A stretch of DNA of 64,000 nucleotides from Rhodobacteraceae bacterium Alg238-R152 (lineage in GTDB: Bacteria; Pseudomonadota; Alphaproteobacteria; Rhodobacterales; Rhodobacteraceae), in the NCBI GenBank assembly GCA_900537125.1, contig UNRJ01000002.1, forward strand, positions 496,001 to 560,000, written 5' to 3'. Under the pieces are notes generated by a model that had not been told where the DNA came from, searched no databases, and saw only the letters and a program-made list of their open reading frames with translations. This document shows, piece after piece, positions 1 through 64,000 of the stretch. Both the position numbers and the translations under genes were made by a program. Within the stretch, counting starts at the first letter, position 1. Each line of letters starts with the position of its first letter.

Positions 1-2
1 AT

Positions 3-647
3 GCTCAAACTGCGGAGCTTATCAAAGACGTAACGCTGGAGCGCCGCCCCATCTTGGCCATGACGATGGATCGGCAGGGCGAACACCTCGCGGTTGGAGA
101 TGGAGAGGGCTTTATCCTGCTGCTCGACACGCAAGACTGGTCCATCGCCAATGACTTCCGTGCCACCCATCGTGGCCCGATTTGGGCGCTGGCGTTTTCC
201 GAGGATGGCAAAAACATCCACGCAGGCGGGCTGGACGATTCCTTGTTCAGTTGGCCTTTGTCGGATCAGGCTGACGTGCCGCGCATGGTGGAGCAAGACC
301 GCTCTTTTCTCAATGGCACTGACACCGCCTCCAACGGCGAGCGTCAGTTCCAGCGCAAATGCTCCATCTGTCACACGTTGACCGGAGACAGTGCCCGACG
401 TGCCGGGCCCTCGCTCAAAAACGTATTTGGCCGCCGTGCTGGCGCCGTGGCGGACTACAGCTATTCCGACACTTTACAGACTTCAGACATTGTTTGGTCC
501 GCGCAAACCATTGATGCGCTTTTTGATTTGGGACCAGACGTGTATATTGCGGGTACAAAAATGCCAGTTCAGCGCATCGCCCGCGCAGAGGATCGTGCAG
601 ATCTCATCGAGTTTCTGCGGACTTACAGCGACATCAAGGACGACTGA
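3..647 (+). CDS. WD40-repeat / c-type cytochrome fusion (5' partial)
   Basis: The frame is open to the left edge of the window, so the start is missing. The visible N-terminal third (up to about nt 270) has beta-propeller repeat character (…GPIWALAFSEDGKNIHAGGLDDSLFSWPL, shown here only as the repeat around nt 175-255). It is followed by a class I cytochrome c domain with a CSICH haem-attachment motif near nt 361-375 and a KMP methionine near nt 559-567 that is the likely sixth haem ligand. Such fusions are periplasmic electron carriers or sensors. The protein ends 1 nt before a small membrane-peptide gene and is followed by a two-component system, which suggests a shared unit. Its partner and redox role are not known from sequence. 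Family assignment is secure; function is inferred. Confidence 0.85.
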   Translation, partial: AQTAELIKDVTLERRPILAMTMDRQGEHLAVGDGEGFILLLDTQDWSIANDFRATHRGPIWALAFSEDGKNIHAGGLDDSLFSWPLSDQADVPRMVEQDRSFLNGTDTASNGERQFQRKCSICHTLTGDSARRAGPSLKNVFGRRAGAVADYSYSDTLQTSDIVWSAQTIDALFDLGPDVYIAGTKMPVQRIARAEDRADLIEFLRTYSDIKDD

Positions 648-648
648 G

Positions 649-774
649 ATGAAAACTTTTTTGCTAGCCTGTGTAACCGTCGCAGGGATTTCTTTTGTGG
701 CCTATTACGGGCTGCACACTCTGGGCTTTTCGACTACTGAAGCGGGCAGCGGACCCTCCGTGCGACTGGATTGA
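649..774 (+). CDS. small single-pass membrane peptide (41 aa)
   Basis: The ATG lies one base after the TGA of the cytochrome gene and the ORF ends 5 nt before the next start, so the gene fits exactly between its neighbours. The product is 41 residues with one hydrophobic segment (about residues 3-24) and a short polar tail ending RLD. No family is recognised. The placement suggests a translationally coupled accessory of the cytochrome, for example an anchor, but nothing in the sequence proves this. The longer in-frame ORF that begins at 391 inside the cytochrome gene is a shadow; its last 41 codons are this gene. Confidence 0.6.
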   Translation: MKTFLLACVTVAGISFVAYYGLHTLGFSTTEAGSGPSVRLD

Positions 775-779
775 GATAA

Positions 780-2174
780 ATGAACCAACTTGAGCGACCA
801 CAGTCCCACTCCCGGAGCAAAGACCGCGCGTCTTCCGAATTTGGCATGGGGCTGTCCGCAGCTTCGGTGCTGGTGGTCGATGATGAGCCGGGCATTCGCA
901 ATTTTATTGTGAAAATCCTTGATCCGGTGGTCGCTCGGGTGGAGCAAGCTGCCAATACAGAAGTGGCCAGCCGTCTATTGGATGCCAATCATTTTGATAT
1001 TGTGATCCTGGACAATGTCATGCCGGGAACCTCGGGTTTGGAGTGGCTTGTTGAACAGCGCAAGTTGGGGTTTTTTGCTGATACCATTCTGATCACCGCC
1101 TTTGCCGATATGGATACCGCCATTGAAGCCATGCGCGCCGGTGCCGTGGATTTTGTGCTCAAGCCCTTCCGCTCCAATCAAATCCTCAACGCCGTTGCGC
1201 GTTGTGTGGATCGGGTGAACTTGCGTCGCGAAAACTACCTGCTCAAATACGAGCTGGCGTCTGGCAATGAACAGGTGCGCTCGCGCTTGCTTGGCAGTTC
1301 ACCGGAGATTGAAAAAATCCGGGCGACGATGGCGCGCGCCGCGCCGTTGCCCACTCCCGTACTCCTGACAGGGGATACTGGTACGGGCAAAGAAGTTGCC
1401 GCTCGGGCTATTCACCTGATGTCGCCGCGTGCGGAAAAGCCTTTTGTGCCAATCAATTGTGCGACCATTGCGGGCGACATGATTGAGCATGAGCTGTTTG
1501 GTCATATCCGCCAAGACGCAGGGGGCCGCACGGTGCGCCACGACGGTGTGTTTATGAATGCGAATGGCGGCACGCTTTACCTTGACGAGATTGTCGAGTT
1601 GCCACTGCCGGTGCAGGCCGCTTTGCTGCGGGTGATAGAGCAACGCAAAATCCGACCTGTTGGGTCTTCACGTGAGGTACCACTGGACCTGCGGTTCTTG
1701 TTTGCCACCAACGCTGACATGGAGGTGGCGGTGCAAGATGGCCGGTTGCGTGAGGATCTGTATCACCGGATCAATGTGCTCAATATTCAGATGCCGCCAT
1801 TGCGCACGCGAAATGGGGACTTGAAGGAGTTGGCGCTGATGTTCATTCAGCAGATTTCCAAGTCTCTGGGCGTGCCCCCGCTGACCTTGTCCGAAGGCGT
1901 TCTTCTGAACATGGCGCGCTATGACTGGCCCGGTAACGTGCGGGAATTGCGCAACCTTATTGAGCGCTCCCTGATTGTTGGCGAGTGGGCGTCAGAATTC
2001 GCGGTTGGCGGATCCGACGAAGAAGTTGAAGCGGTGGACAGTCTGGCTGCTGTGGAACGGCGGCACATATTGACTGTGTTGGATGCCTGCGATGGCAATC
2101 GCGCGGAGGCGGCCCGGCGTTTGGGCATCTCACGCAAAACCATCGATCGAAAATGTGCGATGTGGAATGACTGA
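780..2174 (+). CDS. NtrC-family response regulator lacking the GAFTGA loop
   Basis: A 464-residue response regulator with three domains. The N-terminal receiver (about residues 28-145) has the acidic pair DD34-35, phospho-acceptor D78 in the motif VILDNVMPG, and a KPF lysine. The AAA+ domain (about 165-395) has the Walker A motif GDTGTGKE and Walker B GGTLYLDEI. A Fis-type helix-turn-helix closes the protein (NRAEAARRLGISRKTIDRK). Where sigma-54 activators carry ELFGH-EKGAFTGA, this protein reads ELFGHIRQDAGGRTV, so the sigma-54 contact loop is absent. By analogy with Rhodobacter capsulatus NtrC and HupR, it may act with sigma-70 polymerase. The downstream kinase overlaps its stop by 8 nt. 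ATG 846 is a possible shorter start. Confidence 0.9.
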   Translation: MNQLERPQSHSRSKDRASSEFGMGLSAASVLVVDDEPGIRNFIVKILDPVVARVEQAANTEVASRLLDANHFDIVILDNVMPGTSGLEWLVEQRKLGFFADTILITAFADMDTAIEAMRAGAVDFVLKPFRSNQILNAVARCVDRVNLRRENYLLKYELASGNEQVRSRLLGSSPEIEKIRATMARAAPLPTPVLLTGDTGTGKEVAARAIHLMSPRAEKPFVPINCATIAGDMIEHELFGHIRQDAGGRTVRHDGVFMNANGGTLYLDEIVELPLPVQAALLRVIEQRKIRPVGSSREVPLDLRFLFATNADMEVAVQDGRLREDLYHRINVLNIQMPPLRTRNGDLKELALMFIQQISKSLGVPPLTLSEGVLLNMARYDWPGNVRELRNLIERSLIVGEWASEFAVGGSDEEVEAVDSLAAVERRHILTVLDACDGNRAEAARRLGISRKTIDRKCAMWND

Positions 2175-4182
2175 GACGCCTGAGTCTCAATCCACCCCAA
2201 GCGAAGCGCCACAGCGGCGGCGCGGTGCGTCTGTGCGGATGCGACTTTTGTCAATCGCGCTCCTGCCCACCCTTGTGATCATGCCGCTGTTTTTCATCGT
2301 AACGGCGATCAATTGGTCGTCGCGCTTTGACAATCTGTTGATTGCAAAGGTGAATGGCGAGCTTACCATTGCGCAGCAGTACCTTAGTCAACTGCTGGAA
2401 AACAGTGACCTGCGCATGCAGGCTTTGGCGGAAAGTTCGGCATTTGTGGATCGGGTGGTCTCCCATGATCGCAATGCGGTTTTGACGCTGCTGGACAACA
2501 AGAAAGTCGAGATGGGTCTCGATTTCCTTTATTACATCAACGCGGATGGCGCGGTGTGGTCGTCCCCGCGGTTTGCCGATGAAATGGGGCTCACCAAATG
2601 GCCCGTCGTGTCACAAGCACTTGCAGGATCCGGGACCGCTCAGATCGATATTTTTAGCGAGTTCGATCTCGGACAAGTCTCTGACAGTCTTGCGGAAAAA
2701 GCGCGGATCAACCTTGTTCCAACCCAGGCCGCGGTGCCGACGGAACGCACCAGAGAGACCCGCGGCATGGTGGTGCACGCCGCAACACCAGTGATTGGCA
2801 GCGGCCGCAATGGGGCATTGGTTGGTGGGGTTCTGCTCAATCGAAACCTGACGTTCATTGATACCATCAACGACCTTGTCTACCCAACCGCCAGCTTGAC
2901 CGAAGGCAGCCAGGGTACAGCCACACTTTTCCTAGAAGACGTCAGGGTTTCTACCAACGTGCGCCTGTTTCAGGACGAGCGGGCCTTGGGCACCCGTGTG
3001 TCTGCGGCGGTGTATGAAACCGTGCTGGAACGGGGGGAGATTTGGCTCGATCGGGCGTTCGTGGTGAACGATTGGTACATTTCGGCATATGAGCCAATCC
3101 TTGATAGCTTCGGAGAGCGGGTTGGCATGCTCTACGTTGGTTTTCTGGATCAGCCGTTTCGGGATGCGAAGTTCTCGACAATCCTAAATTTTGCGGTTGC
3201 TTTTGTGGTTATCATATTGATTTCGGTACCAATTTTCCTGCGTTGGGCCCGGCAGATTTTCGCTCCGCTTGAACGCATGGTACGCACCATTGGCCGTGTT
3301 GAGGAGGGCGACCTGAACGCGCGGACGCGGGTTGAGGATGGTGGCGAAATTGGCCGCGTTGCTGCGCAGATGGACAACCTCTTAGAGCAAATTCAGGAGC
3401 GAGATCGGGAACTTACGCGGCGGGTCGTGGCGCGGACGCGGGACTTGGAAGAGGCCAATCGGCGGTTGGAAGCGACCTCTAAGCAGCTGGTGGTGTCTGA
3501 GAAATTGGCGGCCGTGGGCGAGATAGCGGCGGGCATTGCGCATGAAATCAACAATCCGGTGCAAGTGATTCAGGGAAATTTGGATGTGGTGCGGGTGCAA
3601 TTGGGTGATGAGGCTGATCAGATCAAAACAGAGTTGCGCCTAATCGATGAGCAGACCCATTCCATTTTCTTGATTGTAAACAAGCTTTTGCAGTTCACGC
3701 GCCCAGATGAATATGCTGAAGGCAGCGAGGAGCATCGCCCGGCTGATATCATCAATGACACGCTTCCGTTGGTGCAACATTTGCTGAGCAAAGGGCATAT
3801 CACGCTGACTCTCGAGCTAGACAGCCTTAAAGCCATCTCAATCAACCGAACGGAGCTGCAACAAATTCTGATCAACCTGATGGTCAATGCGATCCATGCG
3901 ATGCCCGACGGCGGCGCGCTGACGGTGGGCGCATTGGATCAAGATCGCGAAGGAAAAGCCGGTGTGTTGATCTGTGTGAAAGATACAGGAGTTGGCATGG
4001 AGTCGGAGCTTCTGACGCGGATTTTTGATCCATTTTTCACAACAAAACAAGGCGAAGGCACAGGTTTGGGGTTGTCGATCACGCGCAAACTAGTGGAGCG
4101 ATACGACGGGGAAATCGAGGCAGATAGTGTTGTTGGCGAAGGCACCGAATTTCGGGTGTGGTTTCCAGCCACTGTGCATTGA
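2167..4182 (+). CDS. membrane sensor histidine kinase
   Basis: The start chosen is ATG 2167, which overlaps the regulator's stop as ATGACTGA; the upstream part of the open frame lies inside the regulator. The product is 671 residues. It has a membrane helix near the N-terminus, a long extracytoplasmic sensor region of Cache type (roughly residues 60-325), a second helix, a HAMP linker, a short coiled coil, a HisKA domain and a C-terminal ATPase. The H-box GIAHEINNPVQ places the phosphorylated histidine at about residue 459. The N box (NLMVNAIHAMPDGG), G1 (DTGVGM) and G2 (GEGTGLGLSI) are intact. It is very probably the cognate kinase of the preceding regulator. The ligand is unknown; the cytochrome upstream hints at a redox or respiratory cue. 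Confidence 0.9.
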   Translation: MTETPESQSTPSEAPQRRRGASVRMRLLSIALLPTLVIMPLFFIVTAINWSSRFDNLLIAKVNGELTIAQQYLSQLLENSDLRMQALAESSAFVDRVVSHDRNAVLTLLDNKKVEMGLDFLYYINADGAVWSSPRFADEMGLTKWPVVSQALAGSGTAQIDIFSEFDLGQVSDSLAEKARINLVPTQAAVPTERTRETRGMVVHAATPVIGSGRNGALVGGVLLNRNLTFIDTINDLVYPTASLTEGSQGTATLFLEDVRVSTNVRLFQDERALGTRVSAAVYETVLERGEIWLDRAFVVNDWYISAYEPILDSFGERVGMLYVGFLDQPFRDAKFSTILNFAVAFVVIILISVPIFLRWARQIFAPLERMVRTIGRVEEGDLNARTRVEDGGEIGRVAAQMDNLLEQIQERDRELTRRVVARTRDLEEANRRLEATSKQLVVSEKLAAVGEIAAGIAHEINNPVQVIQGNLDVVRVQLGDEADQIKTELRLIDEQTHSIFLIVNKLLQFTRPDEYAEGSEEHRPADIINDTLPLVQHLLSKGHITLTLELDSLKAISINRTELQQILINLMVNAIHAMPDGGALTVGALDQDREGKAGVLICVKDTGVGMESELLTRIFDPFFTTKQGEGTGLGLSITRKLVERYDGEIEADSVVGEGTEFRVWFPATVH

Positions 4183-4223
4183 GATTCACGGTCAATCGGG
4201 CTCAAAACGGGTCAATCATTGCA

Positions 4224-4244
4224 ACGTCGGTATTACGTCGGTAT
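4224..4244 (+). repeat. tandem 11-mer ACGTCGGTATT, shared with a distant site
   Basis: Two head-to-tail copies (ACGTCGGTATT, then ACGTCGGTAT) lie in the gap between the kinase and the ABC exporter, about 80 nt before the exporter start. An 18-nt stretch of this element, ACGTCGGTATTACGTCGG, occurs again on the minus strand at 60657-60674. The function is unknown; a protein-binding site is one possibility. Confidence 0.5.
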
Positions 4245-4322
4245 CCCAACTGTATTGCGTAGGTGTCGGATTTGAGGGCCAAACCGTTAACCCAGAGACG
4301 GGGAAGGCCGATTATTTAAAGT

Positions 4323-6029
4323 ATGAACCCAAAAGCGGACACAACTGACATCCCAGTCAAACAAGGGATTGGCGCCGTCTTACGGCAGCGCGCAGAAGTT
4401 GCGCGGTTTCTTTTGGATGCGGGACAGGGCCTGCGAGACCCGATTGTCTTTCTGACGCTGATCTCCGGGGTGAGCCGTGCGGGTATGATCTTTGCCATCA
4501 ATGAGACCGCTCGCAGCCACGCCGATGGGTTGGGCTGGTCGGTCTGGCTGTTGATACTCTGCGCCGCTGGCATGGTGATCTCGGCCTTTTTGCAAAAAGT
4601 GCGGGCTTTCACTCTGATCACGCGGATCGAAGCGCAGATGCGCAATCGGCTGTCTGAGCTATTACTGCGAGCCAACATCGATTTTCTGATCTCCGGGCGG
4701 CACGGCAAAGTCTACGGCGCGATGACCGCCGAAGTGAACCAACTGGCGCAGGCGGTGATCCATTTGGTGGAAGCAATTGGCGCGGCCATCGTGTTGTTGT
4801 TTGCTATTCCATATCTGTTTTTTGTCAGCTGGATTGCTGGTGTGGCCGCCGTGGGGGCGATCGTCTTGGGTGGGATTGGTTTTGCCCTGATGGATGGGCC
4901 TGCGCGGGTATGGGCACTCAAAGCCTCAGACAGTTTTGCCGCCTATTGTGACCGGGTGAGCGATATGCTGAGCGGCTGGAAAGAGCTGCGGCTTCGGGCC
5001 AGTCGGCGGCAGGCTTTGGAGGCGGAAACCCAGGCGGTGATCGCGGTGCAAATGGCGCATAAGATGCGCTCGGAACGGCTGTTTGCTGCCAGCACCGGTG
5101 GTGGACAGATCGCTGTGGCGTTGTTGATGTGTTTTGTGGTGATTGTACTGCCGCAGATGCAGGGCGGCGATGCAATTGTGATGTTTCAGGTGCTGACCAT
5201 CATCTTTTTGGTGAATGGGCCAACCGAGTTGGTATTCAATACTCTGCCGGTTCTGAGCCGCGCGGAGAACAGTTTTTACAAGATCAAAGCGGTAGAGGCC
5301 GAGTTGGGGCAGGCACAAAGCCGAGCACTGACAGAAGTGCCTAAGCTGCTTGATGGGTTCAACGAAATTGCGCTCAAAGCTGTGGAAGCCAGTGTCGGAG
5401 AGTACCGTGATGGGGTGGTGCCTTTCCATTTGGGACCCGTTGATCTGACATTCCACCCCGGAGAAACCGTTTTTATCTGTGGTGGTAATGGGTCTGGCAA
5501 GACCACGCTTCTGTCACTGATCACGGGGATGCGGCATCCGGATATGGGAGAGATTAAGCTGGATGGCGCAGGGCTCACCGATGACCGCACAGCCAGCTAT
5601 CGTGAGTTGTTCAGCGCGGTGTTTGCGCAGTTCCACCTGTTTGACCATGCCTATGGTTTGCCGGAGAGGGAGCTTACAGAATTGGACACGCGGATTGCGC
5701 AGTTGGGCTTGTCGACACGGGTGCAGTTGCTTGGGGACAAATTTTCCAACACAACGTTATCGGCGGGCCAAAGTCGCCGATTGGCTTTGGCCGTGGCGTT
5801 GGCGGAGCAACGGCCAATCATTGTGCTGGATGAGTTTGCAGCGGATCAGGACCCGGCCAATCGGGCGTTTTTCTATGATGTTTTGATGCCTGAATTGTCA
5901 GCATCTGGGCGGCTTGTCTTGGCTGTGACACATGATGATCACCAATTTGGCAAATGTGATCGCTTGATCAAAATGGAGGCGGGGCGCATCGTGTCAGATG
6001 AGCGTATGCGATCGCGTGAAGGGAATTGA
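4323..6029 (+). CDS. cyclic-peptide-export type ABC transporter (fused permease-ATPase)
   Basis: A 568-residue half transporter. Six hydrophobic segments occupy about residues 30-300, followed by an ATP-binding domain with Walker A GGNGSGKTT at about residue 387, a degenerate signature (LSAGQSRRLAL) and Walker B IIVLDEFAADQDP. The layout and the LSAGQ signature match the cyclic peptide/siderophore exporter family (SyrD, PvdE, YojI). Members move peptides, siderophores or microcins across the inner membrane. No peptide or siderophore synthesis gene is adjacent, so the cargo is unknown. The next gene starts 4 nt after its stop, suggesting a two-gene unit. The Shine-Dalgarno sequence is weak. 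Confidence 0.8.
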   Translation: MNPKADTTDIPVKQGIGAVLRQRAEVARFLLDAGQGLRDPIVFLTLISGVSRAGMIFAINETARSHADGLGWSVWLLILCAAGMVISAFLQKVRAFTLITRIEAQMRNRLSELLLRANIDFLISGRHGKVYGAMTAEVNQLAQAVIHLVEAIGAAIVLLFAIPYLFFVSWIAGVAAVGAIVLGGIGFALMDGPARVWALKASDSFAAYCDRVSDMLSGWKELRLRASRRQALEAETQAVIAVQMAHKMRSERLFAASTGGGQIAVALLMCFVVIVLPQMQGGDAIVMFQVLTIIFLVNGPTELVFNTLPVLSRAENSFYKIKAVEAELGQAQSRALTEVPKLLDGFNEIALKAVEASVGEYRDGVVPFHLGPVDLTFHPGETVFICGGNGSGKTTLLSLITGMRHPDMGEIKLDGAGLTDDRTASYRELFSAVFAQFHLFDHAYGLPERELTELDTRIAQLGLSTRVQLLGDKFSNTTLSAGQSRRLALAVALAEQRPIIVLDEFAADQDPANRAFFYDVLMPELSASGRLVLAVTHDDHQFGKCDRLIKMEAGRIVSDERMRSREGN

Positions 6030-6033
6030 GTTC

Positions 6034-6816
6034 ATGAATGTAACGCGAGACATACCGGGCCGTGGCACGGGATTGGCAATGTTGGTGGCGTTGATCACCA
6101 CTAGCTTTGTCACGGTTGTGGTGAATCTGCAGATGTATTCTGCGCGCTGGAAATTTGCGGCGTTTTACCCGGAGAAGGCGTCGGAACGTCCGTCGACCAT
6201 AAGCGAGTCGATTGCTGATCCGCGTATTGGCGAGCCCTTTGCCGATTGGCACTTGCTGTGCGCGCCATTGCTGTTTGTCGGGGTCGCCTGTCTGATCTTG
6301 TCCACATGGCGGGAGGCGCGGGCCAGTGGGATCGCGACGGTCAAGATCACCACTGTGTCTTGGGTCCTGGTGGTGTTGCAGGCCATGGCTTCGGTTGGAT
6401 TGGTGATCCTAAGCCAATACCGTTTCCCGGACTTTCGGGATCAGCATATGGCGGGCAGCTATGTGTTTTTCTTCTCGCAGGCCTTTGTGGTGGTCGCTGG
6501 TGAAGTTTTGTCGCGCGCTTACGCCGGTTTGGGGCCTGAGGGTCAGATTGTGGGCCGTATTTGGGCGCCGCGATTTGCAGGCTGGCGGCGGCGGTTTGTC
6601 TGGGTGCCAATTCTGTTGGGCGTGGCCTACCTGTGTCTGTTTTTGGGCAAGGGGTATGCGCCAGAGACACTTCGGTATGAGGTGTATGCGGCGTACGTGA
6701 GCACAGAGCTGTTTTTGCTCAGCTCGTTCTTGTTTTACATGATGAGCTTTGCACCGGACATGTGGCGGGTGTGGACGCTGAGCCGGATGGATTATTCTTC
6801 GGTTGAGGCGTCCTGA
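6034..6816 (+). CDS. six-helix membrane protein, Frag1/DRAM/Sfk1-like
   Basis: Translated from ATG 6034 rather than the upstream in-frame ATG 5998, which lies inside the exporter gene; a purine-rich GAAGGG precedes 6034. The product is about 260 residues with six hydrophobic segments. After the first helix the loop contains PSTISESIADPRIGEPF, which resembles the P-x-IS…P…F signature of the Frag1/DRAM/Sfk1 family of eukaryotic and bacterial membrane proteins. That assignment is by eye and moderate. The gene follows the ABC exporter by 4 nt and its 3' end overlaps the convergent phosphatidyltransferase gene by 25 nt. Its role is unknown. Confidence 0.6.
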   Translation: MNVTRDIPGRGTGLAMLVALITTSFVTVVVNLQMYSARWKFAAFYPEKASERPSTISESIADPRIGEPFADWHLLCAPLLFVGVACLILSTWREARASGIATVKITTVSWVLVVLQAMASVGLVILSQYRFPDFRDQHMAGSYVFFFSQAFVVVAGEVLSRAYAGLGPEGQIVGRIWAPRFAGWRRRFVWVPILLGVAYLCLFLGKGYAPETLRYEVYAAYVSTELFLLSSFLFYMMSFAPDMWRVWTLSRMDYSSVEAS

Positions 6817-7403
6817 GCGCGCAGCATTTGCGTGGCGCGTCGGGCGCGCTGCAGAGCGGTGACATGCGCGAGGATAGCAAAACCGGTGAGGCCCCATGTG
6901 ATGGCGGTGTCGCCCAAGACGCCTGCGATCAGCAACATGGCGCAGAGGAAGATCACGCGTTCCATCCGCTCAAAGACATCCGGCCAGTCGGTGTTAGAAA
7001 CAGGCATTTCGATGGCGGTGCGGGCTTTGGCGTAAGATGTGATGACGGAGCCAGAGAAACAGGCCAGCGCGAGGGGCCAGGCGTCATGCATATGCGCCAG
7101 CGTCGCGAGCACGGCGAGCTCTTGATAGCGGTCGACCATGGCGTCAAAATAGCCGCCTGCTTTGGTAGACATGTTGCGGCGGCGGGCGACGGCGCCGTCC
7201 AAAGCGTCAAACACAAAGGCCACGATCAGCGTGAGGCCGTAGAGCACAGGCGATTGGTGCCAGAGGTAAGCTAGCGACACCAAGATGATCAAGACGAGGC
7301 CAATGAAGGTCACTTGATTGGGGGTGAGGCGGGCTTTGACCAGCGGGCTGGCCATGGCCTCCCACAGAGGGTCGATGGTGGATTTCATCAGGCCATCAAT
7401 CAT
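6792..7403 (-). CDS. CDP-alcohol phosphatidyltransferase (candidate phosphatidylinositol-phosphate synthase)
   Basis: A 203-residue integral membrane enzyme with the full family signature D-x2-DG-x2-AR-x8-G-x3-D-x3-D at residues 66-91 (D66, D69, G70, A73, R74, G83, D87, D91). Such enzymes displace CMP from a CDP-linked lipid or CDP-alcohol with an alcohol acceptor. It is the last gene of the minus-strand lipid cluster, which also encodes an inositol-phosphate synthase and a CdsA-like enzyme. The most economical reading is therefore transfer of inositol phosphate onto a CDP-activated lipid, as in mycobacterial PgsA1/PIPS or Bacteroides inositol-lipid loci. Substrates such as glycerol-3-phosphate cannot be excluded, but a housekeeping PgsA is normally encoded elsewhere. 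Confidence 0.85.
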   Translation of the reverse strand: MIDGLMKSTIDPLWEAMASPLVKARLTPNQVTFIGLVLIILVSLAYLWHQSPVLYGLTLIVAFVFDALDGAVARRRNMSTKAGGYFDAMVDRYQELAVLATLAHMHDAWPLALACFSGSVITSYAKARTAIEMPVSNTDWPDVFERMERVIFLCAMLLIAGVLGDTAITWGLTGFAILAHVTALQRARRATQMLRAQDASTEE

Positions 7404-7414
7404 CAGGGTGTCCT

Positions 7415-8941
7415 TCAGGTATAGCTGCGGATTGCGAGACGGCGAATTTTTTCCAGGCGCTCAGCTCGCGCAGCCAATTGCGCGGCGCGGTTGGGATCCG
7501 GAGTGTAGCTTGCAGAAGTGCGTGTTTTGAGCGTGGCGGCAGCCTCAACGACGCTGTTGGACCAGCCCATCAGGGGCGCGGCCAGTGTTGCGGTGCCGAG
7601 CATACCGGCGTGGCGAGCAGAACAAACCCGGATGTCGCGGTTGAGCGCGTCAGCCAGAGTTTGGGCAAAAACCGGATCAGAGGCAACCCCCCCAACAATA
7701 GAAACCGGGCCGGTGGTTTGTGCGCCTTTTTCGCGGGAGACTTTGGACATGGCCCAACGCAGATTGAGCACGACGCCTTCGATGGCGGCGCGGCGTAGGG
7801 CATTTTTGTCGTGATGCAGGCTAAGGCCATGAAATGTGCCACGTAGGGCGGAGTTGTCGACAGGCACGCGTTCTCCGGCAAGCCAGGGCAGGAAAAACGG
7901 ATCGTCATCCTGTGGAGTGCCAATGTTGGCAAAACGGGTGTCTTTGGCACCGTTGCCGGTGAGTTGGCAGACCCAATCGAGGGCCGAGCCAGCGTTTTCC
8001 TGACTGGCGATCAGTAGGGGGCGATAGTTCAGGCCCGAAGTGATGGTGGCATAAGAATGCGCCACCGACAGGCGGCGGTTGGGGAAGAAACCTGCGATCC
8101 AGGCGGAGGTGGCAACCGAGATGTGCAACGCGCCATCCGTCACTTCGCCAGAACCAAGGGCAGAGGCCATGACGTCCGATGTGCCGCCGAGCACTTTTAC
8201 GGTGTTGGGCAGTCCCAATTCTGCGGCGGCTTGGGGGGTGAGGCTGCCAACAATGGTGTCAGCTTGCGTGATTGGGGCCAGTTTGGTGCTGTCGATCCCG
8301 GTGAGATTGCACAGCGTGTCTGACCAACCTTCGCGACCCAATCGCGTGTCCATGACCCAGCTCAGGTTGGCGCTTTCGGGGCTTGTTGTCATTTCTCCAG
8401 TGGCGCGGTGCACCAGCCAGTCTTTCACATCCACCATCCAGCGGGTTTTGGCGTAGATTTCTGGCTCTTGCTGCATGACCCAGAGCATTTTGGCCGTGGG
8501 GTCCATGCCGTTTTTGGCCGGTGCGCCATTGGCCAAGCGCAGCCAATTGAGCAAGCGTGGCAAATTATATCCGTGCACTTCCGGGAATCCGCCGGTCAGT
8601 TTTGTGCCCAAGGACGCGGCACGTTTGTCGAGCCACGTCAGACATGGGCGCAGCGGGGCACCTGTGGCATCACAACAGACCACACCGCAGAGTTGTGACG
8701 AAAACACCAGTGCCGCGGCACGTTTTGTCAGGTCTGGCAGCTCACGGCGCAAAGTGGCCAGTGCATGGGCCAGTGCGCCCCACCAATCTTCTGGAGATTG
8801 TTCCGCAATGCCACCGGTTTGCAGGACCAGCGGATAGCTTTCTGTGACACGGGCCAAAACGGTGAGATTGCTGTCGACAACGCCCACTTTCACGCCAGAG
8901 GTGCCAAAGTCGGCTGATATGACCAAATCGCCCTGTGTCAC
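7415..8941 (-). CDS. FGGY-family carbohydrate kinase
   Basis: The preferred start is the GTG at 8941, which has GAGG eight bases upstream; a GTG three codons earlier (8950) is the alternative. The product is about 508 residues, normal for FGGY kinases. It has the N-terminal phosphate-binding DFGTSGVKVG, a central LTWLDKRAASLG region like that of xylulokinases, and the C-terminal ATP motif GGVASDPVFAQTLADAL. The family phosphorylates sugars and polyols (xylulose, glycerol, ribitol, gluconate). No sugar-uptake or pentose genes are nearby. It sits inside a lipid operon, between a glycosyltransferase and a CDP-alcohol transferase, so it could phosphorylate a polyol head group. The substrate is not determined. 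Confidence 0.85.
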   Translation of the reverse strand: MTQGDLVISADFGTSGVKVGVVDSNLTVLARVTESYPLVLQTGGIAEQSPEDWWGALAHALATLRRELPDLTKRAAALVFSSQLCGVVCCDATGAPLRPCLTWLDKRAASLGTKLTGGFPEVHGYNLPRLLNWLRLANGAPAKNGMDPTAKMLWVMQQEPEIYAKTRWMVDVKDWLVHRATGEMTTSPESANLSWVMDTRLGREGWSDTLCNLTGIDSTKLAPITQADTIVGSLTPQAAAELGLPNTVKVLGGTSDVMASALGSGEVTDGALHISVATSAWIAGFFPNRRLSVAHSYATITSGLNYRPLLIASQENAGSALDWVCQLTGNGAKDTRFANIGTPQDDDPFFLPWLAGERVPVDNSALRGTFHGLSLHHDKNALRRAAIEGVVLNLRWAMSKVSREKGAQTTGPVSIVGGVASDPVFAQTLADALNRDIRVCSARHAGMLGTATLAAPLMGWSNSVVEAAATLKTRTSASYTPDPNRAAQLAARAERLEKIRRLAIRSYT

Positions 8942-9050
8942 GCAGCTCACCTCAAAAAACAGTCGTCATTAAATAGCGCCTTTCAAAAGGCAAAAAGTCC
9001 TATGTCCGATCTGACATGTGGATCAGGAGTTTGGCAAGGGTGGTAAAGCC

Positions 9051-10169
9051 TTAGATCGGTGCAGCAAGTGCTTGTGCATATAAATTCACGTAGTCCGGCC
9101 CGATGGTGGCCACATCAAAACTGTTGGCGTGGGACTTGGCCCAGGAGGTCAGTTGAGCGCGCCTGTTCGGGGATTGGGAAAGGGTGATGAGTTTCCGCGC
9201 CAATGCTGTGGCATCGCCGGGAGGAACCAAAAGTTCAGAACCCTGACCGGTCATCACTGTTGCATAGCCTTCGTTGGCGGCGGCCACCGGCAGAGTGCCT
9301 GCCGCCATCGCCTCGATTAGGACAAGGCCGAAGCTTTCCCCATGTAATGCGGGGGCGGCAAAAATATCGGCGGAGGCTATTAAGGCGCGGGCGTCGATGG
9401 CGTTGGGTGGGGCACAAAAAGTTACGGTTTTGAGACCTGAGGCTTGTGCACGCAACGCAGTTTCTTCGGCGCCATGCCCGGCAATGATCAGCTCGGTTTT
9501 TGGCGCGGAAGCTTCAACAGCTTGCCACGCATCCAGCAAGACAGATACACCTTTGCGTGCCTCCAAGCGGCCCATGTAGACCACACGAAATGTCTCCGAG
9601 GGCAGCGCTTGTTCCCCCGCAGCACGCCATGCGGAGAGGTTGATAGTTGGCGGTAATATGGCCGGGACTGGATTGGCACCAGCGGCCTCCCATTGGCGAT
9701 AAGGGGCCATCGAGGGGACCACAACACGGCTGATGCGGCGATTGAAGTAATGGCCCACCCGGCGCAGTGCAGCGGACATAGGGTCAAATCCTGCGCCCTC
9801 AGGCAGGGTGGCGTGGAAGGTGGCAATGCTTGGCAGATTGAGTGTGCGCCACATTTGCCAGGGCAAGAGAGGTGTCCAAGGGGTGTGCATGTGGATGACT
9901 TCAGCCCCCCAATCGCGCAGCTCTGACACGGCGGCTTTGATCTCTCCGCGAGTGGCACGGCTGACCTCGAAACTGGTGCCATGGATCGACCAGGGACGGG
10001 CATTGCCGACGGTCATGAGCCCTTCCTCGCAATAATCTGGATCACCGGGGGGGGCCACAATGCGCACCTCATGGCCTTGGCTGCGGCACCAGGCGGCAAG
10101 GTCGCGGATGTTGCTTTGCACCCCACCAGGGCGGTCCATGGCGTAGGGGGTCAGTTGCACAATTTTCAT
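9051..10169 (-). CDS. GT4-family glycosyltransferase of the lipid cluster
   Basis: A 372-residue GT-B enzyme. The N-terminal half has the acceptor-side glycine loop (DRPGGVQSNIRDLA) and the C-terminal half has the retaining GT4 E-x7-E region in GESFGLVLIEAMAAGTLP. It resembles the PimA/PimB-type and other lipid-linked GT4 enzymes in general architecture, but the donor and acceptor cannot be read off. The start codon overlaps the stop of the upstream LptG-like gene (ATGA), so it is translationally coupled into the operon. About 110 nt separate it from the next gene, with a short GCCTTT/AAAGGC hairpin between. A role in adding a sugar to the inositol or ceramide head group is inference from context. 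Confidence 0.88.
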   Translation of the reverse strand: MKIVQLTPYAMDRPGGVQSNIRDLAAWCRSQGHEVRIVAPPGDPDYCEEGLMTVGNARPWSIHGTSFEVSRATRGEIKAAVSELRDWGAEVIHMHTPWTPLLPWQMWRTLNLPSIATFHATLPEGAGFDPMSAALRRVGHYFNRRISRVVVPSMAPYRQWEAAGANPVPAILPPTINLSAWRAAGEQALPSETFRVVYMGRLEARKGVSVLLDAWQAVEASAPKTELIIAGHGAEETALRAQASGLKTVTFCAPPNAIDARALIASADIFAAPALHGESFGLVLIEAMAAGTLPVAAANEGYATVMTGQGSELLVPPGDATALARKLITLSQSPNRRAQLTSWAKSHANSFDVATIGPDYVNLYAQALAAPI

Positions 10170-11317
10170 GCGACGCTCCTTGCGGGGCGGCGGAGGCTGG
10201 GCAGGTAGCCCGCTTGATAAAGTTGCAGAAGCGTGGCGAGGCCAAGGGCAAAGAGTGCGGGTGCCGTGGCAGCCATCATGGGGGGCAAGACATCGCGAAT
10301 GCCAAGTGCCCAGAAGATTTTTACGGCCACCACAGCAAGGTAGCCCACGGTTGCGAGTGCCAATAGTCTGAACGGCGACAGACGGCGGCCTTGGGTGCCG
10401 AGGCTGGCGAGACTCACGCCCAGAAAGGCAAAAATGCCGGGCAGGAAGATCGCCACCTTGCGCACAGCCAAAGCTGTGGCGGCGTCGGGTGTTGTGGGCA
10501 AAGCGGGCGTTGCCTCAGCGGTGACAATCGCACGTGCAGCCGCATTGGTGAGGTAATAGCCATCGATGCCAAACCAGCGCAGCTTGTCGACGGTTAGATT
10601 CAGCGGCATATCCACATGTGCTTCAAAGGTTGGGGGCCTGTTTTGTGCAACGTCCCAAGTGGTTACGTTGGTCAGGGTCCAAACCCCGTCGCGGAAACTT
10701 GGCACTGCGGTTTCTGCGTGCAGAATATGGGTTAGGTTCCGCTGATTGATGCCTTCAAACAGCATCAGGTCGCTCAGGGATGGGTTTTTTCCGCGAACAG
10801 CCGTTGCTCGGAGGGCGCGGGTGTCGGTCAGCATCCATTGCGTGCCCACGTCTGTGTTGTGGTAGCGGTTGCCGTAGTCGCCCAGATTGGCCGCGACCTG
10901 TGCTTGCACGGCGGCGGGGCGCAGCCAGTTTTCACCAACCAGCTGCACAAGGCCCAGAAGCAGCCCAGAGACCAGCAAGGCGATCAGGCGCAGGCTTGGG
11001 CTGGCCCCAGCGGCGGCGAGCACAACATCGTCCATGCGTTGATGGCGCAGTAATGTCACGACGAAGCCACCGGCGACACAGGCCATGGTCAGCAGGCGGG
11101 TAACGATGTCTGTGGACCGGTAGCCGATATAGGGAAACAGAACCTCCCACAGGTTTTTATCGGTGTCTGTGGCCTGTACACGCACGCTGTCGAGCCATTT
11201 GGCGAGGTCGATGCTGAGGGCCACCACCAGCAGGACAAACAGCATGAATCCAATGACCGCCAAATCACCACGCACCATGGCGCGCACCGCCAAACCTGTG
11301 TGCCGCCGCCAGCTCAT
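10166..11317 (-). CDS. LptF/LptG (YjgP/YjgQ)-like permease, second of pair
   Basis: Translated from the ATG at 11317 (MSWRRHTGL), which overlaps the stop of the upstream permease gene as ATGA; the longer open frame to 11440 lies inside that gene. The product is about 383 residues with two N-terminal and about three C-terminal membrane helices around a large periplasmic domain (roughly 115-290). This is the layout of LptF/LptG, the permeases that lift lipopolysaccharide out of the inner membrane. Sequence conservation looks low for a housekeeping LptG, and no lptD/surA-type neighbours are present. It is therefore more likely a paralogue dedicated to the lipid made by this operon. An ATPase (LptB) is not encoded here. 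Confidence 0.7.
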   Translation of the reverse strand: MSWRRHTGLAVRAMVRGDLAVIGFMLFVLLVVALSIDLAKWLDSVRVQATDTDKNLWEVLFPYIGYRSTDIVTRLLTMACVAGGFVVTLLRHQRMDDVVLAAAGASPSLRLIALLVSGLLLGLVQLVGENWLRPAAVQAQVAANLGDYGNRYHNTDVGTQWMLTDTRALRATAVRGKNPSLSDLMLFEGINQRNLTHILHAETAVPSFRDGVWTLTNVTTWDVAQNRPPTFEAHVDMPLNLTVDKLRWFGIDGYYLTNAAARAIVTAEATPALPTTPDAATALAVRKVAIFLPGIFAFLGVSLASLGTQGRRLSPFRLLALATVGYLAVVAVKIFWALGIRDVLPPMMAATAPALFALGLATLLQLYQAGYLPSLRRPARSVA

Positions 11318-12465
11318 GTGCGGTCTCGGTGCGGTGTCATCAACGTTTCGCCGCGCCACAGCAGGTAGCTGAGCGGTGGTCCAAGGTAGACCAGCACAGC
11401 CAGGAGAATGAGCACAGCGGCTGGCACCGTTGCGGACCATTCTGCGAGCACAGCGCGGCTGGCCACGTCACTTGCCATCATCAGCAAAGCGGCCATTGGC
11501 AGAGCCGCGTATCGCCACGGGCCTGTGCCGCCGATCAACAGCGCCACAAGGGCGAGCAGGCCTGCCATAGGCACCATCAGCGCACGTGTGGTCAGGCGAG
11601 TCAGACGGGCTGGCTCATCCCCATTGAGATTGAGGAGATGTTCGGCTGCGCTGCGGGTTTGATCTGGTGCTGGCAGGGCGTCGGCCATCGCAAAAGCAAA
11701 ATTTGCTTGCGCGGTGTTGAACCGGTTGAGCGGTGGGGTTTGCTTGGAGGGATAAGGCGCTTCGAGTACGGCGAGGGACTGAAGCGTGATTGTGTGTGTG
11801 TCGGCGGGGGCCGGGTTGGTGACGTGCCAATCTTGGGATTGGGCCACGCGCCAATTGCCGTAGAGGTTGGGCTGAAACACAAACAGCTGGCCGTGGATGT
11901 GGGTAGAGGTGTCTTTCGCAGGCGTGGCGATGAAGGTGGTGTCGCGGATGGTTTGTACTGCCGTATCTGTGGTGCCGTTTTCAATGCGGGAGAGCACATG
12001 GTTTTTTTGCAACTCTGCCAGGGCGAGGCGTTCGCCGTATTTGGACATTGGTAACAGCAGACCAGCATTGAGGAAGCTGAGCATCCCACCGATCAGGCCA
12101 AGCACCAAGACAAAGGCAATCACGCGCCCCCAGTGGATGCCTGCAGTAGCGAGGATCATCAACTCGCCGCGATTGCGGGCATCTTGTGTGGCAAAATAGG
12201 TGGCAATGAGCAGACCTATGGCGAGGGCGAGATCGAAGATTTCGGGGGTTTTGAAGGTCAGGAGGTGCAGGACGTCGCCTGCTCCGCCGCCAAACCGAAG
12301 GGCGTGTTCCATCAGGGTGGTGAAGCTTTCGGCGAGGAAAATTGCTTCGATCACCAGCAACAGCAACAAAAGACGCAGGATCAGCGGTTTGCCCAAAACG
12401 CGTACAATCGGCAGCCGGGGCATCGGCAGCGCAAATGTGCGTGTGTGTGGGCGGTGTTGGCTCAT
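11314..12465 (-). CDS. LptF/LptG (YjgP/YjgQ)-like permease, first of pair
   Basis: A 383-residue membrane protein with helices near residues 28-50, 75-95, 105-130 and three at the C-terminus, enclosing a periplasmic domain. The cytoplasmic segment after helix 2, NRGELMILATAGIHWGRV, matches the family's conserved GELxALxAxGxS coupling helix that contacts the ATPase LptB. This is the strongest evidence for the assignment. The pair 11314-12465 and 10166-11317 has the LptF-LptG arrangement. The gene lies 40 nt after the CdsA-like gene. A dedicated export role for a sphingolipid or glycolipid is inferred from the operon. Confidence 0.75.
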   Translation of the reverse strand: MSQHRPHTRTFALPMPRLPIVRVLGKPLILRLLLLLLVIEAIFLAESFTTLMEHALRFGGGAGDVLHLLTFKTPEIFDLALAIGLLIATYFATQDARNRGELMILATAGIHWGRVIAFVLVLGLIGGMLSFLNAGLLLPMSKYGERLALAELQKNHVLSRIENGTTDTAVQTIRDTTFIATPAKDTSTHIHGQLFVFQPNLYGNWRVAQSQDWHVTNPAPADTHTITLQSLAVLEAPYPSKQTPPLNRFNTAQANFAFAMADALPAPDQTRSAAEHLLNLNGDEPARLTRLTTRALMVPMAGLLALVALLIGGTGPWRYAALPMAALLMMASDVASRAVLAEWSATVPAAVLILLAVLVYLGPPLSYLLWRGETLMTPHRDRT

Positions 12466-12505
12466 TCGGTGAGTGTCTCTGCCAAGGTGGGGGCTGGCAA
12501 GTGTC

Positions 12506-13393
12506 TCACCACAATTGCGTGACAGTGTGCAGGGCGGTGACGCCGGCGCCGGCGGCGATCCAGCTATCGAGACTGTCCAATAGGCCGCCTTGGCGGGGCA
12601 GAACTTGCGGGTAGTCTTTCACGCCCGCGATACGTTTGTGGCGGGAGGCGGCGAGGTCGCCGGCAATGGCGAGGGCCCCTACAAGAAGCGCGGTAAGCGC
12701 GGTGGGCAGGAGCGGCATGTCGAAAGCGGCGGCGGTGATCAGTGAAAGGGTCAATAGGGCCAAGCCGCCGCCGAGAAGGCCTTCGACGGTTTTGTTTGGG
12801 CTGAGGCTGGGGAAGGCTTTTGTGCGGCCCCACATGGCGCCGAAGAACAGGGCAAAGCTGTCGAAGATTTCCACCATCAGGTAGGCGGCGAGCAAGAGCG
12901 CGGCGAGGGTCGGGTCGACGGTGCCAGAGGCCAGCAGGCAGGCGGGCAGGATTGGGTATACCATAAGGTCAGTATCGATTTGTCCCGGGGTTCTGTCGCG
13001 TTCCTCTCGTAACAGATGGAGCGCGAACAGAAATGCCCAAAACAGAATCAGCATTTGTTTTTCTATCGGGACAAACATTGCCATAAGTGCCAAAAAACCA
13101 GATGAAGTTATTGCGAATAGGATCCTTGGTTTCGATGGGAAGCGCACAGCTTCCATCTCAAATGCAATGCGTGCAACCATTATAGGCATAGCCAGATAAA
13201 GGGCATATGGACCGAGCCAAAACAGCGCCGTCAACACCGCAATCAAGGCGACAGCGGTGCCAAGCGTTTTGCCAAACTCCATCGCGTCTTTCCGGTAGGC
13301 GGGGATCAGCGCCAGCACGGCAATGATGCCAAAACCAAAGGTATAGATGGCGACAATGGCGGTGGTGACTTGCGGCAAGGTCAGGGTGGTCAT
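12506..13393 (-). CDS. CdsA-like phosphatidate cytidylyltransferase
   Basis: A 295-residue polytopic enzyme. The C-terminal third carries the CDP-diglyceride synthase signature: SLSPNKTVEGLLGG, then GDLAASRHKRIAGVKD followed by LPRQGGLLDSLDS. Family members make CDP-diacylglycerol from CTP and phosphatidic acid. As part of a lipid operon that also encodes inositol-phosphate synthase and a CDP-alcohol transferase, it probably provides the activated CDP-lipid for head-group transfer. A second, housekeeping cdsA is expected elsewhere in the genome (normally near dxr/rseP/bamA). Its start overlaps the SDR gene stop by 4 nt. Confidence 0.88.
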   Translation of the reverse strand: MTTLTLPQVTTAIVAIYTFGFGIIAVLALIPAYRKDAMEFGKTLGTAVALIAVLTALFWLGPYALYLAMPIMVARIAFEMEAVRFPSKPRILFAITSSGFLALMAMFVPIEKQMLILFWAFLFALHLLREERDRTPGQIDTDLMVYPILPACLLASGTVDPTLAALLLAAYLMVEIFDSFALFFGAMWGRTKAFPSLSPNKTVEGLLGGGLALLTLSLITAAAFDMPLLPTALTALLVGALAIAGDLAASRHKRIAGVKDYPQVLPRQGGLLDSLDSWIAAGAGVTALHTVTQLW

Positions 13394-14187
13394 TTGGCCT
13401 CGTGCTTGCGGATGATCCGCCGTTGGTGCCAGCGCAGGATCGGCGAAATCAGGCTGCTGAGCCCATTCAAGAGCAGCATTTGTGGGCCCGGCGTGATCAC
13501 AGGTTTGCCGGCCTCCATGCCCTTAATGAGACGTCCGGCCACATCAACGGGTTGCCATAGGCCACCACCTTCGGTGATTTCCTGTGTTGCGGCGGGTTTG
13601 GTGCGTTTTTCGGCTTCCAGCTGCGGTGTGTCGGTGTCCGGGGGGTAGATCAGCGTCACACTGATGTTGGTGTTTTCCAGTTCCAGATGCAGGATCTCAG
13701 CCAATCCGCGCAGAGCAAATTTTGAGGGCGCATAGGCCCCGTAGCCGTAGATACCAAAGAAGGCTGCACCGGAGGCAATCAGGCCAAAGCGGCCCCCACC
13801 CGCCGCCGCCATTGGACCGCGCAGCACGTCGATAAAGGTCAGCGTACCAAAGTAGTTCACCGCCATATGGCGCTGGTGTTGTTCAAACGGTTGATCCCGA
13901 AACAATCCCGGCTCGGCAATGCCCGCACTGGCGATGGCCATATCCGGCGGGCCAAGTTTGCGGATTGCGGCTTTAAGCGCCTCGACAAAGCTGTCGCGGT
14001 TGGCGACGTCGACGGCAAAGACTTCCACGTCTATATCTGGTGCTGCTTCCAGCAGAGCGTCGCGGGTTGCCAGCAGTTTAGAGGCATCGCGGGCAAACAG
14101 CGCAAGGTCATGGCCTTTGATGGCCAATTCCCAGGCGGCGGCAAAGCCAATGCCACTGGACCCGCCGGTTATGAAGGCGGTCGGCAT
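13390..14187 (-). CDS. KDSR/TSC10-type short-chain dehydrogenase (candidate 3-ketosphinganine reductase)
   Basis: A 265-residue SDR with the NAD(P) motif TGGSSGIG at residues 7-14 and catalytic N111, S139, Y152 and K156. Beyond the generic fold it has the segment YPPDTDTPQLEAE at 181-193 followed by KRTKP. I know this as the hallmark of eukaryotic 3-ketodihydrosphingosine reductase (KDSR/FVT1, yeast Tsc10). The AYAPSKFALRGLAE segment is also typical. A hydrophobic C-terminal stretch (about 235-250) and a basic tail suggest membrane association. It would reduce the 3-keto group formed by the serine-palmitoyltransferase-like enzyme encoded in the same operon. Its ATG overlaps the MIPS stop by one base (TGATG). 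Confidence 0.82.
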   Translation of the reverse strand: MPTAFITGGSSGIGFAAAWELAIKGHDLALFARDASKLLATRDALLEAAPDIDVEVFAVDVANRDSFVEALKAAIRKLGPPDMAIASAGIAEPGLFRDQPFEQHQRHMAVNYFGTLTFIDVLRGPMAAAGGGRFGLIASGAAFFGIYGYGAYAPSKFALRGLAEILHLELENTNISVTLIYPPDTDTPQLEAEKRTKPAATQEITEGGGLWQPVDVAGRLIKGMEAGKPVITPGPQMLLLNGLSSLISPILRWHQRRIIRKHEAK

Positions 14188-15299
14188 CAGGCGTCATCGT
14201 TGACAAAGCGCAGCACAACTTCATGCGCGTCTGTGTCTTCGATTTGTTCTGGAGGGTGCTTGAAAAGGAAGGCAGAGGCCTCCGGAATAGGACCTGCCAA
14301 CCCACGGTCCCGCGCAATGCGGGCCAAGCGAATGGCGACCAGCGCTTCGGCGGCGGCGTTGGGGCTGTCCTCTACGTCAAGACGCACTTCGATGTTGGTG
14401 CGTGCCCCGCCAAACAGGCGGCCTTCGAGGCGCACGTAGGCCACCTTGCGGTCCTTGAGCCATGGCACATAGTCTGACGGACCGATGCGGATATCAGTGT
14501 CACTTAACCGCTGCTCCATGGCGGATTGCACGGCCTCAGTTTTGCTTTCACGCTTGTTTGCAAGACGGGCATTTTCGCTCATATTGAGGAAGTCCGTGTT
14601 GCCGCCCACATTGAGCTGATAGGTGCGGTCAATCTCCACGCCGCGCATTTCGGCCAAGTTGGCCAAAGTGCGGTGCAAGATGGTGGCGCCCATTTGAGCT
14701 TTGAAGTCATCGCCAAGAATTGGAACACCTGCTGCGCGGAATTTCTCTGCCCATACCGGATGCGAGGCGATGAACACCGGGATGCCGTTGACCACCGCCA
14801 CACCTGCCTTAAGCGCACATTCGACGTAGAACTCCACCGCCTGTTGCGAGCCAACTGGCAGAAAGATGATCATCACCTCAGCGTTAAGCTCATTTAATTT
14901 GGCGACAACTTGGTCTTTGGTCAGAGCGGCTTCGTCAGAAAGGCGGAAGCTGCGGTCTGCTGGGTTGGCCAGCATATGCGCGGCCACACCGTCCAGATCG
15001 GGGCCACGTAACACGGGAGCAGTTTGGTCCGCCAATTCCGTGTGGAATTGCTCGGTACAGTTGGGCGCGGCAAAGGCCGCTTCGCCCAATGTCTTGCCAA
15101 CCTTTCGGCTGTCGACGTCAAACCCCGCAACCAGCTCCACATTGCCAGGCGTGAACCCTGCCAAGTCGGGGAAACTGACGCCCACAGCCTGGTCGCCAAG
15201 CGCGCGGCAGTAAGACACCCCTTGAATGAGGGAGCTTGCGCAATTGCCTACACCAACAATGACGGTACGGATTGGGGTGGGAATTGGAGAGTCAGTCAT
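14187..15299 (-). CDS. ino1: myo-inositol-1-phosphate synthase (inositol-3-phosphate synthase)
   Basis: A 370-residue NAD-dependent isomerase with the N-terminal dinucleotide fold VIVGVGNCASSLIQGV. Internal blocks typical of the compact actinobacterial/archaeal MIPS type are present, such as LPVGSQQAVEFYVECALKAG, GDDFKAQMGATILHR and LNVGGNTDFLNM. It converts glucose-6-phosphate to inositol phosphate, the head-group precursor of inositol lipids. Its presence in an operon with sphingoid-base and CDP-lipid enzymes is the main reason to call the product an inositol sphingolipid. The gene overlaps its upstream neighbour by 4 nt and the downstream SDR by 1 nt. Assignment is strong. Confidence 0.9.
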   Translation of the reverse strand: MTDSPIPTPIRTVIVGVGNCASSLIQGVSYCRALGDQAVGVSFPDLAGFTPGNVELVAGFDVDSRKVGKTLGEAAFAAPNCTEQFHTELADQTAPVLRGPDLDGVAAHMLANPADRSFRLSDEAALTKDQVVAKLNELNAEVMIIFLPVGSQQAVEFYVECALKAGVAVVNGIPVFIASHPVWAEKFRAAGVPILGDDFKAQMGATILHRTLANLAEMRGVEIDRTYQLNVGGNTDFLNMSENARLANKRESKTEAVQSAMEQRLSDTDIRIGPSDYVPWLKDRKVAYVRLEGRLFGGARTNIEVRLDVEDSPNAAAEALVAIRLARIARDRGLAGPIPEASAFLFKHPPEQIEDTDAHEVVLRFVNDDA

Positions 15300-15952
15300 T
15301 CGGTATAAGCTCCGCCGGAAACGGCAATGGTGTGGGTGACATACAGCCCCGTTTTGGGGTCATTGGTATAGAGGCGCAGGCGCGTGACTTTGGGGAAGAG
15401 GCCGGATTCGTCCACGTCCAGATAGGCGTAGATCAAGCGGTACTCGCGATTGTTGAACTGCGCAAAAAGCGCGGCCGAAAAAGGCCCGGTCTGACGCAAT
15501 ACCAGGGCCTCAGATTTTAGCCCGTTGAAAGAAAACTGCAGTGTGTTTGACGTGTCGGTCTGGCGAATGCGCGTGCCAAAGCCAAAGACACGTTCATACC
15601 ACCGCAGCGACATGACCTGACCCTTGTCCTGAAAACGGCGCCAATAGACCGCGACCGGGGTGTCACTTTGCAAATTGCCATCGGCGTCAAAACGGGCGGT
15701 GTAGACCACCGTGTTGGCATTGATAGTGCGCTGCAAAAAAAACAGTTGATGCGCATCGGTTGGGTGGCGGAACTCTGGGTTCACATGTGGAAGGTGGGGT
15801 GTTTCGCTGCGAGACAATACCGAGAGAGAGGGCCGAGCCATCACAGACACGGACGTCAGGCCAAGGCATGCAAAGGCCAAAATGGCACTTAGCCAGACTC
15901 CCGATATGGCCCGGCAAACGCGCGGTAAAATCGGGTTTGCGTTCCCAGTCAT
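15296..15952 (-). CDS. secreted DUF4833-like protein
   Basis: I chose the ATG at 15952, 4 nt after the upstream stop; an in-frame GTG at 15967 would overlap it. The product is about 218 residues with a basic N-terminus and a hydrophobic segment ending around VSVMA, so a signal peptide is likely. The mature part is mostly beta-like, with spaced motifs FFLQRTINANTVVYTARFD, PVAVYWRRF and LRLYTNDPKTGLYV. This resembles DUF4833 proteins as I remember them, a family of unknown function; the match is not certain. It is embedded between the two committed enzymes of the lipid pathway, so a periplasmic role in handling the lipid is plausible but unproven. Confidence 0.6.
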   Translation of the reverse strand: MTGNANPILPRVCRAISGVWLSAILAFACLGLTSVSVMARPSLSVLSRSETPHLPHVNPEFRHPTDAHQLFFLQRTINANTVVYTARFDADGNLQSDTPVAVYWRRFQDKGQVMSLRWYERVFGFGTRIRQTDTSNTLQFSFNGLKSEALVLRQTGPFSAALFAQFNNREYRLIYAYLDVDESGLFPKVTRLRLYTNDPKTGLYVTHTIAVSGGAYTE

Positions 15953-15956
15953 ACTG

Positions 15957-17183
15957 TTATTCCGCACTCAACCGTTGCCGCGCAGCGGTGGCCTGTTCGT
16001 GGGCCTCTGACACAGCATTGATCACCCGGTCGATGTCAGCGTCGGTGTGGGAAGCTGAAATGAAAAAGCGGATGCGCGGCATGTCCTTGGGAACGCCTAC
16101 GTGCACAACGGGTGGGGCATAGATGCCTTGATCCATCAGGGCTTGAGCCACAAAGACACAATCATCAGGTGTTTCAAATAAGATGGGCACAACAGCTTCG
16201 CCAATGGCTGTGCCGGTGTTGAGGTTTGCTTCGGCGGCTTTCGCCATAAACCGTTGAGAGTTGGCGCGAAGTTTGGCAACGCGTTCCGGCTCATTGCGCA
16301 ATATGCGCAGCGCGGCGTGGGCGCTGGCAGTTGTTGCTGGCGGCAGGCCAACTGAATACACAAATCCTGGCAGGCAAAACCGCATCCATTCGATCACGTC
16401 GGAGTTTGCCGCAACAAAACCACCGGATGACGCAAAGCTTTTGGATAGGGTGCCAATGGCGATTTCCACGCGTTTTGGGTCTTCGCCGAAATGCTCACAC
16501 AGCCCACGGCCGGTTTCTCCCAAAACGCCGTAAGAATGCGCCTCATCTAGCAACAGCCAGGCGTCGTACGCATCTTTGATATCCAAAAGGCGCGGCAAGT
16601 CGGTGATGTCGCCATCCATGGAGAAAAGGCCATCTGTGCAAATCAGAATGCGGCCATGGTCGGCGCGATGTTTGTGCAGAAGGCGCTCCAGATCGTCGAG
16701 ATCATTATGGGCATAAGTCTCCATGCGTGCACGGACGCCTCGGGCCCCAACCACAATTGAATTGTGTGACAACTCGTCCACAAGCACCAAATCACGCGGC
16801 CCCAGCAGCAGACCGATCACCGACACATTTGTGAGATAGCCGGAAATGATCGACAGCACGCCACCCACACCCAGAAAATCGGCCATGTCCTCTTCGAGTG
16901 CGCGGTGCGCCAATCGCTCTCCGCCAACAAGTCGGGAGGCCCCCACGCCTGTACCTTGGGCATCAATCGCCGCTTTGGATGCCCCCACCGTGTCAGGATG
17001 ATGCATCAATCCCAAGTAATCGTAGTGTGACATCGAGAGGTAGCCTTGTGGCCATTGCGCTGACTGCGCCTCAAGCGCATCAGTTGGCACAAAGTAGGGG
17101 TGGCCGTTTTCGATCAACGCGCGCCCACTTAAACGAAAGCGGCGTTCAGCAAAGGCCAGGAAGCTGGAATTTGGTGTTGTCAT
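15957..17183 (-). CDS. serine palmitoyltransferase-like alpha-oxoamine synthase
   Basis: A 408-residue PLP enzyme of the AOS family, which condenses an amino acid with an acyl thioester with loss of CO2. H140 in DELSHNSIVVG is the PLP-stacking histidine, D213 and H216 lie in LLDEAHSYGVLG, and the PLP lysine is K248 in GTLSKSFASSGGF. Other family members are KBL, BioF, HemA and cysteate (capnine) acyltransferases. The operon context, with a KDSR-type reductase, favours serine palmitoyltransferase or a close analogue. No acyl-carrier protein or ceramide N-acyltransferase gene is adjacent. It is the first gene of the minus-strand cluster, transcribed away from the ABC uptake operon. Confidence 0.85.
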   Translation of the reverse strand: MTTPNSSFLAFAERRFRLSGRALIENGHPYFVPTDALEAQSAQWPQGYLSMSHYDYLGLMHHPDTVGASKAAIDAQGTGVGASRLVGGERLAHRALEEDMADFLGVGGVLSIISGYLTNVSVIGLLLGPRDLVLVDELSHNSIVVGARGVRARMETYAHNDLDDLERLLHKHRADHGRILICTDGLFSMDGDITDLPRLLDIKDAYDAWLLLDEAHSYGVLGETGRGLCEHFGEDPKRVEIAIGTLSKSFASSGGFVAANSDVIEWMRFCLPGFVYSVGLPPATTASAHAALRILRNEPERVAKLRANSQRFMAKAAEANLNTGTAIGEAVVPILFETPDDCVFVAQALMDQGIYAPPVVHVGVPKDMPRIRFFISASHTDADIDRVINAVSEAHEQATAARQRLSAE

Positions 17184-17497
17184 TTATATCTCTGCCGCAA
17201 AACCGGCGCCAATAGCCAAACGGTCTGGTTTAAAATCAATCCTAAGAACACGCCGCAATCATATGCTCTTCGTATAATATGACTGTTAAGTCGCATTCGG
17301 TCCAGAACATTACAAGGACGGATTGCGCCTCAAGCGGGTTCAGGGGAATGGATTTCGGTCTTGATGCACAAATTGGTGGCGGAAGGGGCGTGCAGATCGC
17401 CTAGACGCTTGCTCCGACTGGGATAATCATGTTGAGTTAACAAAAGGCGCTCCGCCACCTAGTGGATAATAACGAGAGCGCGGCGAGGGAACTTGGT
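17184..17497. promoter_or_regulatory. divergent intergenic region between lipid cluster and peptide ABC operon
   Basis: About 310 nt without a convincing gene. It must hold the promoters of both the minus-strand lipid operon and the plus-strand ABC operon. The part nearest the lipid operon (17225-17290) is AT-rich and contains TATAATATGACT-like stretches. I cannot assign -35/-10 elements with confidence and see no clear operator palindrome. The bases GCGAGGGA at about 17483-17490 form the ribosome-binding site of the ABC gene. Confidence 0.4.
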
Positions 17498-19276
17498 GTG
17501 ACGGCACTTCTGACTGTAAAAAACCTGAGTATTGGCTTTGGGGATGATGCCCCTGTGGTTGAGGATGTCAGCTTTTCTGTATCGGCGGGTAAAACGCTTG
17601 CGCTGGTTGGGGAGAGTGGTTCCGGTAAGACATTGAGTTGTCGGTCTGCGCTGCGCATTTTGCCAGCCGCCGCGCAGATGCGGTCTGGGTCAATTGAGTT
17701 GCGCGACCGCGAGGGCGGGCACCCCGTTGATTTGATGAGCATCAGCGAAAAGCGGATGCAGGACATTCGCGGCAACCGCATCTCGATGATTTTCCAAGAA
17801 CCCATGCGCTCGCTGTCACCGTTACATCGGATTGGCAACCAGGTTTCTGAGGCACTTAAGCTGCACCGGGATTTCAACAGCGCTGAACGCAAAAGACGTG
17901 TGTTGGCAATGTTTGAACGGGTTGGATTTGTCGATCCGGTCCGGGTGTATGAAAGCTATCCATTTGAATTGTCTGGGGGTATGCGGCAGCGGGCGATGAT
18001 TGCCATGGCGATGGTGGGCCGGCCAGATGTCCTTATAGCGGATGAGCCAACCACGGCGTTGGATGTGACCACGCAAGCGCAGGTTCTGGGGCTGATCAAA
18101 GATTTGCAGGCTGAATACGGCATGGCAGTGGTGCTTGTGACACACGACTTGGGCGTGGTGGCCAACATGGCGGATGACGTGGTGGTGATGAACCGCGGCC
18201 GTGTGATGGAAAGTGGCCCTGCGGCGTTGATCCTTGACGACCCGCACCATCCCTACACACGGGATTTGATGGCGGCTGCGCCGGAGATACCTGCCACGCC
18301 ACAGAGGCGACCGGATGAGGCGGACCGCGATTACATTTTAGAAATGCGTGACGTCAACAAGACTTATGTTCTCAAAGGCAGCGCACCCTGGAAACCCAAA
18401 ACCGTAGTGCAAGCGGTGCGTGGCATTGATTTTGGCGTAGAGCGCGGCAAAACGCTGGCAGTGGTTGGGGAGTCTGGGTCGGGCAAAACCACCTGTGCCC
18501 GAATGGCGCTGGGCGCGGAGCGGGCGGATGCGGGCGCGTCGATCCTGTTTCGCGAGACCGCCGATTCCGAGCCGATGAACTTGCAGGACTTGGACAGCGT
18601 GGCGCGGCTGCAGTTCCAGCGCAAAGCACAGATGGTGTTTCAGGACCCTTACAGCACACTTAACCCACGGATGCGGGTCAAAGAGGCGCTGTGTGAGCCC
18701 ATGGAAATTCACGGCATTGGGTCACCCAGCGACCGCGTTGATCGTGCGGTGGAAATTCTCAAATGGGTGGGGCTCAATGAAAACATGCTGACCCGCTTTC
18801 CACATGCGTTTTCTGGCGGTCAACGGCAGCGCTTGTCGATTGCGCGGGCCTTGATGCTAAACCCCATTTTGCTGGTCTGTGACGAACCGACCTCGGCGCT
18901 GGATGTGTCGGTACAGGAACAGGTGTTACAGCTTCTCGAAGACATCCGTGATAGGCTGAACCTGAGCTATCTGTTCATCAGTCACGACCTTGCCGTGGTG
19001 GCGCGGATTGCGGATGAGGTGGCGGTGATGCGCTCGGGGCTGGTGGTCGAGCAAGGCCCGCCGGAGCAGTTGTTCTACAACCCGAAACATCCCTACACCA
19101 AAGCGTTGATCGCGGCGCAGCCAGAGCCGGACATCTCCCGGCCCATCGACCTAAAAATTGTGGCGCAGGGGGCGGGATCACCGTCGTCTTGGCCCGAAGA
19201 ATTCAGATTTGTCGGAACGGACGCCCCTCCGCTGACCGAGACCGACCCCGGACATAAGGTACGTTTCCATGTTTAG
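17498..19276 (+). CDS. fused double ATP-binding subunit of peptide/nickel-type ABC importer
   Basis: The preferred start is the GTG at 17498, about eight bases after GAGGGA; the open frame reaches a GTG at 17462. The product is about 592 residues and contains two complete nucleotide-binding domains. Each has a GESGSGKT Walker A, a signature (LSGGMRQRAMIAMA; FSGGQRQRLSIARA) and a Walker B (LIADEPTTALDV; LVCDEPTSALDV). Each also ends in an oligopeptide-type HPYT segment. This is the DppD-DppF arrangement fused in one chain, as in YejF/GsiA. It energises import by the two permeases encoded downstream. The ATPase comes first in this operon, and its stop overlaps the binding-protein start by 8 nt. 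Confidence 0.93.
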   Translation: MTALLTVKNLSIGFGDDAPVVEDVSFSVSAGKTLALVGESGSGKTLSCRSALRILPAAAQMRSGSIELRDREGGHPVDLMSISEKRMQDIRGNRISMIFQEPMRSLSPLHRIGNQVSEALKLHRDFNSAERKRRVLAMFERVGFVDPVRVYESYPFELSGGMRQRAMIAMAMVGRPDVLIADEPTTALDVTTQAQVLGLIKDLQAEYGMAVVLVTHDLGVVANMADDVVVMNRGRVMESGPAALILDDPHHPYTRDLMAAAPEIPATPQRRPDEADRDYILEMRDVNKTYVLKGSAPWKPKTVVQAVRGIDFGVERGKTLAVVGESGSGKTTCARMALGAERADAGASILFRETADSEPMNLQDLDSVARLQFQRKAQMVFQDPYSTLNPRMRVKEALCEPMEIHGIGSPSDRVDRAVEILKWVGLNENMLTRFPHAFSGGQRQRLSIARALMLNPILLVCDEPTSALDVSVQEQVLQLLEDIRDRLNLSYLFISHDLAVVARIADEVAVMRSGLVVEQGPPEQLFYNPKHPYTKALIAAQPEPDISRPIDLKIVAQGAGSPSSWPEEFRFVGTDAPPLTETDPGHKVRFHV

Positions 19277-21164
19277 AACCCCGATCCTTGCCGCGGCCTT
19301 TGCCGTCTTGGGCCTGAGCGTCGCGCAAGCGGCGGAGTATCAGGAGAGTAGCTTCTGGCAATCTGATGTGGATGCAGGAAGCCTGCCACCGGTGGCCGAA
19401 CGGGTGCCAGAAGAGCCTAAGGTTGTAGACCTCAAGCTGCGCAACCGCGAGCTTGGGCAACAAGGTGGCACGTTGCGCACCATGGTGACTCGCTCCAAAG
19501 ACGTGCGTCAGATGGTGGTTTACGGTTATGGTCGTTTGGTGGGGTTCAACGAGCGGTATGAGCTGGTTGCGGATATTCTCAAAAGTTTTGAGAACGAAGA
19601 CGACAAGAAGTTCACCCTGAACCTGCGCCCCGGCCACAAATGGTCTGACGGACATCCGTTTACATCTGAGGACTTCCGCTACTTCTGGGAAAACGTGGCC
19701 AATAATGAACTGTTGTCACCCTCCGGACCGGTCGATTTCCTACGGGTCGAGGGCGAGCTGCCAAAGGTCAGCTTCCCGGATGAGCACACCGTTATTTATG
19801 AATGGAGCAAGCCCAACCCGCAGTTTTTGCAAATGTTGGCCGAGGCCCGCCCTCCGTTTATCTACCGACCGTCGCACTATCTGAAGTCATATCATGCCGA
19901 TTTCACCGATGAAGAAGAGTTGCGTGAGCGGTTATATGAGGCGCGCGTGCGCAGCTGGGCGGCGCTGCACAACCGCCAAGACAACATGTATAAATTCGAC
20001 AATCCAGACCTGCCCACGTTGCAGCCTTGGATGATGGCAACCAAAGACGGCAAAACCCGCTTCCTGTTTGTGCGCAATCCTTACTATCACCGGGTCGATA
20101 CCAACGGTGTGCAATTGCCTTATGTCGATGTGATTGAAATGCAGGTGGTGGCACCAGGGCTTGTGGCGGCAAAAGCCAACGCCGGTGAGGTGGATTTGCA
20201 GGCGCGGGGGCTGGACTTTAAAGATGCGGCTATCCTGAAGAAGGGCGAGGCGTCTGGCGGCTACAAAACCAAGCTGTGGGGCAATGGTACCGCAAGTCAG
20301 ATCGCGATTTATCCCAACCTGAACTACAACGATGACGGCTGGCGCGAGGTTATGCGTGATGTGCGCTTCCGCCGGGCGTTGTCCTTGGCAATCAACCGCA
20401 AAACCATCAACAAAGGTCTGTATTTTGGTCTCGCGAAGCCCGGTGGCATGACTGTGTTGCCTATAAGCCCATTTTTTAAAGAGAAGAACCGCGATGCCTG
20501 GGCGATCCGCGATCTGGAAATGGCCAACACCCTGCTGGATGAAATGGGCTTGGACAAACGTGACAAAGATGGCTTCCGTCTGTTGCCGGACGGACGCCCA
20601 GCCTGGGTGGTGATTGAGACCGCAGGCGAGCGGCAGGAAGTGGAAAACGCGCTGCAGATCATCACTGACAACTGGGCAGAGATTGGCGTGAAGCTGATCA
20701 TGCGCCCGCTGGAACGTGATATTCTGCGCAACCGGGTTTATGCAGGCGAAACCATGGCCTCAACCTGGTTTGGCTGGGACAATGGGTTGCCGCAGCCTTA
20801 TACCTCACCGTCTTATCTGGCACCCTGGGATCAGGCGTTTCAGGCTTGGCCCAAATGGGGACAGTATCATCAGAACCACGGTGCGGTTGGGGAACCGCCC
20901 GATTTGCCAGCGGCCATTGAGCTGAACGATTTGGCACATCAGTGGACCAAGGCCTATTCCTCGGTGGATCGCGGTTTGATCTGGCAGCAGATGGTGGATA
21001 TTCACGCCGACAACGTGTTTGCGATTGGCATCATAAACGGCGCACCGCAACCGGTGGTGGTCAGCAACAGCCTGCGCAACGTGCCGGAGAAAGCCATCTG
21101 GGCCTGGTCTCCGGGCGCACATTTCGGGGTGCACCGCCCTGATGAATTTTTCTTCGCGGAATAG
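19269..21164 (+). CDS. periplasmic solute-binding protein, family 5 (peptide/oligosaccharide type)
   Basis: A 631-residue protein with an N-terminal signal peptide (cleavage likely after AQA at about residue 17-20) and the SBP_bac_5 fold. Recognisable blocks are FTLNLRPGHKWSDGHPFTSEDFRYFWE, here spanning residues about 115-140, and a later RRALSLAINRKTI. At over 600 residues it is longer than DppA/OppA and nearer to the YejA/AgpA-like group. It delivers its ligand to the downstream permeases. The ligand may be a peptide, an opine or an oligosaccharide and cannot be told apart by eye. It overlaps the ATPase gene by 8 nt and precedes the first permease by 9 nt. Confidence 0.92.
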   Translation: MFRTPILAAAFAVLGLSVAQAAEYQESSFWQSDVDAGSLPPVAERVPEEPKVVDLKLRNRELGQQGGTLRTMVTRSKDVRQMVVYGYGRLVGFNERYELVADILKSFENEDDKKFTLNLRPGHKWSDGHPFTSEDFRYFWENVANNELLSPSGPVDFLRVEGELPKVSFPDEHTVIYEWSKPNPQFLQMLAEARPPFIYRPSHYLKSYHADFTDEEELRERLYEARVRSWAALHNRQDNMYKFDNPDLPTLQPWMMATKDGKTRFLFVRNPYYHRVDTNGVQLPYVDVIEMQVVAPGLVAAKANAGEVDLQARGLDFKDAAILKKGEASGGYKTKLWGNGTASQIAIYPNLNYNDDGWREVMRDVRFRRALSLAINRKTINKGLYFGLAKPGGMTVLPISPFFKEKNRDAWAIRDLEMANTLLDEMGLDKRDKDGFRLLPDGRPAWVVIETAGERQEVENALQIITDNWAEIGVKLIMRPLERDILRNRVYAGETMASTWFGWDNGLPQPYTSPSYLAPWDQAFQAWPKWGQYHQNHGAVGEPPDLPAAIELNDLAHQWTKAYSSVDRGLIWQQMVDIHADNVFAIGIINGAPQPVVVSNSLRNVPEKAIWAWSPGAHFGVHRPDEFFFAE

Positions 21165-21173
21165 GAGCGCAGA

Positions 21174-22202
21174 ATGGCCCTGCTGCGCTTTGCGGTTTTC
21201 CGGTTCCTGACCATGCTGGCCACACTTGTTGTGGTGTCGGTCTTGGTGTTTTTGATCATCACCCTGCCGCCGGGGGATTACCTGTCCAACCAGATCAACG
21301 AGCTGCGGGCCACCGGCCAGTCGGCGGGCATTGCCAAGGCGGAGTTTCTGCGCGCGGAGTATTCACTGGATCAGCCGCTCTATAAACAATACCTGATCTG
21401 GGCCGGATTTATGCCAGGGCCACATGGGTTTGCCGGGCTGTTGCAGGGTGAATTTGGCTGGTCGTTTGAGTTTGACAAACCGGTGGCGGATTTGGTGGGC
21501 GGCGCTCTGTGGATGACGGTGTTGGTCAATCTGGCGGCGGTGTTGTTCATCTATGCGGTGGCCTTGCCGCTCGGCATTCTGGCGGCGGCAAAATCCAAAA
21601 CCTGGGTGGACTATACCTCCGCTTTTGTTGGATATTTGGGCTTGGCCACGCCAAACTTCCTGCTGGCGCTAATCTTGTTTTACTATGGCAACCGCTATCT
21701 CAATCTGCCAATCGGCGGGTTGATGGACCCGCAATACGAAGGCCAACCGATGAGCTTTGGCAAGATGAAGTCGGTGCTCATCCACCTGATTATTCCGACG
21801 TTTGTGATTGGCACGTCAGGCGCGGCGGCAATGATGCAGCGGCTCCGGGCAAACCTGCTGGATGAGCTGGGCAAACCTTATGTGGAAACCGCCCGTGCCA
21901 AAGGCATGAGCGAGCCGCGCATGTTGACCAAATACCCGCTGCGCGTGGCGTTTAACCCGTTTGTGGCGGACATTGGCACGCTGCTGCCGTCACTGATCTC
22001 GGGTTCGGTTCTGGTCTCGGTGGTGTTGGGCCTGCAAACCATTGGGCCGCTGTTGCTGACCGCGTTGAAGTCACAAGATTTGTTCCTGTCGGCCTTTGTG
22101 CTGATGTTTGTGGCGCTGCTGACCTTGATTGGCACCTTGGTGTCTGACCTGTTGCTGGCGCTGCTGGATCCGCGCATTCGATTTGGAGGGCGGGAGCGAT
22201 GA
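21174..22202 (+). CDS. ABC importer permease, DppB/OppB type
   Basis: A 342-residue inner-membrane protein with about six helices. The first lies at residues 10-32, followed by the DppB-type long periplasmic loop. The family's EAA coupling loop is visible as ETARAKGMSEPRMLTKYPLRVAFNP. It starts 9 nt after the binding-protein gene with GGAGCG upstream and overlaps the next permease by 4 nt (ATGA). It forms the translocation channel together with the second permease. Confidence 0.93.
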   Translation: MALLRFAVFRFLTMLATLVVVSVLVFLIITLPPGDYLSNQINELRATGQSAGIAKAEFLRAEYSLDQPLYKQYLIWAGFMPGPHGFAGLLQGEFGWSFEFDKPVADLVGGALWMTVLVNLAAVLFIYAVALPLGILAAAKSKTWVDYTSAFVGYLGLATPNFLLALILFYYGNRYLNLPIGGLMDPQYEGQPMSFGKMKSVLIHLIIPTFVIGTSGAAAMMQRLRANLLDELGKPYVETARAKGMSEPRMLTKYPLRVAFNPFVADIGTLLPSLISGSVLVSVVLGLQTIGPLLLTALKSQDLFLSAFVLMFVALLTLIGTLVSDLLLALLDPRIRFGGRER

Positions 22203-23350
22203 GCATGCAACCCGATGGCCGCTATGTTGATCAGGCGCCGTATGATCCGGAAGCCGCGGCAGAGGCGCGCAGCGCAGAGCTGGATATGTCCAATGCGCGG
22301 CTGTTGTGGCTGCGGTTTAAGGAACACAAGCTGGGCTTGATTTCCGGCGCCTTCCTGCTGTTGGCCTATTTGTCGCTGCCGTTTGCCGGATTTTTTGCAC
22401 CCTATTCGCCCAACGAGCGGCTGGAAGACTACATCTACGCGCCGCCGCAACGGATACATTTTATGCATGAGGGCGCATTTGTGGGTCCGCATGTCTACCC
22501 AACCGTGGCGGAAATGGATCTGGAGACCTTCAGTTGGAAATATGTGCAGGACACGGAAACGCCTGCCATGTTGGAGTTCTTCTGTGAAGGCTCGGATTAC
22601 AAACTGGCAGGGTTGATCCCGTCCAACACCCACCTGTTCTGTGCCCCCGAAGGCGCGACGCTGTTCCTGTTTGGTGCAGACCGACTTGGGCGGGATGTGT
22701 TCTCGCGTATCTTCTACGGGGCGCAGCTGTCGCTGACCGTGGGCCTAGTGGGCATCACTGTGTCCTTTGTGATTGGCATCGTTTTGGGCTCGATTGCGGG
22801 GTATTTTGGCGGTTTCCTTGATTGGATCATCAACCGTGTGATCGAAGTGCTGCGCAGCCTGCCGGAATTGCCATTGTGGCTGGCTTTATCTGCCGCCGTT
22901 CCCTCACATTGGGGGCCGGTGTCGGTGTTTTTCATCATCTCGATCATCTTGGGGATACTCGATTGGCCTGGATTGGCGCGTGCGGTGCGGTCCAAATTCC
23001 TCAGCCTGCGGGAGGAAGAGTTTGTCAAAGCGGCCGAAATGATGGGCGCGAAACCCAGCCGCGTGATCAAGAAACACCTGCTGCCCAACTTCCTCAGTCA
23101 CCTGATTGCCAGCGCAACGCTATCCATTCCGGCAATGATTCTTGGCGAAACCGCCCTGTCATTCCTTGGCCTTGGCCTGCGGGCACCAGCGGTGAGTTGG
23201 GGCGTGATGCTGAATGATGCGCAGAATCTGGCGTCGATTGAGATCTACCCGTGGACGGCGATTCCAATGCTGCCCATTGTGATTGTGGTGCTGGCGTTCA
23301 ACTTCTTTGGGGATGGCTTGCGCGACGCAATGGACCCGAACCGGAGCTAA
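22199..23350 (+). CDS. ABC importer permease, DppC/OppC type
   Basis: A 383-residue partner permease. It has a cytoplasmic N-terminal extension of about 40 residues, a first helix, and then a long periplasmic insertion (about 70-155) before the five core helices. The coupling loop EFVKAAEMMGAKPSRVIKKHLLPN is clear, as is the DRLGRDVFSRI segment typical of DppC. The long insertion between helix 1 and the core is characteristic of the YejE-like branch. It is the last gene of the operon and converges with the J-domain gene 34 nt downstream. Confidence 0.93.
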   Translation: MSMQPDGRYVDQAPYDPEAAAEARSAELDMSNARLLWLRFKEHKLGLISGAFLLLAYLSLPFAGFFAPYSPNERLEDYIYAPPQRIHFMHEGAFVGPHVYPTVAEMDLETFSWKYVQDTETPAMLEFFCEGSDYKLAGLIPSNTHLFCAPEGATLFLFGADRLGRDVFSRIFYGAQLSLTVGLVGITVSFVIGIVLGSIAGYFGGFLDWIINRVIEVLRSLPELPLWLALSAAVPSHWGPVSVFFIISIILGILDWPGLARAVRSKFLSLREEEFVKAAEMMGAKPSRVIKKHLLPNFLSHLIASATLSIPAMILGETALSFLGLGLRAPAVSWGVMLNDAQNLASIEIYPWTAIPMLPIVIVVLAFNFFGDGLRDAMDPNRS

Positions 23351-23384
23351 GGCTGCGGTTCGGCGCTGTTTAAGACTCAGTGAG

Positions 23385-23909
23385 TCAGTGGCAGGCGGAG
23401 AGCACGGGGCGCGTTGCGGCGGTGCTGAGTGTCTTGCGGGTGCCTTCAAACGCCGCGCGGGCGGTGTTGATCAGCGATTGCTCCGCACGATTCCATTTGG
23501 TGGTGGTCTGTAGCGCGATCTGGCGCGGTTTTGGCTCTTCCAAACGGGGTGCAGGTTCGGCGACTTTTGTGGCCTGCGCGGCCTGCCAGGCTTTTGCGGC
23601 TTTGCGCGCCATGGCGTCGCGCTGACGGCGCCACGCTTGGCACTCTGCGGCCTGACGGGCTGTGCGAGAGCGACGGCGCGGGCGCTGCTTTGGCGCGGAC
23701 AGTGCGTCGTTCAGCGCACGGTGGTGGGCCACAGCGTCATAAGCTGCGTTGATCTCGCTCATGCGCCGCGAGGCTTCCTCAGGATCGATTTTGGCAAGAT
23801 CAGGATGGTAGCGCCGCGCCAGTCTTCGCCACGCGGCCTGCATCTCTTTTTCAGAAGCGGCGGGTGTGACCTGCAAGAGGTCGTAAGCGTATGCGAGATC
23901 ATGTGCCAT
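23385..23909 (-). CDS. J-domain (DnaJ-like) protein
   Basis: A 174-residue protein with an N-terminal J domain (residues 6-65) including the invariant HPD tripeptide in RRYHPDLAKI. A basic, arginine- and alanine-rich helical region follows, without zinc finger or CTDs. Type III J proteins of this kind recruit DnaK to a specific client. The client here is unknown. The gene stands alone, convergent with the ABC operon. Confidence 0.85.
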   Translation of the reverse strand: MAHDLAYAYDLLQVTPAASEKEMQAAWRRLARRYHPDLAKIDPEEASRRMSEINAAYDAVAHHRALNDALSAPKQRPRRRSRTARQAAECQAWRRQRDAMARKAAKAWQAAQATKVAEPAPRLEEPKPRQIALQTTTKWNRAEQSLINTARAAFEGTRKTLSTAATRPVLSACH

Positions 23910-24028
23910 GGGATGAGTGTGGGCCTTTGAGCTTCATTCATCAAGTATTTGGCTAAAATTCTAACTATCTTCTTAAGGGCACGTTTAGGAGTGTGCAGCA
24001 TTTGGTAAACGTCGCCATAAAAGAAACA

Positions 24029-24053
24029 GGGCACGCGCTTGCCACACGTGCCC
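24029..24053 (-). terminator. probable terminator after the large MscS gene
   Basis: The inverted repeat GGGCACG / CGTGCCC (7 bp, 11-nt loop) lies 34 nt beyond the stop of the minus-strand channel gene. It is followed on that strand by the T-rich TGTTTCTTTTATGG. The stem is short, so the call is moderate. Confidence 0.5.
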
Positions 24054-24086
24054 CATGGTCAGTTTTGGGTGATCAGAAAAGCGTGC

Positions 24087-26438
24087 TTACCGATCATCCC
24101 CACCTTCGGGACCGCCTTCCATGGCGTCCTCATCAATGGCCGCTTCCACGGCGCCGACAACGGCTTCACGTTGTTTGGGTGTCAGGTCTTCGGCATTGGC
24201 ATCATCAGCAATGCGCACGGTGACTTCGCGGTGGGCAAATTTGATGCCTTCGCGCTCAAACAACTCTCGGATGTCCTGATAGACTCGCTTGCGAACCAGC
24301 CATTGGTCACCGGGTTTGGTCATGAATTTCACCCGGATGATCATGGCGCTGTCTTGCATTTCGATCACGCCCTGAGATTTCAGAGGTTGGATAAAGTTGT
24401 GGCCGATCACCGGGTCGTCGAGAAGTTCAATACCCAGATTTTTGACCAATTTTCGAACCCGCTCCACATCCGTGTCGTAGGTGACGCGCAGCTTGAGCTT
24501 CATAATCACCCAGTCGCGGGAATAGTTGGTGAGGTGCTGAATCTCGCCAAATGGAATGGTGTGCAAAGGTCCAAGGTGGTGGCGCAGCTGGAACGAGCGC
24601 ACGGAGATTTTCTCAACGGTGCCTTTAACGGCCCCAATGTCGATGTATTCGCCTTTACGGAAGGCATCATCAAACAGAAAGAACGCGCCCGAGAAGATGT
24701 CCCGCACCAAGGATTGCGCACCAAAACCAACGGCCAAACCAACCACACCAGCCCCAGCAAACAGCGGGCTGACGTTCACGCCCATTTCGAGCAGCACAAT
24801 CAGCACGATGGTGACCACAATCACCAGCAGGATGGTGTTGCGGAACAGCGGCAAGAGTGTTGCCAACCGCGAGGCGCTGGCACCGCCGCCTTCATCGCCA
24901 AGTTCGGCCTCTTCGGAGGGTTCACCTTGTTCTTCGCGGATGCGGCGATCGATCCAGATGCGGAAGGAATGGAAGCCGATGTATCCGATGAACAGGATGA
25001 CAATCATGTCCAGCACGCGCCCGCCGAGCATGTCTTCGTCGATGATGCCGTCGGCGTCAAAGATGTAGAGCGCCGCATAAAGCCCGGCAACAAGCGCCAA
25101 TACCCCGGAAATCCGGCGTGCCAGTTCCTCAAAGGTGTGCATTTGGCGATGGTCGATCAGGTTCTCGAGCTTGAAAAGCTCCTCTTCCTGCTGCTCGGTA
25201 AGATGGCCCTCCTCAACGGCTTCTTCGCGCAGCGCATCAGCGGCGTCATTCACCTCTTTGACCGTGCGGTTGCGTTCAAAGTAGCGCTCGATGCCGTAGT
25301 TAATGGTGGCGTAGACCACAATCACAGCGGTGAGAATGGCGTAGGCCCCGGCGATCAATGGGATGCCAGTGTCGTTGCCCAGGATCAGATCCCAGGACAT
25401 GCTGGCCCAGCCGTAGAGCACATACAAAATGAAGATTGGCGCCCAGAAGGTGCTCGCCCAGCGGGTGGCCAGTGGCACGCGGTTGGTTTCTCGACCGTTG
25501 CGCAGGGCAGACGAAATGGCACCGTAGTTGGCAAAGACCAACGCAATGTTGCCCAACGCAAACAGGGTGGACAGCAACAGCGTCATAACTGCGGAGACGT
25601 CATAGACCAGGCCAAGCTCGCTGAGCCATTCGCCAAAGATCATGGTTACCACATCAACAATGCCAAGCCCCATAACCCACAGGTGCAGTTTCTTTGCGTC
25701 TGGGGTCGAGAAAGGTGGGATACGATATTGCGGCAGATACGGTGACAGGATCATCCGCCAAATCAATGCAATCAGACGGGACAAAGCGTAGGCTGCAAAA
25801 ATCGAGGCATTGGTAAACCGCACAGCAGTGTCGTCAGAGGTGCCAAAAATCAGCAGGCCAAGCAGGGCGGCAAATGTCATGCCGACAAACACGCCGATGA
25901 CGCCGGCAATAAAGCGTACCACAAGGAAAGGCAGCTTCTGCGTGTAACCCTCAGGGGTTTCCTTCACCAGTGGGATGACAAAGCGTGCGGCCAATCGACG
26001 GCCGTAAATATGCCGTTCAAAAAGTACACCAAATGCCAGCAAAGCCAGGGTGATGAGCAGTTGTTTTGCAAAGAACAGGATGCTGCCGTCCGGGCTTGAG
26101 GCGCGCAGGATGAACAACACCTCGTTGATAGCAACGGGCAGGTGCTGAATGCGGTCTTGCAACACTTTGTTGAAGCCTTCCAGCTCCCACTGCAGGCGCA
26201 TTACCGAGGTCATGGTGGTTTTTTCGTTGATCTCTTCGACGACTTCACCTGTGTCATCCGACGTCACGGGGCTGCCATTGCCGTCCAGAATGATGACGGT
26301 CATGCCGTTCTCATTGGCCTGCTGCACAAGCTGCGACATGGTGTTTGATGCGTCGGTCTCAGCGACCTCTTGCGCGTGGGCGCTGGCCAAAGGCAAAAAG
26401 AGACAGGCCGAGAGAACGGCAAGCAGTAGTCGGATCAT
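24087..26438 (-). CDS. large MscS-family mechanosensitive channel
   Basis: The start taken is the ATG at 26438, which begins a clear signal peptide (MIRLLLAVLSACLFLPLASA…) and has AGGAAAG about ten bases upstream; the open frame continues to 26549 without such support. The product is about 783 residues. An N-terminal periplasmic domain is followed by many membrane segments. The MscS core has the pore helix (AGVVGLAVGFGAQSLVRDIFSG) and the beta domain. The C-terminus is acidic. This layout matches the multi-helix MscK/YbdG-like branch. It releases solutes on hypo-osmotic shock. A long plus-strand ORF opposite it is a shadow. Confidence 0.9.
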   Translation of the reverse strand: MIRLLLAVLSACLFLPLASAHAQEVAETDASNTMSQLVQQANENGMTVIILDGNGSPVTSDDTGEVVEEINEKTTMTSVMRLQWELEGFNKVLQDRIQHLPVAINEVLFILRASSPDGSILFFAKQLLITLALLAFGVLFERHIYGRRLAARFVIPLVKETPEGYTQKLPFLVVRFIAGVIGVFVGMTFAALLGLLIFGTSDDTAVRFTNASIFAAYALSRLIALIWRMILSPYLPQYRIPPFSTPDAKKLHLWVMGLGIVDVVTMIFGEWLSELGLVYDVSAVMTLLLSTLFALGNIALVFANYGAISSALRNGRETNRVPLATRWASTFWAPIFILYVLYGWASMSWDLILGNDTGIPLIAGAYAILTAVIVVYATINYGIERYFERNRTVKEVNDAADALREEAVEEGHLTEQQEEELFKLENLIDHRQMHTFEELARRISGVLALVAGLYAALYIFDADGIIDEDMLGGRVLDMIVILFIGYIGFHSFRIWIDRRIREEQGEPSEEAELGDEGGGASASRLATLLPLFRNTILLVIVVTIVLIVLLEMGVNVSPLFAGAGVVGLAVGFGAQSLVRDIFSGAFFLFDDAFRKGEYIDIGAVKGTVEKISVRSFQLRHHLGPLHTIPFGEIQHLTNYSRDWVIMKLKLRVTYDTDVERVRKLVKNLGIELLDDPVIGHNFIQPLKSQGVIEMQDSAMIIRVKFMTKPGDQWLVRKRVYQDIRELFEREGIKFAHREVTVRIADDANAEDLTPKQREAVVGAVEAAIDEDAMEGGPEGGDDR

Positions 26439-26633
26439 GAGGTGGTCTTTCCTGTAGTCGTTTCTTGGTCTTACAGGAACTGAGCTGCGCCGCAAAACAG
26501 TTAAGCGGTGGGAGTTGCGATTTACGCCCGTTTCGCGCCTGTCCTGCATCGCTTTGGGGGTGACATTCTCAGGGAAACCGGATAGCGCGAGTTGCTAGGG
26601 AATGATGCGCATTTTCACAAAGGCACGAGAGAC

Positions 26634-27911
26634 GTGAGCCTGACAAGGACAGAAAAAATAGCCGTTTTGGGGCTGGGGTATGTTGGATTGCCGCTGGCTT
26701 TGGGGTTGGCGCGTGCGGGCTTTGACGTGGTTGGGTTTGACACCAACACCACGCTGGTGGCGCGCCTGCTTGAGGGGCGCGACCCAAATGGCGAAGTGTC
26801 GCCTGAGACTTTGGTCAAAAGCACGGCTTTGTTTAGCCATGATACGTCCGATTTGGCAGGGTGCACCGCGTTTATTCTGGGCGTGCCAACGCCAATCACC
26901 GATGCCAAAGAGCCGGACCTTGGTCCGGTTTTGGGCGCGTGCAACACAATTGCCCCCTTTCTGACGCCCGGTGCGTTGGTTGTGTTGGAAAGCACGGTTT
27001 ATCCGGGTGTAACTGAGGAAGTCTGTGGCCCTGCATTGGCAGAGGCCAGCGGACTTGAGGTCGGCAAAGACATCAAGCTGGGCTACTCGCCGGAGCGGGT
27101 AAACCCCGGCGACGCGGAGCATTCGCTGGAGCATGTGGTGAAAGTGGTGGCCGCTCAGGACACAGAGACTCTGGACCGTGTGGATGCGATTTACCGTCCA
27201 GTGATCAAGGCTGGTTTGCACCGGGCGAGTTCGATCAAAACCGCCGAAGCGGCCAAGGTGATTGAGAACACCCAGCGGGATTTGAACATTGCGTTGGTGA
27301 ATGAATTTTCGCTGATTTTCTCCCGCATGGGGTTGGACACGCTGGAAGTGTTGGAGGCCGCTGGCACCAAATGGAATTTCCTGAAGTTCACACCGGGGCT
27401 TGTGGGCGGGCACTGTATTGGCGTGGATCCTTACTATTTGACCTATCGTGCGGAGCAGCTGGGGTATCGTCCCGAGGTGATCCTCGCGGGCCGGCGCATC
27501 AACGACACCATGGGCCGTCATGTGGCACAGGAATTGATCAAAGGCCTGCTTGCCAAAGGCACCAATGCCTCCGGCGCACGAGTGTTGGTCATGGGGATGG
27601 CGTTTAAGGAAAACTGCGCCGACACGCGCAACTCCCGTGTGGTGGATATTGTGGAAGAGCTCAAAAGCTACTCGGCAGAGGTCGATATTTGGGACCCTTG
27701 GGTCGATCCGGAGGTTGTCGAAGCGGAATACGGTTTTTCTCTGGTCGATCAGCCCGAAAATACGACTTATGATGCTGTAGTCGTTGCTGTGGCGCATCGC
27801 CAGTTCAGGGAGATGGACAGTGCAGCAATAAGAGCCCTCGGAAAGCCGGGCGCTTTGCTTTACGATATCAAAGGGGTTTTGCCGAAGTCCGAGTCGGACT
27901 GGCGGCTGTAA
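26634..27911 (+). CDS. nucleotide-sugar dehydrogenase (UDP-GlcNAc/UDP-Glc 6-dehydrogenase family)
   Basis: I start at GTG 26634 (VSLTRTEKIAVLGLGYVGLPLA); an in-frame TTG at 26592 would add 14 residues without homology-like character. The product is about 425 residues. It has the N-terminal Rossmann motif GLGYVGLPLALGLARAG, the substrate region FTPGLVGGHCIGVDPYYL with the catalytic cysteine, and the C-terminal UDP-binding domain (FKENCADTRNSRVVDIVEEL). The PNGE and GGHCIGVDPYYLT features match the WbpO/TviB/VipA group more than Ugd. It oxidises a UDP-hexose or UDP-N-acetylhexosamine to the uronic acid. It opens the glycan operon and is divergent from the MscS gene. Confidence 0.9.
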   Translation: MSLTRTEKIAVLGLGYVGLPLALGLARAGFDVVGFDTNTTLVARLLEGRDPNGEVSPETLVKSTALFSHDTSDLAGCTAFILGVPTPITDAKEPDLGPVLGACNTIAPFLTPGALVVLESTVYPGVTEEVCGPALAEASGLEVGKDIKLGYSPERVNPGDAEHSLEHVVKVVAAQDTETLDRVDAIYRPVIKAGLHRASSIKTAEAAKVIENTQRDLNIALVNEFSLIFSRMGLDTLEVLEAAGTKWNFLKFTPGLVGGHCIGVDPYYLTYRAEQLGYRPEVILAGRRINDTMGRHVAQELIKGLLAKGTNASGARVLVMGMAFKENCADTRNSRVVDIVEELKSYSAEVDIWDPWVDPEVVEAEYGFSLVDQPENTTYDAVVVAVAHRQFREMDSAAIRALGKPGALLYDIKGVLPKSESDWRL

Positions 27912-27927
27912 GAGCGAGGCGGGTGAC

Positions 27928-29151
27928 GTGTCCGAGGCGATTTCTATGACGGGTGATTTGGCGGCCAACGCGTCGCCACGCGTGCTGTTTTACAGCCACG
28001 ACACCTATGGTCTGGGCCATCTGCGCCGCTCGCGCGCGCTGGCAACAGCGATCACACAGGCCGACAGCCGGATTTCCGCATTGATCCTGACCGGGTCTCC
28101 CGTGGCAGGGCGCTTCCCGTTTCCGGACAATGTGGACCACATTCGCCTGCCCGGCGTGACCAAAACGCCAGATGGCGACTATGAGAGTGAACGGCTGGGG
28201 CTGCACATTGACGAAACCACCGCGCTGCGGGCCGGTTTGATCAAGGCCACTGTCGAACATTTTGACCCTGACATCGTGATTGTGGACAAAGAGCCAACCG
28301 GGTTTCGCGGCGAACTGCTGCCTGCGCTGGAGTGGCTGAAGATCAAGCGCAAGGCGCATCTGGTCTTGGGGCTGCGCGATGTGTTGGACGAGCCAAATGT
28401 GTTGGCTGCTGAATGGGACCGCAAAGGGGCGCTGGAAGCGGCTGAAAAATATTACGATGAGACTTGGGTCTATGGGCTGCGCTCGATCTATGATCCGGTG
28501 GCGGGGCTCAACCTGTCGCAGAACTTCCGCTCACGCATGAAATTCACCGGTTATCTGCATCGCGAAGCGCTTAGCGAAGGCGAGACACCGGAGCAGCCTT
28601 TTGTTTTGGTCACCCCCGGTGGCGGCGGTGACGGCGCTGGCATGGTGGATTTGGTGTTGTCTGCCTATGAGCAAGACCCAGATTTGTCCCCACGTGCCAT
28701 GCTGGTATACGGGCCGTTCCTGAGTGGTGAGGTGCGGGCTGAGTTTGAGGTACGTGTCGCCAAGCTCAATGGGCGGGTGCAGGCGGTGGGCTTTGACAGC
28801 CGTATGGAAACCCTGATGAAGGGCGCGATGGGCATTGTTTCCATGGGCGGTTACAACACCTTCTGTGAGGTGTTGTCGTTTGACAAACCGGTGGTGATTG
28901 TGCCGCGCACCCGTCCGCGCATGGAGCAGCATATCCGCGCCAGCCGCGCCGAGAGCCTTGGCCTTGTGCGCATGTTGGATGAGACACGTGATGGCTTTAC
29001 CCCCGAGGCCATGATCGCTGCCATCCGCGCGCTGCCGCAACAGCCAAAACCAAGCCACGCCTTTGTGCCCGGACTATTGGACGGGTTGGACGTGGTATCT
29101 GAACGTACTTTGGCGATGCTTGGCATTGCCCGATCTCAAGGCGCTGCATGA
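27928..29151 (+). CDS. GT-B glycosyltransferase, MurG/GT28-like
   Basis: A 407-residue protein starting at GTG 27928 with GAGG upstream (ATG 27946 is an alternative). The N-terminal motif YSHDTYGLGHLRRSRALA is a glycine/histidine loop like that of MurG and related GT28 enzymes. The C-terminal half has GGGGDGAGM and MGGYNTFCEVLSFDKPVVIVPR, the nucleotide-sugar-binding region of the same fold. It is clearly related in design to the protein at 32051-33193 in the same operon. The donor could be the uronic acid made by the preceding enzyme. This is inferred, not shown. Confidence 0.82.
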   Translation: MSEAISMTGDLAANASPRVLFYSHDTYGLGHLRRSRALATAITQADSRISALILTGSPVAGRFPFPDNVDHIRLPGVTKTPDGDYESERLGLHIDETTALRAGLIKATVEHFDPDIVIVDKEPTGFRGELLPALEWLKIKRKAHLVLGLRDVLDEPNVLAAEWDRKGALEAAEKYYDETWVYGLRSIYDPVAGLNLSQNFRSRMKFTGYLHREALSEGETPEQPFVLVTPGGGGDGAGMVDLVLSAYEQDPDLSPRAMLVYGPFLSGEVRAEFEVRVAKLNGRVQAVGFDSRMETLMKGAMGIVSMGGYNTFCEVLSFDKPVVIVPRTRPRMEQHIRASRAESLGLVRMLDETRDGFTPEAMIAAIRALPQQPKPSHAFVPGLLDGLDVVSERTLAMLGIARSQGAA

Positions 29152-30386
29152 CTTCTGAAAGACCTAAGGTGGCGGTGGTGGTCAAAGGTTGGCCCCGCCT
29201 GTCAGAGACATTTATCGCGCAGGAAATTGTGGCCCTGGAAGAGACGGGATACGACCTGTCGATGTGGTCCCTGCGCTTCCCAACCGACAAGAAGCGCCAC
29301 CCGTTACATGAGCGCTTGCAAGCGCCGGTACACTATTTGCCGGAATACCTGCATCAAGAGCCGCTGCGTGTGCTCAAGGGCGTTATGTCGGGGCTGTTCA
29401 AGCCGCGTTTCTGGACTGCCTGTGGCGCATGGTTCAAAGACCTGCGCCGCGACTTGACCCGCAACCGCGTGCGACGGTTTGGGCAAGCCTGTGTTCTGGC
29501 ACGTGAATTGCCGGACGACATTGACCTGCTTTACGCGCATTTCATGCACACGCCGGCGTCTGTAACGCGCTATGCGGCGATCATGCGTGATATGCCGTGG
29601 TCTGTCTCGGCCCATGCCAAAGACATCTGGACCTCACCCGAGTGGGAAAAGCGCGAGAAGCTGCAAGGCAGCACTTTTGGCGCAGAATTTCTGGCGACCT
29701 GTACAAAGGTTGGCGCGGATCACTTGGCTGAATTGGCGGACAAGCCTGATCGCGTAGAGCTGGTCTATCATGGTTTGGATCTGACTCGTTTTCCGGAACC
29801 ACCCACCGAGCGGCGTGCCGGTGAAAGTGTGCGGTTCCTGTCTGTGGGTCGTTTGGTGGAGAAGAAAGGCTTTGATCGTCTGATCTCTGCTTTGGCGCTC
29901 TTACCCAAAGACCTCGACTGGCATTGGGAACATATCGGCGGTGGTGGCGACGGCAGCCTGTTGAAGGTGCAGGCGGAGACGCTGGGTGTTGCGGGTCGCA
30001 TCACGTGGCGTGGGGCGTGTGACCAGCCCGAAGTGATAGAGGCGATGCGTGTGTCCGACGTGTTTGTGCTGCCGAGCCGAATTGCCGAAGACGGTGACCG
30101 AGACGGTTTGCCAAATGTGTTGATGGAAGCGGCGAGTCAAAAGCTGTGCCTGTTGTCCACGCCGGTGTCTGCGATCCCGGAGTTCATCACGGACGGCGAA
30201 CATGGCGTGCTGTCCAGTGATGCGCCCGAGGCGCTTGCGAGTGCGATGGAGCGATTGGCGCTGGATGCAGGGCTGCGGGAGCTGATGACCGAGGCAGCCT
30301 ATGGGCGGCTGACGGCGCATTTCCTGATGCAGCCGGGCATTGCGCAGCTGGACGCGCGCCTGCAGACGGCCGCGCGTCAGGTGTGA
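29148..30386 (+). CDS. GT4-family glycosyltransferase
   Basis: A 412-residue retaining GT-B enzyme. The N-terminus WPRLSETFIAQEIVALE is the family's S-E-T-F-I motif seen in exopolysaccharide and colanic-acid type transferases (WcaL/AmsK-like). The C-terminal domain has FLSVGRLVEKKGFDRLI and the E-x7-E-like EDGDRDGLPNVLMEAA. It is translationally coupled to the previous gene through ATGA. Donor and acceptor are unknown. Confidence 0.88.
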   Translation: MTSERPKVAVVVKGWPRLSETFIAQEIVALEETGYDLSMWSLRFPTDKKRHPLHERLQAPVHYLPEYLHQEPLRVLKGVMSGLFKPRFWTACGAWFKDLRRDLTRNRVRRFGQACVLARELPDDIDLLYAHFMHTPASVTRYAAIMRDMPWSVSAHAKDIWTSPEWEKREKLQGSTFGAEFLATCTKVGADHLAELADKPDRVELVYHGLDLTRFPEPPTERRAGESVRFLSVGRLVEKKGFDRLISALALLPKDLDWHWEHIGGGGDGSLLKVQAETLGVAGRITWRGACDQPEVIEAMRVSDVFVLPSRIAEDGDRDGLPNVLMEAASQKLCLLSTPVSAIPEFITDGEHGVLSSDAPEALASAMERLALDAGLRELMTEAAYGRLTAHFLMQPGIAQLDARLQTAARQV

Positions 30387-30390
30387 TCGG

Positions 30391-31470
30391 ATGGGGCCGA
30401 TTGCTTTTTATGCCCCTCTAAAATCACCGCATCATCCGGTGCCGTCCGGCGAGCGTCAGATGGCGCGGAATTTGATGCAGCTGCTGACGCAGGATGGCGT
30501 CGCGCCAATTCTGGTCTCTGAACTGCGCAGTTTTGACAAGCGTGGCGATGCGACGGTGCAGGCGGACCTGTTGGCGCAGTCAGAGGCGGACATATCGGCG
30601 CTGATTGCGCGGGGACAGGCTGAAGGCTGGACCCTGTGGGCGACCTATCACAGCTACTACAAAGCACCGGATTTACTCGGACCTGCGGTGAGCGCGGCTC
30701 TGAATATTCCTTATGTGTCCTTTGAGGCCACGCGGGCAAGCAAACGCCTTGGCGGGCCTTGGGATGTTTTTGAGAAAAAGGCGCAGGCCGCTTGTGATGC
30801 AGCGGATGTGCTGTTTCATTTCACTGAGCGTGATTCGGTGGCGTTGCGCGATCACCTGAAAGATGGGCAGCGGCTGGTGCATCTGCCACCGTTTTTGGCG
30901 CAGGAGAATTTGCCCACACCGGCGCAGCCGGAGGCGCCAACCATTCTGGTGGTGGGAATGATGCGCAAGGGTGACAAGCTGGCGTCCTACCGCATCATCG
31001 CAGAGACGCTAACGCATCTGACAGGCGACTGGCGGGTCGAGATCGCTGGCGATGGGCCGTGTCGCGCTGAAGTCGAGGCACTGATGGCGCCATTTGGCGA
31101 GCGTGTACAATTCTTGGGCCAGTTGAACGCAGAAGGTATGACCGTAGCATACAGCCGCGCGCGCGTCTTTTTCTGGCCGGGTGTGAACGAGGCTTTTGGC
31201 ATGGTTTATCTTGAGGCGCAGGCCCATGGCGCGCCGGTGGTGGCGCAGGACCGTCCCGGCGTACGCGACGTGGTTGCAACAAAGGGGCTGGTGCCCGATG
31301 AGACATCAGAGTCGCTTGCAGCGGCGCTGTTGGCGGTGTTGAATGACGCTGAAACCCACACGCAACGGGCGCAGGACGCGCGAGACTTGGTGCAGAACCA
31401 TCACTTGCTTGCGGCGGCGCGGCGAACCGTGTGGGATGTGCTGAACCCATTGATGAAAGAGACATTATGA
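30391..31470 (+). CDS. GT-B glycosyltransferase (GT4-like)
   Basis: Translated from ATG 30391, 5 nt after the preceding stop; the longer open frame from 30340 lies inside the preceding gene. The product is about 359 residues with an N-terminal acceptor loop (LKSPHHPVPSGERQMARNLMQLL) and the C-terminal FWPGVNEAFGMVYLEAQAHGAPVVAQ carrying the E-x7-E arrangement. It is coupled by ATGA to the histidine phosphatase. It is probably the third glycosyltransferase acting on the same glycan. Confidence 0.83.
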   Translation: MGPIAFYAPLKSPHHPVPSGERQMARNLMQLLTQDGVAPILVSELRSFDKRGDATVQADLLAQSEADISALIARGQAEGWTLWATYHSYYKAPDLLGPAVSAALNIPYVSFEATRASKRLGGPWDVFEKKAQAACDAADVLFHFTERDSVALRDHLKDGQRLVHLPPFLAQENLPTPAQPEAPTILVVGMMRKGDKLASYRIIAETLTHLTGDWRVEIAGDGPCRAEVEALMAPFGERVQFLGQLNAEGMTVAYSRARVFFWPGVNEAFGMVYLEAQAHGAPVVAQDRPGVRDVVATKGLVPDETSESLAAALLAVLNDAETHTQRAQDARDLVQNHHLLAAARRTVWDVLNPLMKETL

Positions 31471-32054
31471 TCCGATTGGCCATGCTGCGGCACGGACACA
31501 CCCATTGGAACCGCGCCGGACAAATTCAGGGGCGCACCGACATTCCATTGGACGATGAGGCGCGCGAAGGGTTGGCAGAATTCAAGCTGCCGGCAGGTTG
31601 GGACGACACCGATCTGGTGGCCAGCCCGTTGCTGCGTGCACAAGAGACCGGTGAGATTGTGACTGGGCGAAAGCCAGCTGTCATCGACGCCTTGATCGAG
31701 ATGGATTGGGGGGATTGGGAAGGCCAAAAAGGTGGCGATCTGAAGGCCAATCCTGCCAATGGATTTCGCGATATTGAACACTGGGGTTGGGATTACCAGC
31801 CACCGGGTGGGGAAAGCCCGCTAATGGTGTGGGATCGCTTGGCGCCCTGGCTGTTTGGCTTGCAGCACGATTGCATTGCCGTCTGTCACATCGGCATCAT
31901 GCGGATGATTTTGGCCAAAGCACACGGCTGGGATTTTGACGGACCAGCCCCATTTTCCGTGAAGCGCAACCGGCTGTTTGTGGTGGAAATTGAGGGAGAT
32001 ACCGTTACAGTCGCGGACCCCGATATTGTGCGATTGGAAAGGCGCAACGCATGA
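31467..32054 (+). CDS. histidine phosphatase family protein
   Basis: Start at ATG 31467, overlapping the previous stop by 4 nt. The product is 195 residues with the RHGHTHWN catalytic motif near the N-terminus, an E in the DALIEMDWGDWEG block, and a second histidine in CHIGIMRMI. These are the signature of the phosphoglycerate mutase-like/histidine phosphatase branch. In a glycan operon it may dephosphorylate a sugar phosphate or phospholipid-linked precursor. The next gene overlaps its stop by 4 nt. Confidence 0.88.
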   Translation: MIRLAMLRHGHTHWNRAGQIQGRTDIPLDDEAREGLAEFKLPAGWDDTDLVASPLLRAQETGEIVTGRKPAVIDALIEMDWGDWEGQKGGDLKANPANGFRDIEHWGWDYQPPGGESPLMVWDRLAPWLFGLQHDCIAVCHIGIMRMILAKAHGWDFDGPAPFSVKRNRLFVVEIEGDTVTVADPDIVRLERRNA

Positions 32055-33193
32055 AGGTCTTGATCACTGTCACCCATCTTCTTGGCACCGGGCATTTGTC
32101 CCGTGCGCTGACATTGGCCCGCGCCTTTACCCGTGAGGGGCATGAGGCTGTGGTGCTTTCCGGTGGCATGCCTGCGCCGCATTTGGACAGCAAAGGTGTG
32201 GCGTTGGTGCAATTGCCACCTCTGGCGTCTGACGGCGTGGACTTCACCAAATTGCTGACCGAATTGGGGGTCGAGGCTGACGCCACATATCGGTCACAGC
32301 GACAGGCGATGATGGTGAAAGCCGTTGAGGACATGGCACCGGATGTGGTGATTACCGAGCTGTTCCCCTTTGGGAGACGCAGCCTAACGGCCGAGTTTGA
32401 GGCCTTGTTGGAGGCGGCACATGCTTTGCCACAGCGTGCGTTGGTTTTGGCCTCGGTGCGGGACATTCTGGCACCGCCGTCCAAGGCTTCCAAGGCTGTG
32501 CGGGCGCGGGAGGTGATTCAGAAATACTATGACGGTGTTTTGGTGCATGCGGACCCGGAGTTGATCAAGCTGGAGTTGAGCTGGCCTTTGACCAGCGACG
32601 TGACCAAGTTGCTGCGCTACACAGGCTACGTGGCGCCAGCTGCGCCGAAGCCCCAGCCTGATGGCATTGGTGCGGGTGAAATATTGGTGAGTGCTGGAGG
32701 TGGCGCAGTCGGGCAGGCGTTATTTGAAGCTGCCATCATGGCCGCCAAACGTAGCCCATTGCGCTGGCGCCTGCTGGTTGGTGGCAGCAATGCAGAGGCG
32801 CGGATTGCGGCTCTCAAACAGTTGGCCAATGATCCAAGCATTACCATTGAACCGGTGCGCTCCGATTTTCGCCAGATGCTGCACCATGTGACCGCGTCGG
32901 TCAGCATGTGCGGCTACAACACGGCGTTGGATGTGCTGCAAACCGGGGTGCCAGCGGTGTTTGTGCCGTTTGATGACGGGGGCGAAGTGGAACAGACCCT
33001 GCGAGCGCGGGCGTTGTCAGTTCAGCCAGGCATCGAGGTGCTGAGCGCAACAGACATGACACCGCAAAGCCTGATGGCGGAGATAAAACGTGTGGCGTCC
33101 AAAGACCGGCGAAGCCCGTCTGGTCTGCGGATGAACGGTGCGGCGGAAAGCGTGCGCATTGCGCAATCCATGCTGGCGGAGCTGCGCGGGTGA
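32051..33193 (+). CDS. GT-B glycosyltransferase, MurG/GT28-like (second paralogue)
   Basis: A 380-residue protein. The N-terminus THLLGTGHLSRALTLARAF corresponds to the GLGHLRRSRALA motif of the enzyme at 27928-29151. The C-terminal SMCGYNTALDVLQTGVPAVFVPF corresponds to that protein's MGGYNTFCEVLSFDKPVVIVPR. The two are thus divergent paralogues within one operon and may perform successive transfers. It is coupled by 4-nt overlaps to the genes on both sides. Confidence 0.82.
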   Translation: MKVLITVTHLLGTGHLSRALTLARAFTREGHEAVVLSGGMPAPHLDSKGVALVQLPPLASDGVDFTKLLTELGVEADATYRSQRQAMMVKAVEDMAPDVVITELFPFGRRSLTAEFEALLEAAHALPQRALVLASVRDILAPPSKASKAVRAREVIQKYYDGVLVHADPELIKLELSWPLTSDVTKLLRYTGYVAPAAPKPQPDGIGAGEILVSAGGGAVGQALFEAAIMAAKRSPLRWRLLVGGSNAEARIAALKQLANDPSITIEPVRSDFRQMLHHVTASVSMCGYNTALDVLQTGVPAVFVPFDDGGEVEQTLRARALSVQPGIEVLSATDMTPQSLMAEIKRVASKDRRSPSGLRMNGAAESVRIAQSMLAELRG

Positions 33194-33945
33194 GTGTGGA
33201 CTGGTCGCCTTTGCAGGCGGAGCTGGCGCGGTGGCGCGCGCAGGGTTTGGAGTTGCCAATTTGGTGGCGAGATGATGACGCTATCGCGCCAACCGAGGCC
33301 CTTGATACGCTTGCTGTGTTGAGTGAGGCAGTTGGTGTGCCTGTGCATTTGGCTGTTATTCCCAAGGACGCAACAGACCAACTGGCGAGAGACATTGCCG
33401 AGTGTTTTGTGCCTGTCGTGCATGGTTGGGCGCATGTCAGCCATACGCCTGACGGGGTGAAGAACGCCGAGTTTGGCGATGGTCGTCCCGCCCACACGGC
33501 GCTTGAAGATGCGATGCAAGGCATTGAGCGGCTGAAATCCCTTTTTGGCCCCCGGCTTGCGCCGATGTTTGTGCCGCCTTGGAACCGGATCGCACCAGAG
33601 GTTGTGGCCGGTTTGGCCGACGTGGGCTTTGACGCAGTATCAACCTACAACCCACGGAAATCCGTGCTAGCCGCACCAGGTGTGGCGCAGATCAACACCC
33701 ATATTGATCCAATTTTTTGGCGAGGGCACAGAGGCTTGGTGGATCCAGAGATATTGGTGTCTCAGACCGTGACGCTGTTGCAAGACCGCCGCTCAGGCAT
33801 CACAGACGCGCAAGAACCCCTGGGATATCTCACGCACCACCTTGTGCATGACGCCGATATCTGGGAGTTTTCGCGACAGTTTTTGCTGGAAATTTGCGAC
33901 GGGCCTGTGCGGCTTTATCGCCACGACGGAAAGGGCATTTCATGA
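33190..33945 (+). CDS. polysaccharide deacetylase-like protein
   Basis: A 251-residue protein starting with GTG that overlaps the previous stop by 4 nt. The N-terminal WWRDDDAIAPTEAL supplies the acidic metal/base motif of NodB-like deacetylases, VVHGWAHVSH a histidine motif, and MFVPPWNRIAPEV the P-P-W-N-R motif. The fold assignment is good. It has no signal peptide, so it may act in the cytoplasm on a lipid-linked or nucleotide-linked amino sugar. With the dehydrogenase this points to an N-acetylhexosamine-derived glycan, by inference. Confidence 0.8.
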   Translation: MSVDWSPLQAELARWRAQGLELPIWWRDDDAIAPTEALDTLAVLSEAVGVPVHLAVIPKDATDQLARDIAECFVPVVHGWAHVSHTPDGVKNAEFGDGRPAHTALEDAMQGIERLKSLFGPRLAPMFVPPWNRIAPEVVAGLADVGFDAVSTYNPRKSVLAAPGVAQINTHIDPIFWRGHRGLVDPEILVSQTVTLLQDRRSGITDAQEPLGYLTHHLVHDADIWEFSRQFLLEICDGPVRLYRHDGKGIS

Positions 33946-34418
33946 GCCGTTTGAACAGCATGATGCGCCGCCTTGCGGCACAGGCCGACGGGCTGGAGTG
34001 GGGCGCCACAATGGTGGACAGCCTTGAAGGAGATTTTCTGGACATGGGGCTGGGCAACGGCCGCACCTATGACCACATCCGCGAAATTGCGCCCAATCGC
34101 CGGATTTGGGTGATTGACCGCGCCCTCAACTGCCATGCTTCTTGTGTGCCTCCTGAGCAGGATTTCCTGCAAGGTGAAGCGGAAGAAATGCTCAAGAAGA
34201 TGGCCACCGATGGCACTAAAGTGGCCATGGCGCACTACGACTTTGGCTTTGGGGACAAGGCCAAAGACGTGGCTGAAGCGGCGCGTTTGTCAACCATGAT
34301 CAAAGAGATCATGCTGCCGGGAGGCGTGCTTGTCTCTGGGCAACCCTTGGTTGGCTTTGAGCAAGTGCGCGGGCCCACAACCGTGGCGCCGGAACGGTAT
34401 TATTTCTACAGAACATAA
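33942..34418 (+). CDS. small class I SAM-dependent methyltransferase
   Basis: Start at ATG 33942, overlapping the previous stop (ATGA). The product is 158 residues, short for the class. It contains the SAM-binding motif I FLDMGLGNGRTYDHIRE, the acidic loop WVIDRA, and a late GGVLVSGQPL strand. The acceptor is unknown; methylation of a sugar would fit the operon. It is the last gene, and a strong terminator begins at its stop codon. Confidence 0.75.
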   Translation: MSRLNSMMRRLAAQADGLEWGATMVDSLEGDFLDMGLGNGRTYDHIREIAPNRRIWVIDRALNCHASCVPPEQDFLQGEAEEMLKKMATDGTKVAMAHYDFGFGDKAKDVAEAARLSTMIKEIMLPGGVLVSGQPLVGFEQVRGPTTVAPERYYFYRT

Positions 34419-34450
34419 ACAAACGCCCGGTCAGTAACCGGGCGTTTGTT
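34418..34450 (+). terminator. terminator of the glycan operon
   Basis: A perfect 14-bp inverted repeat (AACAAACGCCCGGT / ACCGGGCGTTTGTT) with the 5-nt loop CAGTA begins at the last base of the methyltransferase stop. The A-rich left foot and T-rich right foot make it likely to work in both directions. This would also end the minus-strand trhO transcript coming from the right. Confidence 0.85.
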
Positions 34451-34495
34451 ATTCAGTGGCTGTAGGTGAAGCGCACGACTGCAACGCCGCCCGGA

Positions 34496-35404
34496 TCAAT
34501 CCAATCCGATGATATGTTGTTCGCCACGCTTGCGTGCCAGCATCATCTGCTTTTGACGTTCCCGGAAGCGCGCCTTGTCGCTGTCAGAGTATTCATCCAC
34601 GCAGTTGTGGCAGCTTACGCCAGCTTCGTACTCCGGGCGGTTTTGATCCTCGGCCAAGATTGGGCGACGACAGGCGTGACACAACACGTGCGGGCCTTCT
34701 TTCAGTCCATGACCCACCGAAACACGGCCGTCAAAAACAAAACACTCACCGTCCCAGGTGCTGTTGTCCTGAGGCACCTCTTCGAGGTATTTTAGGATGC
34801 CGCCTTTCAGGTGGTAGACGTCTTCTACACCTTGGCTCATCAGGAAGTTGGTGGATTTCTCACAGCGGATACCGCCGGTACAGAACATCGCTACACGCTT
34901 GTTATGGAAGCGTTCTTTGTTCTCTTCCCACCACGCCGGGAACTCCCGAAAGGAAGCGGTCTCCGGATCAAGGGCGCCTTGAAAGGTGCCAATGGCCACT
35001 TCGTAGTCGTTTCGGGTGTCGATGGTCACCACATCAGGCGCCTGGATCAGCTCGTTCCAATCTTCCGGGTTCACGTAGTTGCCAACGTGGGCGGTTGGAT
35101 CCACGTTGGGTTGGCCCAGCGTCACGATCTCTTTCTTGAGCTTCACCTTCATCCGCGGGAACGGTTTTTCGCTTGCGGTGCTGAGTTTCCACTCAAAGTC
35201 GGCGCAACCGGGCAGGGTTTTGATATGGGCGATCACCCTCTCAATGCCGGTACGTGGACCCGCAATGGTGCCGTTGATGCCTTCATGGGCGAGCAGCAAA
35301 GTGCCGGTGATGCCTTCTTTCAGGCATAGCTCCAAAAGCGGTGGACGCAGGGCTTCGTGGTTGTCGAAGCGGGCAAAGTGATAAAGGGCGCAGACTGTAT
35401 ACAT
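34496..35404 (-). CDS. trhO: tRNA uridine(34) hydroxylase TrhO (rhodanese-domain, YceA family)
   Basis: A 302-residue protein with an N-terminal acylphosphatase-like domain (GTLLLAHEGINGTIAG), a rhodanese domain (about 125-220) with the active-site loop MFCTGGIRCEKS, and a C-terminal zinc-type CHAC…CHNC cluster. This combination is diagnostic of TrhO/YceA, which hydroxylates uridine 34 in tRNAs on the way to 5-methoxyuridine or carboxymethoxyuridine. It is a single gene on the minus strand between a terminator and a TauE/SafE gene. Confidence 0.92.
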   Translation of the reverse strand: MYTVCALYHFARFDNHEALRPPLLELCLKEGITGTLLLAHEGINGTIAGPRTGIERVIAHIKTLPGCADFEWKLSTASEKPFPRMKVKLKKEIVTLGQPNVDPTAHVGNYVNPEDWNELIQAPDVVTIDTRNDYEVAIGTFQGALDPETASFREFPAWWEENKERFHNKRVAMFCTGGIRCEKSTNFLMSQGVEDVYHLKGGILKYLEEVPQDNSTWDGECFVFDGRVSVGHGLKEGPHVLCHACRRPILAEDQNRPEYEAGVSCHNCVDEYSDSDKARFRERQKQMMLARKRGEQHIIGLD

Positions 35405-35462
35405 AGTGCCCCATTACGCCCATTTTTACGGTGCATCAAGGCCGGGGGCCTGTGGCTTTTTG

Positions 35463-36209
35463 TCAGAGGAATGTGCTGATCCCGCCCCAGAGCAGGCGCA
35501 GGGCAATCAGGATCAACAACCCGTTGAGCACCTTGTGAAATCCGTGGTCACTCATCCGGCCAAGCACATGTTTGCCCAGCCAGGTGCCCGCTGCGCCACA
35601 GGCAATCAGCCCGGCAATAAACAGCGCCCATGGCGCAAAGCCAAAGCCAAGTGCGGCAAACATCGCCACCTTGAGGCCATGTTGCACGGTCATCAGCGCG
35701 GCATGGGTGGCCACATGGGTGTGGCGGTCCAGCTGCATGGTTTTTACATAAGCCGCCACAAACGGCCCGGTGGCCCCAAAGAACATGGTCAGAAAGGAGG
35801 AAAACGCTCCTGCACCAATCGGCCATTTGCCAATCCACGCCGGGGTTTTACCCAGCACCACCCACAGCAAGAACAGACCAATACCAATCTGCACCGTGGC
35901 AGGGGGCAGGCTGACCGCGACGCTGCCGCCAATGGCCACCCCAATCGAGGCGCCGATGGTGAAGGCGGGCAAAGCACTGCGCAGGATATGGCTGCGGAAC
36001 ATGGTGGCACGTACGGCGTTGGAGCCTAGTTGGACGACACCATGCACGGGGATCAGAGCGGCAGGCGGCAGGATCACTGCGGCCACAGCGAGGAAGATCG
36101 CCCCGCCGCCAATACCAAGGGCCGCGGTCATTAACGAGGTGGCAAAGCTCACCGCCAACAGGAAAATTGCATGGGTTTGGGACAGGTCTGGCGGGAGAAG
36201 GTCAATCAT
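35463..36209 (-). CDS. TauE/SafE family membrane transporter
   Basis: A 248-residue protein with about eight hydrophobic segments. It has the two family repeats: ALGIGGGAIFLAVAAVILPP with PVHGVVQLGSN in the first half, and GAFSSFLTMFFGATGPFVAAYVK in the second. The family exports or imports sulfite, sulfoacetate or other small organosulfur anions. No sulfur-metabolism gene is adjacent, so the substrate is open. It precedes trhO by 58 nt. Confidence 0.88.
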   Translation of the reverse strand: MIDLLPPDLSQTHAIFLLAVSFATSLMTAALGIGGGAIFLAVAAVILPPAALIPVHGVVQLGSNAVRATMFRSHILRSALPAFTIGASIGVAIGGSVAVSLPPATVQIGIGLFLLWVVLGKTPAWIGKWPIGAGAFSSFLTMFFGATGPFVAAYVKTMQLDRHTHVATHAALMTVQHGLKVAMFAALGFGFAPWALFIAGLIACGAAGTWLGKHVLGRMSDHGFHKVLNGLLILIALRLLWGGISTFL

Positions 36210-36271
36210 GGCGCCACTATGCGGTGAGGAAAGGACAGTTCAAGTAGAAAGTCCCGTTAGCTTCTTCTGAC

Positions 36272-36305
36272 CCAAAATACTCCGGGGGTGTGGGGGCTGG
36301 CCCCC
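36272..36305 (-). repeat. GC hairpin plus GGAGTATTT intergenic motif
   Basis: On the minus strand, just beyond the BKACE gene stop, a GGGGG/CCCCC hairpin (36292-36305) is followed by CCCCGGAGTATTTTGGG. A related arrangement occurs on the plus strand at 62928-62990. From memory this is a frequent post-gene motif in Rhodobacterales; it may act as terminator or processing signal. The assignment is from pattern only. Confidence 0.5.
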
Positions 36306-36319
36306 GCTTACGCCGCCCT

Positions 36320-37177
36320 TCACACAATCCCCAACATCGCTCGTGCGTCGGTTGCGCTGGCAATTCCCCGCCCCGCGTTGGTGGCGCAGGTTGCAAGCGC
36401 CTCAATCAGCTGTCCGTTTGACCGGGTTTTGTCACCGTTGGGCAGATAAAACGTGTCCTCCACCCCCGTGCGCAACATGCCACCAAGCTCGGCAGCTTTT
36501 TGGTGGGTGTCCCAAATCTCGGCCCGGCCAATCAGGGTGGCCTGCCAGAAACTGCCTTTCAATAGGTACGGCATCAGAAACTCCAGTAGGCTTGGATCGA
36601 CCGGCATGCCAGAGGCAACACCCATCACCAAGTTATACTGTGCCTGCGCGGTCATGCCGTTTTGCACATACATTGCCACCGAGCGCACAATACCGGTGTC
36701 AAAGCATTCCAGCTCCGGAATCGTATTTGTCTCCGCCATCACATCAAGATGGTCCTGGATTTTGGGCGGCTGGTTTTCAAACAACATCGGCGGCCAGGCC
36801 CACTCCCCATTGCTGCGCAGCTTGAGATAGTTGAGCGATCCGGCGTTGCAGGCGGCTATTTCCGGTTTCAAAGCGCGAATACACTCCAGCGCGCCAGAGT
36901 AATCTGGGCCAACCACACCGGTGGTGGCGTTGATCAGGATGTCGGGACAAGCGTCGCGGATGGAATCCACAATCTCGGTAGCCACTTTGGGGTCCCAGCT
37001 GGGCAGGTGGCCTTTGCCCTCTTCCTGCTGACGGAAGTGGATGTGGATCACAGCGGCGCCCGCGTTCATCGCCTCGCGAGCTGAAGCGGCGCACTCAGCG
37101 GGCGTCACTGGCACTGGGTGTTGTGTGGGATCGGTCAGAACGCCGTTGAGCGCACAGGTGAGGATCGCCTTGTCCAT
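36320..37177 (-). CDS. BKACE (beta-keto acid cleavage enzyme, former DUF849) family protein
   Basis: Translated from ATG 37177 (MDKAILTCALNG); the open frame extends upstream into the neighbouring gene. The product is 285 residues. The TIM-barrel motifs are typical: AAVIHIHFR for zinc binding, LINATTGV, and a C-terminal AELGGMLRTGVEDTFYLPNG. Family members cleave a beta-keto acid with acetyl-CoA to give acetoacetate and an acyl-CoA. It starts 1 nt after the TIGR03084 gene stop and shares its operon with an acyl-CoA carboxylase, so it probably acts in the same catabolic route. The exact substrate is unknown. Confidence 0.88.
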   Translation of the reverse strand: MDKAILTCALNGVLTDPTQHPVPVTPAECAASAREAMNAGAAVIHIHFRQQEEGKGHLPSWDPKVATEIVDSIRDACPDILINATTGVVGPDYSGALECIRALKPEIAACNAGSLNYLKLRSNGEWAWPPMLFENQPPKIQDHLDVMAETNTIPELECFDTGIVRSVAMYVQNGMTAQAQYNLVMGVASGMPVDPSLLEFLMPYLLKGSFWQATLIGRAEIWDTHQKAAELGGMLRTGVEDTFYLPNGDKTRSNGQLIEALATCATNAGRGIASATDARAMLGIV

Positions 37178-37178
37178 C

Positions 37179-37979
37179 TCAGGCCTCCTGCTTGTGGCGG
37201 CTGCCCGCTGCAGGCGGCGTTTCTGGTGGACCAGCAAAACATTGCGCGTTGGCCATCCAGGTTTGCGCCACATCCCCCGTGGCGGTCAGCGCCGTATCTG
37301 CAAAGGCGCGGGTTTGGGTAACAACGGCAGAAAAATCGGCGGAGGGGCCAGCGAGCGTGCCGGCGGACTCGTCACCAAACTCCCAGACCGCGCCGGACGG
37401 CGCGGTGAGGGTGAGTTTTGGCATTGTGTCAGGAACTGGCAGCCCATTCACCTGATGCGACCAGCCAAAGGTGTTCACGCCCAGAATGACGATGTTTTTA
37501 ATACGGTCCGTATCTTCACGGGTCTTTCCAAGCAGGTCGAAAATTTCATACCCGTGGGCCCAGGTTTCCATTTGCCGAGCGGTCATCGACGAGCGCGCCG
37601 ACATGGAGGGGCCAACCCATGGCAGGCGGGCCTTGGGGTCCATCTCGCGCCAGCGCGCCGCAATGTCACGTGCTGTGGTGATCCAAAGATCACGCAACAA
37701 GCTTCCCCGCTCTGAGATGGTTTCGTTTTCATAAGACCGCAGTGATCCGGTTTTCTTGAGCGATGCCATGGCGCCGCCCATGCGGGTTTTGAAAGTTGTT
37801 TCATCTGACGCAGACAAATCCGCGCCAGTGTTCCAGAAATGAAGATGGATGAGCACATCTTCGACGGTCCAGCCTTTGAACTGCGTTTCAGTTCGCAGAT
37901 CATCGTTGGAGAGATCTTTCAGAGCTTCAAAGAGGACTTCGGATTCGGTCAGAAAGTCGTCAGCTTGGGAGAGGGTCAT
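37179..37979 (-). CDS. TIGR03084-type metal-binding protein (DinB/maleylpyruvate isomerase-like fold)
   Basis: A 266-residue protein of the DinB-like four-helix family. The N-terminal helix carries GWTVEDVLIHLHFWN with the metal-ligand histidine and a later segment has RQMETWAHGYEIFD with another. Proteins of this type are often encoded beside acyl-CoA carboxylases in proteobacteria and actinobacteria, including acyclic-terpene utilisation-like loci. Its reaction is unknown. It overlaps the carboxylase gene by 4 nt. Confidence 0.8.
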   Translation of the reverse strand: MTLSQADDFLTESEVLFEALKDLSNDDLRTETQFKGWTVEDVLIHLHFWNTGADLSASDETTFKTRMGGAMASLKKTGSLRSYENETISERGSLLRDLWITTARDIAARWREMDPKARLPWVGPSMSARSSMTARQMETWAHGYEIFDLLGKTREDTDRIKNIVILGVNTFGWSHQVNGLPVPDTMPKLTLTAPSGAVWEFGDESAGTLAGPSADFSAVVTQTRAFADTALTATGDVAQTWMANAQCFAGPPETPPAAGSRHKQEA

Positions 37980-39931
37980 GTTGGATCCTGCAATGTGAGA
38001 ATAAGCGCACCTTTGGCCAGCTGTTGGCCAGCCTCCGTATGGGTGGCAGCAATGGTTCCGTCGGCGCGGGCAGTGAGCTGATGTTGCATTTTCATGGCTT
38101 CCAGCACGGCAAGACTGTCTCCCTTAGTGACTTTGTCACCGGGGGTGACGTGCAGCGCAATCAACAGGCCGGGCATGGGAGCGGTGAGCGAGGTGTCGCT
38201 TGGGGTGCTGGTTGTGGTCCAAGGCTGCGCGCGGGTGACATGTAGATGCTGGGCGTTGACCTGAAGAAAAAGCCCGCCAGCGCCGTCCGATGTGTGATGT
38301 GTGGGGAGGCGCAAGCCATCGACACGTAGGTCATTGGTCACAACATGGGACCAGGTGCCGTTAGAGACCGTGACATTGGCTGTGCCCACGCCAGTGGCGC
38401 TCAGGCCGTGCGTGATTTCGTTGAGGCAGATGTCAATGGGAATGGGCAACCCGCCATCGCTGGAGAACCCCTGCAAGGAGGTGTCCGGCAGCAGGCTTGC
38501 GTCCAGCGCAGTGCGGGTTTCGCTGCGCAGCATTAACGCGGTGGCAAGCGCAATTGTGGATGAGGACATGGTGGGCGCGGCAGGGCCATTGGGGTAAGTT
38601 TGGTCCAGGAATGTGGTGGTGGCGGTGCCGTTTGTAACCTCGGGATGATCAAGCAGGCTGCGCAGAAACCCAATGTTGGTGGTGAGGCCAAGCACCGCGG
38701 CGTTGTCCAACGACCGGCGCAGTTTGGTCAGCGCCTCTGAACGTGTGTTGCCATGGACGATCAGCTTGGCCAGCATTGGGTCATAATACGGCGACACCAC
38801 GTCTCCGGAGCGCACACCAGTGTCCGTTCGGGTGGTGATATCCATCTCAAAGCATTGAAGTTTTCCGACTGATGGCAGGAAACCATTGCCCGGATCTTCC
38901 GCGTAAAGGCGCACCTCAATGGCGTGGCCAGTGAGCTGAAGGTCCTCTTGTGAAAGGGGCAGAGGGTCGCCTTGTGCGACGTTCAATTGCAGCGCCACAA
39001 GATCAAGACCAGTGACCATTTCGGTCACCGGATGCTCGACTTGCAGGCGGGTGTTCATTTCAAGGAAGTAAAAATTGTCGTCGGTTTCATCAAGTAGGAA
39101 CTCCACCGTGCCGGCGCCGACGTAGCCCACGGATTTCGCCGCCGCTACAGCGGCTTCTCCCATACGCATGCGTATGGTTTCCGTCATCGCCGGGCAGGGG
39201 CTTTCTTCGATCACCTTTTGGTGGCGGCGTTGCACGGAGCAGTCGCGCTCTCCAAGGTGGATTGTGTTGTCAGCTTCGTCTGCAAAAATCTGAACCTCGA
39301 CATGCCGCGCGTTTTGTACGGCCCGTTCCAGGATCAGAGTGTCAGACCCAAATGAAGCCAATGCTTCGGCGCGGGCCAAAGTCAGGGCTTCTGGCAGGTC
39401 CACAAGAGTGGTGACCAGCCGCATTCCTTTTCCGCCGCCACCGGCCGCCGCTTTGACCATCAATGGCAGGCCGATCACCTCGGCTTGAGACAATAGTGTC
39501 GCATCTGATTGGTCGTCGCCTTGGTACCCTGGGATGCAGGGCACACCCACGGCGATCATCTGGGCTTTGGCCACGGCCTTGTCCCCCATGATTTTGATGG
39601 CTTCGGGGGACGGGCCAACAAAGACGTGACCTGCATCCGCGACCGCGCGGGCGAAATCCGGGTTCTCCGACAGGAAGCCGTAGCCGGGGTGAATGGCCCC
39701 AGCGCCAGATCTTTTGGCTGCGGCAAGAATGGCATCGATGTTGAGATAGCTTTCTGCAGCCGTGGCGGGGCCAATACAGTGTGCCTCATCCGCCATTGAA
39801 ACGTGCAGCGCGCCTGCGTCGGCATCAGAGTAAACCGCAACGGTGCGCAGTCCCAATTCACGCGCAGTGCGGATGATGCGACAGGCGATTTCGCCACGGT
39901 TGGCGATCAGGAGTGTGTCAAAGCGTTTCAT
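37976..39931 (-). CDS. acyl-CoA carboxylase, biotin carboxylase/biotin carrier subunit
   Basis: The start taken is ATG 39931 (MKRFDTLLIANRGEIACRI), 2 nt after the carboxyltransferase stop; a GTG two codons earlier overlaps that stop as GTGA. The product is about 651 residues. It contains the biotin-carboxylase ATP-grasp domain (KAAAGGGGKGMR; FLEMNTRLQVEHPVTE) and a C-terminal biotinyl domain with EAMKM. It carboxylates biotin for the partner carboxyltransferase. Propionyl-, 3-methylcrotonyl-, geranyl- and other acyl-CoA carboxylases share this design. The TIGR03084 neighbour argues against a plain housekeeping enzyme. Substrate undetermined. Confidence 0.92.
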   Translation of the reverse strand: MKRFDTLLIANRGEIACRIIRTARELGLRTVAVYSDADAGALHVSMADEAHCIGPATAAESYLNIDAILAAAKRSGAGAIHPGYGFLSENPDFARAVADAGHVFVGPSPEAIKIMGDKAVAKAQMIAVGVPCIPGYQGDDQSDATLLSQAEVIGLPLMVKAAAGGGGKGMRLVTTLVDLPEALTLARAEALASFGSDTLILERAVQNARHVEVQIFADEADNTIHLGERDCSVQRRHQKVIEESPCPAMTETIRMRMGEAAVAAAKSVGYVGAGTVEFLLDETDDNFYFLEMNTRLQVEHPVTEMVTGLDLVALQLNVAQGDPLPLSQEDLQLTGHAIEVRLYAEDPGNGFLPSVGKLQCFEMDITTRTDTGVRSGDVVSPYYDPMLAKLIVHGNTRSEALTKLRRSLDNAAVLGLTTNIGFLRSLLDHPEVTNGTATTTFLDQTYPNGPAAPTMSSSTIALATALMLRSETRTALDASLLPDTSLQGFSSDGGLPIPIDICLNEITHGLSATGVGTANVTVSNGTWSHVVTNDLRVDGLRLPTHHTSDGAGGLFLQVNAQHLHVTRAQPWTTTSTPSDTSLTAPMPGLLIALHVTPGDKVTKGDSLAVLEAMKMQHQLTARADGTIAATHTEAGQQLAKGALILTLQDPT

Positions 39932-39933
39932 GA

Positions 39934-41553
39934 TCACATCCTCGCCACGCCAAAGCTGTTGGGGTTGAGGCTGCGGTGGCGGGCCTCAGACACGGTGCCA
40001 AGACAGAAGGCAATGACTTTGCGGCTGTCACGCGGGTCAATCACGCCGTGGTCAAGCACCTTACCTGAAGTGAAAAACGGTGAACTCTGCGCGTCAAACA
40101 GGTTTTGAATGGCGGTTTCTTGGCGGGCCATGTGGGTCACGTCCACCTCAACGCCCTTGCGTGCCGCTCCGGCGCGGGCCACATGGCTCATGGTTTTGGC
40201 CGCCTGTGTGCCGCCCATCACGCCAGAGCGCGAGGTGGGCCAGGCAAAGAGGAAATCCGGCTGATAGGCGATGCCGCACATGCCGTAGTTGCCTGCGCCG
40301 AAGCTGGCTCCGCAGTAGAGGGTGATCTTGGGCACCGAGGTGTTGGATACGGCCTGAATCATCTTGGAGCCGTGTTTGATCATGCCCGCTTGCTCATATG
40401 TGGTGCCGACCATGTAGCCGGTGGTGTTGTTGAGGAACACAAGTGGCGTACCTGCCTGATCGCAGGCCTGAATGAAATGCGTGGCCTTGTTGGCACCCGC
40501 CGGGTCAATTGGGCCATTGTTGGCAAGGATGCCCACGGTGTGGCCGTGGATCTGTGCCTGAATACAGAGGGTGGAGGGACCAAAATCCGGTTTGAATTCA
40601 TCAAAGTCTGAGGCGTCCACGAGGCGCGCAATCAGTTCGCGGGCATCATAAGGCGTAGACCAATCGGCGGGCACAACACCGGCGATTTCATCGACTTCCA
40701 AGCCGGGATCATCAAAACTGCGCGGGGTGGGCCCGTTCATGCCGCGGTTCCAATCGAGCCGCGCCATAACGCGGCGGGCCATGGCAATCGCATGTGTGTC
40801 GTCTTCGGCGAGGTATTCAACAAGGCCGGAGGTGGTGGCATGCATTTCTGCGCCGCCAAGATCTGCGTCTTTGGCCACTTCACCAGTGGCAGCGCTCACC
40901 AGCGCGGCCCCTGCCAACGCCGCCATTCCGTTTTTCTTTACACCAATCACGTAGTCCGAAAGGCCCGGCATATAGGCTCCACCAGCGGTGGACGGGCCAT
41001 GCAGCACCGCAACGGTGGGCAAGCCGGCAGCAGAGAGGCGGGCAAGGTTGCGAAACACGCCACCGCCCAACGCCCAGTCTTCCACCCGGTAGTTCATCAA
41101 ATTGGCCCCAGCGCTTTCCACCAAATGCACAAACGGCAGTTTCTGACGTAGAGCGATGTCTTGCGCGGACAGCAGTGCCTGCAGCGACATGGCGGAAAGT
41201 GCCCCGGCGTTAATGCCGCTGTCATCGGCAATCACCATGCAGCGCACACCGGACACAAAACCGATGCCCATCAGGAAAGTGCTGCCAGGCAGCGATTTTT
41301 CCGGAACGTCACTGTCTTGCAAATACCCGGCCAAGCTGTGCAAACGCAAAAAGGGCAGGCCGGGATCAAGCAGGCGGGCAAGGCGTTCGCGCGGTGTGAT
41401 TTGGCCACGCGCAGCAAAGCGCGCGCGACGTTGCTCGGATTTCTCAGCGGTGCGATTTTCCAGCGCGCGCAAAGCTTCCACTGCCGTAAGCATAGCCTCC
41501 CGGTTGCCCACAAACGCTGGGGTGGTTGGCGTGATCGTTGTCTCAAAAGACAT
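39934..41553 (-). CDS. acyl-CoA carboxylase carboxyltransferase (beta) subunit
   Basis: A 539-residue carboxyltransferase of the MccB/AtuC/PccB class. It has an N-terminal half with RGQITPRERLARLLDPG and a glycine-rich oxyanion region (GPSTAGGAYMPGLSDY), and a C-terminal half with GASFGAGNYGMCG and the ARSGVMGG-like TSRSGVMGGTQAA. It moves carboxyl from biotin to an acyl-CoA. The GNYGMCG segment is closer to methylcrotonyl/geranyl-CoA carboxylases than to PccB, by eye. It is the first gene of the operon and is transcribed divergently from the PaaX-family gene. Confidence 0.92.
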   Translation of the reverse strand: MSFETTITPTTPAFVGNREAMLTAVEALRALENRTAEKSEQRRARFAARGQITPRERLARLLDPGLPFLRLHSLAGYLQDSDVPEKSLPGSTFLMGIGFVSGVRCMVIADDSGINAGALSAMSLQALLSAQDIALRQKLPFVHLVESAGANLMNYRVEDWALGGGVFRNLARLSAAGLPTVAVLHGPSTAGGAYMPGLSDYVIGVKKNGMAALAGAALVSAATGEVAKDADLGGAEMHATTSGLVEYLAEDDTHAIAMARRVMARLDWNRGMNGPTPRSFDDPGLEVDEIAGVVPADWSTPYDARELIARLVDASDFDEFKPDFGPSTLCIQAQIHGHTVGILANNGPIDPAGANKATHFIQACDQAGTPLVFLNNTTGYMVGTTYEQAGMIKHGSKMIQAVSNTSVPKITLYCGASFGAGNYGMCGIAYQPDFLFAWPTSRSGVMGGTQAAKTMSHVARAGAARKGVEVDVTHMARQETAIQNLFDAQSSPFFTSGKVLDHGVIDPRDSRKVIAFCLGTVSEARHRSLNPNSFGVARM

Positions 41554-41687
41554 GGGGGCTCCTCCTCCTGAGCGGTCCCGAAATTTGAGATCACTGTGGG
41601 CCGGAGGGGCTGACTCATCAAGAGAGTGTGAATGTGACGCTGCGGCGAGAGCTTGTTGTTGGCCCGCGACAAGCGTATGATTGCGTC

Positions 41688-42476
41688 ATGCAAACTGTTG
41701 ATCTGCAAGAAGATATCAATGCCGTTGCTGGCTGTGGACCGCTCAAGGTCTGGTCAGTGGTGGTCACCGTTTTGGGCGACCTTCTGCAAAGCGAAGATGC
41801 CTGGCTGTCCGGGCCAGTGCTGGATGCGCTGGTGGGACGGCTGGGGATCAACAACCAAGCTTTGCGGGTGGCGGTGCATCGGTTGCGGCGCGATGGCTGG
41901 ATCACGTCGGAAAAACGTGGACGGTTGTCTGCACATCAATTGACCGCCAAAGGTTGGGCTGAAACGGAAGCCGTGCGGGCGCAAATCTATGGCACAGCAG
42001 AGACCGCCGCTGTGGTTTGGATGGCGATTGGGGGGGCCACTTTGACAGCGGCGGAGTTCCTTGAGGTTTTGCCGGATCACGCAGTGGCACTTTCGGCGCG
42101 CAGCGCTTTGGCGGCAACTACGGTACGGCCTAATCCCGACATATTGCTCAGCCGTTTTGTACCGGAACGTATGCCCAAATGGGCCGCAAGCGCGCTTGCT
42201 CCGCCAGAGATGTGTGACGGGTATGACGCCTTGTCTGCTGTGGTGGAGCGGGTTCTGGCCCAGGCCACACCGGATGGTGTGCTGGATCGCACCGCGCTGC
42301 GGTTGGTGATCTTACACCATTGGCGCCGGTTGCGGTTGCGGCACGGGGCGGTTCAGGATGCGGTGCTGCCTGCTGATTGGCAGGGCGCACGGGCGCGGCG
42401 GCTGGTGATGCAGGCATTGACGCGGCTGGAGCGGCCAGAGGTGGCGGAGCTTGAGCGGCAAGTGGCGCTGGGCTAG
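41688..42476 (+). CDS. PaaX-family transcriptional regulator
   Basis: I use ATG 41688; a GTG at 41628 extends the frame by 20 residues of no clear character. The product is about 262 residues. The N-terminal winged helix (KVWSVVVTVLGDLL…LGINNQALRVAVHRLRRDGWI) and the following GRLSAHQLTAKGWAE match PaaX. PaaX represses phenylacetate catabolism and is released by phenylacetyl-CoA. Here no paa genes are present and the gene is divergent from the acyl-CoA carboxylase operon. It therefore probably responds to an acyl-CoA of that pathway. Confidence 0.85.
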   Translation: MQTVDLQEDINAVAGCGPLKVWSVVVTVLGDLLQSEDAWLSGPVLDALVGRLGINNQALRVAVHRLRRDGWITSEKRGRLSAHQLTAKGWAETEAVRAQIYGTAETAAVVWMAIGGATLTAAEFLEVLPDHAVALSARSALAATTVRPNPDILLSRFVPERMPKWAASALAPPEMCDGYDALSAVVERVLAQATPDGVLDRTALRLVILHHWRRLRLRHGAVQDAVLPADWQGARARRLVMQALTRLERPEVAELERQVALG

Positions 42477-42564
42477 GCTTTGCCTAAGAAGATTTGAGGC
42501 AACAGGTTTTGGGCAGGATGATCCGGTTTCTGACGGATAGACTTGATGGCGGAGTGCGCGGCGC

Positions 42565-43695
42565 ATGAGCGTACAAGCCGCGCCACAATTGCGGGTGCAC
42601 TCCCAAGACGGGCGTGCTGTCGTACAGATATCCGGTGCCTTGTTGACTGAATATCTTGCCGACATCGAAGCGGATTTTGCGGGTGTGTCCCAAGCGGAGG
42701 CGCGCGTTCAGATTGATTTGGAGCCTTTATTGGCTTTTGACACCGGAGGGGCCTGGCTGGTCTCGCAATTGCGGGCACGGCTACAGGCCGCGGGTGCAGA
42801 GGTGCAGATCACTGGCGCGGGTGAACATCTGGCTCTGCTGGAAACCGTGACAACAGCTTCTCCAGGGGAAACACCACATGAGCCGCCCGAACACGGACGT
42901 TTGGAGTGGGTGGCGAACATTGGGCGCCGCCTTGTGTCTGGTTGGCACGATGCGCTTTCGCTGGTGAGTTTTCTTGGCCAAACGCTTGTCGGTTTGGCGG
43001 ATATATTTGTGCGGCCACACAAGGTGCGCTGGGCCAGTTTGGTCACGCATATGCAAGACGTGGGCTTTAATGCGGTGCCGATCATTGCGCTAATGGGGTT
43101 TCTGATCGGCGTGGTGCTGGGCTTTCAGGGTGCGAGTCAGTTGCAGCAGTTTGGCGCGGAGGTCTTTGTGGTCGAGCTGATTGGCATTTCGGTGCTGCGC
43201 GAGTTGGGCATTTTGCTGACCGCGATCATTGTTGCGGGCCGCTCTGGGTCCGCTTTCACCGCCTCGGTGGGCTCGATGAAGGTGCAACAAGAAATTGACG
43301 CCATGCAAACGCTGGGCCTTGATCCGGTGCGGGTGCTGGTGGTGCCGCGGGTGCTGGCGCTGTTGATCATGTTGCCGCTTCTGGGGTTTGTCGCCAACCT
43401 GTTTGGCCTGTTTGGGGGCGCGCTGATGAGCTGGGTCAGTCTGGACGTGAACCCCGGCATGTTCCTCACCCGCCTGCATGACAACATTGCCGTGAAACAC
43501 CTGCTGGTGGGCATGGTGAAAGCGCCGTTTTTTGCGCTGGTGATTGGTGTGGTCGCCTGTTGGCAGGCCTTCCAAGTGAAAGGCAGCTCCACCAGCGTGG
43601 GACAGCGCACCACCTCCAGCGTGGTGCAGGGCATCTTTCTGGTGATTGCGCTGGATGCGTTGTTCTCGATCTTCTTTGCGCAGTTGGGGGTGTGA
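42565..43695 (+). CDS. MlaE-family lipid-transport permease with N-terminal STAS domain
   Basis: A 376-residue protein. Residues 1-95 form a STAS/MlaB-like domain (VQISGALLTEYLADIE; LLAFDTGGAWLVSQLRARL). The rest is the MlaE permease with five to six helices and the conserved VVAGRSGSAFTASVGSMKVQQEIDAMQTLG segment, here read between about residues 222 and 250. Fusion of the STAS regulator to the permease replaces a separate mlaB. It works with the ATPase and MCE protein downstream to move phospholipids between the membranes. Confidence 0.92.
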   Translation: MSVQAAPQLRVHSQDGRAVVQISGALLTEYLADIEADFAGVSQAEARVQIDLEPLLAFDTGGAWLVSQLRARLQAAGAEVQITGAGEHLALLETVTTASPGETPHEPPEHGRLEWVANIGRRLVSGWHDALSLVSFLGQTLVGLADIFVRPHKVRWASLVTHMQDVGFNAVPIIALMGFLIGVVLGFQGASQLQQFGAEVFVVELIGISVLRELGILLTAIIVAGRSGSAFTASVGSMKVQQEIDAMQTLGLDPVRVLVVPRVLALLIMLPLLGFVANLFGLFGGALMSWVSLDVNPGMFLTRLHDNIAVKHLLVGMVKAPFFALVIGVVACWQAFQVKGSSTSVGQRTTSSVVQGIFLVIALDALFSIFFAQLGV

Positions 43696-43697
43696 GC

Positions 43698-44501
43698 ATG
43701 AGTGATACACCACAACGTGACGCCATCATCAAAGTGCGCGGTTTGCGCAACCAGTTTGGCCCGCAAGTGGTGCATGACAATCTCGACTTGGACGTGTGGC
43801 GCGGCGAAGTGCTGGGCATTGTTGGTGGATCCGGCACCGGCAAATCGGTGCTGTTGCGCACCATTGTTGGATTAAACAAACCTGCCGCCGGCACCATTGA
43901 AGTGCTGGGCACCAATGTGCTCACTGCGCCCGAAGAGGAACGGCGCAAGGTGGAAACCCGCTGGGGTGTGGCCTTTCAGGATGGGGCGCTGTTTTCCTCG
44001 CTGACGGTTTTGCAGAATGTAATGGCGCCGATGCGGGAGCATCTGAAGCTGTCGACCAACTTGATGAAAGAGCTGGGCGCGCTCAAAATCAGCCTTGTGG
44101 GCTTGCCGCAACTGGCCTGCGACAAATTACCAAGCGAGCTGTCCGGCGGGATGCGCAAACGCGCGGCATTGGCCCGCGCGCTCGCATTGGACCCGCAGAT
44201 TGTGTTTTTGGACGAGCCGACGGCGGGCCTTGATCCGGTCGGGGCGGCGGCCTACGACGACCTGATTGGCGAGTTGCAACGCAGTCTGGGCATCACCGTC
44301 TTTATGGTGACGCATGATCTGGACAGCCTCTATGCAATTTGTGATCGCATTGCGGTGCTTGCCGAGAAGCGTGTTCTGGTAGAAGGTCCAATAGAAACAA
44401 TGACCGATGTCGATCATCCGTGGGTGCAGGAGTATTTCACCGGCCCACGCGCGCGGGCGGCGCAGGTCAAAGGCACGGGCAACGGGACTGGGGGCACTTA
44501 A
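43698..44501 (+). CDS. MlaF-type ABC ATPase of MCE lipid transporter
   Basis: Start at ATG 43698, 2 nt after the permease stop; the frame extends upstream only inside the permease gene. The product is 267 residues with Walker A GGSGTGKS, the Q-loop VAFQDGALFSSLTV, signature LSGGMRKRAALARA and Walker B IVFLDEPTAGLDPV. These closely match MlaF. It drives the MlaE-type permease. Confidence 0.93.
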   Translation: MSDTPQRDAIIKVRGLRNQFGPQVVHDNLDLDVWRGEVLGIVGGSGTGKSVLLRTIVGLNKPAAGTIEVLGTNVLTAPEEERRKVETRWGVAFQDGALFSSLTVLQNVMAPMREHLKLSTNLMKELGALKISLVGLPQLACDKLPSELSGGMRKRAALARALALDPQIVFLDEPTAGLDPVGAAAYDDLIGELQRSLGITVFMVTHDLDSLYAICDRIAVLAEKRVLVEGPIETMTDVDHPWVQEYFTGPRARAAQVKGTGNGTGGT

Positions 44502-44504
44502 GGC

Positions 44505-46619
44505 ATGGAGACACGGGCAAACTACCTCCTGATTGGGGTGTTCGCGCTGGTCGGCCTGATCGGTTCGTTCCTGTTTGTGCTCTGGCTTGCGAAGATCGAT
44601 CTGGAAAAGCAATACGCCTATTACGATGTTCTGTTTGAGAACGTTGGTGGCCTCGGCATGGCGGGCAGCGTGCGCTACAACGGCCTGCCGGTGGGCCAGG
44701 TTGTGATGCTGGAACTGGATGACGAGAACCCCGCATTGGTGCGGGTGCGTATTGAGGTGGGGGCCGACACGCCGGTGAAGGTCGACACAATTGCGAAGCT
44801 GCAAGGGCAGGGTGTGACCGGCGTGAGCTTTGTGGCGCTGTCGGGTGGCACACTTGAGGCCGCCGCATTGCCGCAATATGGCGAAATCACCACGGAAAAG
44901 AGCGCCCTGCAATCGGTGGTCGAAGGCGCACCGCAGTTGATGGAGAAGGCCATTGGGTTGTTGGAAAACCTGCAAGGCGTGGTCAGCGAAGAGAACACCG
45001 CTGCGGTGAACGAGCTACTCGGAAATTTGGCCAGTGCATCGGGGCGCCTGGATCGCACTTTGGCGGAATTTGAGGAGCTGTCTGAAGATGTCGGCAGCGC
45101 GGCGCGCGAAATCGCCGCTTTCACCACACGGCTGGAGGCTTTGTCGGATACCGCAGAAGTGACATTGGTTGAGGCAACCGGAGCGCTGGGCTCCATCAAG
45201 GAAGCCGCCGAGCGTACCAAGGGCACGCTGGAAAATGCCGAGAGCGCCTTTGCCACGGCAGATGGCCTGATGAAAGACGACCTCAAAGACTTCATCCAAC
45301 GTGGCGCGGATGCGGCGGCAGCTTTGGAGAATGTGGTGGAGGTGCTGGAACCTTCAGCAATTTCGGCGATGCAATCTGCACAGGCCTTGATCAACGAACG
45401 TTTGCCCGCCTTGGTGCAACAGGTACAGGACACGGCAGAAGTGATGGAAACCCAGATCGCACAGGTGGGCACCGATGCGTCTAGCCTGATGGCGCGGTAC
45501 GAGGATGTTGGCACCAGCGTACAGGCCCGTGTCGAGCAGACGCAGACAGCCATATCGGCCTTTGAAACAGCCACCAATGCGGCCACAGAAACGCTTAATT
45601 CGGTGCGTGTGGCCTCAGATACGGCCACCACTGTTATGAACACGGACTTGCAGCCACTCGCGGATGAGGCCACAGCTGCCCTAACCACGGTGCGCGACAT
45701 TGCGACAAGCAAAGTCTCGCCGTTGATTGATCAAACCAATGAAACGCTGGTGGCAATTGAGACCGGTGTGCAGGAAATCACCGATCAGGGTGCGGTGATG
45801 CTGGAAACAGCCACCGCGCGGTTGGTAGAGGCACGCGGCACACTGGCCAACTTCAACGAGGCTCTGGAACTGTCGGACGAAATGCTGCGTTCGCTGGATG
45901 ATACGGCCGACGCGGTCAACACGCTGGTGCGCGGCGGGGCAACCGACATGGTGGAAGATGCCCGCGAGGCGGCGGCCAGTGCGCGCTCAGCGTTGGACGC
46001 CATTCGCGTGACTGTGGATGAGCGTCTGCCTGATGTGGTGGAAAACATCTCCGAGGCGGCGCAGGCAGCCAATACGATGATTGCCAGCATCGACACGCTG
46101 GCAGTGGACGCCACTGGCCAATTGGCGACGCTGTCACCGCAGGCCAGTGCGGCTTTGGTGACGGCTATTGATACATTTGAGCGCTCCAACCGGACCTTGG
46201 AGGCGATTTATCAGGCGATGGAAACCGCCGACGACACACTTGCCACGGCGGGTGACACCTTTAGTGGGGTGAACCAAATCCTGGATGAGGATGTGGATCA
46301 GATCATGAGCGATATCAGCGGCGCGGTGGCAGCGGTTTCAGGTACCGTTACCGGCGTGTCCGATGACATCAGTAAGGCGTCGGATGAGGTGTTGGCCGCC
46401 TCGCAATCCGCGTCCAATCTGCTGGGCACGGTGAATGACATTGTGCAGCGCAACGAGCGGCAGGTGTCGGAATTCTTGCGGTTGGGCCTGCCGCAAACCG
46501 TTAAATTTATTGAGGAATCACGCTATCTAGTGGGCAATCTCGACCGGCTGGTGGCCCGGATCAAACGCGATCCGGCGCGGTTTCTTTTGGGCACTCAAGG
46601 ATCGGAGTTTAGCCGATGA
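44505..46619 (+). CDS. long MCE (MlaD/PqiB-like) lipid-transport protein with extended helical tail
   Basis: A 704-residue protein. A cytoplasmic stub and one membrane helix (about residues 8-29) precede a single MCE domain (about 40-118: FENVGGLGMAGSVRYNGLPVGQV). About 570 residues then follow, rich in Ala, Thr, Glu and Val and predicted to be continuous helix. Standard MlaD is about 180 residues, so the tail is exceptional for a one-MCE protein. Related long MCE proteins form periplasm-spanning tubes or needles. This tail could bridge the periplasm. The low-complexity character is at the protein level; I see no exact DNA repeats. It overlaps the lipoprotein gene by 4 nt. Confidence 0.9.
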   Translation: METRANYLLIGVFALVGLIGSFLFVLWLAKIDLEKQYAYYDVLFENVGGLGMAGSVRYNGLPVGQVVMLELDDENPALVRVRIEVGADTPVKVDTIAKLQGQGVTGVSFVALSGGTLEAAALPQYGEITTEKSALQSVVEGAPQLMEKAIGLLENLQGVVSEENTAAVNELLGNLASASGRLDRTLAEFEELSEDVGSAAREIAAFTTRLEALSDTAEVTLVEATGALGSIKEAAERTKGTLENAESAFATADGLMKDDLKDFIQRGADAAAALENVVEVLEPSAISAMQSAQALINERLPALVQQVQDTAEVMETQIAQVGTDASSLMARYEDVGTSVQARVEQTQTAISAFETATNAATETLNSVRVASDTATTVMNTDLQPLADEATAALTTVRDIATSKVSPLIDQTNETLVAIETGVQEITDQGAVMLETATARLVEARGTLANFNEALELSDEMLRSLDDTADAVNTLVRGGATDMVEDAREAAASARSALDAIRVTVDERLPDVVENISEAAQAANTMIASIDTLAVDATGQLATLSPQASAALVTAIDTFERSNRTLEAIYQAMETADDTLATAGDTFSGVNQILDEDVDQIMSDISGAVAAVSGTVTGVSDDISKASDEVLAASQSASNLLGTVNDIVQRNERQVSEFLRLGLPQTVKFIEESRYLVGNLDRLVARIKRDPARFLLGTQGSEFSR

Positions 46620-47278
46620 AGATATGGGGATTGGCCGGGATTCTGCTCGGCGCACTGACGCTTTCGGGCTGTGGGGGGCTTGGGACGCTTAATCGTGCGG
46701 CCTCGCCAACGGACCTCTATACACTGACCCCCAAAAGCACGTTTTCCTCAGGGCTGCCCAGGCTGAGCCATCAGCTTGTGATCGAAGAACCCACCGCACA
46801 CGCCGCTGTGGACACGGATCAGATTGCGGTGCAGCCGTCACCGTATCAGTTTGAATACCTGCCAGTGGCCCGTTGGGTCGACCGCGCCCCTGTGATTGTG
46901 CAAACACTGCTGATCGAGAGCTTTGAGAACAGCGGCAAGGTGGCGGCGGTGGGGCGCTCTTCGGTGGCTTTACGTCCAGACTTCCTGATTGTGTCAGACC
47001 TGCGGGAATTTCAGGCGCGTCTTCCAGCGGTGGAAACCGAAAGCGGCGCATTGGAAGTGCACGTGCGCATGAACCTCAAGATTGTGGATGCCTATGACGA
47101 CCACATCATTGGCTCTAAATCGTTTGAGAAAGTTATGATGTCGCCGAGCGATGATATGGCAGATGTGGTTGTGGCGTTTGACGATGCCTTGGGAAAAACC
47201 ATGCGCCGCGCCGTGGAATGGAGCGTAAAAACCATTTACAGCCATGGGCAGCGCAACCCACGGCCAGCGCTGCGCTAA
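46616..47278 (+). CDS. ABC-type transport auxiliary lipoprotein (PqiC family)
   Basis: A 220-residue lipoprotein with lipobox LSGC (C19) after a short signal sequence. The ABC_trans_aux/PqiC fold is suggested by LYTLTPKSTF, LVIEEPTAHAAVDTDQIAVQP and VRMNLKIVDAYDDHIIGSKSFEK. Such lipoproteins dock MCE assemblies at the outer membrane. It completes a four-gene lipid transporter. Its stop overlaps the convergent gene by 4 nt. Confidence 0.88.
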   Translation: MKIWGLAGILLGALTLSGCGGLGTLNRAASPTDLYTLTPKSTFSSGLPRLSHQLVIEEPTAHAAVDTDQIAVQPSPYQFEYLPVARWVDRAPVIVQTLLIESFENSGKVAAVGRSSVALRPDFLIVSDLREFQARLPAVETESGALEVHVRMNLKIVDAYDDHIIGSKSFEKVMMSPSDDMADVVVAFDDALGKTMRRAVEWSVKTIYSHGQRNPRPALR

Positions 47279-47913
47279 CGGACCTTAAGGCGACACAGCA
47301 TGGTGTTGTTGGTTCTTAGATCCGGTCCCCAGATGAATTCCGCTTTGCGATGCCAATCAACCTTTTTGTAGTCGTCTTTGGGGCGCACGTGGCGTTTCTT
47401 GTATTCCTTGGCGTAGGGCCAGTCGGAATCGTCAAAATATTCTGCCGTCCAGCCACGTGGCGGTTTGCTGGCCTTAAAACCACAAGGGCCTTCGCCCACC
47501 CGTGGGTTACGTTCTTTGGCACAGGATTTGTGGAGTGGTGCCTCATGGATGACCTTGCAGCGCCAATCGCGGTCCGACACGGCGACCAGCCGACCTCTGG
47601 CATCTTTAATCTGCAGGATGACCCCGCCATCGCCCATCTGCTGCTTTCTGGTGCCAATGTATTCCAGCCCGGTGTCGTTCTCTTTGAAATCTTTTGCGAT
47701 CAACGCCAGCATAAAGGGGCGTTCTGCCGTGAAGGTAAAACTCTCCGCGTTGAAGGATTTCTCGGTGTTGATGGAAATCCGGTCCTGCCCCACCAAAGAG
47801 CCATTGGCATAAAGTGCAAACCAGTTGTCCGCCCAGACATCCGCCTTGAAGTTTTCAGCCACAGCGGATGTGCATAAGAACAGCGTCAGGGCGCCCCCAG
47901 TAACAAGTTTCAC
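47275..47913 (-). CDS. secreted protein of unknown function, jelly-roll-like
   Basis: The start is GTG 47913, placed six bases after a consensus GGAGG; an in-frame GTG at 47925 lies before that ribosome site. The product is about 212 residues with a signal peptide ending AVA. The mature N-terminal part (ADNWFALYANGSLVGQD) and the FDDSDWPYAKEY motif recall galactose-binding jelly-roll modules of glycosidases. Four cysteines are present (CKV, CAK, CGF, CRL) and could form disulfides. No enzyme motif is visible. Function unknown. Confidence 0.75.
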   Translation of the reverse strand: MKLVTGGALTLFLCTSAVAENFKADVWADNWFALYANGSLVGQDRISINTEKSFNAESFTFTAERPFMLALIAKDFKENDTGLEYIGTRKQQMGDGGVILQIKDARGRLVAVSDRDWRCKVIHEAPLHKSCAKERNPRVGEGPCGFKASKPPRGWTAEYFDDSDWPYAKEYKKRHVRPKDDYKKVDWHRKAEFIWGPDLRTNNTMLCRLKVR

Positions 47914-47992
47914 ATCAACCTCCACAAACCGGCTCTTGTCTAAAAATAACAGGTCATGAGGGGCTGCGGAAAACTAAATGCCAATAAGGTAA

Positions 47993-48012
47993 AGGCGCCC
48001 CAAAGGACGCCT
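47993..48012 (-). terminator. leuB terminator
   Basis: On the minus strand, 27 nt beyond the leuB stop, AGGCGTCC and GGGCGCCT form an 8-bp stem (one G-T pair) around a 4-nt loop, followed by TTTACCTTATT. This fits a rho-independent terminator of moderate strength. Confidence 0.6.
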
Positions 48013-48038
48013 CAAAATCTTGTTGGTTTACGCGGTGC

Positions 48039-49142
48039 TTAGAGGCTTGCGTCCAGCGCGGCCAGCAGGGCATCACCCATCTCAGATGTGGTCACCGGCG
48101 TGCCGCCATCCGCCTGCATCAGGTCTGCGGTGCGCACACCATCTGCCAGTACTTTCTCAACAGCCGCTTCCAAACGATCCGCCTCACCGCCTTCATTGAA
48201 GGAGTAGCGCAGCGCCATCGCAAAGGAGAGCACACAAGCGCATGGGTTGGCTTTGGCCTGACCGGTGATGTCCGGTGCGGAGCCATGTACGGGCTCATAC
48301 ATGGCTTTTGGACGGCCATTGTCCATTGGCGCACCAAGCGAGGCGGAGGGCAGCATGCCCAGCGAGCCGGTCAGCATTGCCGCACAATCGGACAGAATGT
48401 CACCAAACAAGTTGTCGGTGTAGATCACGTCAAACTGCTTAGGCGCGCGCACCAATTGCATCGCGCCGTTGTCGGCATACATGTGGGACAGCTCGACCTC
48501 TGGGTAGTCTTTGGAGACCTCGGTCACCACGTCACGCCACAGGATGCCGCTTTCCATCACGTTGGCTTTTTCCATGGAACACAGACGCTTGTCACGTTTC
48601 ATCGCCAGTTCAAACGCAGCGCGTGCGCCACGCTCGATTTCGGATTCGGTGTAGCGCTGGGTGTTGATGCCAACCCGTTCGTTGCCTTCTTCAAAGATGC
48701 CGCGCGGCTCGCCGAAGTAGACGCCAGAGGTCAGCTCGCGCACAATCATGATGTCCAGACCAGACACAATGTCGGTTTTCAGTGAGGAGAAATCCGCCAG
48801 CGCGTCAAAACACTGTGCCGGGCGCAGGTTGGCAAACAGGTCCATCTCTTTGCGCAGGCGCAGCAGGCCGCGCTCAGGCTTCACGGAGAAGTCCAGATCG
48901 TCGTATTTTGGGCCACCCACAGCACCCAGCAGAACTGCGTCCACTTCTTGCGCTTTGGCCATGGTGTCGTCGTGCAATGGCACGCCGTGCTTGTCATAGG
49001 CTGCGCCACCAACGAGGTCTTCGCTCACGTCAAATTTCAGGCCACGTTTGTCGCCAAACCAGCCAATAATACGCTGGACTTCGGTCATGACTTCGGGGCC
49101 GATGCCGTCGCCGGCGAGGATGAGAAGCGAGGGGGTGCTCAT
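48039..49142 (-). CDS. leuB: 3-isopropylmalate dehydrogenase
   Basis: A 367-residue enzyme with the isopropylmalate dehydrogenase signature near residues 245-265 ([27 protein letters not shown]). It also has the substrate arginine region ([20 protein letters not shown]) typical of LeuB rather than isocitrate or tartrate dehydrogenase. It oxidises and decarboxylates 3-isopropylmalate in leucine synthesis. leuC and leuD are on the same strand about 6 kb upstream, separated by unrelated genes. Confidence 0.95.
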
Positions 49143-49200
49143 TGCGGTGCGTCCTTGATCAAAATGGTTCGCTACGGGTTAGCGTTCCACGCATAAAAGA

Positions 49201-50097
49201 TCAAGAAACAAAGGGCTTTAATGAACTCTCTAGGAGACCCCAAATCCTTGAAATACGCGGGGTATGGCGCAGGCTTTCATGTGCGGTCAGCCAGACCGGC
49301 AATTGGGGCAGCGGAAAGCCAAGGGGGACCTCTTCGATTCCAGGTGTTTGACGGGCAATTTTGGCCTGACAGAACCCGATCCCACAGCCCGCGCGCACCA
49401 GCTCCCAATAGGCGGTTTGATGGTCACAGCGCACCGCAAACCAATCACGGTTGGCGGCAATGCCCATGGCGCGCATCTCTCGGAGGATGTCGTCGTTGGC
49501 ATCGTACCCAACAATGTCGTGGTGACGCAGATCGTCGGCCCCGGTGGGGCGGCCTTTTCGGGCGATGTAGCTTTGCGCAGCAAACATCCCAAGCTCAATA
49601 TCGCCGAGATGTTTGGTGATCATGTCGAGCTGTTTGGGGCGGTACATGCGCACCGCAATGTCGGCTTCGCGAAACAGCAGGTTTTGGGATTCATCGGATG
49701 GCACCAACTCGATCTGGATTTGCGGCTCCTGCTGGCGGAGGTCCGCTATGATTTGCGGCATGGCATGATGGGCCATGAACACCGATGTCGCGATACGTAT
49801 CGTTCCGGCAAGTTCGCTTTCGTCCCCGGCTGCGGCCAATGAGAGGTCCGCCATGGCGGCGGCCATACGTTGGGCGGGGGCCAACAAGGCTTGGCCGGTG
49901 TCCGTCAATTCAAAGCCGCGCGCGTGCCGGTGAAACACCTCGACCTTCAGCGTGTCTTCCAAGGTTTTGATGTGACGCCCCAAGGTAGGTTGGGAGGCGT
50001 TGAGCTGCCGTGCAGCCCCTGACAGGGAGCCTGTTTCCGCCACAGCCAGAAAGGACTGGATCAACGACCAGTCGAGGTTCGAGAGTGTCTTTTCCAT
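49201..50097 (-). CDS. LysR-family transcriptional regulator
   Basis: A 298-residue LTTR with the N-terminal helix-turn-helix (FLAVAETGSLSGAARQLNASQPTLGRHIKTLE) and a periplasmic-binding-like effector domain. It is divergent from the NAD(P)-binding protein gene at 50195, the usual arrangement for an LTTR and its target. A palindrome overlaps its own start codon. The effector is unknown. Confidence 0.92.
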   Translation of the reverse strand: MEKTLSNLDWSLIQSFLAVAETGSLSGAARQLNASQPTLGRHIKTLEDTLKVEVFHRHARGFELTDTGQALLAPAQRMAAAMADLSLAAAGDESELAGTIRIATSVFMAHHAMPQIIADLRQQEPQIQIELVPSDESQNLLFREADIAVRMYRPKQLDMITKHLGDIELGMFAAQSYIARKGRPTGADDLRHHDIVGYDANDDILREMRAMGIAANRDWFAVRCDHQTAYWELVRAGCGIGFCQAKIARQTPGIEEVPLGFPLPQLPVWLTAHESLRHTPRISRIWGLLESSLKPFVS

Positions 50098-50109
50098 TCA
50101 TTTATGAAT
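50096..50109. promoter_or_regulatory. palindrome ATTCATTTATGAAT at the LysR start
   Basis: A perfect inverted repeat, ATTCAT-TT-ATGAAT, covers the first bases of the LysR gene and lies about 90 nt before the divergent gene. It is AT-rich and of the size expected for half of an LTTR operator, so autoregulation is possible. Confidence 0.4.
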
Positions 50110-50194
50110 AGCACGGCTGCGTTTTTCGCCAATACCTATCTGTTCCCGTATGCCGCATGTTTGCTTTGAGACGCCGGACAATAGGAGACAGATC

Positions 50195-51091
50195 ATGGCA
50201 GACACGGTTTTGATATTGGGCGCAAATGGCCGGTTTGGCCGCAACGCGGCACAGGCCTTTGCAAAGGCGGGTTGGACTGTTCGGTGCTTTGACCGCAACA
50301 AAGACAATCTGCGCGAAGCGGTGCATGGTGTGCAAGTGATCGTGAACGCTTGGAATCCCGCCTACTATGATTGGGCCACACAGGTGCCAAAGCTCCATGC
50401 AGATGTGATCGCCGCCGCAAAATTGGTGGACGCAACGGTGATTGTGCCTGGCAACGTCTATGTTTTTGGCAAAGACACCCCAAGCCCTTGGGGTGTGACC
50501 ACGCCACATCAAGCAGAGAACCCCTTGGGCAAAATTCGCCGCGAGATGGAGCGGGCCTATCGCTTCAGCGAAGTGCGCACGATCATTTTGCGCGCCGGGG
50601 ATTTTATCGACACAGAAGCCTCGGGCAATTGGTTTGACATGATCATGACGCCAAAAATCTCGCGCGGTGTTGTGACCTATCCGGGCACACGAGACGTGGA
50701 TCATGCTTGGGCCTACCTGCCAGATCTGTGCCGCGCGGCGGTACAATTAGCGGAAAAACGCGATCAGCTGAACCGTTTTGAAGACGTGCCATTTCCCGGC
50801 TACACAGTGTCCGGCAACGAATTGGTGCAAGCTCTAGAGCAGGTTGTGGGACGGCCCCTCAAAGTCAAATCCATGGCCTGGTGGGCCATTCAGCTGGCCT
50901 CGCCAGTGTGGAAGCTGGCACCACATCTGCTGGAGATGCGCTACCTCTGGAACACGCCCCATCATTTGGACGGTGCACGGCTTGAAGAGTTGTTGCCAGA
51001 GTTTGAGCCAACTGGTTTGCATAAGGCGCTGGCCTCTGCGTTGCCAGAAACGGCGGTGCCTCAAAAATCGATGTCGACCCAAACCATATGA
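50195..51091 (+). CDS. NAD(P)-binding epimerase/dehydratase-like protein
   Basis: Start at ATG 50195 with AGGAGA nine bases upstream, in preference to ATG 50150. The product is 298 residues with the N-terminal Rossmann motif VLILGANGRFGRNAAQAF. It is an extended-SDR/NmrA-like protein: the region after VIVPGNVYVFG replaces the usual YxxxK and no classical catalytic tyrosine motif is clear. The gene is probably controlled by the divergent LysR protein. The substrate is unknown. Its 3' end overlaps the convergent EEP gene by 31 nt. Confidence 0.8.
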   Translation: MADTVLILGANGRFGRNAAQAFAKAGWTVRCFDRNKDNLREAVHGVQVIVNAWNPAYYDWATQVPKLHADVIAAAKLVDATVIVPGNVYVFGKDTPSPWGVTTPHQAENPLGKIRREMERAYRFSEVRTIILRAGDFIDTEASGNWFDMIMTPKISRGVVTYPGTRDVDHAWAYLPDLCRAAVQLAEKRDQLNRFEDVPFPGYTVSGNELVQALEQVVGRPLKVKSMAWWAIQLASPVWKLAPHLLEMRYLWNTPHHLDGARLEELLPEFEPTGLHKALASALPETAVPQKSMSTQTI

Positions 51092-52050
51092 TGGCGGCTT
51101 GCTTTGATGTCTTTCACCGAAAGCTGTTCATGGCCGGTCTCACCCGGTTTTGGCCAAAACACCCCGGCGTCGCTTACCTTCAAATCGGCGCTGGGCAGCA
51201 CATAATCGACCCGCAGATCGCCAGGTGTCGGCTCGCGCCAATCCACGGTGGGGCCAGCAGCGGCAAGCGGGTCTTGCAGGCGCGGATCGGTGAGCAGGCC
51301 TAGAATGGCTTCACGCCGACCTTCACCTTTTTGCGGGTCAAGATTGGCGCCACCCATCAGGACAAGCGGTGGGGCTGGCGGTGCGCCAAGTTTACCGTCG
51401 AGCACATGGCTCCACAGCCGAATTTCATCGGCGTTGCGCAACCCATTCTGATCTTCAGATCCGTCAAACACCGGTGGGCCAGCGGCAAAGAGCAAAAGGG
51501 TGAGTGGCCCGTCGGGATGCAAAATCGGCAACACCCAATGGCCGGTGGACGACAGGCGTTGGATGGCCTGTGCTTCTTTTGAGGGGAATGGCAGCCCATT
51601 CACTTCGGGCAGCGTGGCCTCCGGCAGGTCGCGCCACAGCAGCGCAGAGAAATCTGTTGCCTCTTCAAACGGCCAACGCGACAGCACCATCATGCCGCTT
51701 GCCCCGCGAAACTTGCCGTAGCTTTGCCCATCCGCAGATGTGTGCATGCGGCCATCGCCGTTCATGTCCAATCCGGTTGGAATGCCAGTGTTGGGGGGCA
51801 AGGCAAAGAGGTGTGGGTAGTTCTGACCTTTACTGGCAAAATGATCACGCAGCGCTTTGGCACCCAGCAGTTCCGCATCATAGTCCACACCTTGCAGGAA
51901 CAGGACATCCGGCGAGAGGTGGGTCACCACCTGCGTGATCGCCACAACCTGCGGATCGTCCCGCGTGATGTCGCGCAGCATGATCCCCGGCCCCTTGCGG
52001 GTCAGCTCTACATCATAAGTCGCCACGCGGATTGTCTCCGCATGGGCCAT
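51061..52050 (-). CDS. secreted endonuclease/exonuclease/phosphatase (EEP) family protein, start uncertain
   Basis: The coordinates use the first ATG that does not run deep into the neighbour (52050, MAHAETIRVATYDVEL), giving 329 residues. The fold is EEP: RVATYDVEL at the start, DVLFLQGVDYD, LVLMGGANLDPQKGEGRREAI, and a final VDYVLPS…HHMVWVDI. Upstream of 52050 the frame encodes a hydrophobic signal-peptide-like stretch (RLIGCLLFVGMAHA), but with no ATG, GTG or TTG until 52206, deep inside the preceding gene. An ATT at 52074 or CTG at 52077, right at the preceding stop, may be the true start. The N of the usual N-x-E and D-H catalytic residues appear partly altered, so activity is uncertain. 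Confidence 0.75.
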   Translation of the reverse strand: MAHAETIRVATYDVELTRKGPGIMLRDITRDDPQVVAITQVVTHLSPDVLFLQGVDYDAELLGAKALRDHFASKGQNYPHLFALPPNTGIPTGLDMNGDGRMHTSADGQSYGKFRGASGMMVLSRWPFEEATDFSALLWRDLPEATLPEVNGLPFPSKEAQAIQRLSSTGHWVLPILHPDGPLTLLLFAAGPPVFDGSEDQNGLRNADEIRLWSHVLDGKLGAPPAPPLVLMGGANLDPQKGEGRREAILGLLTDPRLQDPLAAAGPTVDWREPTPGDLRVDYVLPSADLKVSDAGVFWPKPGETGHEQLSVKDIKASRHHMVWVDIDF

Positions 52051-52073
52051 TCCAACAAATAACAGACAGCCAA

Positions 52074-52919
52074 TCAGGCGGCTGAGGACACCGGATGTAC
52101 GCCACGCGACGCGGCGTAGGCGCGGCGGCGGTTCTCGTCGATCATGGTGGCCACGCGCGTCATTGCGATGCCGCGCATGATCATGCTGGCGGGAATGAAT
52201 GCCCATGCACTAATGGTCCAGATCATTGTCATCGGATCGCTTAAGTAGATCGGATCAATCAGGTCCGACATCATCTGAATGATCGCCGGGATTAAGAATG
52301 GCATAAGAAATCCTAACGCAATGTTAAGACGGCCATCCCGCTGCAGCCTTGGCAGCACATCCCCACCAGCCGTTGGATCAAACAGCGGCAGGTTGATCCA
52401 GACATTGAAAGCCCCGCTGCGGGCTGGCCAATCCAGAATACGGACACAGAAATAAAATACGGCCAGCGTCATCAAAGAAATCAGGTAGCTGAGGCCAGAG
52501 GCAGTGCGCACTTCGGTGATCAACTCCGGCGTTGCATTGGCAGGCAGCATAATCACCATCAGCCGCACTGGCGAGTAAGGGAAATCGATCGCGTCGCCCA
52601 CAATGATGCCAAGTGCATGCAGGAAGGCGGTGAAAGCGTTGGGCGCCATTTCACCACGGGCAATCACCGAAAGCGCAAACACGGTGAAGAAGATCGCCAA
52701 AAACCGCAGCCGGTTGAACGGCGGCGCGTGGCGAAATTCGATGAAAGACGGCGCAGCGGTCACATATTCGATGAACACCAACAGCGACGAGAAGATCGCA
52801 AACAGCAGCACAATATGCACCACGTCTTCGCTCACCGATGGCAAGATGATGGCTGGCAAGGCAAACAGCAATGCCACCAGTCCCGCGCGCGTTGCCGCGC
52901 CAATGATTCTGCCTATCAC
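52074..52919 (-). CDS. multi-pass membrane protein of unknown function
   Basis: A 281-residue protein with about six hydrophobic segments (near residues 12-32, 36-56, 72-90, 100-125, 145-165 and 205-255). It has a soluble loop about 170-200 and a basic C-terminal tail. No family motif is recognised. It is followed by the EEP-family gene at its stop codon, suggesting coupled expression. Upstream is a 430-nt gap with regulatory features. Confidence 0.7.
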   Translation of the reverse strand: MIGRIIGAATRAGLVALLFALPAIILPSVSEDVVHIVLLFAIFSSLLVFIEYVTAAPSFIEFRHAPPFNRLRFLAIFFTVFALSVIARGEMAPNAFTAFLHALGIIVGDAIDFPYSPVRLMVIMLPANATPELITEVRTASGLSYLISLMTLAVFYFCVRILDWPARSGAFNVWINLPLFDPTAGGDVLPRLQRDGRLNIALGFLMPFLIPAIIQMMSDLIDPIYLSDPMTMIWTISAWAFIPASMIMRGIAMTRVATMIDENRRRAYAASRGVHPVSSAA

Positions 52920-53350
52920 AGCTCGTGTCCCTTCAAACCGGATGTCGCGTTTTGTGGCTCTTTGGCCGTGCGATCTTGTTCCAACTTGATCCCATCTTTG
53001 CGACGGGGTGCCTCATTTATGCCTTATTGTGGCATTGGATGTTGGCTGGCCTCAAGGTTTTGTTTGGAAATTGGCCATGATTGCGCGGCGAGCGGTGGGG
53101 ACTGGTGCGGGAATGCATCAATTTTATCGGGAAAAAAACCCACTTTTTCAGGGCGATACTAAATCTGGTGGTGCCTTGCGGTGTGGCTACAAGGCACCTC
53201 GGTGGGGGAGATGCAGCGAACTTAGGTACGCCACATTTCCGCCTTATTTGATCTTGAAAGAATTCCAAAAGAGGAATGTGTATTGATTTAGGTCAATGCA
53301 GTGCGCGACCCTTTTTCACATTCTGAAAATAGAATATGAAAGGAAATGCC
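52920..53350. other. 430-nt intergenic region with hairpin and FNR-like box
   Basis: No convincing gene on either strand. The region separates divergent genes. It contains a 9-bp perfect stem (GGTGCCTTG at 53170-53178 with CAAGGCACC at 53190-53198, 11-nt loop) with no T-run, and an FNR/CRP-type box at 53283-53296. An AT-rich stretch follows before the plus-strand gene. The ribosome-binding site GAAAGGAAA precedes ATG 53351. Confidence 0.6.
53283..53296 (+). promoter_or_regulatory. FNR/CRP-family box TTGATTTAGGTCAA
   Basis: The sequence is TTGAT-N4-GTCAA, one base away from the FNR consensus TTGAT-N4-ATCAA and close to Dnr/FnrL sites. It is centred 61 nt before the ATG at 53351; TAGAAT at 53330-53335 is a possible -10 element. 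Oxygen- or nitric-oxide-responsive control of the downstream gene is inferred. Confidence 0.65.
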
Positions 53351-54565
53351 ATGTCATCCCCCACTGTTGCGCAACCTGCCGCGCCATACTCTCCGCTCTA
53401 CTTCCTCGCCACGCTTGGCGCTGGTGGCCTAATGGTCACCTTCTTTATGTTTCTGATGTTCTGGGTGCCCCATCCCGGCCGTCCGGTGCCGATTTTCGAA
53501 GACATCTTGTCCGCCTTTTCAACAGGGCCATTGCCGCTTCAAGTGGCAATCGTTGCGGCCATGGCGGGCATTGCCGGGCTGACCTTTCTATTGGTCAAGT
53601 CGTTGATCTGGAACCTGCGTGGGCTGTCTTCTTTCAAAACAACCGACGCCTATACGGCGCTGCGCAACTCCAACGCGGAAACACAATTGATGGCCATCCC
53701 GCTGGCGCTGGCGATGGTGGTGAACGGCGGCTTTATTGTGGGCTTGGTGTTTGTGCCGGGCTTGTGGAACGTGGTTGAATACCTCTTCCCGCTGGCGATG
53801 ATCGCCTTTGTTGTGATCGGCGGCTACGGGCTGATGATCATGCGCGACTTCTTTGGCCGTGTTCTGATCGATGGCGGATTTGACTGCGCCAAAAACAACA
53901 GTTTTGCGCAGGTGCTTCCGGCCTTTGCCTTTGCCATGGTGGGGGTTGGGCTCGCAGCGCCGTCCGCAATGAGCGGGTCAGCCATGATTGCAGGCCTGTC
54001 CTTCATCCTGTCGAGCTTCTTCATCGTGGTAGCGATTCTGTTGGCGGTGGCCAATGTGATCCTTGGCCTGCGCTCGATGATGGAAAACGGAGCCAACGCC
54101 GAAAGCGCGCCAACCCTACTGGTGATTGTGCCGCTGATCACGGTGATCACCATTGCCTGGATGCGTCAGAACCACGGGTTACATGTGCATTTTGATGTGC
54201 ACGGTGGTGCAGGCGAAACCCTGTCGATGCTGACAACTTTGCTGATGGTGCAGTTGGCTGTGTTTGCTCTCGGCCTGACCGTGCTGCGCCGCTTTGGCTA
54301 TGTGTCCAAATTTGTGACTGGACCGGAGAAGTCTGCAGGCTCCTATGCGCTGGTTTGCCCCGGTGTGGCACTCTCGGTGATGCTGCACTTCTGGCTCAAC
54401 AAAGGGCTGGTGGCGAGTGGCCTGGTCGACAAATTCTCGCTGGCCTATCTGCTGATTTCCGCTGTCGCGATTGCTTTGCAGGTGGCGATGATCTGGCTGG
54501 TGCTGAAACTCAACGCCAAGCATATGGGCGGCACAGATCGTCAGGTGGCAGTGCCTGCGGAATAA
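53351..54565 (+). CDS. ten-helix membrane protein, SLAC1/TehA-like or TsoY-type
   Basis: Start at ATG 53351 with AAAGGA upstream; ATG 53336 is in frame but precedes that site. The product is 404 residues with about ten hydrophobic segments in the pattern of tellurite-resistance/dicarboxylate (TDT, SLAC1) transporters. It has conserved-looking MFWVPHPGRPVPIFEDI near residue 35 and a long sequence NNSFAQVLPAFAFAM in the middle. I have a weak memory of such roseobacter proteins being labelled TsoY family, which I cannot confirm. The FNR-like box upstream suggests induction under low oxygen. Two GC hairpins lie after the gene. Confidence 0.65.
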   Translation: MSSPTVAQPAAPYSPLYFLATLGAGGLMVTFFMFLMFWVPHPGRPVPIFEDILSAFSTGPLPLQVAIVAAMAGIAGLTFLLVKSLIWNLRGLSSFKTTDAYTALRNSNAETQLMAIPLALAMVVNGGFIVGLVFVPGLWNVVEYLFPLAMIAFVVIGGYGLMIMRDFFGRVLIDGGFDCAKNNSFAQVLPAFAFAMVGVGLAAPSAMSGSAMIAGLSFILSSFFIVVAILLAVANVILGLRSMMENGANAESAPTLLVIVPLITVITIAWMRQNHGLHVHFDVHGGAGETLSMLTTLLMVQLAVFALGLTVLRRFGYVSKFVTGPEKSAGSYALVCPGVALSVMLHFWLNKGLVASGLVDKFSLAYLLISAVAIALQVAMIWLVLKLNAKHMGGTDRQVAVPAE

Positions 54566-54588
54566 CGTGAGTGTAGATTGAGATACGG

Positions 54589-54640
54589 CGCCAAAGCAAA
54601 GCTTTGGCGAGCGCCCGAACCGCCCCCATGGGGCGGGCGC
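54589..54640 (+). terminator. two tandem GC-rich hairpins after the membrane-protein gene
   Basis: The first hairpin (54589-54609) has an 8-bp stem CGCCAAAG/CTTTGGCG with a 5-nt loop. The second (54611-54640) can pair GCGCCCG with CGGGCGC, enclosing a tight CCGCCCC/GGGGCGG stem. Neither is followed by a T-run, so they may be transcript-end stabilisers rather than intrinsic terminators. The stretch to 54771 holds no gene that I recognise. Confidence 0.45.
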
Positions 54641-54771
54641 TTCGCTTTCGCCCCTCGGCTCGGCCGCTGCGGAGACTGCGGACGTGTCACCAGCTTTGTC
54701 GCGCGGGGGGGAGCGTTCCTCATGCAGCCGTTAGGTGTTTTCTCCTAAGGGCAACCAAGGGCGGAAGTTGT

Positions 54772-55317
54772 CTATTGTTTGCGGAGCCAATTATCCCGGT
54801 CCAATCGCCAGAACGCACAATCTTCGTAGCGCTGGCGCGCAGGCGTCCAAAAGGATTGGGTGCCTTGGGGCGACATCCCTAGTTTTTTCAGCAGAGAAAG
54901 GGAGGCCGCATTGTCCATCCGCGCCCCGGCGCGCACTTGATGGCAGTCCAAAGTCTCAAAAGCAAAGCCAATCGCACCCTTTGCGACTTCTAGCGCAAAA
55001 CCGCGTCGCTGGTAGGCTTCACCAATCCAATATCCCATGTCTGCTTGCCCATCTGCACAATCCAGCTTGCACCATCCGATAATAGTGCTGGACGCCTTTT
55101 CGATCACGACTGCAGGGAAGGATGTGCCACACATTGCACGTTGGCGGGAGTTCCGTAAAATTGTTTGTGTCTCAGGCAGTGACAGCGGGGTGGGCCAGGT
55201 GGCAAGCCGGTCGCTGATCTGGGGCGTCATCAGCGCCGTCAACGGTTCAGCATCCGACAATTCGCAACAGCGCAATGTGAGGCGCTCAGTGTCGAAAGTG
55301 AAAGTTGTGAAGTCCAT
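54772..55317 (-). CDS. GNAT-family N-acetyltransferase (RimJ/RimL-like)
   Basis: A 181-residue acetyltransferase with N-terminal FDTERLTLRCCELSDAEPL and the acetyl-CoA loop near WIGEAYQRRGFALEVAKGAIGFAFE. The late block HQVRAGARMDNAASLSLLKKLGM is typical of RimJ/RimL-type enzymes, which modify protein N-termini, amino sugars or antibiotics. The substrate is unknown. It lies downstream of leuD on the same strand, beyond leuD's terminator. Confidence 0.87.
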   Translation of the reverse strand: MDFTTFTFDTERLTLRCCELSDAEPLTALMTPQISDRLATWPTPLSLPETQTILRNSRQRAMCGTSFPAVVIEKASSTIIGWCKLDCADGQADMGYWIGEAYQRRGFALEVAKGAIGFAFETLDCHQVRAGARMDNAASLSLLKKLGMSPQGTQSFWTPARQRYEDCAFWRLDRDNWLRKQ

Positions 55318-55335
55318 GCCCGCCCCTCAAGAAAA

Positions 55336-55362
55336 AACACCGGCCTGTTGGAGGCCGGTGTT
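55336..55362 (-). terminator. leuD terminator
   Basis: On the minus strand AACACCGGCCT and AGGCCGGTGTT form a perfect 11-bp stem with a 5-nt loop, followed immediately by a run of T residues (the A-run at 55332-55337). It starts 18 nt beyond the leuD stop and is a textbook intrinsic terminator for leuCD. Confidence 0.88.
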
Positions 55363-55380
55363 GCTGTTTGTAGGCTACGA

Positions 55381-55986
55381 TCACACCCAAGGACGCGCGG
55401 CACCCGCTTTGGCTTCAAAGGCGTCGATGGAGGCTTCTTTCTCCATGGTCAGGCCAATGTCATCCAGACCATTCAGCAGGCAGTGCTTTTTAAACGCATC
55501 CACCTCGAATTTGATCACGTCACCATCCGACGTGGTGATTTCCTGCGCTTCCAGATCCACGGTCATGCGGGCGTTTTCACCCTTTTCCGCGTCTGCCATC
55601 AGCACATCAACCTGCTCCTGCGGCAGCACAATCGGCAACATGCCGTTCTTGAAGCTGTTGTTGAAGAAGATGTCGGCAAAGGAGGTCGACACAATCACCT
55701 TGATGCCAAAATCATCCAGCGCCCAAGGCGCGTGTTCCCGCGAGGAGCCACAGCCAAAGTTGTCGCCAGCGATCAGAATCTGAGATTTGCGGTACTGTGC
55801 TTTGTTCAGCACAAACTCAGGGATCTCTGTGCCGTCACGGTTAAACCGCATCTCATCAAACAGGTTGGCACCAAAACCCGTGCGGGCAATGGATTTCAAG
55901 AACACCTTTGGGATGATCATGTCGGTGTCGATATTCACCAGCGGCATAGGCGCGGCGATACCAGAGAAGGTTTCGAATTTTTCCAT
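55381..55986 (-). CDS. leuD: 3-isopropylmalate dehydratase small subunit
   Basis: A 201-residue protein with [20 protein letters not shown] at the N-terminus and the swivel-domain motif [18 protein letters not shown]. This is the standard LeuD of about 200 residues. It pairs with LeuC to isomerise 2-isopropylmalate. It lies 12 nt after leuC and ends at a strong terminator. Confidence 0.96.
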
Positions 55987-55998
55987 AACGCTGGCTCC

Positions 55999-57405
55999 TT
56001 ACATCAGCTCGCGAATATCAGTCAGCTTGCCGGTGAGGGCAGCGGCGGCAGCCATGGCAGGGGACACAAGGTGTGTGCGGCCCTTATAGCCCTGACGGCC
56101 TTCGAAGTTGCGGTTGGACGTAGCTGCGCAACGCTCCCCTTCGCTCAGCTGATCCGGGTTCATCGCCAGACACATGGAGCACCCAGCCAGACGCCATTCA
56201 AAGCCCGCCTCACGGAAGATATCCGCCAGACCTTCTTCTTCAGCCTGCGCCCGCACAAGACCGGAGCCCGGCACAATCATCGCGCGCATGCCGTCTTTGA
56301 TCTTCTTGCCTTTGACAACCTCAGCCACAGCGCGGAAATCTTCGATCCGGCCGTTGGTGCAAGAGCCGATGAACACAGTGTCAATCTCGATGTCGGTCAG
56401 TTTCTGACCCGGTGTCAGACCCATGTAATCGATCGAACGCCGCGCGGCTTCCACCTTGCCGCCTTCGAAATCTTCCGGGTGTGGCACCACACCGGTGATT
56501 GGCAGTACATCCTCAGGCGAGGTGCCCCAAGTCACAACCGGCTGAATGTCTTCGCCTTTAAGCGTCACCACTTTGTCGAAATGTGCACCTTCGTCGGTGA
56601 AGAGTGTTTTCCAGTACTCCAGAGCCTGCTCAAACGCACCGGCTTTTGGTGCATGTGGGCGGCCTTTGACATAGGCATAGGTGGTCTCATCCGGCGCAAT
56701 CAAACCGGCGCGGGCGCCGCCTTCAATCGCCATGTTGCAGACGGTCATGCGGCCTTCCATCGACAGATCACGGATCGCTTCCCCGCAATATTCGATGACA
56801 TAGCCAGTACCGCCACCGGTGCCGGTTTCCCCAATCACCGCCAGCGTGATGTCCTTGGCGGTCACACCCGGCTTCAACTTGCCGGTGATCTCCACCTTCA
56901 TGTTTTTGGACTTCTTCTGGATCAGCGTCTGCGTGGCGAGCACGTGCTCCACCTCAGAGGTGCCAATACCGTGGGCCAAAGCGCCAAACGCACCGTGGGT
57001 GGCGGTGTGGCTGTCACCACAGACCACAGTCATGCCGGGCAAAGTCCAGCCTTGCTCTGGGCCAACAATGTGCACAATGCCCTGACGCACGTCAGACACC
57101 GGATAGTAATGCACGCCAAATTCGCGGGCGTTGGTGTCCAGCGCTTGCACCTGAATGCGCGACTCTTCGGTCATCTGCGCCGGATCATCCCGGCCTTCGG
57201 TGGTTGGCACGTTGTGGTCCGGCACGGCGATGGTTTTCTCCGGGGCGCGCACCTTGCGGCCCGCCATACGCAGGCCTTCAAACGCCTGCGCACTGGTCAC
57301 TTCGTGTACGAGGTGCCGGTCAATATACAAAAGGCAGGTGCCATCGTCGGCTTCATGCGCAACATGGGCATCCCAGATCTTATCATAGAGCGTTTTGGGG
57401 GACAT
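55999..57405 (-). CDS. leuC: 3-isopropylmalate dehydratase large subunit
   Basis: A 468-residue aconitase-superfamily enzyme. Iron-sulfur cysteines are visible in FIGSCTNGR and [11 protein letters not shown], and the N-terminal [32 protein letters not shown], read here across residues about 125-155, is typical. With LeuD it converts 2- to 3-isopropylmalate. A 28-codon ORF precedes it on the same strand. The 695-codon ORF on the opposite strand is a shadow. Confidence 0.96.
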
Positions 57406-57478
57406 AGGTCCTCTCCATTCTGTTTGGATAGCTGAAAAAATGGCTGACTAGCGGGCACAGCTCAGCTGCGCCAAAAGC

Positions 57479-57565
57479 TCATAGCGCGGCGATGACGGAT
57501 TTGCTCTGACCAAAGAAGCGCCAAGGCAAAAAGGCGTGGTCAGCAATGTCATAGATGCGTTTCAT
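57479..57565 (-). CDS. candidate 28-residue small protein upstream of leuC
   Basis: A short ORF of 28 codons on the minus strand, 73 nt before leuC. Its ATG at 57565 is preceded by the purine-rich GGGGGGAGAC, a good ribosome-binding site. The peptide begins MKRIYDIADHAF, has an aromatic centre (LPWRFFGQ) and ends VIAAL. It has only two leucines, so it does not look like a classical leucine attenuator leader. It may be a small functional protein or a leader peptide. It is too short to be found by a usual ORF cutoff. Confidence 0.45.
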   Translation of the reverse strand: MKRIYDIADHAFLPWRFFGQSKSVIAAL

Positions 57566-57666
57566 GTCTCCCCCCCTACAGGGTCACGCAGATTCCTTCA
57601 AGCAGAAGCGCACATTCTGTCACAGCCGCGTTGCCGCAAGGGGATCGGACGTGCAAGGGTATCCCC

Positions 57667-59109
57667 ATGGCTGAGGAGAACACCACAGAGACCCAAGGTA
57701 TTGGGGACACCCAGGAATCCGAGTTGGACCGCATCGCCGGTGCAGAACGCGAGGTCGCGTCCCAACCACCTGCGGAAGACACAACCGAAACCACAGAAAT
57801 TGCTTTGGGCATTTGGGAGCAACTGGTGGCGTTTGGCGAAAGCCTGCTGCGGCCATGGGCGTTTTATCAAGTGGTCATCGCGCTGGGTTTGCTCGGGCTG
57901 TCCTTCGCAATCGCGGCTTGGCTCAAGCCGCGGTTCTACGCGTGGTTAAAATCGCGCGAAGGCTGGTCCAAGCTGCGCTATCGCTACGCCATGATGGTGC
58001 ACCGGCGCATGCCGCTGTTTGTGTTCAACCTGTTGATTTGGTTCACTGTCTGGCTGATGCAGGCGGCCACATGGCCGAGCCGGTCATACCTGTTGGTGGG
58101 GCTGGCCAACTTGGCAATGGCGTGGCTGGTTGTGGTTGCGGTTTTGCGCGTGGTTCAAAATACAACCCTGCGGGCCTTCTTGCGCTATGGCGCTTGGATT
58201 TGGGTCACGCTGGTACTAACCGGGCTGCGCGACGATGCGGTGCAACTGATGGACAGCATGGCGCTGGTGTTTGGCGAATCCCGCCTGTCCCTCTGGATGA
58301 TCGCGCAGGCGGTTGTGTTGCTTGGCCTGACCTTTGCCATCACCCGCCTTCTGTCGCGCCAAGCCGACGCTCGGCTGAAACGCAGTGAGGACATCTCGCC
58401 CTCGATGCGGGTGTTGTTTGGTAAGCTGTTGCAGGTGTTTCTTTACACCGCCGCCTTCTTTGTCGGGCTGCGCATCATTGGCTTTGACCTCAAAGGCCTG
58501 GCGTTCCTGACCGGCTTTATTGGCGTTGGGCTTGGCTTTGGCCTGCAAAAAGTGGTGTCCAATCTTGTCTCCGGCCTGATCATTGTGATGGACAAATCAA
58601 TCAAGCCCGGGGACGTGATTTCGCTGGGCGAGACCTTTGGCTGGATCAATTCACTTGGCGCGCGCTACATTTCCGTGGTCACGCGGGACGGCAAAGAGTT
58701 TCTTATTCCCAACGAAGATCTGATCACAAATCAGGTGGTGAACTGGTCCCACTCCGACAGCTATGTGCGGCTCGATATCTTTTTTGGCACGGCCTATGGC
58801 GACGACCCGCATGTGGTGCGCAAAGTGGCAATTGAAGCGGCCAAATCTGTGCAGCGCGTGCTGCATTATCCCAACACGCCGGTCTGTCATATCGTGGGAT
58901 TTGGCGACAGCAGCGTGGATTACATTCTGCGCTTCTGGATCGAAGACCCCACCGGCGGGCTGACCAACATTCGCGGCAATGTCTATCTTGCGTTGTGGGA
59001 CGCGTTCCATGAGCACGGCATTTCACTGCCGTTCCCTCAGCGCGAGGTGCGTATGCTGGAAGACGGCGAGAGTGCCGCTGAGGGTGTGTCAAAGCTTAGT
59101 CTGGATTGA
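57667..59109 (+). CDS. MscS-family mechanosensitive channel
   Basis: Start at ATG 57667 with AAGGG eight bases upstream; the frame extends to 57631 without support. The product is 480 residues. It has an acidic N-terminal tail of about 55 residues, then roughly six helices and the MscS pore and beta domains (GLAFLTGFIGVGLGFGLQKVVSNLVSG; FLIPNEDLITNQVVNWS). The C-terminal alpha-beta domain ends with the acidic tail. It is smaller than the other MscS protein at 24087-26438, and the two are only distantly alike. Its 3' end overlaps the convergent gene by 14 nt. Confidence 0.92.
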   Translation: MAEENTTETQGIGDTQESELDRIAGAEREVASQPPAEDTTETTEIALGIWEQLVAFGESLLRPWAFYQVVIALGLLGLSFAIAAWLKPRFYAWLKSREGWSKLRYRYAMMVHRRMPLFVFNLLIWFTVWLMQAATWPSRSYLLVGLANLAMAWLVVVAVLRVVQNTTLRAFLRYGAWIWVTLVLTGLRDDAVQLMDSMALVFGESRLSLWMIAQAVVLLGLTFAITRLLSRQADARLKRSEDISPSMRVLFGKLLQVFLYTAAFFVGLRIIGFDLKGLAFLTGFIGVGLGFGLQKVVSNLVSGLIIVMDKSIKPGDVISLGETFGWINSLGARYISVVTRDGKEFLIPNEDLITNQVVNWSHSDSYVRLDIFFGTAYGDDPHVVRKVAIEAAKSVQRVLHYPNTPVCHIVGFGDSSVDYILRFWIEDPTGGLTNIRGNVYLALWDAFHEHGISLPFPQREVRMLEDGESAAEGVSKLSLD

Positions 59110-59470
59110 ACCAGACTACGCTGATCAGCGAGTCATAGGTTTCCTGTGTACTGAACACGCCAAGATTGCTGTGAAACAGGCAGGTGGCCGGTGTGTTCTT
59201 GGCCAAATATACGCAGCTGCCTTTGTTGCGGCGGATAGACTCGTCAAGATCACTGCTTTTGCAGCCTTTCTTTTCCACAAATCGCATGGCGGCCATGATG
59301 CTCACCTGAAACGCATCGTCGCTCCATTCGCCCAAGTCCTTCAGCTCAATACTCATCTGCGCGGTAGATGTACTGTGATTGCTTGAGATTTTTGCGACAC
59401 AGCTGTCGTCGGCATACGCGGGCAGTGCGGAAAGGGTCAAAATAAGCGGAACGGCGTTCAGGCAACGCAT
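59096..59470 (-). CDS. small secreted protein of unknown function
   Basis: A 124-residue product from ATG 59470 with a signal peptide (MRCLNAVPLILTLSALPAYA). The mature part contains four cysteines (SCVAK, KGCKS, GSCVY, TCLFH) that could form two disulfides in the periplasm. No family is recognised. It overlaps the end of the MscS gene on the opposite strand. Confidence 0.65.
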   Translation of the reverse strand: MRCLNAVPLILTLSALPAYADDSCVAKISSNHSTSTAQMSIELKDLGEWSDDAFQVSIMAAMRFVEKKGCKSSDLDESIRRNKGSCVYLAKNTPATCLFHSNLGVFSTQETYDSLISVVWFNPD

Positions 59471-59635
59471 CAATGCACCTCAATAAATTGGCATAGAGTT
59501 AACCTTGGGCAGACTAGAATGAATGGGCGAAATCACAAGGTTTGATTGCTTTATCCGCGAATCCCCCTTGCCTTTCGTTGAGAAAAGCGCCAACCGGTGC
59601 TATCTTGAAATTATGCTCGGCACCGGGGCAAACGG

Positions 59636-60061
59636 GTGCGATTTAAGGAGGACAGACTTCTGTCTCTGAACAACGACGTGGCCAATGCTACTGACACTGG
59701 TTCGATTGTAACGTCGGACTCATCAGATGCGACAAGCGAGGCACTGCTTGCCCGTATCCTCACCTCTCTGGATGAAGACAAAGCCGAAGATGTGGTGCAG
59801 ATCGATCTGCGCGGCAAAACCTCTATTGGCGACTATATGGTGATCTGCACCGGGCGCTCCTCGCGTCAGGTAACCGCGATTGCTGAAAAGCTGATTGAGC
59901 GGCTGAAGGCTGAGTTTGGGCGCGGCGCCAAAGTTGAAGGCAAGGAAACAGGCGACTGGGTTCTTGTGGATACCGGTGACGTGATCTTGCATATCTTCCG
60001 TCCGGAAGTGCGCGAGTTCTATCAGCTCGAAAAGATGTGGGTCCCAGGCGGCGACGCATAA
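59636..60061 (+). CDS. rsfS: ribosome silencing factor RsfS
   Basis: The family core is clear from ILTSLDEDKAEDVVQIDLRGKTSIGDYMVICTGRSSRQV (spread over residues 41-79) to WVLVDTGDVILHIFRPEVREFYQLEKMW. RsfS binds ribosomal protein uL14 and blocks subunit joining in starved cells. The start is unclear. The open frame begins at GTG 59636, but the consensus ribosome site AAGGAGG lies at 59645-59651, inside that reading. A CTG at 59660 is eight bases downstream of it, and the next GTG is 59678. It forms a pair with rlmH, 45 nt downstream. Confidence 0.92.
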   Translation: MRFKEDRLLSLNNDVANATDTGSIVTSDSSDATSEALLARILTSLDEDKAEDVVQIDLRGKTSIGDYMVICTGRSSRQVTAIAEKLIERLKAEFGRGAKVEGKETGDWVLVDTGDVILHIFRPEVREFYQLEKMWVPGGDA

Positions 60062-60106
60062 GCATTCAGACGGCTGGCGCCGAGGGCGCAGGCCGGAGGG
60101 CATGAC

Positions 60107-60583
60107 ATGGCACTCAAAGTGCACATCTGCGCCGTTGGGCGGCTGCGGTCTGGACCCGAACGCGACCTCCTTGACGACTACCTGACACGATTTGATCGCA
60201 CCGGACGGGCCTTGGGCCTAGGTCCGGTTGTTGTACATGAGGTTGAGGATCGCAAAGGGCGTGGTATGGCGGCTGAGGCCGATTTGCTGGACGGTGTCAT
60301 TCCAAAAGGTGCCGTGATCTGTGCGCTGGACGAACGCGGCAAACTGATGAGCAGTCCAGACTTTGCCACTATGCTGGGTGGTTGGCGTGATGATGGGCGT
60401 GGGGATCTGGCCTTTGTGATTGGCGGGGCGGACGGCATTGACCCAACCTTACGGGCGCGGGCAGATGCCAAATTGAGTTTTGGTAAAATGGTTTGGCCAC
60501 ATATGCTGGCGCGGGTGATGTTGAGCGAGCAGCTCTATCGCGCTGCCAGCATTTTGGCCGGTGCACCTTACCACCGCGTCTAA
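60107..60583 (+). CDS. rlmH: 23S rRNA (pseudouridine-1915 N3)-methyltransferase
   Basis: A 158-residue SPOUT methyltransferase with the SAM pocket FVIGGADGIDP and the diagnostic C-terminal LSFGKMVWPHMLARVMLSEQLYRA. It methylates pseudouridine 1915 of helix 69. rsfS-rlmH is a very common gene pair in bacteria. Confidence 0.96.
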   Translation: MALKVHICAVGRLRSGPERDLLDDYLTRFDRTGRALGLGPVVVHEVEDRKGRGMAAEADLLDGVIPKGAVICALDERGKLMSSPDFATMLGGWRDDGRGDLAFVIGGADGIDPTLRARADAKLSFGKMVWPHMLARVMLSEQLYRAASILAGAPYHRV

Positions 60584-60656
60584 ATTTCTCTTAATCTTTG
60601 AAACGTTAATGCGGCGTTGGTTTGCAACAGCGCACCGCTGCAAAACAGTCGTGAAC

Positions 60657-60674
60657 CCGACGTAATACCGACGT
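60657..60674 (-). repeat. second copy of the ACGTCGGTATTACGTCGG element
   Basis: Read on the minus strand, this 18-nt sequence equals positions 4224-4241. It sits between the convergent rlmH and DUF599 genes, 19 nt beyond the DUF599 stop, and is flanked by AACCC/GGGTT, so it can also fold weakly. Confidence 0.5.
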
Positions 60675-60692
60675 GGGTTTTGAGGGGTTAAT

Positions 60693-61391
60693 TCACCGCG
60701 GTTCCTGCAGCAAAGCGGCGCGTGATTGGGAGGCAAACTCCCGCCGTCCGAGGACAATAACTGTTACCAAAACCCCCACAAGCAACATCACAGGCCCCAA
60801 AATCCAGGCGGCGGCTGCCAATCCAAAATAGATTGCCCGAATCCCCCGATTAAAACTGCGCGAGGCGGTGATATTGATAGTCCCTGCTTTCTTTGCGCGC
60901 GACAGGGCTGTGGGATCGTTGGCATCGTTTGGCACGGCCGCCATCAGCACAGAGCAATAGCCGAAGAGCCTGTGAGACCACACAAATTTCAAAAACGCGT
61001 TGCCGATAAACAGCAGCACCAGCACAAGTTTGAGTTCCAAAACTGAGGCTGGCTCTGCGGTTTGGGTGAGGTCTTTGGTGACCCCGGCAATTTGGTCCGT
61101 ATTCCCGATCAATGCCACCAAGCCCCCAATGGCAATCATCGATGAGGAGGCAAAAAACGCCGTGCTTTGCCGCAAATTTCCCATGATCTGTGCATCAAAA
61201 ACGCGCACTTCTCTCGTCACATAATGCACCATCCATTCTTGCCGGTAAAACGCCATCAGGCGTGATACAGATGGTCGGTTTTTGGGTGGATTTTCAATGA
61301 GATGCGTGGTCATCGCCCAAGCCACAATAGTGACGCATACAGCGGTGGCATCAAGGGGTGAGAATTGGGCGAGGAGCAGGTTTGAAGTCAT
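60693..61391 (-). CDS. DUF599 family membrane protein
   Basis: A 232-residue protein with four hydrophobic segments. DUF599 features are HYVTREVRVFDAQIMGNLRQSTAFFASSSMIAIGG, read across residues about 56-90, and LKFVWSHRLFGYCSVLMAAVP. The function of the family is unknown. The gene is divergent from glcD and convergent with rlmH. Confidence 0.88.
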   Translation of the reverse strand: MTSNLLLAQFSPLDATAVCVTIVAWAMTTHLIENPPKNRPSVSRLMAFYRQEWMVHYVTREVRVFDAQIMGNLRQSTAFFASSSMIAIGGLVALIGNTDQIAGVTKDLTQTAEPASVLELKLVLVLLFIGNAFLKFVWSHRLFGYCSVLMAAVPNDANDPTALSRAKKAGTINITASRSFNRGIRAIYFGLAAAAWILGPVMLLVGVLVTVIVLGRREFASQSRAALLQEPR

Positions 61392-61431
61392 CTGCGCATC
61401 CTAGCTTGTCGAGGTTGCTCTTGCCAGTTTG

Positions 61432-61463
61432 AATTATTGGTTATATTTATTTACCAATTATTG
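61432..61463. promoter_or_regulatory. AT-rich repeat/palindrome upstream of glcD
   Basis: The octamer AATTATTG occurs twice in direct orientation (61432-61439 and 61456-61463). Between them TTGGT (61437-61441) and ACCAA (61453-61457) form an inverted repeat. The block lies just before the glcD ribosome site. It is a candidate operator or UP-like promoter element; no glcC regulator is in the window. Confidence 0.4.
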
Positions 61464-61475
61464 CGGAGGTCAGCC

Positions 61476-62915
61476 ATGGACATGCCAACCCCAAATCCCG
61501 AGGTGCTGGCCAAGAAGGCACACATCGTTGCGCGCCTGAAGGCGGTGTTGCCAGCGGATGCTGTTATTTATGAAGAGGCAGAAACGCGGGCTTACGAATG
61601 TGATGCGCTTACGGCCTATAGGTGCCCACCCTTGGCCGTTGTGCTTCCGGCATCCACCGAAGAAGTAGTCGCGATTCTAAAGGTTTGCCATGCGGAAACT
61701 GTTCCAGTTGTCCCACGTGGGGCGGGCACATCGCTGGCGGGCGGCTCCATGCCTACAGCGGATTCCGTGATCTTGGGCGTCGCGCGCATGACCGAAGTAT
61801 TGGAGGCAGACTTCGCAAATCGGTTCATTCGAGTGCAGACGGGGCGCACCAACCTTAGTGTGTCCGGCGCGGTAGAGGAACAAGATTTCTTTTATGCCCC
61901 AGACCCTTCCAGCCAATTGGCCTGTGCGATTGCGGGCAATATCGCAATGAATTCCGGTGGCGCCCATTGCCTAAAGTACGGGGTGACCACCAACAACCTT
62001 TTAGGCGTGACCATGGTGACCATGGAGGGCGAAGTTGTTGAGATCGGCGGTGCGCATTTGGATGCTGGTGGTTTGGACCTGCTTGGCGTGATCTGTGGTA
62101 GCGAGGGGCAACTGGGCGTGGTGACCGAAGCAACATTGCGGATCTTACCCAAGCCCGAAGGAGCGCGGCCAGTGCTGATGGGTTTTGACAGCAATGAGGT
62201 AGCCGGGCAGTGCGTGTCTGACATCATCAAATCGGGCATTTTGCCGGTGGCAATTGAATTTATGGACCGCCCTTGTATTCGTGCGACCGAAGCTTTTGCA
62301 GGCGCGGGTTACCCGGATTGTGAGGCGCTGTTGATTGTTGAGGTCGAAGGGTCGGACGAAGAAATTGACGCGCAATTAGAGCGAATTTTGACGATCGCGC
62401 GGACCCACAATCCAGTGGGGCTGCGAGAGAGCACAAGCGCGGATGAGAGTGCGCGCATTTGGCTGGGCCGGAAATCGGCCTTCGGCGCAATGGGGCAAAT
62501 CAACGATTACATGTGTTTGGATGGCACCATTCCGGTGAGTCAATTGCCCTTGGTGCTGCGCCGAATAGGGGAGATGAGCAAGGACTACGGGTTGGACGTC
62601 GGCAATGTTTTCCACGCGGGAGATGGCAATATGCATCCGCTGATCTTGTTTGACGCTAACAAACCCGGAGATTTGGAGAAATGTGAAGCTTTTGGTGCGG
62701 ACATTTTACGGCTCTGTGTAGAGGTGGGTGGCTGTCTGACCGGTGAGCATGGCGTAGGCATCGAGAAGCGTGATTTGATGGTGGATCAATATCTCCCCGA
62801 AGATTTGGATATTCAGATGGCAGTCAAAGATGTGTTTGATCCCAAATGGTTGCTCAATCCAGCCAAGGTTTTTCCGCTGACTGCAAGTGAAACCCGTCGG
62901 ATGGCCGCAGAGTAA
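61476..62915 (+). CDS. glcD: glycolate oxidase subunit GlcD (FAD-linked)
   Basis: Start at ATG 61476 with GGAGG about eight bases upstream. The product is 479 residues with the FAD-binding PCMH domain (VPRGAGTSLAGGSMP; AGNIAMNSGGAHCLKYG) and a C-terminal domain with FHAGDGNMHPL and GEHGVGIEKRDLM. It is the catalytic subunit that oxidises glycolate to glyoxylate. Glycolate from phytoplankton is a plausible marine substrate. D-lactate dehydrogenases share the fold, but the adjacent glcE supports GlcD. Confidence 0.93.
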   Translation: MDMPTPNPEVLAKKAHIVARLKAVLPADAVIYEEAETRAYECDALTAYRCPPLAVVLPASTEEVVAILKVCHAETVPVVPRGAGTSLAGGSMPTADSVILGVARMTEVLEADFANRFIRVQTGRTNLSVSGAVEEQDFFYAPDPSSQLACAIAGNIAMNSGGAHCLKYGVTTNNLLGVTMVTMEGEVVEIGGAHLDAGGLDLLGVICGSEGQLGVVTEATLRILPKPEGARPVLMGFDSNEVAGQCVSDIIKSGILPVAIEFMDRPCIRATEAFAGAGYPDCEALLIVEVEGSDEEIDAQLERILTIARTHNPVGLRESTSADESARIWLGRKSAFGAMGQINDYMCLDGTIPVSQLPLVLRRIGEMSKDYGLDVGNVFHAGDGNMHPLILFDANKPGDLEKCEAFGADILRLCVEVGGCLTGEHGVGIEKRDLMVDQYLPEDLDIQMAVKDVFDPKWLLNPAKVFPLTASETRRMAAE

Positions 62916-62927
62916 TAACGCGATAAG

Positions 62928-62944
62928 AAGGGGCGTTGCCCCTT
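62928..62944 (+). other. hairpin between glcD and glcE
   Basis: AAGGGGC and GCCCCTT pair over a 3-nt loop directly after glcD. A CAGAATATTTGAGGC motif and the glcE ribosome site follow, resembling the hairpin-plus-TATTT arrangement at 36272-36305. It may tune relative expression of the two subunits. Confidence 0.5.
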
Positions 62945-62990
62945 GTCACATCTCCGAAGTGGCAGTCCAGAATATTTGAGGCAAGAAAAG

Positions 62991-64000
62991 ATGATACCAA
63001 AAACCGAGTCAGAGCTTGCCGAGTGTGTGGCAGGTGCCCAAGGCGCTCTGCGCATACAAGGCGGGGGAACGCGCGACATTGGTGTGCCGGTTGCTGGTGC
63101 GGTGTTGTCGACGGCTGGTCTGTCTGATGTATCGCTGTATGAACCAGGCGCATTGACGGTTGTGGCGGCCGCAGGAACGCCTTTGTCAGAGGTTGAGGCC
63201 ACTTTGGCAGCTGAAGGGCAGCGGTTGGCATTTGAGCCAATGGACCATTGTGGCCTTTTGGGCGGACAGGGAGCGTCGACCATCGGCGGCGTTGTTGCCG
63301 CCAATGTTAGTGGCCCTCGCCGCATTCAAGGGGGGGCATGCCGAGATAGCCTCTTGGGGGTGCGCTTTGTCGACGGCATGGGGCGCGTCTTGAAGAATGG
63401 CGGACGGGTGATGAAAAATGTCACCGGCTATGACTTGGTGAAGCTTATGGCTGGTAGCTGGGGCACGTTGGGCGTGCTCACTGAGGTCAGCCTGAAAGTA
63501 CAGGCTGTACCGGAGGCGATGGGCTGCATTTTGGTGAATGGGCTATCAGATGTGGATGCTGTCTCGGCGATGAGCGCGGCCTTGGGGTCGCCGTATGACA
63601 TAAGCGGCGCTGCGCATGCTCCTTCGGGTGTGGACGGGCATCCGGTGACGATGATCCGCGTGGAAGGGCTTGAAACGTCTGTGGCGTACCGCGCCGCGAA
63701 GCTGACCAACCTGTTGGCACAGTTTGGTGGTGAGGTTGTCGTGGAACGCGATTCGATGAAGGTTGCGGCTGGTTGGGCCTGGGTGCGTGATGTGACGCTG
63801 ATGCAGGGTGGCCGCGGGGACGTTTGGCGCATCTCGGTGAAGCCAAGTGAGGGACCAAATGTTGTCGCCAAATTGCGGGAAACGCATCCCAATATCTCAG
63901 TGCTGTATGACTGGGGCGGCGGGCTTGTTTGGGTTCAGGTGCCGCAGGGGACAGATGTGCGGGCCGTGGAGTTTGCCGGGCATGCCACATTGATCAGAGG
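62991..64000 (+). CDS. glcE: glycolate oxidase subunit GlcE (3' partial)
   Basis: The ATG at 62991 follows GGCAAGAAAAG, and the frame stays open to the window end (336 codons visible). The FAD-binding region shows IQGGGTRDIG near the start, then GGQGASTIGGVVAANVSGPRR and GRVMKNVTGYDLVKLMAGSWGTLG. These are GlcE motifs, a shorter FAD subunit of glycolate oxidase. It lies 75 nt after glcD. glcF (iron-sulfur subunit) is expected just beyond the window. Confidence 0.92.
   Translation, partial: MIPKTESELAECVAGAQGALRIQGGGTRDIGVPVAGAVLSTAGLSDVSLYEPGALTVVAAAGTPLSEVEATLAAEGQRLAFEPMDHCGLLGGQGASTIGGVVAANVSGPRRIQGGACRDSLLGVRFVDGMGRVLKNGGRVMKNVTGYDLVKLMAGSWGTLGVLTEVSLKVQAVPEAMGCILVNGLSDVDAVSAMSAALGSPYDISGAAHAPSGVDGHPVTMIRVEGLETSVAYRAAKLTNLLAQFGGEVVVERDSMKVAAGWAWVRDVTLMQGGRGDVWRISVKPSEGPNVVAKLRETHPNISVLYDWGGGLVWVQVPQGTDVRAVEFAGHATLIR

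Follow-up and report, generated by a model that had tools for sequence, protein, structure and literature searches.

In 2024, how bacterial sphingolipids cross from inner to outer membrane was described as unknown (PMC11324152). In the same year, a second LptF/LptG pair, together with an LptC, was proposed to carry phosphosphingolipids in Caulobacter crescentus; the proteins concerned, LptC2, LptF2 and LptG2 (CC_1168, CC_1156 and CC_1155), belong to the phosphosphingolipid region, and the proposal came without a test (PMC11324152). In Bacteroides thetaiotaomicron, the five-gene inositol-sphingolipid cluster BT_1522-1526 groups an inositol-phosphate synthase with a PIP-synthase-type CDP-alcohol transferase and holds no LptF/LptG (PMC9246714; PMC8791184). 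The principle of a second Lpt-type pair for such lipids is thus not new; the pair considered here, from a marine Shimia sp., branches apart from second pairs with a Caulobacter-like layout and stands in an inositol context.

The 64,000-nt stretch of DNA that was analysed (the window) holds an operon of ten tightly packed genes running from 17183 to 6792, which is larger than the preliminary description implied. The order is SPT-like, DUF4833, MIPS, KDSR-like SDR, CdsA-like, LptF2, LptG2, GT4, FGGY kinase and PIPS-like (Table 1). Like the Caulobacter region, the locus places a second LptF/LptG near an spt gene, with sphingolipid transport as the proposed role. However, its SPT is ~31% identical to the Caulobacter-type enzyme, and its head-group genes point to inositol instead of phosphoglycerate. 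Furthermore, Caulobacter has an LptC2, whereas none was found in Shimia with PF06835, an LptC profile weak enough to miss a divergent LptC; genomes with second pairs near SPT also show a single LptC by this profile, so LptC2 proteins may escape it. The inositol-phosphate synthase and the PIP-synthase-type transferase are shared with the Bacteroides cluster, but the ten Shimia products include no AUR1-like IPC synthase, PgpA-like PIP phosphatase or GtrA protein.

Table 1. Genes of the operon and its flank, in window coordinates.
Product	Coordinates	Strand	Evidence
Serine-palmitoyltransferase-like (SPT-like) alpha-oxoamine synthase, gene 1 of the operon	15957..17183	-	PF00155
DUF4833 protein	15296..15967	-	PF16117 79.7 bits
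myo-Inositol-(1/3)-phosphate synthase (MIPS)	14187..15299	-	PF01658 120.6 bits; TIGR03450 373 bits
SDR resembling 3-ketodihydrosphingosine reductase (KDSR)	13390..14187	-	Solved-structure comparison
CdsA-like CTP transferase (CTP_transf_1)	12506..13393	-	PF01148 124.3 bits
LptF2, divergent LptF-type permease	11314..12465	-	PF03739 51.5 bits; TIGR04407 67.8 bits
LptG2, divergent LptG-type permease	10166..11317 (corrected start)	-	PF03739 74.0 bits; TIGR04408 66.1 bits
GT4-family glycosyltransferase	9051..10169	-	PF00534/PF13439
FGGY carbohydrate kinase	7415..8950	-	PF00370/PF02782
CDP-alcohol phosphatidyltransferase, (archaetidyl/phosphatidyl)inositol-phosphate-synthase-like (PIPS)	6792..7403	-	PF01066
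Frag1/DRAM-like membrane protein	5998..6816	+	PF10277 22.6 bits (weak, under cut-off); synteny
ABC exporter, TMD-NBD fusion, candidate flippase	4323..6029	+	TIGR01194 303.5 bits, above cut-off

Among solved structures, the SPT-like product is closest to Sphingobacterium serine palmitoyltransferases (3a2b/8guh, 230.7 bits), and it scores 280 of the 640 bits set for NF047600, below every NCBIfam alpha-oxoamine-synthase equivalog cut-off. The KDSR-like SDR has TSC10 as its top structural match (8jat, 83.4 bits; runner-up 66.0). The PIPS-like gene, which is kept in cluster relatives, also remains below its equivalog cut-offs (NF040950, 127 bits where 180 are needed), and the GT4 product is weakly like MshA, D-inositol-3-phosphate glycosyltransferase (59 bits). 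An own-genome search identified the CdsA-like gene as a second copy, with a separate CdsA at C8:87204. Judged by title, none of six papers that mention both Shimia and sphingolipids deals with such a pathway.

The preliminary description had placed two overlapping LptF/LptG-like genes at 10166-12465, between the CdsA-like gene and a glycosyltransferase gene (GT4 family), and this placement was confirmed. Both products exceed the Pfam cut-off for PF03739 (LptF_LptG), which is 27.9 bits. Relative to LptF/LptG of the E. coli LptB2FGC LPS exporter (b4261/b4262), with which they share the fold and gene order, they lie inside a lipid operon and are far under the equivalog cut-offs (230 bits for TIGR04407, 240 bits for TIGR04408), with 13-17% identity to the E. 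coli and housekeeping Shimia copies and 13-15% to the latter. The YjgP/YjgQ-type topology ascribed to them, in which three TM helices flank a periplasmic beta domain on either side, was recovered for LptF2 in an AlphaFold model (pLDDT 88.3; TM1-3, beta domain 169-259, TM4-6) and for LptG2 by hydropathy only. In a Foldseek search, the significant matches of the LptF2 model were exclusively solved LptF/LptG chains (E 2e-10 to 6mit_F). An LptG2 start at 11440 proved to be a long-ORF artefact; relatives begin at the ATG at 11317, where the start codon and the LptF2 stop overlap by four bases (ATGA), as is usual. The true start of LptF2 may be Met15 (~12423): the model has low confidence over residues 1-18, and alignments to most relatives begin only at residue 14-19.

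The proposal of a separate extractor was said to fall if this were the only lptFG in the genome. A genome search located a normal housekeeping pair at C1:509595-511774 (202 and 217 bits), so the cluster pair is extra. Whether such a pair shares or replaces LptB had also been raised: sharing fits, since a single LptB exceeds the family cut-off in the genome (at 363.6 bits, with the next ABC ATPase at 170), and replacing does not, since the cluster encodes no stand-alone LptB-like ATPase. An order-level survey of 382 genomes, 14 with the cluster and 368 without, gave the same picture of an added pair. Exactly four PF03739 genes occur in 14/14 cluster-bearing genomes, a strong pair (195-229 bits) and, in the cluster, a weak pair (36-106 bits), and four occur in just 3/368 others. 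In Mesorhizobium, genomes whose PIPS gene stands alone (L089 and L091) have just two LptF/G genes.

The gene order and neighbours of LptF2/LptG2 are the same in ~50 other genomes; this, together with a model that matches only LptF/LptG chains, argues that their placement is not due to chance. At 50 of the 54 loci with PIPS, GT4 and FGGY, both permease genes lie within 10 kb. Of the four exceptions, three keep the block SPT-DUF4833-MIPS-KDSR-CdsA-LptF2-LptG2 whole, ~20-24 kb away and inverted. Splits and inversions of the cluster leave this seven-gene block intact, as in L097-L098, where it is inverted beside the remainder. In many genomes LptF2/LptG2 are genetically inseparable from lipid genes. 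In the tree, LptF2 and LptG2 each form their own clade (support 1.0) within the F or G half, apart from housekeeping copies and from other alphaproteobacterial second pairs near SPT genes. The latter have a layout fitting that of Caulobacter and occupy different branches, in a tree that leaves out CC_1155/CC_1156 and does not resolve the deep order among clades.

The LptB-contact-like helix noted earlier holds in full for LptF2 and in part for LptG2. Against the coupling-helix consensus E-phi-x-phi-phi-xxx-G, LptF2 (GELMILATAG) is a complete match, as in the LptB2FGC exporter, and its Glu occurs in 50/50 members. LptG2 (DDVVLAAAG) differs from the exporter in having Asp for Glu but keeps the Gly, which is nearly invariant in cluster copies. 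The Glu is found in 39 of 51 LptG2 members; Asp occurs in 9 (the window and 8 close relatives) and Arg in three rearranged relatives (L097-L099). In E. coli LptG, E88D is defective, and both the Asp and the Arg speak against a dedicated extractor, as does the failure to detect a second LptC. As for cargo, K40/K41, the basic residues of E. coli-type LptG that touch the 4'-phosphate of lipid A and the core, are retained in housekeeping LptG and mostly gone from cluster LptG2, with some alignment doubt. The full set of E. coli LPS-contact residues was mostly uninformative as a cargo test, and only K40/K41 separates the groups. Alphaproteobacterial housekeeping LptG also lacks several of the other residues (K34, for example, is Asp there), so contact-residue loss gives only a weak hint of another cargo.

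Together, LptF2/LptG2 are probably the TM part of an additional Lpt-type ABC extractor that is devoted to the operon's lipid and borrows LptB. The cargo is most probably a sphingoid-based lipid that bears inositol phosphate and may also be glycosylated. The sphingoid base would come from SPT and the KDSR-like SDR, and the inositol-phosphate synthase would supply the head group. Activation of the lipid and transfer of inositol phosphate to it would fall to the CdsA-like and PIP-synthase-like enzymes, with GT4 adding a decoration. Among the operon's genes no ceramide synthase and no PIP phosphatase could be recognised, so this structure of the final lipid is provisional. LptF2-LptG2 would then join with the cell's sole LptB, extract the lipid from the outer leaflet and relay it over the periplasmic beta domains to a bridge, either shared (LptC/A/D) or specialised (perhaps DUF4833). 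The dedicated extractor of the preliminary description is partly borne out: the pair is extra, is linked to lipid genes and has kept the Lpt fold along with most of its contact surface for LptB; its assembly with LptB, its cargo, direction and destination, and transport itself we infer. A second divergent pair inside an inositol-lipid operon suggests that this lipid leaves the inner membrane by a path of its own. The seven-gene block, with lipid enzymes and permeases together, offers a clean genetic system for asking whether non-LPS lipids travel by Lpt machines and whether a single ATPase, LptB, can serve two cargo-specific permease pairs, and the divergent permeases form a natural series for mapping the determinants of Lpt cargo specificity.

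The operon's product, still carried by an Lpt-type extractor, might instead be a glycerolipid with inositol or a GPI/PIM-like lipid of the glyco-inositol kind, with SPT and the SDR serving something else. PIP-synthase-like and CdsA-like enzymes normally act on CDP-diacylglycerol, and the weak resemblance of GT4 to MshA would suit such a cargo. So would the inositol-phosphate-cytidylyltransferase-like gene, second CDP-alcohol transferase and Stealth phosphotransferase that many relatives add, genes that point to an elaborate head group. Nevertheless, this cargo is unlikely, given that SPT and the KDSR-like SDR share the overlapping operon and move with LptF2G2 when the cluster splits, whereas a split can separate GT4, FGGY and PIPS from them.

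It is also unlikely that LptF2G2 stay confined to the inner membrane, whether working like a flippase or scaffolding the biosynthetic enzymes, and use a different ATPase or do without one. The lack of dedicated LptB, LptC, LptA and LptD in the cluster, the high divergence from the housekeeping copies and the substituted LptG2 Glu would accord with such a role, but the conserved LptF2 Glu and coupling-helix Gly, the beta domain through which cargo is passed on in the periplasm and the separate ABC exporter available as a candidate flippase argue against it. A redundant or specialised extractor of LPS (modified LPS, for example), unrelated to the operon's lipid, is very improbable: LPS is the family's known cargo and the fold is the same, yet the pair is strictly linked to lipid genes, is missing in almost every relative that carries the housekeeping pair without the cluster, has mostly lost the basic residues K40/K41 and coexists with a complete housekeeping pair.

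The extractor dedicated to an inositol sphingolipid might be extended, though this is rather unlikely, to a third, phylogenetically separate LptF/LptG lineage that evolved with the inositol-sphingolipid pathway in Rhodobacterales and Hyphomicrobiales, borrowing LptB and having its own bridge, with DUF4833 replacing LptC/LptA. The DUF4833 protein has an N-terminal signal/TM helix and an all-beta domain (AlphaFold pLDDT 86.8) and is presumably periplasmic. As a candidate hidden LptC/LptA, it gave no significant PDB fold match and is not visibly an LptA/LptC jellyroll, despite the confident model, so this role is not supported. In a literature search, no paper linked DUF4833 to inositol.

Promoter and terminator scans gave counts at chance level. 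A search for plasmid-borne relatives gave no match to LptG2, and the MIPS matches examined (Sphingobium, Paracoccus yeei) have unrelated surroundings that resemble exopolysaccharide loci. On the flank, synteny in relatives shows that the adjacency of the Frag1/DRAM-like gene to the operon is conserved, and the ABC exporter, which scores 92 bits with the MsbA model, adjoins the operon in most Rhodobacterales relatives.

Ten genes on one strand encode, in order, a serine-palmitoyltransferase (SPT)-like alpha-oxoamine synthase, a DUF4833 protein, an inositol-phosphate synthase (MIPS), an SDR resembling 3-ketodihydrosphingosine reductase (KDSR), a CdsA-like enzyme, LptF2, LptG2, a GT4 glycosyltransferase, an FGGY kinase and a phosphatidylinositol-phosphate-synthase (PIPS)-like CDP-alcohol transferase. 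With intergenic gaps of -11, -4, -1, -4, 40, -4, -4, 100 and 11 bases, the series reads as one operon. Both genes of the LptF/LptG-like pair noted in the preliminary description are genuine members of the LptF_LptG family; in NCBIfam profile comparisons, LptF2 is best matched by LptF and LptG2 by LptG, with scores far below the LPS-export equivalog cut-offs. The LptG2 start originally placed at 11440 is too early, as relatives begin at Met42 of that ORF (11317), producing an ATGA overlap with LptF2. Among the nearest named genomes, those of Shimia, the Shimia marina CECT 7688 record splits LptF2 into two overlapping ORFs, through a frameshift or sequencing error. Elsewhere in the window, an open frame of 568 aa, lying antisense to the gene for a large membrane protein, is apparently spurious.

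Coordinates of the operon, its neighbours and related features (window positions unless a contig or locus is named)
Feature	Position	Strand	Remark
Ten-gene operon	6792-17183	-	
LptG2	10166-11317	-	
LptF2	11314-12465	-	
SDR (KDSR-like)	13390-14187	-	
DUF4833	15296-15967	-	predicted exported, all-beta
ABC exporter and Frag1/DRAM-like membrane protein	4323-6816	+	beside operon, opposite strand, in most Rhodobacterales relatives
Ordinary LptF/LptG pair	C1 (contig, same genome):509595-511774		
Head-group cassette around GT4	L031 (relative):11455-15018		equivalents in L055, L061, L068-L087; cytidylyltransferase-like and Stealth genes on opposite strand
Split LptF2, S. marina	L102:4958-6098		
Open frame, 568 aa	24039-25745	+	
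Large membrane-protein gene	24087-26549	-	

The permease pair is tied more closely to the sphingoid/inositol/CdsA block than the glycosyltransferase or the PIPS-like enzyme are. Of 391 genomes of the order, 14 contain DUF4833, a rare marker tied to this operon. LptF/G genes were counted in a sample of 382 genomes of the order, of which 368 lack the marker; all 14 marked genomes hold exactly four, two scoring strongly and the other two, weak matches, lying in the cluster, and only 3 of the 368 others hold four. These three (G109, G227 and G335, of the same family) possess no close PIPS relative and possibly carry other second pairs. Synteny was compared across the DUF4833-marked loci and 66 fetched with the PIPS-like protein, revealing the pair in Shimia, Thiosulfatihalobacter, Pseudooceanicola, Oceanicola, Maritimibacter, Stappia, a Mesorhizobium MAG and others. 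LptF2 and LptG2 lie within 10 kb in 50 of the 54 loci carrying PIPS, GT4 and FGGY; of the four exceptions, three retain the whole SPT-DUF4833-MIPS-KDSR-CdsA-LptF2-LptG2 block in inverted orientation on the same contig, at a distance of about 20-24 kb, and the remaining one (L106) is a distant locus on a short contig. The SPT-to-LptG2 block stands without adjoining GT4, FGGY or PIPS in L030, and LptG2-LptF2-CdsA-SDR-MIPS are grouped on the opposite strand in L097 and L098. In Mesorhizobium genomes whose PIPS gene stands alone, the LptF/G count is just two. Since the block survives splitting and inversion, and an isolated PIPS comes without an extra pair, the pair belongs to this block; two Lpt-type transmembrane subunits are maintained together with lipid-synthesis genes as one unit.

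This pair is not the only lptFG of its genome: the ordinary pair scores 202 and 217 bits, versus 74 and 59 for the cluster pair. A separate CdsA lies on contig C8; thus, the operon holds paralogues of CdsA, LptF and LptG, as one would expect from a lipid line running in parallel. The operon contains no LptB; the sole LptB over the cut-off (363.6 bits; next ABC ATPase, 170) is encoded elsewhere, adjoining LptC and LptA. A FastTree phylogeny (LG+gamma) built from 359 aligned columns of 97 LptF/LptG proteins, with CC_1155/1156 (the Caulobacter crescentus LptG2/LptF2) not among them, recovers cluster LptF2 and LptG2 as monophyletic groups, each with support 1.0, on the F and G sides, respectively, indicating that they duplicated or diverged as a pair. 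Neither groups with the alphaproteobacterial housekeeping copies or with the remaining second pairs, several of which (L154, L159, L161 and L163) lie within about 6 kb of an SPT-like gene; the L154 layout is consistent with the published Caulobacter region. The branching order among the three groups is ambiguous, and long branches could mislead.

The AlphaFold model of LptF2 (pLDDT 88.3; 35 sequences) has a predicted Lpt fold, in which TM1-3 and TM4-6 flank a beta domain (169-259) and the cytoplasmic loop carries a short helix (101-107). At significance, Foldseek against the PDB matched nothing but chains of LptF and LptG, with 6mit_F ranking first (E 2e-10). The proposed LptB-contact-like helix held for LptF2, which keeps the consensus that E. 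coli genetics defined for the coupling helix, with its LptB-facing glutamate (50/50), and only partly for LptG2, where this otherwise near-universal Glu is present in 39/51 and gives way to Asp in 9 (those of the window and of its near Shimia relatives) and to Arg in 3 (L097-L099). Asp at this site renders E. coli LptG defective, which points either to a differently tuned contact with LptB or to a smaller contribution from the LptG2 half. The basic residues K40/K41 of LptG, which touch the lipid A 4'-phosphate and core, are retained in Rhodobacterales housekeeping LptG (7/7 each) and mostly substituted in cluster LptG2 (K40 site: 31 Asp, 9 Pro and 6 Glu of 51); allowing for some alignment doubt, this leans towards a cargo other than LPS. 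Cluster LptF2 carries a clade-specific Arg where E. coli LptF has Y80 (22/22 sampled). LptF2 and LptG2 would assemble with the shared LptB, pull the operon's lipid from the membrane and pass it to the shared bridge or to DUF4833. The DUF4833 model is confident (pLDDT 86.8); against the PDB it gave no fold match, and no LptA/LptC-like fold was detected. The ABC exporter, of the cyclic-peptide-exporter subfamily and also MsbA-like, could with the Frag1/DRAM-like membrane protein provide a flippase step.

The top solved-structure matches are Sphingobacterium SPTs for the SPT-like protein and yeast-type 3-ketodihydrosphingosine reductase TSC10 for the SDR, and the presence of MIPS alongside a PIPS-like enzyme suggests that the head group is inositol phosphate. 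Neither a ceramide synthase nor a PIP phosphatase was recognized among the operon's genes, and any exact assignment of the lipid is putative. In many relatives the stretch from LptG2 to FGGY also encodes a nucleotidyltransferase, whose top NCBIfam match is L-myo-inositol-1-phosphate cytidylyltransferase, together with a Stealth-type phosphotransferase and a second CDP-alcohol transferase, implying an elaborated head group; the window lacks this modular cassette.

A second LptC/F/G set beside the Caulobacter sphingolipid genes was previously proposed, from gene position and cofitness, to carry phosphosphingolipids (PMC11324152). Both are second LptF/G sets near SPT-type genes, whereas the present pair, a putative transporter, forms a separate lineage linked to an inositol pathway. 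MIPS and PIP synthase are shared with the Bacteroides thetaiotaomicron inositol-sphingolipid cluster BT_1522-1526, which, unlike this operon, has no LptF/G.
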